Below, in pieces: positions 1 through 32,676 of a stretch of DNA of 32,676 bases. The stretch is from Thermodesulfovibrio sp. GTDB taxonomy: Bacteria; Nitrospirota; Thermodesulfovibrionia; Thermodesulfovibrionales; UBA6898. How positions within the stretch are numbered: position 1 is the stretch's first letter; every line of letters begins with the position of its first letter. The stretch covers positions 85,103 through 117,778 of the forward strand of contig PNOC01000003.1 of assembly GCA_013824615.1 (NCBI GenBank), written 5' to 3'. The position numbers and the translations under genes are program-made. Under the pieces are notes generated by a model, which was not told the origin of the DNA, made no database searches, and saw only the letters and a program-made list of their open reading frames with translations.

Positions 1-2769
1 AGCAATCAGGGTACAGGCAGCAACTGCAATGCACTGCCGGTATCCTCAGTAGACTGGGACAGGGATGCCAACGGCGTTGCAGATAACTATTATTATGCTG
101 CTGACGCGCTCACTATCAAGAACAATATCATGGAGGCGATCATATCGATGCTTTCCCACGCCACCTCGGGTACTGCTGCGTCAGTGCTGGCCTCCGGTCA
201 GGGCAGCGGCGCCAACCTGGTCCAGGCGCTCTTTTACCCGAACCGGGACTTTGATGCCACCTCGAGCGTGATGTGGACCGGTTCGCTCCAGAACCTCTGG
301 TACTTCCTCGATCCGAAGACCTCGGCCAGTTCGATCAGGGAGAATACCGCTGATACCGGGGCGCCGGCAAATACCAAGCAGCTCGTCATGAAAGAGGACG
401 AGGTTGTAGGCTTTTATTTTGATGCAACTGACCAGAAGACGAAGGTGCATCTCTGGGAGGATGTCAATGGTGACGGATCGGTCCTTATTCCGGATACCCA
501 TGGCAGGACGACTATTGATGTGAACGACATCAGAAACCTCTGGGAGGCCGGCCTGCAGCTCTGGAATAAGCCTGCTGCAAACAGGACGATTTACGTTAAT
601 ATCAGTGGTACTTCAACACTTCCTTCTTTTGACACAGCAACGCTGGGGACGACCCCTGCTCTGCAGACGCTGTTGAACACCAATGACGGAACGCGGACTG
701 CTGCAAATCAGCTGATATATGACCAGAACATTGTCAACTATGTACGGGGGGTCGATTTTACATCGATCACCCTTGGGACAGAGGTGGTAAACTACAGAAG
801 CAGGACAACCGGGACGGTGAATACGGCGACAGCAAGTCCGGCGCAGGTCTACAAGCTGGGAGACATTATTAATTCAACTCCCCGCATATCCTCCTGGGTG
901 CCGTTGAATAATTACAACCTTACGTACAAGGATTCTACCTATGCCTCATTCCTGCAGACTACTGCATATGCGAACCGGGGCCTGGTCTTTACCGGTGCCA
1001 ATGATGGCATGCTCCATGCCTTTAAGCTTGGTGCACTCAGCTTCAGCACGACCGGAATCTGTTCAGTGACCACATCCCGGACCTGCACCTCAAACTTGGA
1101 CTGTATGCCCCCGAACACTGCGGGGGTTGAAACCTGCAAGAAATTCGGGCTTACCAGCCTGACCGGAACGAATCTCGGAGAGGAGTCCTGGGCCTTTATC
1201 CCGAAGAACGCGCTGCCGTATCTGCAGTATCTGTCATACCCTGACTACTGCCATCTCTACTATGTAGATTTGACGCCATATGTCTTCGATGCCAGCATCG
1301 GCAGCAACACCTGTGTACAGCCTGACTACTGGAACTGCACAAAGACCGCGAGTGACTGGCGCACGATACTGGTAGGCGGCATGAGACTCGGCGGCAGCTG
1401 TAAAAACTCTGCTTATGCAGGGACCACCGGCGTTATCGAACCGCTGGCAGGGCAGGGTTATTCTTCTTATTTTGCCCTGGATGTTACTGACCAGTCAGTG
1501 CCGCCCAAACTGCTCTGGGAGTATGCTCCCACAGACGGCAGCCTCGGCTTCACCACCACCGGGCCTGCAATTGTCAGGATCCAGGCCAGAAAGCTGAATG
1601 CCGCAAGTACGGCAAGTGAGCCGGACACGAGCAAGAACGGCAGATGGTTTGCTGTTTTCGGGTCAGGCCCGACCGGCCCGATAACCAATACACAGTTCCA
1701 GGGCTATTCAGATCAGCGCCTGAAGCTGCATATTCTCGATCTGAAGACTGGCGCGCTTGCAACTCCCGCTCCGATCGACACAGGGATAATCAATGCCTTC
1801 GCCGGCTCGATGAATAATGCAACGATCGATTATGATATCGACTATCAGGACGATGCCCTGTATTTTGGTTATGTCTCGAAGTGTCCTGTTGGAGCTACTG
1901 CTCTCGGAGCAGCCACTCCCACCTGCGCCTCCACAGACTGGACACAGGGAGGGGTGATCAGGCTGGTCACCAATGAAGATCTTACGGGTACAAACCTTGC
2001 CGTAAACGGGGCAGGCTCTACAGCACTGGACGCCAGCAACTGGAAATGGAGCTATCTGATGAAGGATATAGGGGCGGTTGCCTCATCCGTTGCCCATCTT
2101 GCCCACTACGGCAGCAGCGGCGGAACAGCGCCTGATACGGCATACCTCTATTTCGGGTCAGGCAGGTATTTCTTCAACACGAATGCCGGGGCAGATGACC
2201 CGACTTCTCAGCGGAGCCTCTTCGGGATCCAGGAGCCCTGTTTGTACGAAATTCTGCATACGACCCTGACCTCGCCGCCGCCTGCAACCTGTGCGCATAG
2301 CGGGAGTGCCAGTACGGTTGCGAGTCCGGCTGCCACGGCATGGGCCGCGTCGAACACCCCCAGCAGTTGGAGGATTGATCTCCGTTTGACGACAGGAAAC
2401 ACCTATGCAGAGAGGACGATCACCGATCCGCTTGCTGCCACGAACGGTGCGGTCTTCTTCACCACTTTTGCCCCGACAACTGACGTTTGTTCATTCGGTG
2501 GCAATAGTTATGTCTGGGCGTTAAGATATGACACCGGCAACTCTACAGCCGGCATGCTGAAGGGCAAGGGGCTTTTGCAGGTCTCGACCGGTGATATCGC
2601 GGAGGTCGATATGAGAACAGCCTTCGGCGATCCGGGAAATCCAACGATTGATCATTGTTTCGGCCGGTGTACGACCGGCTTTACCGGTGTACCGCCGGTA
2701 GGCCAGGGGCTCTCGGTAATTGTACCGCCCAAGCCGGTCGACAGTATGCTGCATATAAGAAAGAAATGA
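1..2769 (+). CDS. pilY1: PilY1-like type IV pilus tip adhesin/assembly protein, C-terminal part (5' end outside window)
   Basis: The frame is open from base 1, so the gene begins upstream; 922 residues are visible. The central and C-terminal part has the PilY1 beta-propeller signature: a GANDGMLHAF motif near 990-1030, a WAFIPKNALPYLQYL stretch and a WRTILVGGMRLGG motif. Two calcium-type acidic loops can be read: D20-x-D22-x-N24-G-x-x-D28, and D154-x-N156-x-D158-G ending at D165 (numbering from the first codon of the window). In characterised systems PilY1 caps the pilus with the minor pilins and uses calcium loops to control extension, retraction and adhesion. The stop overlaps the next start by four bases (ATGA), so translation is coupled to the minor pilins. 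Repeated Cys pairs fit an exported protein. Family assignment is firm; the ligand is unknown. Confidence 0.9.
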   Translation, partial: SNQGTGSNCNALPVSSVDWDRDANGVADNYYYAADALTIKNNIMEAIISMLSHATSGTAASVLASGQGSGANLVQALFYPNRDFDATSSVMWTGSLQNLWYFLDPKTSASSIRENTADTGAPANTKQLVMKEDEVVGFYFDATDQKTKVHLWEDVNGDGSVLIPDTHGRTTIDVNDIRNLWEAGLQLWNKPAANRTIYVNISGTSTLPSFDTATLGTTPALQTLLNTNDGTRTAANQLIYDQNIVNYVRGVDFTSITLGTEVVNYRSRTTGTVNTATASPAQVYKLGDIINSTPRISSWVPLNNYNLTYKDSTYASFLQTTAYANRGLVFTGANDGMLHAFKLGALSFSTTGICSVTTSRTCTSNLDCMPPNTAGVETCKKFGLTSLTGTNLGEESWAFIPKNALPYLQYLSYPDYCHLYYVDLTPYVFDASIGSNTCVQPDYWNCTKTASDWRTILVGGMRLGGSCKNSAYAGTTGVIEPLAGQGYSSYFALDVTDQSVPPKLLWEYAPTDGSLGFTTTGPAIVRIQARKLNAASTASEPDTSKNGRWFAVFGSGPTGPITNTQFQGYSDQRLKLHILDLKTGALATPAPIDTGIINAFAGSMNNATIDYDIDYQDDALYFGYVSKCPVGATALGAATPTCASTDWTQGGVIRLVTNEDLTGTNLAVNGAGSTALDASNWKWSYLMKDIGAVASSVAHLAHYGSSGGTAPDTAYLYFGSGRYFFNTNAGADDPTSQRSLFGIQEPCLYEILHTTLTSPPPATCAHSGSASTVASPAATAWAASNTPSSWRIDLRLTTGNTYAERTITDPLAATNGAVFFTTFAPTTDVCSFGGNSYVWALRYDTGNSTAGMLKGKGLLQVSTGDIAEVDMRTAFGDPGNPTIDHCFGRCTTGFTGVPPVGQGLSVIVPPKPVDSMLHIRKK

Positions 2770-3611
2770 TAAGATTGAAGCATAACGCCCCTGCCCATCT
2801 CCGGAATCCGGGCACCTCCTCTTATCTTAAGAGGAGGGAGGGGGAGTTACGTTCCCAACGCGGTGTGACATTGATTGAACTTATAGTGACGGTTGCGATC
2901 GTTGCGGTGATTACGCTTGCCTTGGGTTTCCAGTTTCAGTCCTGGAAGGCCCGCTATGATGTAGAGAGGACGATCCGGGATGTGTATACAGCCCTGACCG
3001 ACGCCAGGACAAGGGCGCTTCAGCTAAGCCGGGCCCACTTTTTTGACATTTCCCCTGATGGCAGACACTGCCGCGTGACCGATGATAACAGCAACGGTGT
3101 GGCGATCGTGCCGAATGGCGACGGAATTTTTCAGATGCAGACCGCATGGGCGGCAGTCCAGGCCTCCAACCCGCTTAATTGGGGGGCACCGGTAGCGACG
3201 ACAGATGCGACGCTTAATCTGCGTTCCCGCCGTATTGATCTGCCTCTCAATCCCGGAGGCGCCTCTGCAGCGGCAAGAGCGGCCGGCCTGCTTTCCGGGA
3301 GAAATGTGGTTCCGGGCGGCGGCAGCAGCTTTGTCCTGGGCTTTGATAAGCGCGGCATTATCAGGGATATGAGGGCAACGTGGGCAGTGCCGATAACGAA
3401 TATCGAGCTTGCCACAGCGTTTCCGACAGCCCAGGGCGGAGGTTTGACTATCTGTATTTTCACCGATTATGATAACAATGCGGTTTCAGATTCCGACCCT
3501 GACTATGATTGCATTAACATCATCGATACAAAAATATCTCTTGGGAAACTTACGACGCAAAATACAGTGGCGGGGGGTGACTGCGTTGCGACAAACTGCA
3601 TATCTAAGTAA
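2766..3611 (+). CDS. GspH/FimT-type minor pseudopilin with unusually long prepilin leader
   Basis: 281 residues. The start is ATG at 2766, overlapping the PilY1 stop; an in-frame ATG at 2655 would overlap PilY1 by over 100 bases and is less likely. The prepilin peptidase site is G33|VTLIE, with Glu at +5 of the mature protein, followed by a hydrophobic N-terminal helix (LIVTVAIVAVITLALGF) and a GspH/FimT-like domain. The C-terminal part has Cys residues (CIFTDYD, DYDC, GDC, NC) likely to form disulfides outside the cell. The leader of 33 residues is long for a type IV prepilin, and codons 12-28 coincide with a palindromic repeat at 2801-2850. It probably joins the priming complex with the PilV-, PilW- and PilX-like proteins downstream. 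The precise minor-pilin equivalent (FimT, FimU or PilH) cannot be decided by reading. Confidence 0.85.
   Translation: MIRLKHNAPAHLRNPGTSSYLKRREGELRSQRGVTLIELIVTVAIVAVITLALGFQFQSWKARYDVERTIRDVYTALTDARTRALQLSRAHFFDISPDGRHCRVTDDNSNGVAIVPNGDGIFQMQTAWAAVQASNPLNWGAPVATTDATLNLRSRRIDLPLNPGGASAAARAAGLLSGRNVVPGGGSSFVLGFDKRGIIRDMRATWAVPITNIELATAFPTAQGGGLTICIFTDYDNNAVSDSDPDYDCINIIDTKISLGKLTTQNTVAGGDCVATNCISK
2801..2850. repeat. Diverged copy of the GC-rich palindromic repeat inside the prepilin leader
   Basis: A perfect 10-bp stem CCTCCTCTTA / TAAGAGGAGG with a TCT loop (2815-2837) is flanked on the left by CCGGAATCCGG and on the right by GGGGGAGTTA. The order (CCGG hairpin, CACC, CTCC..TTA hairpin, GGGGAGTT) matches the intergenic repeat family at 5841-8730. 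The copy is translated in frame as part of the pseudopilin leader. Confidence 0.6.
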
Positions 3612-4008
3612 TAAAAAGGGCGTTACCCTTGTTGAGGTGATGATTTCACTGGTGATACTCCTGTTTGTTTTTATGGGTCTGATCCAGGCGTCGCTGGTGA
3701 GCATCAACAGCAATCTGAGGAATGAGATACGGGATGCGGCAGCCGGTATTGCTGCGGAAAATATGGCTCGCGCCAAGTCAATGTCGATCGATCTCCTCAC
3801 TGCACAATTTTGTCCGGCTGCCCCTGCAAACACGACGACGGTATCCAGGCAGATCAGAAGTGCCATTCAGCCGTTTTTTGTGACCGGGACCTGTGTTTTT
3901 CCTGATGCGAACAGTGCACAGGTGACCGTCAGTGTAGCCTATACAGTATCGGGAGATACCGCCACGACCGGCACACAGACAATCAATTCACTGGTGAGAA
4001 GACCATGA
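3586..4008 (+). CDS. pilV: PilV-like minor pilin
   Basis: 140 residues. TTG at 3586 is chosen as start because GGGGGTGA sits 5 bases upstream and it gives a normal 12-residue leader (MRQTAYLSNKKG). Upstream in-frame ATG/GTG codons lie inside the previous gene without a Shine-Dalgarno sequence. The cleavage site is G12|VTLVE with Glu5, followed by a hydrophobic helix (MISLVILLFVFMGLIQASL). The GVTLVEVMISLVIL pattern is that of PilV/GspI-type pilins. The gene overlaps the previous one by 26 bases and the next by four (ATGA), so it is part of a tightly coupled operon. It likely sits below PilY1 at the pilus tip. The start codon is an inference. Confidence 0.8.
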   Translation: MRQTAYLSNKKGVTLVEVMISLVILLFVFMGLIQASLVSINSNLRNEIRDAAAGIAAENMARAKSMSIDLLTAQFCPAAPANTTTVSRQIRSAIQPFFVTGTCVFPDANSAQVTVSVAYTVSGDTATTGTQTINSLVRRP

Positions 4009-5195
4009 TAATCAAGAAACAGGACGGCTTCACCATTGTTGAACTTATGATCACGATGATCATATTTCTGCTGGCAATGACCGCTGCCTCCCAGATGTTT
4101 GTGGGGTTGGTAACTCAGTTTAAACAGCAGTCCAAGATCGCTGAGACGAACATCGAAGGCACGGTTGGGCTGGAACTGCTGAGATTTGACATTGAACAGG
4201 CCGGGTACGGCCTGCCGTGGGGCATGAACGGGCTTGCCTATGTTGAGGCTGCTGATGACCAGGCAACCTGGTGGAACACGCCGGCTGCTGATGCACGCAT
4301 CGGCTATAATGACAATCCCAATCCGCCGCGAGCCTTCGTTGTCGGGGCAGCGGCAGGATTGAACGGCTCTGATATCCTGGTTATCAAGGCCACCAATGTC
4401 GCAACAAACTCGGCTGCCCAGAAATGGACTTACTCATCGAATACCGGTGCAACGAATACGCTAAAAACCTGGGGGTCTGGACAGGAGGATCTCGCAAATA
4501 CTGATCACGTTACCGTATTGTCGCCCTATAGTGCAGGCCAGCAACGGGTCCTCGTCAGTGCCGGCGGAGCCTATACGCGGGCAGCAGCGGCTAATACCTC
4601 TTCGACTCTGACCCTTGCGGATGTTGCGGTAGATGCGAATTATCAGCCGCTTGTCAACAGCTTCGACTCTACGCTGATATATGGGATCGCGCCTGCAACC
4701 GCGGCGAACAATTTTATCAGCATGCCGTTCAACCGGGCTGATTATTATATCCGGCGGCCCGCGACGATTCCTGCGCGGTGTGCCCCTAACACCGGAGTGC
4801 TCTACAAGGGGACCCTTAACCATGCTGACGGCGGGCACACAGAACTGCCGCTGCTGGACTGTGTCTTTGATATGCAGGTCAGCTTTGCTCTGGATACTGA
4901 TGCTAACAATACGGCAGACCTGTGGGGAGACATTCCCGTGGGCTATACCGTGGATCTGATACGAGACCGGCTGAAAGAAGTGCGGGTGTACATCGTTGCC
5001 CAGGAGGGACAGATGGATACTTCATATACGTACACGAATCCGGCGCCAATCGCGGGTTGTATGGGTGCTGATATGGTCTGCATTAATGATAATGTCAATT
5101 TTGTTCCAACTCTGCTTAAAGCGGTGACGGTGCCGAACAGAAATTACCGGTGGAAATTATATACCCTAGTGACAACGCCGTATAACCTGAAATAA
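4005..5195 (+). CDS. pilW: PilW-like minor pilin
   Basis: 396 residues. Very short leader MIIKKQDG|FTIVE with the conserved Gly-1, Phe+1 and Glu+5, then a hydrophobic helix (LMITMIIFLLAMTAASQMFVGL). The long, mostly beta-rich extracytoplasmic part is typical in size for PilW. Pairs of Cys (RCAPNTG, LLDC, GCMGADMVC) are likely disulfide-bonded. The ATG overlaps the PilV stop (ATGA), and the PilX-like gene follows after a short gap. Order PilV-PilW-PilX is the usual minor-pilin order; PilY1 is upstream here rather than downstream as in Pseudomonas. Confidence 0.85.
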   Translation: MIIKKQDGFTIVELMITMIIFLLAMTAASQMFVGLVTQFKQQSKIAETNIEGTVGLELLRFDIEQAGYGLPWGMNGLAYVEAADDQATWWNTPAADARIGYNDNPNPPRAFVVGAAAGLNGSDILVIKATNVATNSAAQKWTYSSNTGATNTLKTWGSGQEDLANTDHVTVLSPYSAGQQRVLVSAGGAYTRAAAANTSSTLTLADVAVDANYQPLVNSFDSTLIYGIAPATAANNFISMPFNRADYYIRRPATIPARCAPNTGVLYKGTLNHADGGHTELPLLDCVFDMQVSFALDTDANNTADLWGDIPVGYTVDLIRDRLKEVRVYIVAQEGQMDTSYTYTNPAPIAGCMGADMVCINDNVNFVPTLLKAVTVPNRNYRWKLYTLVTTPYNLK

Positions 5196-5205
5196 CGAGG
5201 TGATT

Positions 5206-5838
5206 ATGAGATATATACAGAATGAAAAAGGCGTAGCGCTGGTGATGGTCCTGATCTTCGCCATGGTAGGCCTCGCGATCGTGTCTGCCATGCTCTTCAT
5301 GCTGACCCAGGGCACGATGATGTCAGGGGCAAACAAGATGTTTAAGTCTGCAGATGAGGCCGGGCTCGGGGGCGTGGCAGCTGCCGTAGATATGGTCAAA
5401 AACAGGGGGATAACAAATCTCGGGACGGTTGTTCTGGATGCATGTTTGCAGGACAAGCTGACTCTCACCAGAGGGACGTGGGGCACCACGAACTGGGTAA
5501 ACTGTACTCCTCCGGTTATTAACACTGCTGATTCCGCCAAACGGCACTCCTTTACAATCGAGGCAACGAATGATATCCCCGACGTGACCAGAAATTTTCC
5601 CGGGCCTCCGGGCACAACCTTCACCATGCAGGCAAAGATTGTTGACACGGTCAGGGGCAACTCGGATGTGAGCGGCCTTGTTACCAGTGGTTCTTTGGGC
5701 GGGGCAGGAACCGTTGCATCCAACAGCGGCCAGGTTACTCCCCCGCCTATTCCCTATCTCTACAGGATTGAGGTCCAGACCCAGAACACAGCCAACCCGG
5801 CCGAAAACTCGCGCTATTCAGCCCTGTACGCGTACTGA
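5206..5838 (+). CDS. pilX: PilX-like minor pilin
   Basis: 210 residues. The ATG at 5206 is preceded by GAGGTGA at 5197-5203; a GTG at 5200 lies within that site and is rejected. The N-terminus MRYIQNEKGVALVMVLIFAM matches the PilX N-terminal signature (NEKGxALVxxL), with a hydrophobic segment to about residue 33. The rest is a soluble domain with two Cys (DACLQDK, VNCTPP). It ends in YSALYAY, as PilX-like proteins often do. It is the last gene of the pilus operon in the window; a GC-rich palindromic repeat starts two bases after its stop and may act as an RNA 3' end or stabiliser. Confidence 0.8.
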   Translation: MRYIQNEKGVALVMVLIFAMVGLAIVSAMLFMLTQGTMMSGANKMFKSADEAGLGGVAAAVDMVKNRGITNLGTVVLDACLQDKLTLTRGTWGTTNWVNCTPPVINTADSAKRHSFTIEATNDIPDVTRNFPGPPGTTFTMQAKIVDTVRGNSDVSGLVTSGSLGGAGTVASNSGQVTPPPIPYLYRIEVQTQNTANPAENSRYSALYAY

Positions 5839-5840
5839 AA

Positions 5841-5885
5841 AGCTCCCCGCCTAAATTAGGAGGGGTGGCCGCAGGCCGGGGTGGT
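5841..5885. repeat. GC-rich palindromic repeat, right-arm orientation
   Basis: Contains AGCTCCCCGCCTAAATTAGG then AGGGGTGGCCGCAGGCCGGGGTGGT. Two hairpins can form: CCCC-CCTAA/TTAGG-GGGG and GGCC-GCA-GGCC. It is the reverse complement of the arms at 6523, 7755 and 8587. It directly follows the pilX stop. Confidence 0.85.
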
Positions 5886-5965
5886 GTGAGTTTGGGGTTT
5901 TTAAGGCGGTGGTATTGGAAGCAGAATTGACAGGACAAGCCACACCCTCCCTGAGGGATACTCGA

Positions 5966-6063
5966 AGACAAACCACCCCGGCGTTCCGCCACCCCTCCTT
6001 AACCAAGGAGGGGAGTAGTTGGTTGGTCTGGAATTTTGTTATGAAAACGCCGGGGTGGTAGGA
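5966..6063. repeat. Composite repeat A: left arm, spacer, truncated right arm
   Basis: The left arm (5966-6017) reads GAAGACAAACCACCCCGG, GGCG-TTC-CGCC and CCCCTCCTT-AACC-AAGGAGGGG. The spacer carries GTTGGTCTGGAATTTTG. The right arm is cut short and begins in the hairpin loop as AACGCCGGGGTGGTAGG. It sits directly upstream of the DUF559 gene and precedes that gene's Shine-Dalgarno sequence. A small palindrome TCCCTGAGGGA at 5948-5958 precedes the left arm, as related palindromes do at other copies. Confidence 0.8.
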
Positions 6064-6087
6064 GTGAGTTTTTTTCAGGGGAATCAG

Positions 6088-6450
6088 ATGACCGATATAA
6101 TCCACAATATACCGAATCTAAAAAACAACAGAAAAACACTCAGAAATAATCTTACACCCGCTGAGGCCAAATTGTGGCCGCTACTGAAGGACAGTCGACT
6201 TGACGGAAGAAAGTTCAGAAGACAGCATAGTGTTGGCCCTTACGTCCTTGATTTTTACTGCCCCTCTGAAAAACTCTGCATCGAACTGGATGGGGCTGCT
6301 CATTTTACACATGCGGGGTCTGAATATGATGAAGCCAGGACAGCATACCTGCAGGCCCATAATATTCGCGTGATTCGTTTTGAAAATGCGGATATTTTTA
6401 AAAATACAGAGGGAGTGCTACAGGTAATTAGAAGAAATTTCAAAGTCTGA
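6088..6450 (+). CDS. DUF559 family endonuclease-like protein (Vsr-like fold)
   Basis: 120 residues. ATG at 6088 is preferred over 6019 because AGGGG lies 6 bases upstream and the protein then starts just before the family region. The sequence follows the DUF559 pattern: NLTPAEAKLWPLLKDSRLDG, then KFRRQHSVGPYVLDFYC with the Asp of a PD-(D/E)xK site, then CIELDG with the Glu and a following DG, and finally IRVIRFENADIF and EGVLQVIRR. The family is related to very-short-patch-repair and restriction endonucleases; its cellular role is not established. The gene stands alone between composite palindromic repeats, and its TGA stop lies in a repeat fragment (TGACAAACCACC). By eye it is AT-richer than its neighbours, which suggests transfer. 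All core residues appear intact, so it may be active. Confidence 0.88.
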   Translation: MTDIIHNIPNLKNNRKTLRNNLTPAEAKLWPLLKDSRLDGRKFRRQHSVGPYVLDFYCPSEKLCIELDGAAHFTHAGSEYDEARTAYLQAHNIRVIRFENADIFKNTEGVLQVIRRNFKV

Positions 6451-6515
6451 CAAACCACCTCCTCACTGTGTGGATCCTGTTAGTTCAGGCAAACCACCCC
6501 GGCCTGCGGCCACCC
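6448..6515. repeat. Fragments of the palindromic repeat (outer ends only)
   Basis: Two partial left-arm ends: TGACAAACCACCTCC starting at the DUF559 stop, and CAAACCACCCCGG with GGCC-TGC-GGCC and CACCC at 6490-6515. Both lack the second hairpin (CTCCTT/AAGGAG). They look like degenerate or truncated insertions. Confidence 0.7.
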
Positions 6516-6522
6516 TAGTTCA

Positions 6523-6660
6523 GACAAACCACCCCGGCCTGCGGCCACCCCTCCTTAGCCAAGGAGGGGAGTTAAAAAAACTGAATGCGTGCGTTTAGCA
6601 GATCCGGGGTTTCGTGCAGGCATGAAGCTCCCCGCCTAAATAACGCCCCCAGGCTGCGGT
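6523..6660. repeat. Composite repeat B: left arm, spacer, decayed right arm
   Basis: The left arm GACAAACCACCCCGG, GGCC-TGC-GGCC, CCCCTCCTT-AGCC-AAGGAGGGG, GTTAA ends at about 6575. The spacer includes TTTAGCAGATCCGG and ends in CATGAAGCTCC like copies C and D. The right arm keeps GCTCCCCGCCTAAATAACG, then decays (CCCCCAGGCTGCGG). It fills the gap between DUF559 and the lipoprotein gene. Confidence 0.75.
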
Positions 6661-6747
6661 GTTTTGTCTTAGATGGTCAATACATAGACAACGTTCTGCC
6701 TGCCATTATATAATTTCATGTAAGACAAGACTGTCCAGGAGGCCGCA

Positions 6748-7680
6748 ATGAAAAAAAATATATTCCTCTTATTATTTCTGACAATCGTATTGTCCGCCTG
6801 TTCGTCCGAAAAAGCCCCGCCGCCGCTGGTGATTCCCGGACAGGAGATGTCGTCCGGACAGGTTCAGCCGGGACCGGGAACAGCTGCCCCAGGTCAAGTC
6901 TCCTCCGGTGAGTATGAGCTCATAGTCAACCCTGCGGATGCGGATACAAATGCAACATTGTACCTGGGGGCCAGGGGATTCAACCCGGTGGATGCAAAGA
7001 TAGAGTGGCTGGTCAACAGTGCTGTCCCGTATCCCGGAGAGACTTCCGTGATGCTGAAGGCCGGCATTGCGAAGAAGGGGTATACTGTCCAGGCAAAAGC
7101 AACCCTCAAAGACAAAGAGATAAAATCAAATATGATCAAGATAAAGAATGCGCCTCCGGTCATCAGCCGCGTGAAGCTTATGCCCGAGGTCTTCAAGTCA
7201 GGTGATCTGCTGAGTGTTGAGGTCAGCGGGACCGACCCTGACGGTGATACGGTGACCTTTCTCTATGAGTGGACAAAGAACGGACAGCCGGCGGGGAATG
7301 GGAGAGTCATGGACTCGCAGGTAAAAAAAGGTGATAAAGTCCTGGTCAAGATAACCCCGTTTGACGGGGAAGTCAACGGTCGCGCAGGCACCCTGAACAA
7401 CGAGATACGCAATATGCCTCCGATGCTTATCGATAACAGGGACTATAAGTTCGACGGCAGAGTGCTCACCCATCAGGCCAGGGCAACAGACCCTGACGGC
7501 GATCCTATTACCTATTCGCTGAAGAATGCACCGCAGGGCATGGCGATTAATTCTTCAAGCGGCCTCACCACCTGGACCGTACCGCCGGGACTGAAAGACA
7601 AAGGATCGTATACCGTGGTCGCCAAAGACCCCAACGGCGGAGAATCCTCCCAACTCTTCAACTACGACCTGGGGCAGTGA
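6748..7680 (+). CDS. Lipoprotein with Ig/cadherin-like repeats
   Basis: 310 residues. AGGAGG lies 6 bases before the ATG. The N-terminus is a lipoprotein signal: MKKN, a hydrophobic stretch, then the LSAC lipobox with lipidated Cys18. A Pro/Gly/Gln-rich linker (residues 23-53) follows. At least two beta-sandwich-type modules carry the DPDGD motif (near residues 163 and 248), typical of PKD/cadherin-like and He_PIG folds, with calcium-compatible acidic runs. The last module (ITYSL, PQGMAI, TTWTVP, GSYTVVAKDPNGG) is a recognisable putative-Ig domain. It is probably an envelope-anchored adhesive or structural protein. Repeats flank it on both sides. No enzyme motif is visible and the exact function is unknown. 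Confidence 0.75.
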   Translation: MKKNIFLLLFLTIVLSACSSEKAPPPLVIPGQEMSSGQVQPGPGTAAPGQVSSGEYELIVNPADADTNATLYLGARGFNPVDAKIEWLVNSAVPYPGETSVMLKAGIAKKGYTVQAKATLKDKEIKSNMIKIKNAPPVISRVKLMPEVFKSGDLLSVEVSGTDPDGDTVTFLYEWTKNGQPAGNGRVMDSQVKKGDKVLVKITPFDGEVNGRAGTLNNEIRNMPPMLIDNRDYKFDGRVLTHQARATDPDGDPITYSLKNAPQGMAINSSSGLTTWTVPPGLKDKGSYTVVAKDPNGGESSQLFNYDLGQ

Positions 7681-7754
7681 GGCATTGACCGGATAAGTCC
7701 TCCTCCCTGCGGGATACCCGGGAGACGAACCGCCCCGGTTCGGGATATTCTGAA

Positions 7755-7894
7755 GACAAACCACCCCGGCCTGCGGCCACCCCTCCTTAACTAAGGAGGG
7801 GAGTTAACTGCAGCAGCCAGTTGGTCTGGGTTTGTGTCCAGGGTATGGAGCTCCCCGCCTGGATCAGGAGGGGTGGCCGCAGGCCGGGGTGGTA
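7755..7894. repeat. Composite repeat C: complete left arm, spacer and right arm
   Basis: The best-preserved copy. The left arm 7755-7806 has GGCC-TGC-GGCC and CCCCTCCTTA-AC-TAAGGAGGGG. The spacer (about 40 bases) contains GCAGCAGCCAGTTGGTCTGG and TTTGTGTCCAGGGTATGGAG. The right arm 7848-7894 has CTCCCCGCCTGGATCAGG and AGGGGTGGCCGCAGGCCGG. A palindromic CTCCCTGCGGGA lies at 7703-7714. The two arms form a long imperfect inverted repeat ending just upstream of the TPR gene's ribosome binding site. Confidence 0.85.
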
Positions 7895-7926
7895 GATATT
7901 TGATTTTTTGAATAAAGGAGAAAACC

Positions 7927-8523
7927 ATGAAAATCCTGTGTATTTGTCTTTTGCTTCTAAGTCTGAGCATACCGGCTATGGCAGCAGAGCCTACTGCTGA
8001 TCAGCTCTTTGATACGGGCAACGGGTATTTTAACGAAGAGCAGTATAGCAGGGCGATTGAGGCTTATTCAAAGGCGGTCGACATGGCTCCCGGCTTTGCC
8101 AATGCCCATCACAACCGGGGGCTGGCCTATTACAAAACCGGCAAATATGACCTTGCGATAGCGGATTACACTGCCGCGATAAAGAACGGCTACACAGCGG
8201 TGAGCATCTATAACAGCCGCGGACTGGCCTATCTGAAGACAGGTCAATATAACTATGCGGCTGAAGACTATACCAGGGTCATTGAACAGGCCCCCAGGAG
8301 TGCAGAGGCCTATTATAACCGCGCCATAGCCTATGCCAACAACAGCCAGTATGATGAGGCCATTGCCGACTATGACAAGGTCCTTGCACTGAAGCCGGGC
8401 GACATGAATGCCTATGCGTCGCGCGGAGTCGCCTTTGTCAGAAAAGCGATTGTTGATTTCAAGCGGGCCTGTGATATGGGCAGCAAACCCGCCTGCGAAA
8501 ACCTGAAGCAGGTGGAGAAATAA
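7927..8523 (+). CDS. Secreted TPR-repeat protein
   Basis: 198 residues, start supported by AAAGGAG 7 bases upstream. A cleavable signal peptide (MKILCICLLLLSLSIPAMA, cleaved near residue 19-21) is followed by tandem 34-residue tetratricopeptide repeats from about residue 27 (YFNEEQYSRAIEAYSKAV, YYKTGKYDLAIADYTAAI, YLKTGQYNYAAEDYTRVI, YANNSQYDEAIADYDKVL). The last repeat (GVAFVRKAIVDFKRAC) seems to lack the few residues normally between the helices (a GDYD-like segment), followed by a Sel1-like end DMGSKPACENLK. It is likely a periplasmic protein-interaction scaffold; the partner is unknown. Composite repeats lie on both sides. Confidence 0.82.
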   Translation: MKILCICLLLLSLSIPAMAAEPTADQLFDTGNGYFNEEQYSRAIEAYSKAVDMAPGFANAHHNRGLAYYKTGKYDLAIADYTAAIKNGYTAVSIYNSRGLAYLKTGQYNYAAEDYTRVIEQAPRSAEAYYNRAIAYANNSQYDEAIADYDKVLALKPGDMNAYASRGVAFVRKAIVDFKRACDMGSKPACENLKQVEK

Positions 8524-8585
8524 GACAAACCACCATCTCCCTGCGGGAGATTCTGAAGACAAACCACCCCGGCCTGCGGTCACCT
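8523..8585. repeat. Fragmentary palindromic repeats after the TPR gene
   Basis: AGACAAACCACCATCTCCCTGCGGGAG (with a CTCCCTGCGGGAG palindrome) starts at the TPR stop. It is followed by GAAGACAAACCACCCCGG with GGCC-TGC-GGTC and CACC. Only the outer half of the left arm is present, as at 6490-6515. Confidence 0.7.
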
Positions 8586-8586
8586 G

Positions 8587-8730
8587 ATGACAAACCACCC
8601 CGGCGTTCCGCCACCCCTCCTTAACCAAGGAGGGGAGTTAAATGCAGCAGTTGGTTATTCTGGATTTTGTGTCTATGGTATGAAGCTCCCCGCCTAATTT
8701 AGGAGGGGTGGCCGCAGGCCGGGGTGGTAG
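8587..8730. repeat. Composite repeat D: complete left arm, spacer and right arm
   Basis: The left arm ATGACAAACCACCCCGG, GGCG-TTC-CGCC, CCCCTCCTT-AACC-AAGGAGGGG, GTTAA is followed by a spacer (TGCAGCAGTTGG, TTCTGGATTTTGTGTC, GGTATGAAG). The right arm is CTCCCCGCCTAATTTAGG, AGGGGTGGCCGCAGGCCGG. Spacer and arm order match copy C. It lies between convergent genes, just before the terminator at 8755. Confidence 0.85.
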
Positions 8731-8754
8731 AGATTGAATGTTTGAGGAACCACT

Positions 8755-8791
8755 AATAAATAAGGCCGGCATGAAGCCGGCCTTATTTATT
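8755..8791. terminator. Bidirectional intrinsic terminator between convergent units
   Basis: Perfect 16-bp stem AATAAATAAGGCCGGC / GCCGGCCTTATTTATT with an ATGAA loop; the A/T outer part gives a U-rich end on either strand. It lies downstream of the TPR gene (+) and of the cytochrome operon (-). Confidence 0.9.
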
Positions 8792-8810
8792 GCTCTTTAT
8801 AAGATATCAG

Positions 8811-9602
8811 CTATTTATGGCAGTTCTGGCATTCGGTCGAAGCGAAGGCTGCCTCTCCGTTATGACACTTTCCGCAGAATTTGCCCTGATACAGGTCGTC
8901 CATCTTCATGCCTGAACTGCCCTTCTTGTACTTGAAGATCGTCGTGTGGCAGTTGACGCATTCGAATATCCCGGTATGGACCTGGTGGCTGAATACTGCC
9001 GGAGACATATCTTTGGAAGGATAGGAAAAGTCCTTTCCAAGAGCTGACATGTTATGGCATTTTGCGCAATCCTTCGAGGCGAAGGCAGCCTTGCCGTTAT
9101 GACATTTCCCGCAGTTGTTGCCCTTGTACATCTCTTCCATGGTGATCCTGTTGCCGCCCTTTTTCATCTGGAAGACAGCCGGGTGGCATTCTCCGCAGCC
9201 GGATCTCTTTGCATGTTTTTGATGTGAGAAGTTTACCGGCATGCCGGAACTGTTGAGCGTAATGGTAGTCATATTGTGACAATTGTTGCAGGTCTCCCGG
9301 TTGAGGGACATCTCTTTGTGCGGTTTCATAAGGTGGCACTGATTGCAATGCACCCCGAACCCCCTATGTTTTGTATGCGAGAATCTACCGCTCTCTTCGG
9401 CTGCAAATTTTTCATAGGCATGGCATTTGAAACAGGGCAGCCCGGAGTCCTTGAATGAAGTAATTATCGGAGCTTCCTTGCCTTCTGTTGCAGGTTTATG
9501 TTCTGTCTTCCACTTGCAGGAGGCCAATGATGCTATTAAAGACACGGCCAGGACCATTTTCAGGGCCCCTTTCATGACTCGTACTGCTGTCATCCGTCCC
9601 AT
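8811..9602 (-). CDS. Nonaheme c-type cytochrome lipoprotein (cytochrome c7-like repeats)
   Basis: 263 residues with nine CXXCH sites in order CFKCH, CNQCH, CNNCH, CGECH, CGKCH, CAKCH, CVNCH, CGKCH, CQNCH. A lipobox LASC with Cys29 predicts membrane anchoring. The second and third thirds are a clear internal duplication: FSHQ-H..CxxCH, a KKG turn, then CGKCHNG-AAFAS and CxxCH. This matches the triheme c7-type domain, so the protein reads as three c7-like modules. Many extra His residues can act as distal ligands. It is the last gene of an operon with a cytochrome b and a heptaheme cytochrome. A role in carrying electrons from the inner membrane across the periplasm is inferred; acceptor unknown. 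The start could instead be Met4 or Met10. Confidence 0.88.
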   Translation of the reverse strand: MGRMTAVRVMKGALKMVLAVSLIASLASCKWKTEHKPATEGKEAPIITSFKDSGLPCFKCHAYEKFAAEESGRFSHTKHRGFGVHCNQCHLMKPHKEMSLNRETCNNCHNMTTITLNSSGMPVNFSHQKHAKRSGCGECHPAVFQMKKGGNRITMEEMYKGNNCGKCHNGKAAFASKDCAKCHNMSALGKDFSYPSKDMSPAVFSHQVHTGIFECVNCHTTIFKYKKGSSGMKMDDLYQGKFCGKCHNGEAAFASTECQNCHK

Positions 9603-9610
9603 GCTGCCCC

Positions 9611-10378
9611 CTAGTCCTTTTTGCCTTTATCAGCTTTAGCCCGGGCTTCCTCAGAGAAGCGAAGCTCATATTCGAGCGGATGATGGTGCTTCAGGGTCTC
9701 GGTTGATATCTTGCCGGTGATCCAGGTCCAGCTCATCGGGAAGACTTCGGGCTTCAGGTGCTCATTATAAAAATGCCAGAAAAGTATAAAGACGATTGCC
9801 AGCAGGGCTTCGTCGCTGTGCATGATCGAGAGGACCTCCCATATCCAGCCGGCCGTGAACTGAGGGACAAAGTTCGAGAAGAATATCGGGAACGCCAGGG
9901 CAAAGCCCGATGTCCCGATGATAAACATACCCCAGAAGACCGCCCAGTAGTCAAACTTCTGCGCATAGGAGAATTTGCCGAACCGTGCTTTTTCTTTTGA
10001 AAGACCGAAGTAGTACATGAAATTCTTGATCACATCAAGCACGTCTTTCGGGATCGGGATGATGGTTGTTCTGGAGTCCCACGTGATCTTGCCGATTATG
10101 AAGAGGTAGGCCAGATAGGCGACATGCGTGGCAAAATCAACCAGCATGGTGAGTCCCGCGATCCTGTGTATGAGACCGGCTGTTTCAGCCCCGCCCCAAA
10201 CCCGTATCCACCAGCTTGCCGCGCCCTGCGGTTCATGGGCGTACTTCAGGCCCCATCCGGTGAAGCTCAGCAGCAGGAACGTCGTGAACATCACGACATG
10301 CTGGATACGGAATATGATGTCAAATCTCTCTATTTCCTTTGGTATGTCCTGTGAAGATACTGTAGTGGTCTTGGTCAT
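9611..10378 (-). CDS. Membrane di-heme cytochrome b (formate dehydrogenase gamma / NarI-like fold)
   Basis: 255 residues with about four to five membrane segments (VVMFTTFLLLSFTGWGL, GLTMLVDFATHVAYLAYLFI, YWAVFWGMFIIGTSGFALAF, ALLAIVFILFWHFYNEH). Candidate heme-ligand His residues are in IQHVVMF, LIHRIAG, ATHVAYL, IMHSDEALL and FWHFYNEH, the usual arrangement of b561/FdnI-type quinone-reactive subunits. The start codon overlaps the stop of the upstream heptaheme gene by one base (TAATG), and the nonaheme gene follows after 8 bases. It most likely oxidises menaquinol and hands electrons to the two c-type cytochromes, or works in reverse. No dehydrogenase catalytic subunit is adjacent, so it is probably not part of a formate dehydrogenase or hydrogenase. 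Confidence 0.82.
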   Translation of the reverse strand: MTKTTTVSSQDIPKEIERFDIIFRIQHVVMFTTFLLLSFTGWGLKYAHEPQGAASWWIRVWGGAETAGLIHRIAGLTMLVDFATHVAYLAYLFIIGKITWDSRTTIIPIPKDVLDVIKNFMYYFGLSKEKARFGKFSYAQKFDYWAVFWGMFIIGTSGFALAFPIFFSNFVPQFTAGWIWEVLSIMHSDEALLAIVFILFWHFYNEHLKPEVFPMSWTWITGKISTETLKHHHPLEYELRFSEEARAKADKGKKD

Positions 10379-11313
10379 TATTCGTCCCTCCCTTTCCTGA
10401 ATATGGCGTCCCTGATATCGGAAAAGGCCTCAAGCAGGACATGTATTACGATGAATGCAAAGGTGCTGAGCAGCAGGGCGATCAGAGCCTTTTCTGTATA
10501 GTGAGGGATCGGCCCCGGCTTCTGATGTGATATGGCAGGGACAAACTTCTCGTTGGCCCCTTTATGGCATTTCCCGCAGGTGGCTATTTTGTTTTTGCCG
10601 AAGACCGGCGAGCTGGAGTCTGTTTTGGTCAGGATGTCATGTGCGTTGTGGCAGCTTGCGCAGACCGGGACCTTGGTATGTCCCAGGTGCAGTTTGCGTC
10701 CGTGGAAGCTTTCGTTGAAGCTGTCCATAACGTTTTCCTGGAGATGATATTTTTCTATGAGTTTTTTATCTCCATGGCATTTCCCGCAGGTTTCAACCTG
10801 GTGCTTACGGCCCATTTTTGCATTCGGGTCGGTTGCCTTGACTATATAATGGGGTGACCCATGGCAGTCAATGCAGAAGGCCCCGTCCGTCTGGTTCTTG
10901 TCGAAGATGTTTTTGCCGTGAACACTTCCCACGACTTTGTTGTACGTGGCTTCATGACATTTTGTGCAGGCAGCCGCTGCGACCGGGTCAACGGCATGCT
11001 TGGCTGCCAGCTTCTGGGCCAGAGCTGCTATCGGAGCGGGGACTGCCCCCCCGGGCGTGGTATGGGGGTTGTCCGAGAATTTCATGTGACAGTCAACGCA
11101 GGACAGGGCACTGTGGACAGAGGCCTGAAAGCGGTCAGTATCGATGTTCAGGTCAATCAACGAACCGCCTGCAGTTTTTATTTTCCCTTTCATGGAGCTG
11201 TGGCAGGTAAGACAACTGGCTGCCTCCTGGGCTGAAGCGAGAGAGGGAAGCAGCAGCGCCAGGAACAACAAAGGTGCGGCAATAGACAAAAGCCGTTTGT
11301 TCAGGATGGACAT
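10378..11313 (-). CDS. Membrane-anchored heptaheme c-type cytochrome
   Basis: 311 residues from ATG at 11313, preceded by GAGGTG; a GTG two codons upstream lies in that site. A signal peptide ends near ASA-QE (residue 28). Seven CXXCH sites follow: CLTCH, CVDCH, CTKCH, CIDCH, CGKCH, CASCH, CGKCH. A C-terminal membrane segment (ALIALLLSTFAFIVIHVLL) and a short basic cytoplasmic tail anchor it. The layout resembles NapC/NrfH-associated and Geobacter-type menaquinol-linked multiheme cytochromes, but no NapC family fold is obvious. First gene of the three-gene operon; probable direct partner of the cytochrome b. A predicted promoter is at 11395-11423. Confidence 0.85.
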   Translation of the reverse strand: MSILNKRLLSIAAPLLFLALLLPSLASAQEAASCLTCHSSMKGKIKTAGGSLIDLNIDTDRFQASVHSALSCVDCHMKFSDNPHTTPGGAVPAPIAALAQKLAAKHAVDPVAAAACTKCHEATYNKVVGSVHGKNIFDKNQTDGAFCIDCHGSPHYIVKATDPNAKMGRKHQVETCGKCHGDKKLIEKYHLQENVMDSFNESFHGRKLHLGHTKVPVCASCHNAHDILTKTDSSSPVFGKNKIATCGKCHKGANEKFVPAISHQKPGPIPHYTEKALIALLLSTFAFIVIHVLLEAFSDIRDAIFRKGRDE

Positions 11314-11394
11314 GGGCACCTCAATGTTAGGATTGCTTGTAGTGACTATTACTTACGAATAGCCTTAAAGCTAAAGTTTAAATTAACAGGATAT

Positions 11395-11423
11395 ATAATA
11401 CTAAATCAGCCTCTTTATTCCAA
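11395..11423 (-). promoter_or_regulatory. Predicted sigma-70-type promoter of the cytochrome operon
   Basis: On the minus strand TTGGAA (11418-11423), 17-bp spacer, TATTAT (11395-11400), in a strongly AT-rich stretch. The start point would be near 11388, giving a 5' leader of about 75 bases. The remainder of the 11314-11586 gap is AT-rich sequence plus the repeat at 11497. Confidence 0.5.
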
Positions 11424-11496
11424 TTAAAATAATTAATAGCTGGATAAAAATATTTAAAGTTTAGTTTGGTTGGTATCCGGGCATAAAGTACAAAGT

Positions 11497-11526
11497 TGTC
11501 ATCCTCCGGCTTGACCGGGGGATCCA
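11497..11526. repeat. Short dispersed palindrome, family 2 (copy 1)
   Basis: TGTCATCCTC-C-GGCTTGACC-G-GGGGATCCA; a second copy is at 14686-14715 in opposite orientation with 28/30 matches. A 9-bp stem around loop CTTGA is possible. It is followed by GGTTCGACGGGCTCACC, another short sequence with dispersed-repeat character. Confidence 0.7.
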
Positions 11527-11586
11527 TGGTTCGACGGGCTCACCATGACAAACATTTTTACATCTCAGCCTATACGCAGACTCTTT

Positions 11587-12399
11587 TTAAGGTTCCCGGT
11601 AGCCCACGACGATGATGCCGTGTTTATCGGCTTCCCTGATAAACGCGTCCCGGTTGAGCAGGATGCTCTTCTCGGCCTCAATCGCGAGTACCTTTGCCTT
11701 TACCCCGGCCATAGACCGCAGCGTTTCCGTCCCGACGACCGGGACATCAAAGCGCATATCCTGCTGGGGCTTGCTGATTTTGATGACCACCGCCCCCTCC
11801 ACCGCAAGACTCCCGCCGCGCTTTACCGCCTCATCCGTTCCTTCTATCGCTTCTATCGCCATGACCGCCTGGTTCTTGACAACGACGGTCTGTCCGATGT
11901 CCAGCCGCCCCATCTCTTTTGCTATTCTCCAGCCGAAGGCTATGTCCCGGTAGTTGTCTTCAGAAGGTTTTTTCCTGGTCAGTACCCCTTCCGGGGCCAT
12001 CAGGCCGGTTGTAAAATCGGTTGTGTTCAGGAGCCGGATGCCCTCACCCTCGAGCTCCGCGGTGATGCCGAGCATTATTGAGTCATCGCTTCTGTCCTTG
12101 AGTCCGAAGAGCAGCCGGACCAGCCTCATGTCCGGGATCACTTTGCCCTTGTAAATGACCGACTTATGGACTTTCCCGGCGAAGACCGCTTCAGTAATGC
12201 CGGTTTTTTTCAGCGTATCAATCAATACCCCGAGCTTTCCTATGTTTACCCACAGAATTTCATCGACTGTAGACGCGAGGGCCGGTTCAGTGATGGATTC
12301 CAGACCAATGGCAATGACCCGGTATCCCATGGCACGGGCCTCGGCAGCAATCGAGAATGGCAGTTGCCCGCTTCCGGCGATCAGCCCGAGCTTCTTCAT
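11587..12399 (-). CDS. lpxI: UDP-2,3-diacylglucosamine diphosphatase LpxI
   Basis: 270 residues, the usual LpxI length. It begins KKLGLIAGSGQLPFSIAAEA, the LpxI N-terminal signature. Conserved blocks follow: FAGKVHK, DDSIMLGI, LLNTTDF, APEGVLT, IAFGWRIAKEMGRLDIGQTVVVK, and the C-terminal metal-site region MRFDVPVVGTETL. It hydrolyses UDP-2,3-diacylglucosamine to lipid X and UMP, the fourth lipid A step, replacing the unrelated LpxH. It lies 13 bases after lpxA in a lpxD-fabZ-lpxA-lpxI run, a common arrangement in bacteria that use LpxI. Cytoplasmic or membrane-peripheral. Confidence 0.95.
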   Translation of the reverse strand: MKKLGLIAGSGQLPFSIAAEARAMGYRVIAIGLESITEPALASTVDEILWVNIGKLGVLIDTLKKTGITEAVFAGKVHKSVIYKGKVIPDMRLVRLLFGLKDRSDDSIMLGITAELEGEGIRLLNTTDFTTGLMAPEGVLTRKKPSEDNYRDIAFGWRIAKEMGRLDIGQTVVVKNQAVMAIEAIEGTDEAVKRGGSLAVEGAVVIKISKPQQDMRFDVPVVGTETLRSMAGVKAKVLAIEAEKSILLNRDAFIREADKHGIIVVGYREP

Positions 12400-12412
12400 C
12401 TCTGTTGTATCA

Positions 12413-13192
12413 TTAACGGCTTATCCCGCGCTTGTTCTTCTCCAGGAACTCAATGAGATGTTTGAGGTTGTCCGTAAGCTCCATCTCATCATGGATTTTC
12501 TTAATCGCATCTCCGACCGTATTCTTTTGTCTGAACAGAATTTTGTACGCCTTCTTCAGGTCGTTGACCTCGCTGTCGGTAAACCCGTGACGTTTCAGTC
12601 CGATCGAGTTCGGGCCGAAGAGTTTCGGCTCCACCCCGGATACGATCATGAACGGCGGGACGTCCTGGGTGATTCTGCTGAGGCCCCCGACCATGACGTA
12701 TTTGCCGACCCGCGTATACTGATGGATACCGGCAATACCCCCGATCACAACATGGTCTTCAATAACCACATGGCCGCCCAGCATAACGCTGTTTGCCATG
12801 ATAATATGGCTGCCGATCCTGCAGTCATGCGCGATATGCACATAGGCCATGATGAAGTTGCTGTTGCCCACGACGGTAGCGCCATCGCCTCCGACAGAGC
12901 CCCTGTGGATGGAGACGTACTCCCGTATTATATTTTTGTTGCCGAGGAGCAGTTTGGTGTTCTCTCCTTTATATTTCAGGTCCTGAGGAGGAAGTCCGAT
13001 GGTGGCAAAGGGATGGATGACGCAATCCTCTCCTATCATTGTGGAGCCTTCGATCACGACATGTGACAGCAGCCTGCTCCCCTTGCCGATGCTGACGCCT
13101 TTCCTGACAATGCAATACGGTCCAACTTCGACTGACGTATCGAGTTCCGCTCCTCGTTCAACGACTGCGGTGGGGTGGATTTTGGTGCTCAT
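12413..13192 (-). CDS. lpxA: UDP-N-acetylglucosamine O-acyltransferase LpxA
   Basis: 259 residues, close to the family norm. Left-handed beta-helix hexapeptides run through the first two thirds (IHPTAV, VEVGPY, VIGED-type repeats). The catalytic His is His122 in the AYVHIAHDC motif, equivalent to E. coli His125. The PFATIGLPPQDLKYKGE block is the classical LpxA signature, and the C-terminal helical part follows (HGFTDSEVNDLKKAYKILF). It transfers a 3-hydroxyacyl chain from ACP to UDP-GlcNAc, the first step of lipid A synthesis. It follows fabZ within a few bases and shares its transcript. Confidence 0.97.
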   Translation of the reverse strand: MSTKIHPTAVVERGAELDTSVEVGPYCIVRKGVSIGKGSRLLSHVVIEGSTMIGEDCVIHPFATIGLPPQDLKYKGENTKLLLGNKNIIREYVSIHRGSVGGDGATVVGNSNFIMAYVHIAHDCRIGSHIIMANSVMLGGHVVIEDHVVIGGIAGIHQYTRVGKYVMVGGLSRITQDVPPFMIVSGVEPKLFGPNSIGLKRHGFTDSEVNDLKKAYKILFRQKNTVGDAIKKIHDEMELTDNLKHLIEFLEKNKRGISR

Positions 13193-13196
13193 TACC

Positions 13197-13628
13197 TCAT
13201 ATCTCCCGGTCGGTTATCATGGCCGTAATCTCGGCCTCGGCAACGACCTTGTCATCGACCATGGCTGACCCCTGGAATTTCCAGACCGGTCCGCGCTGCT
13301 TTATTGCCCGTATCTCAAAAAAGATCTGGTCCCCGGGAATCACCGGCCTTCTGAATTTCGCGTGTTCGATGCTCATGAAATACATTGACTTGCCTTCAAT
13401 CCCCGAGCGGTAGGCCAGTATGCCGGCAATCTGGGCCATCGCCTCGATGATCAAAACGCCGGGCATGATCGGCTGCCCCGGAAAGTGACCGGGGAAGAAG
13501 GGTTCGTTAATCGTGACATTCTTGAAGCCCTTTATATAGGAGCGGGGCTCGAGTTCCGTCACCCGGTCGACCAGCAGAAAAGGGTAGCGGTGCGGCAGGG
13601 TGTTCATAATCTCATTGATCGGTATCAT
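13197..13628 (-). CDS. fabZ: 3-hydroxyacyl-ACP dehydratase FabZ
   Basis: 143 residues. The hot-dog fold dehydratase signature is complete: [13 protein letters not shown] with catalytic His13, [23 protein letters not shown] with catalytic Glu62. AAGGAGG sits before the ATG, inside the 3' end of lpxD, and the two genes overlap by 17 bases. FabZ removes water from 3-hydroxyacyl-ACP in fatty acid elongation and competes with LpxA/LpxD for the same substrate pool, which explains its place in this operon. Confidence 0.97.
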
Positions 13629-14649
13629 TTTCTTTTTCCTCCTTCTCGAGGTGGTTTATTCTTGCTTCCAGTTCTCTGATTTTTTTATTCATATCCGGCA
13701 GCCTGAGGAAGAAAGCCTGCGCCTTCATGAACTCCCGGTGCGGCGCTATCGGAGTGCCGAGGTAAAAGCCCTTGGTTGTCCTGCCACCCATAACTCCGGC
13801 TTTTCCGCCGATGACGGTGCCTGATTCGATGACCGAATGGTCGGCAACGCCGACCTGCCCGGCGAGAGTAACGTGGCTGCCGAGCCGGCAGCTGCCGCTG
13901 ATCCCGACCTGGGCGACCAGGAGCGAGTATTCGCCGATGGTGACATTATGGGCTATCTGAACAAGGTTGTCTATTTTTGTGCCTCTGCCGATGAGTGTAT
14001 CTCCGAGCGTTCCACGGTCTATCGACACATTCGAGCCTATTTCGACGTCGTCTTCAATGACAACCCTTCCGACCTGGGGGATCTTGTGATGCACTCCCTC
14101 GTCAAAGACATAGCCGAAACCGTCAGAGCCTATCACGGTCCCGGCATGGACTATGACCCGGTCCCCCAGCACGCACTTTTCCCTGATGGTGACATTTGCA
14201 TGCACAACGCAATTGTTGCCGACCTTCACCTCCGGTCCGATGAAGGCGCCGGGGAAGATGACCGTATTATCCCCGATGACAGCCCCATCGGCTACGGAAA
14301 CGAACGGGTGGATGGTGACGTTTTCTCCGAGGCGTGCTGTATCGGAAATCGAAGCAGGTCCGGGCAGCGGTTTCTGCACCGGCTGCGGGTGAAAGCAGGA
14401 GATGGCTGCCGCAAAGGCGCGGTATGGACTTGCAACCCTGACCTGCGGCATTTCCAGCCCCTCGATTGCACTTCCGACAATGGCCGCAGAGGCCCTGCTC
14501 GTCCGAAGGTCTTTCAGCAGCTTCTGCGACGCGAGGAAGGTAATATCCCCTTCCCGGGCTTCCTGTATGCCGGATACCCCGGAAATTTCTATATCCGGGT
14601 CTCCGAGGACCTGACCGTTTACCATTTCCGCAAAATCTTTCAGTTTCAT
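13612..14649 (-). CDS. lpxD: UDP-3-O-(3-hydroxyacyl)glucosamine N-acyltransferase LpxD
   Basis: 345 residues, normal length. The N-terminal uridine-binding domain contains [18 protein letters not shown] long left-handed beta-helix of hexapeptides runs from about residue 100. The GSDGFGYVF block and LVQIAHNV with the catalytic His are LpxD hallmarks. The C-terminal helix is charged ([19 protein letters not shown]). It catalyses the third lipid A step. A terminator-like hairpin and a dispersed repeat separate it from skp, so lpxD may be read from its own promoter as well as by read-through. Confidence 0.96.
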
Positions 14650-14685
14650 ATTGGTATTCCCATATCCATTCTTTTCAATCTGCCG

Positions 14686-14715
14686 TGGATCCCCGGGTCA
14701 AGCCCGAGGATGACA
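14686..14715. repeat. Short dispersed palindrome, family 2 (copy 2)
   Basis: TGGATCCCCGGGTCAAGCCC then GAGGATGACA, the reverse complement of the copy at 11497-11526 with two differences. The two differing bases pair with each other in the predicted 9-bp stem, so pairing is preserved. Confidence 0.75.
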
Positions 14716-14756
14716 ACTTCTTACTTTATGGACAGTCTTCTCTTTCAGTTAAGTAA

Positions 14757-14785
14757 AGAAAGCCTCCTGTGCAAGGAGGCTTTCT
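14757..14785 (-). terminator. Intrinsic terminator after bamA-skp
   Basis: 12-bp perfect stem AGAAAGCCTCCT / AGGAGGCTTTCT with a GTGCA loop. On the minus strand it lies about 30 bases beyond the skp stop and is followed by TTTACTTAACTG, a weak U-tract. It likely ends or attenuates the bamA-skp message before lpxD. Confidence 0.7.
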
Positions 14786-14812
14786 GATGTCCGGTTATCT
14801 GCCAGGGAAAAA

Positions 14813-15391
14813 CTATTTTTTGTCTTTAGCCTTGGTATCTTTAGTATCTTTTGTATCCTTTGCCTTTGCCTTGCCCTTTGACTCGTTGTATTTCTTGATC
14901 ACCTGTTCGGTCAGGTTCTGGTCCTGTTTTGAATACAGGATAATGCCCTCGGCATTCTCGATGATCATGGTATAGTTGCCTTCCTGGCCCATCTTTTCGA
15001 TGATCCCCCTGAGGTCTTTCAGTATCTCTCCGGTGAACTCGCCCTCTTTTTTCTTTACATCATTCTGTGAGTCGGTAACGATCCTCTGGTATTCCCTGAT
15101 ATTTCTTTCCAGATCATCCTCTTTGGATTTCCGTGCATCGGAGGAGAGAACCGAAGACTGCTTTTCAAGGTCGGTCTTGAGCTTCTCGATCTCCTTGCCT
15201 TTTTCGTCTATCGAGGTCTGTTTTGTCTTGATAAGGACTTCGAGGTCTGCCTTCGCCTTTTTGCCGGCATCCGATTCGTTTAAGGCCTTGATCAGGTCGA
15301 CGACCCCGACCTTCAGGGCCGGTTCTGCAGCAAAAGTCTGCTGAGCAGCGAACATGAAAAGGACTACCAATAACCATACTGTTTTCTTCAT
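14813..15391 (-). CDS. skp: Periplasmic chaperone Skp/OmpH family
   Basis: 192 residues from ATG at 15391, chosen because AGGAG lies 6 bases upstream and it gives a proper signal peptide (MKKTVWLLVVLFMFAAQQTFA-AEP); the longer frame has no signal. The mature part starts KVGVVDLIKALNES, typical of OmpH/Skp, followed by a long charged coiled coil (about residues 40-130) forming the tentacle helices. The C-terminus has a low-complexity Lys-rich tail with repeated KDT units. Skp trimers hold unfolded outer-membrane proteins for BamA, encoded 24 bases upstream. Confidence 0.9.
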   Translation of the reverse strand: MKKTVWLLVVLFMFAAQQTFAAEPALKVGVVDLIKALNESDAGKKAKADLEVLIKTKQTSIDEKGKEIEKLKTDLEKQSSVLSSDARKSKEDDLERNIREYQRIVTDSQNDVKKKEGEFTGEILKDLRGIIEKMGQEGNYTMIIENAEGIILYSKQDQNLTEQVIKKYNESKGKAKAKDTKDTKDTKAKDKK

Positions 15392-15414
15392 TCTTATCTC
15401 CTGGGTTGAATTTA

Positions 15415-17676
15415 TTAGAAGAAGCTTCCGAAGGCAAATTCGACTTTGCTTGAGCTTTCTCCCGGTTTTTTCTTGATATTGTATCCCCACTCTATCCGGA
15501 TCGGTCCGATTGGGGAGATCCACCGCACCCCGGCGCCTGAGGTGTACCTGAGCTTCCCGAACTCGTTAAATTCCTCATACGAGTTTCCGGCATCAAAGAA
15601 GACGACCCCTTTGAGCTTCATGTCCGTGATGAGCGGGAAAATATATTCCGCATTGAAGATGAGCTGGGTTGTTCCGCCGATAGCCTCTCCGGTGGCAGGG
15701 TCTTTCGGTCCGGCAATGCCGAAGCCGATGCCCCGCAAGGTCGAGATGCCCCCGACATAAAACCGTTCGTAAAGAGGGAGCGTCTCATTAAAGAGACCCT
15801 TTGCATAGCCGACCCTCCCCCTGACCATGACCGCCGATTCCCTGACCGGGAAATACCAGGCGGAATCTGCCGAGGCCTTTATAAATTTATTGCTTCCGCC
15901 GAGCCCTGCAAAGGTTACCGACAGGGCGTTGCGGGACCCCCTGGACGGATCGAGGTAATTATCGCGGCTGTCCCTGATGACGGAGGGGGTGATGGCGCTG
16001 GTTGTGCTCGTTCCCTTCTGGTCAAAGACGATCGCCGAAGCCCCTGCCTTGATATCGTAAATAGTTGCGCGCTCGAAGTTATAGGAAATGTCCCCTTTCC
16101 AGTACTCTGAGAAGTCTTTTCCGAAGCCGACAAAAAATCCAAAGGCTTTCTTGCTGTATTCCGTATATTCCCGGGTTGTCCGGTAGATGCCCGTTGAAAG
16201 AGATATCGGTTTGTCCTGGAACCAGGGGTCGCGGAAGGAGATTTCATAGAAGGAGCTCTTTCCTCCCAGTTCGGCTTTTATCTTGGCGAACTGTCCTTTG
16301 CCAAAGAGATTGCCCTGGGTAAGGTCCACCGTACCGATGAGTTTGTCTACCGAGCTGTACCCGCCGCCGACGCTCAGCATGCCGGTCGGCCGCTCCTTGA
16401 CCCTGACTTCCAGATCAACGACCTGCTGCTCGGCCCGCGGCTTCGGGACTATCTCTGCTGTTTCGAAGAAGTTCAGGTTGTTGATACGCTCATAACTTCT
16501 CCTGAGCTTGGTGCTGTTGAAAATTTCTCCCTCATCAAACCTCAGTTCGCGCCTGATGACTTTGTCCCTCGTCTTTAAATTTCCGGAAACCTCTATTCTT
16601 CCGATCCGGTACTTTTCGCCCTCGTTAATGGTAAGGATGACCCTGACGGTCCTGTTTTTTTCATCAGGAGTCAGGTCCGGGATTATCGATACCATGGCGA
16701 AGCCGCCTTCGGTGTAAAGGCCGGAGATTGCCTGGATATTTTTTTCAAGGAGATTTTTTCTGAAGACGGTATTCGGGGTGATGGTAATGAGTTTTTTGAG
16801 CGTTTCCGAGTCAAAGGTTTTGTTGCCGGCGACCTCGACCGACGATATCGAGAAGACTTCCCCTTCGGAGATGGAAATCGTTACGGTCATGTTTTTCCTG
16901 TCCTGATCAAGGGAAACCTGCGGCTCGCCAACGATCGCCTTCAGGTACCCCTCGTTGTAATAGAGGTTCCTGATCTTTTCGATGTCGCTTTCCATCCGGT
17001 CTTTTTTATAGTAGCCCGACGAGGAGGAGAGGAATGAAAACATCCACCACTCTTTTGTCTCCATGACCTTTTTGATGCCGGAGGCTGAAATCTTCTGGTT
17101 CCCCTCAAAGCTGATCTTCCTGAGCTTCACCTTGGCACCTTCATCAATCTGATAGGTGAGGCTGATATCGTCTCCCGAGATTTTCTTGGTTACGGGAACG
17201 ACATTAGCCAGCCAGTAGCCCTCTTCCTCGTAGAAACTCCGCAGCTTGGAGGCATTGTCCTGGATAAGGACGGTGTCGGCAATCGACCCGGGGGTAATGG
17301 ATATCTTTTCCTTCAGTTTCGTGTCATCGAGTTCCTTGTTCCCCTGATAATCTATCCGGATAATTGTCGGTTTTTCCTTAACAATATATATAAGGCGGAC
17401 GCCGCCTTCAAAGGCCTCGAGTTCAATCCTGACGTCTTCGAAATACCCCATTTTAAAGATTGCCCTGATGTCCTCGTTCGTCTTTTCCTGGGATACGGCC
17501 TCCCCGGGCTTCTGGGAGATCTTCGTTCTGAGGGCGCCCTCTTCAATGCGTTTCAGACCCCTGATTTCGATTTTGTTGACGAGAGGCGTCCCCTGGGCAG
17601 CCGCTGTATCGAAAGAACCGCATAAGAGGCTTACCAGTGAAAGGCAGATTACGAACGTCATTATTGGTTTTCGCAT
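15415..17676 (-). CDS. bamA: Outer membrane protein assembly factor BamA
   Basis: 753 residues. A signal peptide (to about DTAAAQG, residue 28) is followed by five POTRA modules (starting VNKIEIRGLKRIEEGALR, IIRIDYQGNKELDDTKL, LRKISFEGNQKISASGI, ISSVEVAGNKTFDSETL, IGRIEVSGNLKTRDKVI). The 16-stranded Omp85 barrel follows, with the VRGRVGYAKG, GGISTLRGIGFG and FFDAGNSY blocks and a terminal Phe (FAFGSFF), the beta-signal recognised by BAM. It inserts beta-barrel proteins into the outer membrane. GGGAG precedes the ATG. First gene of bamA-skp, with a predicted promoter at 17743-17773. Confidence 0.97.
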   Translation of the reverse strand: MRKPIMTFVICLSLVSLLCGSFDTAAAQGTPLVNKIEIRGLKRIEEGALRTKISQKPGEAVSQEKTNEDIRAIFKMGYFEDVRIELEAFEGGVRLIYIVKEKPTIIRIDYQGNKELDDTKLKEKISITPGSIADTVLIQDNASKLRSFYEEEGYWLANVVPVTKKISGDDISLTYQIDEGAKVKLRKISFEGNQKISASGIKKVMETKEWWMFSFLSSSSGYYKKDRMESDIEKIRNLYYNEGYLKAIVGEPQVSLDQDRKNMTVTISISEGEVFSISSVEVAGNKTFDSETLKKLITITPNTVFRKNLLEKNIQAISGLYTEGGFAMVSIIPDLTPDEKNRTVRVILTINEGEKYRIGRIEVSGNLKTRDKVIRRELRFDEGEIFNSTKLRRSYERINNLNFFETAEIVPKPRAEQQVVDLEVRVKERPTGMLSVGGGYSSVDKLIGTVDLTQGNLFGKGQFAKIKAELGGKSSFYEISFRDPWFQDKPISLSTGIYRTTREYTEYSKKAFGFFVGFGKDFSEYWKGDISYNFERATIYDIKAGASAIVFDQKGTSTTSAITPSVIRDSRDNYLDPSRGSRNALSVTFAGLGGSNKFIKASADSAWYFPVRESAVMVRGRVGYAKGLFNETLPLYERFYVGGISTLRGIGFGIAGPKDPATGEAIGGTTQLIFNAEYIFPLITDMKLKGVVFFDAGNSYEEFNEFGKLRYTSGAGVRWISPIGPIRIEWGYNIKKKPGESSSKVEFAFGSFF

Positions 17677-17742
17677 TATTATCTCCCGCTCTCAGTGCTT
17701 ATTTATGGAATAGTGCATAGATTTAGTCGTTTGAGCTCGTTA

Positions 17743-17773
17743 AGTATAGCACTGAGCCGGGGGGAATTGTAAA
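17743..17773 (-). promoter_or_regulatory. Predicted promoter of bamA-skp
   Basis: On the minus strand: TTTACA (17768-17773), 19-bp spacer, TATACT (17743-17748) directly preceded by TGC, an extended -10. Start point near 17736, about 60 bases before the bamA ATG. The intergenic region 17677-17945 is shared with the divergent dsrA promoter. Confidence 0.55.
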
Positions 17774-17818
17774 TAAAAAAAGCCTTTTATTCGCGCTTAA
17801 TGCTACAATGTTCTGGCA

Positions 17819-17885
17819 AATAAGTATTTATCATTTAAGGATTAATTTTTTTTATTTGACCATCCATGAGAAGGTGTTTTAATCT
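17819..17885 (+). promoter_or_regulatory. dsrAB promoter with a sequence block shared with dsrC
   Basis: TTGACC (17856-17861), 18-bp spacer, TAATCT (17880-17885) gives a sigma-70-like promoter with a leader of about 54 bases. The block AATAAG-N5-ATCATT through TTTATTTGACCA-N9-AGGTGT recurs at identical spacing upstream of dsrC (23179-23245). AGGTGT lies in the -35/-10 spacer, a plausible activator or repressor contact. Confidence 0.6.
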
Positions 17886-17945
17886 GTCATGCCTGTAGTC
17901 ACAACTTTAGGGTTCAAAAAAATTATCATAAGAAGGAGGATTTTG

Positions 17946-19175
17946 ATGAAGAAGTATTCTACGCCGTTGATCGATGAGCTGGAAAAAGGTCCTTGGCCGA
18001 GCTTCGTCACTGAGATGAAGAAGGCAGCAAAGACCAACGAGATGTCCAATGATGCAGTCGGACATCTTGAAAAATGCTATGCCACCAAGGTTGGATACTG
18101 GAAGCATGGCGGTATCGTTGGTGTTCTTGGCTATGGTGGTGGTGTTATCGGGCGGTACTCTGAACTTGGTGATGAGTTCCCTGGAGTAGCACATTTCCAT
18201 ACCGTAAGAATCAACCAGCCGAGCGGGTTCTACTATACCAGTGCGGCCATGAAGGAAATCTGCGATATATGGGACAAGTACGGAAGCGGTTTGACGAACG
18301 TCCACGGTTCCACCGGTGACCTCGTTCTGCTCGGCACAAAGACTGATGCTCTCGAAAATATCTTCGCTGAATACTCCTCCAGAGGCTGGGACCTTGGCGG
18401 TTCCGGTTCAGCACTCAGGACCCCGAGCTGCTGCCTTGGGCCTTCACGCTGCGAGTGGTCGAACTACGATACGCTTGACCTCTGCTACGCACTGACCCAG
18501 GAGTTCCAGGACGAGATTCACCGTCCGATGTTCTCCTACAAGTTCAAGATCAAGATGTCAGGCTGCGCCTGCGACTGTGTTGCGTCGATTGCGCGTGCCG
18601 ACATGTCGATCATCGGGACCTGGAAGGGCGATATCAGGATTGATCAGGCTGAAGTTGCAAACTATGCAAAGAAAGGCATGGACATCAACGCCGAGATCAT
18701 TGGCATGTGCCCGACACAGTGCATGAGCTACGATGGCAAAGAGATCAAGATCAACAATGCTGAGTGCAACCGCTGCATGCACTGCATCACCAAGATGACC
18801 AAGGCCCTCAGGCCGGGTACCGAGCGCGGAGCAACCATCTGCATCGGCAGTAAGGCCCCGATCGTTGTCGGCTCACTCCTGTCATGGGTTATCGTGCCGT
18901 TCATCAAGGTCGAGGAGCCGTACACTGAAGTGAAGGATCTGATCAGAAAGATATGGGAATGGTGGGATGACAATGCCAAGCCGAGAGAGAGAATCGGTGA
19001 AGTCATCGAGATGAAGGGCATGCGCTCGTTCCTCGAGGGCATCGGGCAGGAGCCAATCCCTCAGCAGATCAAGGAGCCGAGGAAGGATCCGTTCATGTTC
19101 TATACAGAAGAGGACATGGTTGGCTTCAAGGCAAAGGAAGCCGAAGAAAAGAAGACTGGCAAGTATAAATTCTAA
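17946..19175 (+). CDS. dsrA: Dissimilatory (bi)sulfite reductase alpha subunit
   Basis: 409 residues. ATG at 17946 has AGGAGG 6-7 bases upstream; the longer frame from 17889 has none. Siroheme-[4Fe-4S] binding motifs are C163-x5-C169 (CLGPSRC) and C207-x3-C211 (CACDC). The inserted ferredoxin domain has C255/C259 and C274-x2-C277-x2-C280 (CNRCMHC). Together with DsrB it forms the alpha2beta2 enzyme that reduces sulfite in the cytoplasm, forming a trisulfide on DsrC. Presence of dsrD downstream and absence of dsrEFH/dsrL indicate the reductive type. dsrB follows after 31 bases. All ligand residues appear intact. Confidence 0.98.
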   Translation: MKKYSTPLIDELEKGPWPSFVTEMKKAAKTNEMSNDAVGHLEKCYATKVGYWKHGGIVGVLGYGGGVIGRYSELGDEFPGVAHFHTVRINQPSGFYYTSAAMKEICDIWDKYGSGLTNVHGSTGDLVLLGTKTDALENIFAEYSSRGWDLGGSGSALRTPSCCLGPSRCEWSNYDTLDLCYALTQEFQDEIHRPMFSYKFKIKMSGCACDCVASIARADMSIIGTWKGDIRIDQAEVANYAKKGMDINAEIIGMCPTQCMSYDGKEIKINNAECNRCMHCITKMTKALRPGTERGATICIGSKAPIVVGSLLSWVIVPFIKVEEPYTEVKDLIRKIWEWWDDNAKPRERIGEVIEMKGMRSFLEGIGQEPIPQQIKEPRKDPFMFYTEEDMVGFKAKEAEEKKTGKYKF

Positions 19176-19206
19176 ATAATAAATTAATTAAGGAGGATAT
19201 GATAGT

Positions 19207-20277
19207 ATGGCAATACCACAGAGAAAAACAGATATAGGCCCGCCTAAATATGATCAGTTTCTGCCGCCGGCCATCAAGAAGAACTACGGCAAGTGGAAAT
19301 ATCATGAAGTCATTACGCCGGGCACGATGGTGCATGTCGGCGAGAGCGGCGATAAACTCTGGACCGTCAGAGTTGCATCTCCGCGGCTTCTTTCGACTGC
19401 AACAATCCGTGAACATTGCGACATCGCAGAAAAGTTTTGTGATGGTTTCTTCCGCTATACGACCAGAAACAACGTCGAGTTCATGGTTGCCGACGAGAGC
19501 AAGCTTGAGCCTCTGAAGAAAGAACTTACCGACCGCGGCTTTAAGATGGGCGGTATCGGCAACGCTATTTCGAACGTTGTTCATACCCAGGGCTGGGTCC
19601 ATTGCCACAGCGCCTGCACCGACGCCTCTGGCCTGGTGAAGGCGATGATGGATGAGCTTATGCCGTATTTCGAGTCAAAGCCGCTTCCGAACAAGGTGCG
19701 TCTGGCAGTGGCCTGCTGCGTTAATATGTGCGGTGCGGTTCATTGCTCCGACATCGCTGTTGTTGCTGTTCACACCAAGGTCCCGGAGATCAAACACGAA
19801 CTCTTCAAGAACATGTGCGAACTCCCGACCGTTATCGGCTCCTGCCCGACCCGCGCTATCAGCCCGGATCCGGCAAACAAGAGCGTTAAGATCAATGCCG
19901 AGAAGTGCATGTACTGCGGTAACTGCTTCACGGTCTGCCCTCCTATCAGCATCAAGGATGCCGATAGAGATGGTGTTGCAATCCTCGTCGGCGGCAAGGT
20001 CAACAGCCTGCGGTCGAACCCCAAGTTCTCGAAGCTCGTTATTCCGTACATTTCGAACGAGCCGCCGAGATGGCCGAAGGCCGTTGCTGCCATCAAGCAC
20101 ATTGTTGATGTGTATGCAGCGAATGCACGGAAGCATGAGCGGGTTGGCGAGTGGATCGACCGTATCGGCTGGGAGAGATTCTTCTCTCTGACCGGTATCG
20201 ACTTTACCTTCCAGTCGATCGATGACTTCACCTTCATGAGAGACACCATGAGGACAGCTTCGACCTTTAAATGGTAA
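19207..20277 (+). CDS. dsrB: Dissimilatory (bi)sulfite reductase beta subunit
   Basis: 356 residues, AGGAGG upstream. The ligand Cys set of the siroheme-coupled cluster is C133 (WVHC), C170, C171 and C175 (ACCVNMC), with the spacing known in DsrB. The ferredoxin domain has C234-x2-C237-x2-C240-x3-C244 (CMYCGNCFTVCPP). DsrB carries the catalytically competent siroheme. The HTQGWVHC and TDASGLVKAMMDEL blocks are diagnostic. A clear hairpin follows the stop (20293-20318), then dsrD. Confidence 0.98.
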   Translation: MAIPQRKTDIGPPKYDQFLPPAIKKNYGKWKYHEVITPGTMVHVGESGDKLWTVRVASPRLLSTATIREHCDIAEKFCDGFFRYTTRNNVEFMVADESKLEPLKKELTDRGFKMGGIGNAISNVVHTQGWVHCHSACTDASGLVKAMMDELMPYFESKPLPNKVRLAVACCVNMCGAVHCSDIAVVAVHTKVPEIKHELFKNMCELPTVIGSCPTRAISPDPANKSVKINAEKCMYCGNCFTVCPPISIKDADRDGVAILVGGKVNSLRSNPKFSKLVIPYISNEPPRWPKAVAAIKHIVDVYAANARKHERVGEWIDRIGWERFFSLTGIDFTFQSIDDFTFMRDTMRTASTFKW

Positions 20278-20292
20278 TCTAAGTAAATATAC

Positions 20293-20318
20293 AGGCAGTC
20301 CCGCTTGCGGGACTGCCT
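20293..20318 (+). terminator. Terminator or attenuator between dsrB and dsrD
   Basis: AGGCAGTCCCGC / GCGGGACTGCCT, 11-12 bp with a minimal loop, followed by ATTTATTAATCC, a weak U-tract. It probably trims or attenuates the dsrAB message, giving less dsrD than dsrAB. It could also be an mRNA 3'-stabilising hairpin. Confidence 0.7.
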
Positions 20319-20361
20319 ATTTATTAATCCTCAATACCTTTATCACGGGGGTGAGTTGCAT

Positions 20362-20610
20362 ATGGAGACAGCAGAACTTCAGGACAAAATTTTTGCCTTC
20401 TGTGAAGCAGCAAAGGGCAAGAAGAAGCTGAAAGAGAAGGACATCATCAAGGGCGTCAGCGCCGAGTTGAGCCTTGAGGCCGATGTTGTCAAGAAGGCCA
20501 TGAGAGGCATGATCGATGTCGGCAGGCTCATGTATTCTTACGGCGGCGGGGCAAGCTCTGTCGAGATTCCCAGTGAGGAATACCTCAGGGAAAAGGGCAT
20601 GATTCCCTAG
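20362..20610 (+). CDS. dsrD: DsrD, stimulator of DsrAB
   Basis: 82 residues from ATG at 20362, with GGGGGTGA upstream; the longer frame adds residues not found in DsrD. Winged-helix sequence: KIFAFCEAAKGKKKLKEKDIIKG, then VVKKAMRGMIDVGRLMYSYGGG and a C-terminal EIPSEEYLREKGMIP. In characterised reductive systems DsrD binds DsrAB and increases sulfite reduction rather than binding DNA. It is a marker of the reductive pathway. A perfect 21-bp terminator follows. Confidence 0.93.
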   Translation: METAELQDKIFAFCEAAKGKKKLKEKDIIKGVSAELSLEADVVKKAMRGMIDVGRLMYSYGGGASSVEIPSEEYLREKGMIP

Positions 20611-20625
20611 CTGTAGTCTGCGATG

Positions 20626-20670
20626 GTTTAAAAAAAGAGGGGGCGCGCAGCGCCCCCTCTTTTTTTAAAC
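20626..20670. terminator. Strong bidirectional terminator after dsrD
   Basis: Perfect 21-bp stem: GTTTAAAAAAAGAGGGGGCGC pairs with its complement at 20650-20670, 3-base loop GCA, with seven A and seven T bases giving a U-run on either strand. It closes the dsrAB-D unit and separates it from dsrN. Confidence 0.95.
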
Positions 20671-20715
20671 AAATTTCATAATCATTCAGTCCGTATTTTC
20701 TTCATTGCCTGTCGG

Positions 20716-20721
20716 CTATAA
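20716..20721 (+). promoter_or_regulatory. -10 element of dsrN, probable leaderless start
   Basis: A consensus TATAAT ends 7 bases before the second of two closely spaced ATG codons (20723, 20729), and no Shine-Dalgarno sequence is present. The predicted start point (about 20728) nearly coincides with the ATG at 20729. The -35 region is weak. Confidence 0.5.
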
Positions 20722-20728
20722 TATGCAA

Positions 20729-22180
20729 ATGCAAAAAAGATATCCCAGAATCGTCATCGCAGGACTCAGGGGCGGCTCGGGCAAGACAACGCTTTCTCTT
20801 GGCCTGATAGCCTCACTTGCCGGCAGGGGAAGAAAGATTGTGCCGTTCAAAAAAGGGCCTGACTACATTGATGCCGGGTGGCTTGCGTCCGCTGCCGGGC
20901 GGCAGTGCTATAACCTCGACCCGTTTCTGATCGGCAGCAGGAAAATTCTCGACTCGTTCACGGGGCATGCCGGGGGTGCAGACCTGGCGGTCATTGAAGG
21001 CAACCGGGGGCTGTATGACGGTATGGACGCCGCCGGCACCTACAGCACCGCTGAACTGGCCAAGATGCTTGGTGCCCCGGTTATTCTGATCATGGACTGC
21101 ACCAAGGCCACCAGGACCGCCGCTGCCATGGTTTACGGCATGCTGAAGTTCGACCGGAGGGTAGACATCCGGGGGGTCGTGCTGAACCAGATAGCCGGCA
21201 AGCGGCATGAGGCGGTAATCAGGGAAGCGGTAGAGAAGTACTGCGGCATTCCGGTTTTAGGGGCCCTGCCGAAGCTCAGGACAGGGCTGCTGTCCGAGCG
21301 GCATATGGGACTGACGCCGTTTCAGGAGCATGGGGACGTGAAGGCCGCTATCAGCGAAGTGGGGGAAATTATTGCGCGGTATGTTGATATTGACCGAATA
21401 TACCGGATAGCCCGGGATGCCGGGCCGATAAAGACAGCAGTCCAGGAGTCAGGGGGCAAGTCAAGGGATAAAGCGCTTCAGAATAAGGTCACCATCGGCA
21501 TTGTCCGTGATGCGGCTTTCCAGTTCTACTATCCTGAAAATTTTGAGGAGCTGGAGCGGCACGGTGCCCGTCTCATCGAGATCAGTGCGCTGACGGAGAA
21601 AAAATTGCCGGAGATTGATGCTTTGTATATCGGCGGCGGGTTTCCGGAGACGAATGCGATCGGCCTGGCGAAAAACAGGGCTTTCAGACAGTGTCTGAAA
21701 AAAGAGATTGAGAAGGGGCTGCCGGTCTACGCCGAATGCGGAGGGCTTATGTATCTTGGCCGGACACTGACCCTGGCGGGGAAGCAGTATCCGATGGCCG
21801 GCATCCTGCCCCTCGATTTTGAGATGGGAAAAAAGCCTGCCGCCCATGGGTACACGGTTGTCAAAATCACGGCACAGAATCTTTTTTACCGCCGGGGAAC
21901 CGTCCTCAGGGGACATGAGTTCCACTACTCACGACTGGCCGGAAGTCTTGAAAACAGAGTAATTGACCCCGGGATCCATTTTGCCTTTTCTCTGCAGCGT
22001 GGAGAAGGGATCCTCGGGAAGAAAGACGGGATCTGCTATAAGAATGTTCTTGCCACCTATACGCATCTGCATGCGTATGGATCACCCCAATGGGCAGCCG
22101 GCATGCTCAGGGCTGCACTGTCTTACAGAAAGGAAAAAGAAAAACGTGTCACGACGCGAAGAAGTCATACAACTGCTTGA
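20729..22180 (+). CDS. dsrN: DsrN, siroheme amidase (cobyrinate a,c-diamide synthase family)
   Basis: 483 residues from ATG 20729; ATG 20723 and TTG 20705 are possible alternatives. The N-terminal CbiA-type ATPase has the P-loop GGSGKTT (residues 15-21) and FKKGPDYIDAGWL. The C-terminal class I glutamine amidotransferase domain has nucleophile Cys337 in YAECGGLMYL and a HEFHYS block. In dsr loci this protein amidates siroheme to siroamide for DsrAB. The same family makes cobyrinate diamide (CbiA), so a cobalamin role is not excluded, but no cob genes are adjacent and the position between dsrD and dsrC supports DsrN. It overlaps the next gene by 35 bases. Confidence 0.9.
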   Translation: MQKRYPRIVIAGLRGGSGKTTLSLGLIASLAGRGRKIVPFKKGPDYIDAGWLASAAGRQCYNLDPFLIGSRKILDSFTGHAGGADLAVIEGNRGLYDGMDAAGTYSTAELAKMLGAPVILIMDCTKATRTAAAMVYGMLKFDRRVDIRGVVLNQIAGKRHEAVIREAVEKYCGIPVLGALPKLRTGLLSERHMGLTPFQEHGDVKAAISEVGEIIARYVDIDRIYRIARDAGPIKTAVQESGGKSRDKALQNKVTIGIVRDAAFQFYYPENFEELERHGARLIEISALTEKKLPEIDALYIGGGFPETNAIGLAKNRAFRQCLKKEIEKGLPVYAECGGLMYLGRTLTLAGKQYPMAGILPLDFEMGKKPAAHGYTVVKITAQNLFYRRGTVLRGHEFHYSRLAGSLENRVIDPGIHFAFSLQRGEGILGKKDGICYKNVLATYTHLHAYGSPQWAAGMLRAALSYRKEKEKRVTTRRSHTTA

Positions 22181-23183
22181 AGATAATAATATCGGGGGTC
22201 TTATCGCCTATGCAAAAAAAGACCCGGGTCTGTTCAGAACGCTGATTTCCCTTGCCTATGACAAGCAGACAGTGCTCGGCTGGAGGGCTATTGAGGCCAT
22301 GGGCGTGGCTGTGGGGGAGACTGCGAAGGCCAATCCTGAAAAGGCCAGAAACCTGGCCCAGCGGCTCCTCTGGATGCTGAGGGAAGAGTCGGGGAATAAC
22401 CCCTGGAGTGCCCCGGACATGCTCGGAGAGATTGTCCGGAACTGCCCTGAGGATTTTGCGGATTTTGCTCCGATTATTGCCTCGTTTCACGATGAAGAGA
22501 TTCTGCATCAGGGAGTGCTGCGGGCGATGGTGCGGATCGGCGAGGTGCGTCCGGAACTTGTCAGGGACCAGGCGGAGCTCGCACGCACCTACCTTTGCCA
22601 CCGTGATCCGCTTGTGCGCGCCTATGCGATTCAGCTGGCGGGCATCCTCTGCCGGGATGACCTGAGGGAAGCGCTCGCTCTTCTTCTTCAGGATGAGACG
22701 GAAGTCCTCCTGTATACTGATGGTGAGTTCGTTCCCCGTCTGATACGGACCCTGGCTGCAGTGGCCATCGGGCAGAAGGCGGCCCCTGAAAAAAAGGGCT
22801 GGATGAAACATCCCGAGAAAAAAGGCACGGGACTCCGCTGCCCGTTCTGCGAAGAGCCCGTCGGGGCGCTCCAGGAAATAACAGCCCGTTTCGGGAACAC
22901 CTTCACCGGGGGCAAGTGTTCATGCGGTGCGGTATTTGTGTATGACGGCTCGGGGCATAATCTCGGTGACGCATATGTCGACGGTCTGGCCTATGCCTGC
23001 GATAACGATTTTGACAAGGCCTGGAGCCTTGTCCCGGAGGAGGATTATGAGATCCGTGAGTTATGCGCAGACACCAGGCGCAACAAGTTTCTGACGGCGC
23101 GCAGGGGCACTAAATGCACCTACCTGTTTATCCGGCTGACAGAGGGAACAAAGCCGGATAAAAGCCCGGATACTGGTCAATAA
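22146..23183 (+). CDS. HEAT-like repeat protein with C-terminal zinc-ribbon-like motif, dsr-associated
   Basis: 345 residues from GTG 22146; the long in-frame extension upstream lies inside dsrN. Residues 1-200 are helical, with HEAT/PBS-like repeats (TVLGWRAIEAMGVAV, GVLRAMVRIGEVRPELV, DPLVRAYAIQLAGIL). Residues 232-260 hold CPFC and CSC, a zinc-ribbon-like pair of knuckles, followed by an unrecognised domain (NLGDAYVDGLAYACDNDFDKAW). It resembles proteins annotated DVU0298-type in sulfate reducers, a tentative match from memory. Overlap with dsrN implies translational coupling. No catalytic motif is visible. A role as scaffold or regulator in siroheme or sulfite reductase assembly is inferred only from position. 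Confidence 0.75.
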   Translation: MSRREEVIQLLEDNNIGGLIAYAKKDPGLFRTLISLAYDKQTVLGWRAIEAMGVAVGETAKANPEKARNLAQRLLWMLREESGNNPWSAPDMLGEIVRNCPEDFADFAPIIASFHDEEILHQGVLRAMVRIGEVRPELVRDQAELARTYLCHRDPLVRAYAIQLAGILCRDDLREALALLLQDETEVLLYTDGEFVPRLIRTLAAVAIGQKAAPEKKGWMKHPEKKGTGLRCPFCEEPVGALQEITARFGNTFTGGKCSCGAVFVYDGSGHNLGDAYVDGLAYACDNDFDKAWSLVPEEDYEIRELCADTRRNKFLTARRGTKCTYLFIRLTEGTKPDKSPDTGQ

Positions 23184-23245
23184 GCTTTCATCATTAATGA
23201 ATAAGATTTATTTATTTGACCAAGTGCGTGCAGGTGTATTACCTT
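23179..23245 (+). promoter_or_regulatory. dsrC promoter region sharing the dsrA block
   Basis: The block aligns base for base without gaps to 17819-17885: AATAAG, ATCATT, TTTATTTGACCA (23211-23222), nine bases, AGGTGT (23232-23237). Promoter reading: TTGACC, 18-bp spacer, TACCTT. The leader to dsrC would be about 150 bases. The remainder of the 23184-23399 gap holds a short inverted repeat CGGGAATGACTCCCG. Confidence 0.6.
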
Positions 23246-23399
23246 TTATAGCTCATGTTGTAATCATAACTTGATGATTGTGGATGGGATAGGCTAGAAT
23301 ATGAGCCTAAAAATGAGGCAATATCCTATGTCTCTTAATACTGCCGGGAATGACTCCCGCACATTTTAATTACCTTATTACAGAAAGGGGGAAGTACAA

Positions 23400-23735
23400 A
23401 TGCCAACAATGGATTTTCAGGGAAAACAGATTGAGGTGGATGACGACGGTTATCTGCTGAACCTCGATGACTGGAACAAGGAGCTTGCAGAAGTTCTTGC
23501 CAAGCAGGACAGCATGGAACTGACCGAGGCCCACTGGGAAGTTATCAATTTTCTCAGGGACTACTACAAGCAGTACCAGATAGCTCCGATGATCAAGATC
23601 CTCGTTAAAGAGATCGGCAAGGCCATGGGTCCCGAGAAGGGGAACACCAAGTACCTGTACGAGCTGTATCCGGGCGGACCTGCAAAGCAGGCTTGCAAAT
23701 ATGCCGGGCTGCCGAAGCCTACGGGCTGCGTCTAA
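23400..23735 (+). CDS. dsrC: DsrC, sulfur-carrier protein
   Basis: 111 residues, GGGGG upstream of the ATG. The core TEAHWEVINFLRDYYKQYQIAPMIKILVK is diagnostic for DsrC/TusE. The flexible C-terminal arm has both redox Cys: Cys99 (QACKYAG) and the penultimate Cys110 (KPTGCV). This marks true DsrC rather than TusE. It accepts sulfite-derived sulfur from DsrAB as a trisulfide, then is reduced, most likely by DsrMKJOP encoded downstream. It has its own promoter and a terminator, as expected for a highly abundant protein. Confidence 0.98.
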   Translation: MPTMDFQGKQIEVDDDGYLLNLDDWNKELAEVLAKQDSMELTEAHWEVINFLRDYYKQYQIAPMIKILVKEIGKAMGPEKGNTKYLYELYPGGPAKQACKYAGLPKPTGCV

Positions 23736-23756
23736 ACATTTATTGTGTCTTCTCAT

Positions 23757-23792
23757 AACAGCGCCCCATACATCCTTGCATGGGGCGCTGTT
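23757..23792 (+). terminator. dsrC terminator
   Basis: 13-bp stem AACAGCGCCCCAT / ATGGGGCGCTGTT with a 10-base loop, ending in a short T-run (GTTTTC). It isolates the dsrC transcript from the downstream rsbRD-like/dsrMKJOP unit. Confidence 0.88.
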
Positions 23793-23909
23793 TTCAACTC
23801 CATCTGCCTGTTCCCTGCTTTGCTGACCAACGTGGCGCCTGATTTTGTCAAACTATCAGCAGGGCTGCAGGGGACCTTTCCCAAATCTTCAGGAGCGGCC
23901 CTTTAACGT

Positions 23910-24458
23910 ATGAGTCTTTCGACCCTCCTGTCCGACAAGAGGTCGCTTATCCTCGGCAGTTGGTGTGATGCGGTGATCTCGGGCTATCCGCATGATACTT
24001 CGAACTTCCTCCGTAAGAATGAAAACCGCTTTGCAAACCCCGTGGGTCACACCATCCAGGACAGTTTCGGACATATTCTCGACGCACTTCTGAACAATGC
24101 CGCGCCGGAGGTTTCGACTGTCTACCTGGACAATATCATCAGGATCAGGGCTGTCCAGGATTTCAGCCCATCCCAGGCAGTCTCCTTTATCTTTATTCTC
24201 AAAAAAGTGGTCAGGGATGTCCTGGCGCAGGAGAAGGCTGCGGTGCCTGACCCTGAAGAACTCTTTCTGTTCAACGAGCAGGTCGACGCCCTGGCCCTGA
24301 CCTCCTTCGAGATCTACATGCAGTGCCGCGAGAAACTCTATGATATCAAGGCGAATGAGATAAAGAACATGACGTACCGGTTATTGCAAAAGGCTCAGAA
24401 GATGGGACTCGACAGCAGTGATGCTGCAGACCCGTCAGCAGACATTGTGAACAAATAA
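23910..24458 (+). CDS. RsbRD N-terminal-domain-like protein upstream of dsrM
   Basis: 182 residues, all helical in appearance. It begins MSLSTLLSDKRSLILGSWCDAVISGYP, then HTIQDSFGHILDAL, IRAVQDFSPSQAVSFIFILKKVVRD and a C-terminal helix YMQCREKLYDIKANEIKNMTYRLLQKA. This matches the RsbR/RsbRD N-terminal sensory domain (non-heme globin-like fold) without a STAS domain. Such proteins often precede dsrMKJOP in sulfate reducers. The only Shine-Dalgarno-like sequence (AGGAG) is about 14 bases upstream. dsrM follows after 17 bases. A sensory or regulatory role is inferred; the ligand is unknown. Confidence 0.8.
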   Translation: MSLSTLLSDKRSLILGSWCDAVISGYPHDTSNFLRKNENRFANPVGHTIQDSFGHILDALLNNAAPEVSTVYLDNIIRIRAVQDFSPSQAVSFIFILKKVVRDVLAQEKAAVPDPEELFLFNEQVDALALTSFEIYMQCREKLYDIKANEIKNMTYRLLQKAQKMGLDSSDAADPSADIVNK

Positions 24459-24475
24459 CAGGAAGAGGTAACCAA

Positions 24476-25468
24476 ATGAAAATCGTGCTACCCTTAGTTG
24501 CAGTGATTATGCTTGTGGTGCTTGCCTTTGCCGGCGTCCAGGTAGCGGGCATGCAGTTCCTTTTCGGGGTCCTGATCCCGTATCTGGCGATTGCGTTTTT
24601 TATTGCGGGGTTTATCTACCGGGTGATCAAATGGGGCATGTCCCCGGTCCCGTTCTGTATCCCGACAACCGCCGGACAGATGAAGTCTTTCCCCTGGATA
24701 AAGCAGAATAAGCTCGACAACCCTTCCAGCACCATGGGGGTTGTCGGCAGAATGGCCCTGGAGGTCCTGGTCTTCCGGTCTCTTTTCCGGAATACGAAGA
24801 CCGAACTGCGCGAAGGTCCCCAGCTTTCTTACGGGTCCGAGAAGTTTCTCTGGATCGCGGGACTGGCCTTTCACTGGTCGTTCCTCATTATCTTTATCCG
24901 TCACTTCAGATTTTTTATGCTCGAAACCCCTTTTGTGATCCAGATGATCGAGGGCCTCGACAGCTTTCTCCAGATCGGAGCGCCGTTGCTCTACCTGACT
25001 GACGTTGTGCTGCTGGGTGCGGTGACCTTCCTGGTCTTCAGGCGGCTGGCTATGCCGCTGATCAAGTACATATCGCTGCCGGCCGACTACTTTCCGCTCT
25101 TTCTTATCCTGGGCATTGCTACATCCGGAATCCTGATGCGGTATTTCATGAAGGTCCATATCGTCGGGGTCAAGGAGATGGTGCTGGGGCTTGTCAGTTT
25201 CAACCCTGTCGTACCCGAAGGCATTGGCGTTATTTTCTACATTCACCTGTTTCTGGTGAGCACGCTGCTCGCTTATTTCCCGCTGAGCAAACTTATGCAT
25301 ATGGGCGGTGTTTTTATGAGCCCGACCCGAAACATGGCGAACAACAGCAGGGAAGTGCGGCATGTCAACCCGTGGAACTACCCGGTGCATGTCCATACCT
25401 ATGATGAGTATGAAGATGAATTCAGGGAAAAAATGAAAAAGGCCGGCCTGCCGGTCGAGAAGGAGTGA
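24476..25468 (+). CDS. dsrM: DsrM, membrane cytochrome b of the DsrMKJOP complex
   Basis: 330 residues, AGGAAGAGG before the ATG. About six membrane segments (LPLVAVIMLVVLAFAGV, FGVLIPYLAIAFFIAGFIY, WIAGLAFHWSFLIIFI, APLLYLTDVVLLGAVTFLV, FPLFLILGIATSGILM, VIFYIHLFLVSTLLAYF). The NarI-like heme b ligands are likely in FHWSFL, FIRHFRF, VHIVGV and YIHLF. It exchanges electrons with menaquinone and passes them to DsrK. The C-terminus NPWNYPVHVHTYDEYEDEFREKM is typical. The stop overlaps the Shine-Dalgarno region of dsrK. Confidence 0.96.
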   Translation: MKIVLPLVAVIMLVVLAFAGVQVAGMQFLFGVLIPYLAIAFFIAGFIYRVIKWGMSPVPFCIPTTAGQMKSFPWIKQNKLDNPSSTMGVVGRMALEVLVFRSLFRNTKTELREGPQLSYGSEKFLWIAGLAFHWSFLIIFIRHFRFFMLETPFVIQMIEGLDSFLQIGAPLLYLTDVVLLGAVTFLVFRRLAMPLIKYISLPADYFPLFLILGIATSGILMRYFMKVHIVGVKEMVLGLVSFNPVVPEGIGVIFYIHLFLVSTLLAYFPLSKLMHMGGVFMSPTRNMANNSREVRHVNPWNYPVHVHTYDEYEDEFREKMKKAGLPVEKE

Positions 25469-25470
25469 TC

Positions 25471-27087
25471 ATGGCAAAAGTTAATACTCCAAAACCAGCA
25501 GAACTGGCAGAAGCCTTAGAGTATACCACGCCGCAGACCGAGTGGATGGAGACGCCGGCAGTCATAAAGCCGGGGACCTTCTGCTGGGGCGCCAAGGGGA
25601 AAAACCTCGGCATTGTGGAATTCCCGAATGCACGGGACTGGAACCCCTCGGAAGAGGACTGGAAGCTCCCGGAGAACTGGCAGGAGATATTCTTCACCGG
25701 GATGAAAAACCTCCTCGACAAATATCGTTCTTTCAAAGTCTTTATGGATATCTGTGTCAGGTGCGGTGCCTGTGCCGACAAGTGTCACTTTTTCATCGGC
25801 TCGGGCGATCCCAAGAACATGCCGGTGTTGAGGGCCGAACTTCTCCGTTCCGTTTACCGGAACGACTTTACGCTGGCCGGTAAAATTCTCGGCAAGATAG
25901 CCGGCGCACGGCCGCTCACGGTCGATGTTCTCAAGGAACTCTGGTATTATTTCTATCAGTGCACCGAGTGCCGCCGCTGCTCGCTCTTCTGTCCCTACGG
26001 CATTGATACTGCCGAGATAACCATGATGGGCCGCGAGCTGACGAACCTGCTCGGGCTGAACACCGACTGGATATCGGGCCCGGTGGCCAACTGCTATATG
26101 AAGGGCAATCACCTTGGTCTCGAGCCGCATGCCATCATGAACAGTATCGAGGGCATGGTCGACGATATAGAGACGATTACGGGCATAAGAATCAATCCTT
26201 CCTTTAACCGCAAAGGGGCAGAAATATTGTTTGTTACTCCTTCGGGAGACCTTTTTGCTGATCCGGGAACATACACTGCCATGGGCTACATGATGCTGTT
26301 TCATGAGCTCGGGCTGGATTATACCTGGTCCACGTATGCATCGGAGGGAGGCAACTTCGGCTTCTTCAGCTCCAACGAGATGGCGAAGAGACTGAACTCC
26401 AAGATATATGCCGAGGCAAAACGCCTGGGGGTCAAATATATCATCGGCGGCGAATGCGGCCATATGTGGAGGGTTCTGACACAGTATATGGATACCTGGA
26501 ACGGGCCTGCGGACTTCATGGAAGTTCCGGTTTCCCCGATAACCGGCACGCGGTTCGAAAACTCGAAATCGACCAAGATGATTCATATCACCGAGTTCAC
26601 TGCCGACCTTATCAAGAACAATAAGCTGAAACTCGACCCGTCGCGGAACGATGATCTGGTCATCACCTATCACGATTCGTGCAATACCGCCCGGGGCATG
26701 GGCCTGATGGATGAGCCGCGGTATATTATCAATAACGTCTGCAATAACTTCCATGAGATGCCTGAAAATACGATCCGGGAGCAGACCTTCTGCTGCGGCA
26801 GCGGAACCGGACTGAACGCCAGTGAAAATATGGAGCTGAGGATGCGCGGCGGGCTTCCCCGGGCGAATGCAGTCAAATTCGTCAAGGAAAAACACGGCGT
26901 CAACATGCTGGCCAATATCTGTGCCATCGACCGCGCCACGCTGTCGGCTTCGATGGACTACTGGGTGCCCGGGGTCAAGGTGACCGGGGTGCATGAGCTT
27001 GTTGCCAATGCCCTGATCATGACAGGCGAGAAGGAACGGGAGACGAACCTGCGAGGGGACGCACTTCCCGGAAAGGAGGGCAACTGA
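25471..27087 (+). CDS. dsrK: DsrK, iron-sulfur catalytic subunit (HdrD-like)
   Basis: 538 residues from ATG 25471 with AGGAG 5 bases upstream; a GTG at 25465 lies in that site. Two [4Fe-4S] ferredoxin motifs: C95-x2-C98-x2-C101-x3-C105 and C164-x2-C167-x2-C170-x3-C174. CCG-type domains for the noncubane [4Fe-4S] site follow (GGECGHMWR, YHDSCNTARG, FCCGSGTG). DsrK resembles HdrD and is thought to reduce the DsrC trisulfide or disulfide on the cytoplasmic side. It pairs with DsrM. Confidence 0.97.
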   Translation: MAKVNTPKPAELAEALEYTTPQTEWMETPAVIKPGTFCWGAKGKNLGIVEFPNARDWNPSEEDWKLPENWQEIFFTGMKNLLDKYRSFKVFMDICVRCGACADKCHFFIGSGDPKNMPVLRAELLRSVYRNDFTLAGKILGKIAGARPLTVDVLKELWYYFYQCTECRRCSLFCPYGIDTAEITMMGRELTNLLGLNTDWISGPVANCYMKGNHLGLEPHAIMNSIEGMVDDIETITGIRINPSFNRKGAEILFVTPSGDLFADPGTYTAMGYMMLFHELGLDYTWSTYASEGGNFGFFSSNEMAKRLNSKIYAEAKRLGVKYIIGGECGHMWRVLTQYMDTWNGPADFMEVPVSPITGTRFENSKSTKMIHITEFTADLIKNNKLKLDPSRNDDLVITYHDSCNTARGMGLMDEPRYIINNVCNNFHEMPENTIREQTFCCGSGTGLNASENMELRMRGGLPRANAVKFVKEKHGVNMLANICAIDRATLSASMDYWVPGVKVTGVHELVANALIMTGEKERETNLRGDALPGKEGN

Positions 27088-27089
27088 TC

Positions 27090-27488
27090 ATGTATAACAG
27101 TGGAAAGATTATAGCGGGGCTGGTTGTTTTCCTGGCTTTTTTTGCCTTCCCTTTTTATTACAATCTGGGAAAGGCCAACGCGAGGCCTGAACCGAAGCTG
27201 AATACCCCGGTGATACAGCAGCTTGCAGAGAAGAAGTGTGTTGAATCCAGGGATTTTATGCGCTCGGAGCATATGCAGCTTCTCAATGACTGGCGTGATT
27301 CGGTCGTCCGCGACGGCAACAGGATCTATGTGAATGCCGAGGGCAAGAAGCATACCATCAGCCTTCAGAATACCTGCATGAACTGCCATTCGAACAAAAA
27401 AGAGTTTTGTGATTCCTGTCACAATTACATGGCTGTCAAACCCTACTGCTGGAGCTGCCATATTCAACCGAAGGAGGACAAGTCATGA
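27090..27488 (+). CDS. dsrJ: DsrJ, periplasmic triheme cytochrome c
   Basis: 132 residues, AAAGGAGG upstream. An N-terminal anchor helix (IIAGLVVFLAFFAFPFYY) is followed by three heme sites: CMNCH (96-100), CDSCH (107-111), CWSCH (120-124). Cys50 in KKCVESRDFMRSEHMQLL corresponds to the conserved Cys thought to be the unusual distal heme ligand in DsrJ. It faces the periplasm in the DsrMKJOP complex. ATGA overlap with dsrO. Confidence 0.96.
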   Translation: MYNSGKIIAGLVVFLAFFAFPFYYNLGKANARPEPKLNTPVIQQLAEKKCVESRDFMRSEHMQLLNDWRDSVVRDGNRIYVNAEGKKHTISLQNTCMNCHSNKKEFCDSCHNYMAVKPYCWSCHIQPKEDKS

Positions 27489-28306
27489 GTATAAACAGAA
27501 GACAATTCCTGAAAATAGCCGGAGCCTCAACCGTGCTGGGTCTTGGCGGCGCCTCGGTGGTCAACAGCCTTAAAAGAGGCGGGCTTGAGGCCTCCCAGAT
27601 GAGTCCTGACCCAAAGGGACTCGTGGCCAAACGCTGGGGGTTTGTGGTGGATGTCAGCAAGCTGGAGAGCGAAGAGGACTATAAGCGCTGCGCCGATGCC
27701 TGCCATAACATCCATAATGTGCCGGTCTTTAAAAATGACAAGCTGCATGAGGTGAAATGGATCTGGAAGGAGCCTTTTGAGAATACCTTCCCCGGCACCG
27801 AGCATGAGTACATGAGCCATGAGTTCAAGGAGAAGAACTTTCTGGTCTTCTGCAACCATTGTGCAAAGCCTGCCTGCGTGAAGGTCTGCCCGACCAAGGC
27901 GACGTTCAAAAGGAAGGACGGCATCGTGATGCAGGATATGCACCGCTGCATCGGCTGCAGGTTCTGCATGGCAGCCTGCCCGTTCGGAGCCAGGAGCTTC
28001 AACTATCTTGATCCGCGCGGTAAAGATACGGATGGGACACCGCTGATCAAGGTCGAAAACAAGACCTTTCCGACACGGATGATCGGTGTTGTCGAAAAAT
28101 GCACGGCCTGCTATGAGCGCCTCTCCATCGGGCAGCAGCCTGCCTGCGCCGAGGTCTCAAACGGTGCGATCGTCTTCGGTGATCTTGAGGACCCGAACTC
28201 TGAAGTCAGAAAAATCATTGCGACGAAATACACGATCAGGCGGAAGCCCGAGCTTGGAACGCAGCCCAGCATCTACTATGTCATAGGAGGTAGCGAGCAT
28301 GCTTGA
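27485..28306 (+). CDS. dsrO: DsrO, periplasmic ferredoxin-type subunit with Tat signal
   Basis: 273 residues. The N-terminus NRRQFLKIAGASTVLGLGGAS is a twin-arginine signal. Several [4Fe-4S] motifs follow: CADAC, CNHCAKPACVKVCP, CIGCRFCMAACP, and CTACYERLSIGQQPACAE, as in NrfC/HybA-like subunits. It bridges DsrJ and DsrP. It overlaps dsrJ by four bases and dsrP by eight. Confidence 0.96.
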   Translation: MSINRRQFLKIAGASTVLGLGGASVVNSLKRGGLEASQMSPDPKGLVAKRWGFVVDVSKLESEEDYKRCADACHNIHNVPVFKNDKLHEVKWIWKEPFENTFPGTEHEYMSHEFKEKNFLVFCNHCAKPACVKVCPTKATFKRKDGIVMQDMHRCIGCRFCMAACPFGARSFNYLDPRGKDTDGTPLIKVENKTFPTRMIGVVEKCTACYERLSIGQQPACAEVSNGAIVFGDLEDPNSEVRKIIATKYTIRRKPELGTQPSIYYVIGGSEHA

Positions 28307-29471
28307 AAAGGCCTTAATCGGAAGCAAACGATACTGGATATGGATCTTTGTCCTGCTCGGCATCATCGGGGTTGGGTTCATCGCCTATCTCCAGCAGTGG
28401 AAATACGGCCTGGGCGTCACCGGCCTCAGCCGCGATGTCTCCTGGGGTTTTTACATCGCCCAGTTCACGTTCCTGGTTGGTGTGGCAGCCTCGGCAGTCA
28501 TGCTGGTCATTCCGTACTACCTGCATGACTACAAGAAATTCGGCAAGATCGTCATCCTTGGTGAGTTCCTTGCGATCTCGGCGGTGACCATGTGCATCCT
28601 CTTCATCTTCGTTGATATGGGGCAGCCGATGAGGATCATGAACGTGGTCCTGCACCCCACACCGGGGTCGGTCATGTTCTGGGATTCCGTGGTGCTGTCA
28701 GGCTATCTGTTCATCAACCTGATCGTCGGCTGGACCACTCTTGGTGCAGACCGGAAGTCTGTGCCGCCGCCTGCCTGGGTTAAGCCGCTGATCTATCTTT
28801 CGATCCCCTGGGCTGTCAGCATCCATACGGTCACCGCGTTCCTGTACGCCGGTATTCCGGGGAGGCATCTCTGGCTGACCGCCATCATGGCCGCCCGGTT
28901 CCTGGCCTCGGCCTTTGCGGCCGGCCCGGCCCTGCTGATCCTGCTGGTGATGTTCGTCAGAAAGGTGAGCAAGCTTGACGCAGGGACAGAGGCTATCCAG
29001 TCTCTGGCAAAAATCGTCACCTATGCCATGATAGCGAACGTCTTCTTTTTCCTGCTTGAGGTCTTTACCGCTACGTACAGCGGAATTCCGGGGCATGCGC
29101 ATCCGCTCAAGTATCTCTTCTTCGGGCTTGATGGACATACCGCCCTTGTCCCCTGGATGTGGACAGCTACCGTCCTTGCCTTTTTAGGACTGGGCCTGCT
29201 TATTTTCCCGGCCACGCGGCAGAATGAAGGTATCCTGCCGATAGCGCTGGTTTCGGTCTTTGTGGCAGCCTGGATAGACAAGGGCATGGGCCTGGTCATC
29301 GGTGGTTTTATCCCGAACATGTTCGAGCGGGTGACCGAGTATACCCCAACCGCGACAGAGCTTGCGATTACGGTCGGTGTCTATGCCGTCGGACTCCTGG
29401 TGCTGACCGTACTGTATAAGATTGCGATCGGAGTCAGGGAAGACACTGCCGGTGAGGCAGAACACCACTAA
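28299..29471 (+). CDS. dsrP: DsrP, NrfD-family membrane subunit
   Basis: 390 residues with about ten membrane segments. Family motifs include DVSWGFYIAQFTFLVGVAASAVML near the N-terminus, DMGQPMRIMNVVLHPTPGSVMFWDSVVLSGYLF, and PWAVSIHTVTAFLYAGIPGRHLW. NrfD-type proteins bind quinone and have no heme. DsrP completes the DsrMKJOP complex. A ferredoxin gene follows after 43 bases. Confidence 0.96.
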   Translation: MLEKALIGSKRYWIWIFVLLGIIGVGFIAYLQQWKYGLGVTGLSRDVSWGFYIAQFTFLVGVAASAVMLVIPYYLHDYKKFGKIVILGEFLAISAVTMCILFIFVDMGQPMRIMNVVLHPTPGSVMFWDSVVLSGYLFINLIVGWTTLGADRKSVPPPAWVKPLIYLSIPWAVSIHTVTAFLYAGIPGRHLWLTAIMAARFLASAFAAGPALLILLVMFVRKVSKLDAGTEAIQSLAKIVTYAMIANVFFFLLEVFTATYSGIPGHAHPLKYLFFGLDGHTALVPWMWTATVLAFLGLGLLIFPATRQNEGILPIALVSVFVAAWIDKGMGLVIGGFIPNMFERVTEYTPTATELAITVGVYAVGLLVLTVLYKIAIGVREDTAGEAEHH

Positions 29472-29514
29472 AATCTGGTAAACTATATAATCAATTTAAC
29501 AGGAGGAACGAAGC

Positions 29515-29700
29515 ATGTATATTGTCGCTGTAGACGCAGGTAAGTGCGAAGGCTGTGAAGAGTGTGCGAACAACTGCCCGGTGAGCGTATTTGAGATGCA
29601 GGGTGGCAAAGCAGTGGTTGTTGCAGGTGACTCCTGTGAAGGATGCCAGACCTGCACGTCAGTCTGCACCTCAGGAGCAGTTACCCTGACCGAGATGTAA
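29515..29700 (+). CDS. Small 2[4Fe-4S] ferredoxin at the end of the dsrMKJOP unit
   Basis: 61 residues, AGGAGG 8 bases upstream. Two cluster motifs: C11-x2-C14-x2-C17-x3-C21-P and C41-x2-C44-x2-C47-x3-C51, with Thr instead of the usual Pro after the last Cys. The sequence is acidic and lacks a signal, so it is cytoplasmic. It could donate electrons to DsrAB or DsrK. A TATAAT at 29486-29491 lacks a good -35, so co-transcription with dsrP is the simpler view. A strong terminator follows. Confidence 0.93.
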   Translation: MYIVAVDAGKCEGCEECANNCPVSVFEMQGGKAVVVAGDSCEGCQTCTSVCTSGAVTLTEM

Positions 29701-29716
29701 GAGTTTTATTGACTGG

Positions 29717-29748
29717 AAAAGGGGGCCTCTTCGGCCCCCTTTTTTTTG
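29717..29748 (+). terminator. Terminator of the dsrMKJOP-ferredoxin unit
   Basis: Stem AAAAGGGGGCC / GGCCCCCTTTT with loop TCTTC and eight T bases at the end. It separates the + strand dsr locus from the convergent - strand cassette. Confidence 0.93.
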
Positions 29749-29777
29749 TCTGCGAAAGGAGTTCGGTGCCAATTGTC

Positions 29778-30683
29778 TCAGCTGCCGCAGCCGCCACAGC
29801 CACCTCCGCAGCCGCCACCTCCGCAGCCGCCTGATGATCCGGAGTCTCCTGAACCGCATCCTCCGGTATATCCGCTGCCGTCCGCTGCTGTTGTGGCCTT
29901 CTGAAAGACTGTTTTTACATACGGGAAATAGTAATCCGGAAGAGCTGCCAGCCCGAAGACCGCCGCAAGAAAAACAGTGTCATTCGTCATTCCTCCCGGC
30001 CGCAGACTGCCGGCCCTCAGTTTCAGGGAGTGAAATCTGAGCTTCAACTGGCGCATTACCTCGTCACCTGCCCCGGTCCTCTGTTTGAACAGGCTGGTTA
30101 ATGCCCAGGCAGTGAAGAAAACAGTAAGGATGACCAGGAGCGAGATATTGTGACGGCCCCTCATGAGCGCGATGACGATTTTTGTTCCCGAGATGCCCAG
30201 GAGAAGAACGATTGCCGCAAGGACTGCCGGCATCCTCTGCAGATATACTGCCTGCCCGCTGAGAAGCCCCTCTGAAATCAGGGCGTTGTGGTAGCCATCC
30301 CAGGCTCGGCTGATTGCCGGATCGCTGAAGACCTCGGTTATCTTCCGGGGCCGTGCGAAGAACCTGACAATATTCTGCTCCTCAGGCCTTTTCACCAGGT
30401 CACCGGCCTTCGGCTCTGCAACAATCTTATCGTCGGCGGACTTCAGCAGTCCCCGGTCGATCAGGGAGAAGATCATTACCCTCAGGACCTCGGAGGCGCC
30501 TGCCCTGAGAAAGGCCGTCTTGTAGGGATCGGTGTAGTCCCAGTGGGCGGGAAAATTCTGTTTCTCCTTTTTCAGGATCAGGCTGCGCAGGACCACGTTA
30601 AAGACTACTCCTACCCCGATGTAGAAGATAAGAAAATCCGGCCCCCTCATGTCAAATGGATTGAACAGGAAGGGATTAAACAC
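29778..30683 (-). CDS. TIGR04222-type membrane protein with Gly/Cys-rich C-terminal tail
   Basis: 301 residues. GTG start at 30681-30683, overlapping the upstream gene by eight bases. An N-terminal hydrophobic segment (FLIFYIGVGVVFNVVL) is followed by a soluble part with a helical domain (YKTAFLRAGASEVLRVMIFSLIDRGLL). Two further membrane segments (AVLAAIVLLLGISGTKIVIAL, LLVILTVFFTAWALTSLF) lead to SLRPGGMTNDTVFLAAVFGLAAL. The tail of about 28 residues is nearly all Gly, Ser and Cys, with five Cys. This architecture matches the TIGR04222 family of unknown function, recognised from memory. The adjacent radical SAM/SPASM gene makes the tail a candidate modification substrate. Confidence 0.8.
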   Translation of the reverse strand: MFNPFLFNPFDMRGPDFLIFYIGVGVVFNVVLRSLILKKEKQNFPAHWDYTDPYKTAFLRAGASEVLRVMIFSLIDRGLLKSADDKIVAEPKAGDLVKRPEEQNIVRFFARPRKITEVFSDPAISRAWDGYHNALISEGLLSGQAVYLQRMPAVLAAIVLLLGISGTKIVIALMRGRHNISLLVILTVFFTAWALTSLFKQRTGAGDEVMRQLKLRFHSLKLRAGSLRPGGMTNDTVFLAAVFGLAALPDYYFPYVKTVFQKATTAADGSGYTGGCGSGDSGSSGGCGGGGCGGGCGGCGS

Positions 30684-31437
30684 GGGTTTTTACTTCCAAA
30701 TGGTCCGGCAGCTTTTCCGTGCGCGTGTAGAGATCTTCTGCGATTTTCAGCAGGGAGAACAGGAGCATTCCTGCAGCTTCCGGGGGAAGAGTTCCCTCCC
30801 TACGGGCCGTATCGATCAGGTCCAGGATTTTGGGGGCCTCAGGGTTTCCGGATTCAGAGAGGATTGCTGCAAGCGCCTCCCGGGGTGACGCTGCAGGCCT
30901 GCCTTCAAGTCTCAGGAGAGATGCGGCAGAGGCCCTCAGAGGGCCGGTCATATCCGCAATAACGCCGGTCAACTGCTCTTCCCTGAGACTGACCAGGGTA
31001 TAGCGCTCCCGCATGCGCAGTATCAGGTTCATCAGTACCTGTCTGGTCCGCCGGAGTACGGCTGCCCGAGGCACCGAAAGCCCGGAAAAAGGGTCCGGCC
31101 CGAAGAGGATGTATCTTCTCGAAAGAATATCTGAAAATTTGACGGCAAAGGCGTCCATCGCCTGCGTAATCTCAGATTCAAGGAGAAACATCACGTCGAG
31201 CCGCATGCTTGCGTGGGCGGCCCGAAAAGGGTCTCTGAGCAGGTCAGCCTCTTTCCTGTCAAAATGCCTCAGGACGAGCAGCAGGTTTACATCGGAGGTC
31301 GGGCGCAACCTGCCTTCCGCAGCTGAACCAAACAGAACTGCTGTTACCAGCGCCTCGCCAAAGGCCAGTCGTGCATCCTGAAGAAACTGATCAAGGCCCT
31401 GTCTGATTCCTTCAGGCAGTACTATAGTCTGCTCCAT
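30676..31437 (-). CDS. Nucleotidyltransferase-fold protein with altered catalytic triad
   Basis: 253 residues, GAGGAGG 6 bases before the ATG. The N-terminal part matches the MNT/pol-beta nucleotidyltransferase signature: FGSAAEGRLRPTSDVNLLLVL. The usual D-x-D is here D49-V-N51, with a third acidic residue at D81 (RLDVMFL), so metal binding may be impaired. The C-terminal half is helical, possibly HEPN-like (LLFSLLKIAEDLYTRTEK). It lies between the radical SAM and TIGR04222 genes in one operon. It is not an obvious toxin-antitoxin partner, because no separate HEPN gene is adjacent. Function unknown. Confidence 0.75.
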   Translation of the reverse strand: MEQTIVLPEGIRQGLDQFLQDARLAFGEALVTAVLFGSAAEGRLRPTSDVNLLLVLRHFDRKEADLLRDPFRAAHASMRLDVMFLLESEITQAMDAFAVKFSDILSRRYILFGPDPFSGLSVPRAAVLRRTRQVLMNLILRMRERYTLVSLREEQLTGVIADMTGPLRASAASLLRLEGRPAASPREALAAILSESGNPEAPKILDLIDTARREGTLPPEAAGMLLFSLLKIAEDLYTRTEKLPDHLEVKTRV

Positions 31438-31455
31438 ATATATCCTCCTCTGTCG

Positions 31456-32502
31456 TTAACAGTCTGTCTGAAATTCTGCCGCCAGCCAGCAGCCAGGGTC
31501 AGCGCGAAAGGGGTCGCCGTACATTGCACTGGAAAGACAGCGGGCCCCGCCGCCGCAGGTTCTGGAATAGAAACAGCTTTCACAGCCCGGACTTATCCTG
31601 TCGCGGTCTCTCAGTTCCTGGAAAAGTCTGCTTGTTGTATAAATATGCATCAGGTCTTCGCTGAAAATATTGCCGGTTACCAGCGGCATTCTGCGGCAGG
31701 GGCAGACATCGCCATTCGGCAGCACGGTTACGAGCGTATCGCCTGCACTGCATTGATAAGGCCGCCTGCCTGAAGCCATAAACTGCAGGGAGCGCTGCAG
31801 TTTTACCCTGGACTTCCGCAGCCAACCACGTCTGGACTCCTGCTGCATAATGCCGAAAAACTCCCGGGTCTCGGCCGGCGTCAGAAGTCTGTTGCTACTG
31901 CTGCCGGCGCGACCACACGGCACCATCCGGTCAGACCAGACCTTCGTGACTCCGAGCCGCTGTCCCAGGTCTGCCACAGAGGGGAAGTCGCGGAAATTGT
32001 CCTGATGTGCGGTAAAGGCAATATGTGCCGGAATATGATTCTGGAGCAGCAGACGCAGGCCTGAGACTGCCTGGTCGTAACTGCCTGCCCCGCGAATCCG
32101 GTCATGGGTTTCCCGGCTGCCGTCAAGGCTTACCTGCACAAATCCCGGTTTAAGGGCCTTCAGCCGATGAACAAAAGCCGGGGTCAGCATCGTGCCGTTG
32201 GTCAGAACTGCAAGCGAGGAAAAACAGGGTTCTGCAGACAGTATTGCCATGAGGTCCATAAAGTCCCCGCGTATAAAGGGCTCTCCGCCGGTTATGGTAA
32301 GGTCTGCCCGGAAACTGCCGGCGGGATTGGCGGCGCGGCATCTGCTGACAAACGAGGTTAACTGCTCACGTGCTGCCATCAGCTGGTCCCAGGTGGGGTC
32401 AGGAGGCGGCAGGGTCTCCTGATAACAGTGCGTGCATTGCAGGTTACAGCGTTCGGTTATATGCCACTGAATAAGCATGTGCCCGGGGATGTATGCGGTC
32501 AT
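31456..32502 (-). CDS. Radical SAM/SPASM domain protein
   Basis: 348 residues. The N-terminal radical SAM motif C19-x3-C23-x2-C26 (CNLQCTHC) binds the SAM-reducing [4Fe-4S] cluster; TGGEPF near residue 71 is the SAM-binding motif. The C-terminal SPASM-like region has Cys at 251, 267, 269, 307, 310, 316, 322 and 338 (CSAG, NGDVCPC, CESC, CGGGARC), enough for two auxiliary clusters. It belongs to the group that includes peptide-maturase and heme-pathway (NirJ/AhbC-like) enzymes. Its operon partners point to protein or peptide modification. ATG 32502 is preferred; ATG 32476 would leave a truncated N-terminus. 19 bases separate it from the next gene. Confidence 0.88.
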   Translation of the reverse strand: MTAYIPGHMLIQWHITERCNLQCTHCYQETLPPPDPTWDQLMAAREQLTSFVSRCRAANPAGSFRADLTITGGEPFIRGDFMDLMAILSAEPCFSSLAVLTNGTMLTPAFVHRLKALKPGFVQVSLDGSRETHDRIRGAGSYDQAVSGLRLLLQNHIPAHIAFTAHQDNFRDFPSVADLGQRLGVTKVWSDRMVPCGRAGSSSNRLLTPAETREFFGIMQQESRRGWLRKSRVKLQRSLQFMASGRRPYQCSAGDTLVTVLPNGDVCPCRRMPLVTGNIFSEDLMHIYTTSRLFQELRDRDRISPGCESCFYSRTCGGGARCLSSAMYGDPFRADPGCWLAAEFQTDC

Positions 32503-32564
32503 GCTTCCGGAGCACCGTTTGTAAGCAGTGCCTTGATCGTCACCCTTGTAATAGGAGCTGCACG

Positions 32565-32675
32565 CTATCCCCAGTCTGAGCGGCTGCGGGTACGGTTATG
32601 CAGGAACTTTTCTGCGGACAGGGCTGCCAGGCAGCCGTTGGCCGCAGCGATGACGACCTGGCGCACTTCGGTGCA
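32565..32675 (-). CDS. Thioredoxin-disulfide reductase-like protein, C-terminal end (partial)
   Basis: Only the last 36 codons are in the window. They read CTEVRQVVIAAANGCLAALS, then AEKFLHN. This matches the C-terminal FAD-domain end of thioredoxin reductase (compare the RQ-T-AG-GC-AAL-AE-YL pattern of TrxB). It ends 62 bases upstream of the radical SAM gene on the same strand and could be co-transcribed. A related flavoprotein with the same C-terminal helix cannot be excluded. Confidence 0.65.
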   Translation of the reverse strand, partial: CTEVRQVVIAAANGCLAALSAEKFLHNRTRSRSDWG

Positions 32676-32676
32676 G

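Follow-up and report, generated by a model that had tools for sequence, protein, structure and literature searches.

DUF559 genes and the hairpin-tag units that surround them form one system, REP-like in its layout, since such units bracket these genes across phyla, unit abundance tracks the presence of DUF559, and the unit type of the locus studied here is absent from the family members that lack the gene. We consider it fairly probable that this is a cognate mobile system, in which a Vsr-fold nuclease would recognise, cut and move its own units.

The window, that is, the whole stretch of 32,676 nucleotides from Thermodesulfovibrio sp. that was analysed, holds ten tag-bearing units, seven complete and three truncated, at positions 5843-8729 (Table 1). 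They occupy all four gaps, namely, pilX-DUF559, DUF559-Ig gene, Ig gene-TPR gene and TPR gene-cytochrome, where a sequence-only reading of this DNA had already placed a GC-rich palindrome. The same reading described a composite of left arm, spacer with conserved words, and right arm. The words do recur in the spacer, within a 131-nt direct repeat (79% identical), and the full composite, [<-tag][hairpin] ~47 bp [hairpin][tag->], is present in two gaps; what had been taken for its arms, however, is more aptly seen as a pair of inverted units, each made of hairpin, linker and tag. The hairpin feet are CTCCCC and GGGGTGG. With at most three mismatches allowed, a 28-base core has nine copies in the whole 3.6-Mb genome, seven of them at this locus, and its backward pattern, a control for chance, has none. 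As had also been read from the sequence, the main ORFs of the window showed no domain of a transposase or integrase. In the same-genus comparison species the order pilX-Ig-TPR is kept without the DUF559 gene and without window-type units, which suggests that gene and units arrived recently at this locus.

Table 1. Hairpin-tag units and nuclease gene at the window locus (window coordinates).
Feature	Position	Strand	Description	Source
Unit 1	5843..5886	+	Complete; hairpin CTCCCCGCCT..AGGAGGGG; linker mini-hairpin TGGCCGCAGGCC; tag GGGGTGGT, directed toward nuclease gene	
Unit 2	5970..6015	-	Complete; linker TGGCGGAACGCC, compensated linker stem	
Unit 3	6049..6061	+	Truncated: tag GCCGGGGTGGT without hairpin; immediately upstream of nuclease gene and directed toward it	
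DUF559 nuclease gene	6088..6450	+	120 aa; Vsr-fold, PD-(D/E)XK superfamily	Pfam PF04480, AlphaFold model
Unit 4	6491..6515	-	Truncated: tag and linker only; immediately downstream of nuclease gene	
Unit 5	6526..6571	-	Complete; tag directed back toward nuclease gene	
Remnant of a further unit	6619..6640	+	Left half of hairpin, GAAGCTCCCCGCCTAA	Repeat family D5
Unit 6	7758..7803	-	Complete; left half of composite in Ig-TPR gap	
Unit 7	7851..7894	+	Complete; right half of Ig-TPR composite; 47-bp spacer 7804-7850	
Unit 8	8561..8584	-	Truncated: tag and linker	
Unit 9	8592..8637	-	Complete; left half of composite in TPR-cytochrome gap	
Unit 10	8686..8729	+	Complete; right half of TPR-cytochrome composite; 48-bp spacer 8638-8685	

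The window protein matches Pfam DUF559 (PF04480) with an E-value of 6.8e-32 over positions 3-106 of 109, and units lie on both sides of its gene, in agreement with the complete, repeat-flanked nuclease gene proposed earlier. The reading frame extends back to a TTG at 6019, the likely start being the ATG at 6088. The AlphaFold model of the protein (pLDDT 84) resembles, first, N. gonorrhoeae NGO0050 (3HRL; Z 16.5); second, the homing endonuclease I-Bth0305I (PDB 3R3P; Z 12.1, 22% identity); and third, Vsr (Z 10.3 and 10.1). This predicted fold would place the protein in the Vsr-like branch of PD-(D/E)XK nucleases, and residues E26, D55, E66, D68, H72 and D81, invariant across 43 sequences, are compatible with a predicted active site. 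The protein nevertheless differs from the Vsr mismatch endonuclease (PDB 1VSR, 1CW0), with which it shares the fold at Z ~10, in that it has no match to the Pfam family of Vsr, the window shows no cytosine methylase linked to it, and it is accompanied by repeats. To the same DUF559 family belong NGO0050, which has palindromic repeats on both sides, Caulobacter VsrA, and E. coli YcjD (b1289), which a profile comparison put beside Vsr (PMC1189080).

Inverted units bracket 25 of the 31 stand-alone DUF559 loci surveyed in the phylum, versus none of 28 ParE loci, one of 20 Y1 transposase loci and none of 60 shifted positions. Over many phyla, and leaving out the masked locus L128, 57/74 named DUF559 loci are bracketed versus 6/507 shifted positions. 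The tags of the bracketing units face the gene, and the units form terminal inverted repeats like those of insertion sequences. The sequence-only reading had made its proposal depend on an association of DUF559 genes with the repeats across genomes, which is thus present, and on the repeats not being equally abundant in genomes without DUF559. At least five units were found in 22/40 genomes with DUF559 versus 7/69 without; abundance follows DUF559 within taxonomic families too (p = 6e-4), and none of the ten family members that lack DUF559 has the window-type unit. Like REPs, the units are short palindromes scattered over the genome, alone or in inverted pairs, and they outnumber DUF559 genes. 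Some genomes without detected DUF559 are nonetheless rich in them (22 units in G014, 44 in G008, 48 in G033), which implies that units persist or spread without the nuclease, or that the gene was lost. DUF559 could instead be a repair, restriction or regulatory nuclease, beside which ordinary terminators or structural DNA have been kept: Caulobacter VsrA leads to DNA damage when a cytosine methylase is missing (PMC12907096), and defence nucleases match DUF559, if only weakly. We find this very hard to believe, as such flanks are missing at control genes, whereas the units are two-sided, inverted, genome-wide and co-vary with the protein.

In their layout, the units recall REP/BIME palindromes and their RAYT (TnpA-REP) transposases, with which they share short dispersed palindromes in inverted pairs, a nuclease gene that has repeats of its own type beside it, a pairing specific to the subfamily and, likely, a single-strand substrate. 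They differ in that the nuclease is a Vsr-fold DUF559 protein rather than Y1/HUH, with no link to Y1 found, in having no GTAG at the hairpin foot, and in the mirror tag, which follows a triplex code, after the hairpin. The likeness of layout might mean that Y1 (HUH) tyrosine transposases move the units, which would then be REPs with DUF559 as a passenger, and two further observations point the same way. First, some TIRs of TIRYT elements, which combine Y1 transposases with long TIRs, carry GGGGWSAS (PMC3733652), a motif that GGGGTGAG-type tags would fit; the enzyme differs, and convergence or shared repeats are possible sources of the likeness. Second, E. coli has two intergenic sites where some strains carry units and others PU-BIMEs at the same spot. 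However, Y1 genes of the phylum lack bracketing units, the one exception having a repeat of a different kind; the hairpin foot lacks GTAG; and no Y1 match was found in the unit-rich G026 (575 units, 13 DUF559 matches), nor in G071 or G057. A Y1 transposase as the mobiliser is therefore disfavoured, to the point of being extremely unlikely.

Each DUF559 subfamily is paired with its own repeat type. Protein and unit similarities are correlated (Mantel rho 0.48; 0/500 permutations as high), also among distant proteins (rho 0.44; 0/500 permutations). Shared descent of linked DNA could account for part of this co-variation; the outer flanks, however, show none (rho 0.005, not significant). Five DUF559 genes in related genomes, 72-76% identical to the window protein, all have window-type units, and paralogs at most 52% identical to it have other unit types; the C8 gene in the genome that holds the window has a different unit, as have its relatives in other genomes.

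This specificity bears on homing without transposition, in which the nuclease would cut unit sites and its gene would be copied by recombination between pre-existing units, which spread otherwise and serve as landing or homology sites. I-Bth0305I, the closest characterised fold, also matches in sequence (E 8e-4), there are PHROG matches to homing endonucleases, the genes lie between units with tags inward, and there are more units than genes. DUF559 thus resembles Vsr-fold (EDxHD) homing endonucleases such as I-Bth0305I in its catalytic domain and as a small selfish nuclease, but its gene is free-standing, intergenic and repeat-bracketed, and involves neither an intron nor an intein nor an interrupted target gene. 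Moreover, genomes without DUF559 lack window-type units, and that each nuclease subfamily has its own unit type is most simply explained if the units, too, were made by the nuclease. Homing of this kind is accordingly an unlikely account, and we favour a nuclease that mobilises its own units.

The tag mirrors the purine arm of the hairpin and, like triplex (H-DNA-like) forming sequences, obeys the code of an antiparallel third strand. Among asymmetric arms the mirror wins over a direct repeat by 111 to 4, which discards the latter, and perfect mirrors number 105 versus nine perfect direct repeats (p 8e-19). The linker is 3 nt long in 100 of 117 perfect cases, and the pairing of its mini-hairpin is preserved through four double changes. 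Cross-end Watson-Crick pairing, of the tag with the pyrimidine arm of the other end, was also rejected (4/74, versus perfect own-arm mirrors at 70/74 ends, all preselected for a mirror score of at least 0.8). An Rfam search gave only a sub-threshold chance match. Could the mirror rule reflect G-quadruplex formation (GGG-N-GGG-N3-GGG-N-GGG) rather than a triplex? A quadruplex motif also fits 70 of 123 mirror-obeying units, but 53 have no such motif at all, for example arm AAAGAGGGG with tag GGGGAGATT, and among units without the motif a direct repeat fits only four; the window-type unit itself lacks four runs of three G. As the sole cause the quadruplex fails for A-rich arms, where it is mostly excluded and the mirror still fits 34/46 versus 1/46 for the direct repeat. 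We thus judge a quadruplex origin of the rule improbable, and the mirror code suggests instead that units may fold into intramolecular hairpin-triplexes.

E. coli K-12 ycjD belongs to this hairpin-tag system, with units downstream of the gene. The ycjD unit has a median of 19 places per E. coli genome; the median is 21 units where ycjD is present versus four where it is absent, a contrast that follows phylogroup and is not independent. The tldD-aaeR unit is present in nearly all E. coli genomes, so unit positions can be old. E. coli allele pairs gave no clean empty sites, since the nrdA-nrdB and flgK sites carry BIMEs in other strains and tldD-aaeR is fixed; the pairs represent replacement by BIMEs. 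No insertion with clean junctions was caught and no target-site duplication identified. Presence or absence of ycjD is tied to replacement of eefRABCD at its locus (PMC12817139), and so does not reflect a simple insertion. In copy number and length, the only features compared, the ycjD unit (49 bases, 20-21 places in K-12 derivatives) approaches BoxC (50-base model, 22 copies; PMC2267715), for which the literature searched held no link to a nuclease. Presence in K-12, repeat types proper to each subfamily and the tag that mirrors the hairpin arm are points beyond the sequence-only reading.

We infer that the DUF559 protein nicks or moves its repeats, and propose the following model. The basic element would be [hairpin][tag->] DUF559 gene [<-tag][hairpin], and units standing alone, inverted pairs and copies without the gene, [hp][tag->][<-tag][hp], would be non-autonomous forms derived from it. 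As a single strand, a unit would fold into a hairpin of ~9 bp, its pyrimidine arm joined by a loop to the purine arm, followed by a short linker; the tag would lie along the purine arm as a third strand, giving an antiparallel triplex with G over G:C and A or T over A:T. The nuclease, with its Vsr fold, would recognise and cut its own unit type, probably single-stranded or extruded at replication, and units may then move or be copied, either by strand transfer or by homing-type repair from one unit to another.

Many palindromic repeats are orphans for which no mobiliser is known. CGTC repeats, for instance, have no dedicated transposase in a survey of REPs (PMC3733652). We found no publication linking DUF559 or Vsr nucleases to palindromic repeats, preprints and most subscription papers lying outside the search, and the literature searched does not describe YcjD, VsrA or NGO0050 in connection with repeats. 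Bracketed DUF559 genes are probably a widespread, and apparently undescribed, kind of small mobile element. It is tempting to go further and speculate, tentatively and at somewhat less than even confidence, that they constitute a separate class across phyla, E. coli K-12 included, whose stand-alone nuclease of Vsr fold moves units recognised as intramolecular hairpin-triplexes. Such a class, if real, would be the source of much of the orphan GC-rich palindromic repeat DNA of bacterial genomes, possibly BoxC too. A very widespread repeat grammar is here tied to one nuclease family of unknown role, each subfamily is given its cognate DNA, and a mirror (triplex) code is reported at the ends of such elements. 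Since ycjD and its units are present in E. coli K-12, what DUF559 does and where the repeats come from can both be tested directly in a laboratory strain.

The source genome of the window is bacterial (3.6 Mb in 96 contigs), and the window holds a pilus operon, lipid A genes, two multihaem cytochromes and a sulfur-metabolism cluster with dissimilatory sulfite reductase genes. The sequence-only reading placed the same palindrome in all four gaps between pilX and the cytochrome gene, which was borne out, as one repeat unit is present in 4/4 gaps. This unit comprises a hairpin (e.g. CTCCCCTCCTTGGTTAAGGAGGGG), a linker that is itself a mini-hairpin (TGGCCGCAGGCC) and a tag (GGGGTGGTT). Seven complete and three truncated units were found in the window, and two gaps carry full composites, with tags outside and hairpins inside. 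Genome-wide, the unit core occurs nine times, seven of these in the window, and its backward control zero times; the distant copies are a gene-less pair arranged as hairpin, tag, inverted tag and hairpin (L003), and a composite (L009). One hairpin class keeps a G.A mismatch in its stem (CCCCGCCT/AGGAGGGG) across genera; G.A mismatches also occur in other unit types, with the purine arm kept.

Features of the window and of related loci
Feature	Location	Strand	Remark
pilX	ends 5838		
DUF559 gene	6088-6450		between pilX and cytochrome gene
Ig-domain protein gene	6748-7680		between pilX and cytochrome gene
TPR protein gene	7927-8523		between pilX and cytochrome gene
Cytochrome gene	8811-9602	minus	
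Hairpins with G.A stem mismatch	5843-5865, 7851-7873, 8686-8708		
Sulfur cluster	17889-29471		two NIR_SIR proteins, cobyrinate amidotransferase, NrfD and Fe-S subunits
Second DUF559 gene, C8	L002 1340-1990		source genome
Outer inverted repeat	L123, L204, L208, L297, L041		DUF559 loci
Repeat-derived protein tails	L012, L014, L016, L023		
Sites shared by hairpin-tag units and PU-BIMEs in different strains	L232 640-885; L233 (nrdA-nrdB)		intergenic, E. coli

Exactly one other DUF559 gene, C8, exists in the source genome. A truncated second copy of its start lies downstream, and a different composite palindromic unit flanks it on both sides, which suggests that each DUF559 gene may own its repeat. 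To score bracketing, the 250-bp stretch preceding the domain was matched against the reverse-complemented 250 bp that follow it (cut-off at least 15). The proposed association of DUF559 with repeats held across genomes: within the phylum of the window genome, 25/31 DUF559 loci reached the cut-off, against 0/28 ParE genes, 1/20 Y1 transposases and 0/60 shifted pseudo-genes in the same loci. In a second set of named genomes, spanning proteobacterial classes, Nitrospirota, Omnitrophota, Chloroflexota, Spirochaetota and others, 57/74 loci were bracketed versus 6/507 shifted positions (one masked locus omitted, a few loci common to both sets), typically with arms 25-30 bp from the domain. The general layout is hairpin, tag, gene, inverted tag and hairpin, with both tags pointing towards the gene.

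Roughly one DUF559 element in ten has an additional, outer inverted repeat (TTCTTTCTCATTTTGAGTGGGTAAA ... TTTACCCACTTGAAATGAGAAAGAA), which looks like nesting within a second palindromic element: GTGGGTA lies upstream in 11/135 DUF559 loci versus 3/388 controls, and TACCCAC downstream in 8/135 versus 1/388. DUF559 reading frames often extend into the repeat that follows, and the proteins then end in artificial tails, for example PSPQPSPVKGEG or HPPLAPPIKGG at the C terminus.

Nuclease and unit type are paired. Protein and unit similarity correlate across 102 loci (Spearman 0.48), also for distant proteins only (0.44), with 0/500 permutations as high in either case, whereas DNA 310-440 bp out gave no signal (0.005). 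Window-type units occur in 9/27 genomes of the window's family, all nine belonging to the 17 that have a DUF559 match, and in 0/10 without. In multi-paralog genomes, five DUF559 genes sharing 72-76% identity with the window protein have window-type units on their flanks, while paralogs at most 52% identical have other types; C8-like units flank two genes that share 70-87% identity with the protein of C8.

The tag mirrors the purine arm, each A of the arm being matched by A or T: in the window, AAGGAGGGG gives GGGGTGGTT, and elsewhere GGGGGAGGG gives GGGTGGGGG and AAAGAGGGG gives GGGGAGATT. Among 169 hairpins, 146 have asymmetric arms, and for these the mirror was better than the direct repeat by 111 to 4; perfect mirrors numbered 105 versus 9 perfect direct repeats (p 8e-19). 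Of 117 perfect cases, 100 have a linker of exactly 3 nt. Where the arm has A, the tag carries A (180 times), T (151), C (11) or G (6); where the arm has G, the tag carries G in 1005/1186. In the antiparallel third-strand code of DNA, G lies on G:C and A or T on A:T; judged by these base counts, the mirror rule is a match to that code. G-quadruplexes were rejected as the sole explanation, since A-rich arms also obey the rule (mirror 34/46, direct 1/46). The window-type linker forms a GGCC-GNA-GGCC mini-hairpin, and four kinds of double change preserve its stem. Such GNA triloops have unusual stability in DNA, a property that would fit a single-strand DNA substrate.

At least five copies of the generic hairpin-tag pattern are present in 22/40 genomes with stand-alone DUF559 versus 7/69 without, a link that persists when labels are permuted only inside taxonomic families (p = 6e-4). 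In genome G026, 575 pattern matches accompany 13 DUF559 matches; G071 has 91 pattern matches and G057 has 59, with no Y1 match in any of the three. Three others (G014, G008, G033) hold 22-48 units with no DUF559 gene detected; units thus outlast or outpace the gene. In E. coli K-12, ycjD is a DUF559 gene between fabI and sapF with several units downstream, and the median E. coli genome has the ycjD unit at 19 places; in 59 sampled chromosomes the median is 21 with ycjD versus 4 without, which tracks phylogroup and is thus not independent evidence. This unit fits the BoxC family in the two properties compared, copy number and size (PMC2267715). At two E. coli sites a composite occupies the spot where other strains carry PU-BIMEs.

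The pilX-Ig-TPR order is kept in same-genus species (G105, G128, G129, G127). At the pilX-Ig junction, G105, G128 and G129 have neither nuclease nor units, and G127 has an unrelated composite exactly there; the simplest reading is that this species acquired the window nuclease and its units recently, since its relatives keep the order without them.

A literature search that reached neither preprints nor the majority of subscription papers turned up no publication connecting DUF559 with repeats. In structural comparison, the window protein model (pLDDT 84) matches 3HRL, the crystal structure of a DUF559 protein from N. gonorrhoeae, with Z 16.5, the homing endonuclease I-Bth0305I with Z 12.1 and Vsr with Z ~10. 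The DUF559-unit system appears to work like REP/RAYT but has neither the defining enzyme nor the GTAG of the latter. Beyond the bracketing, type-specific pairing, mirror code and dispersal that these data establish for DUF559 units, the nuclease would recognise its own folded unit and cut there, most probably while the DNA is single-stranded at a replication fork, after which either strand transfer or homing-type repair may move or copy the element or unit.
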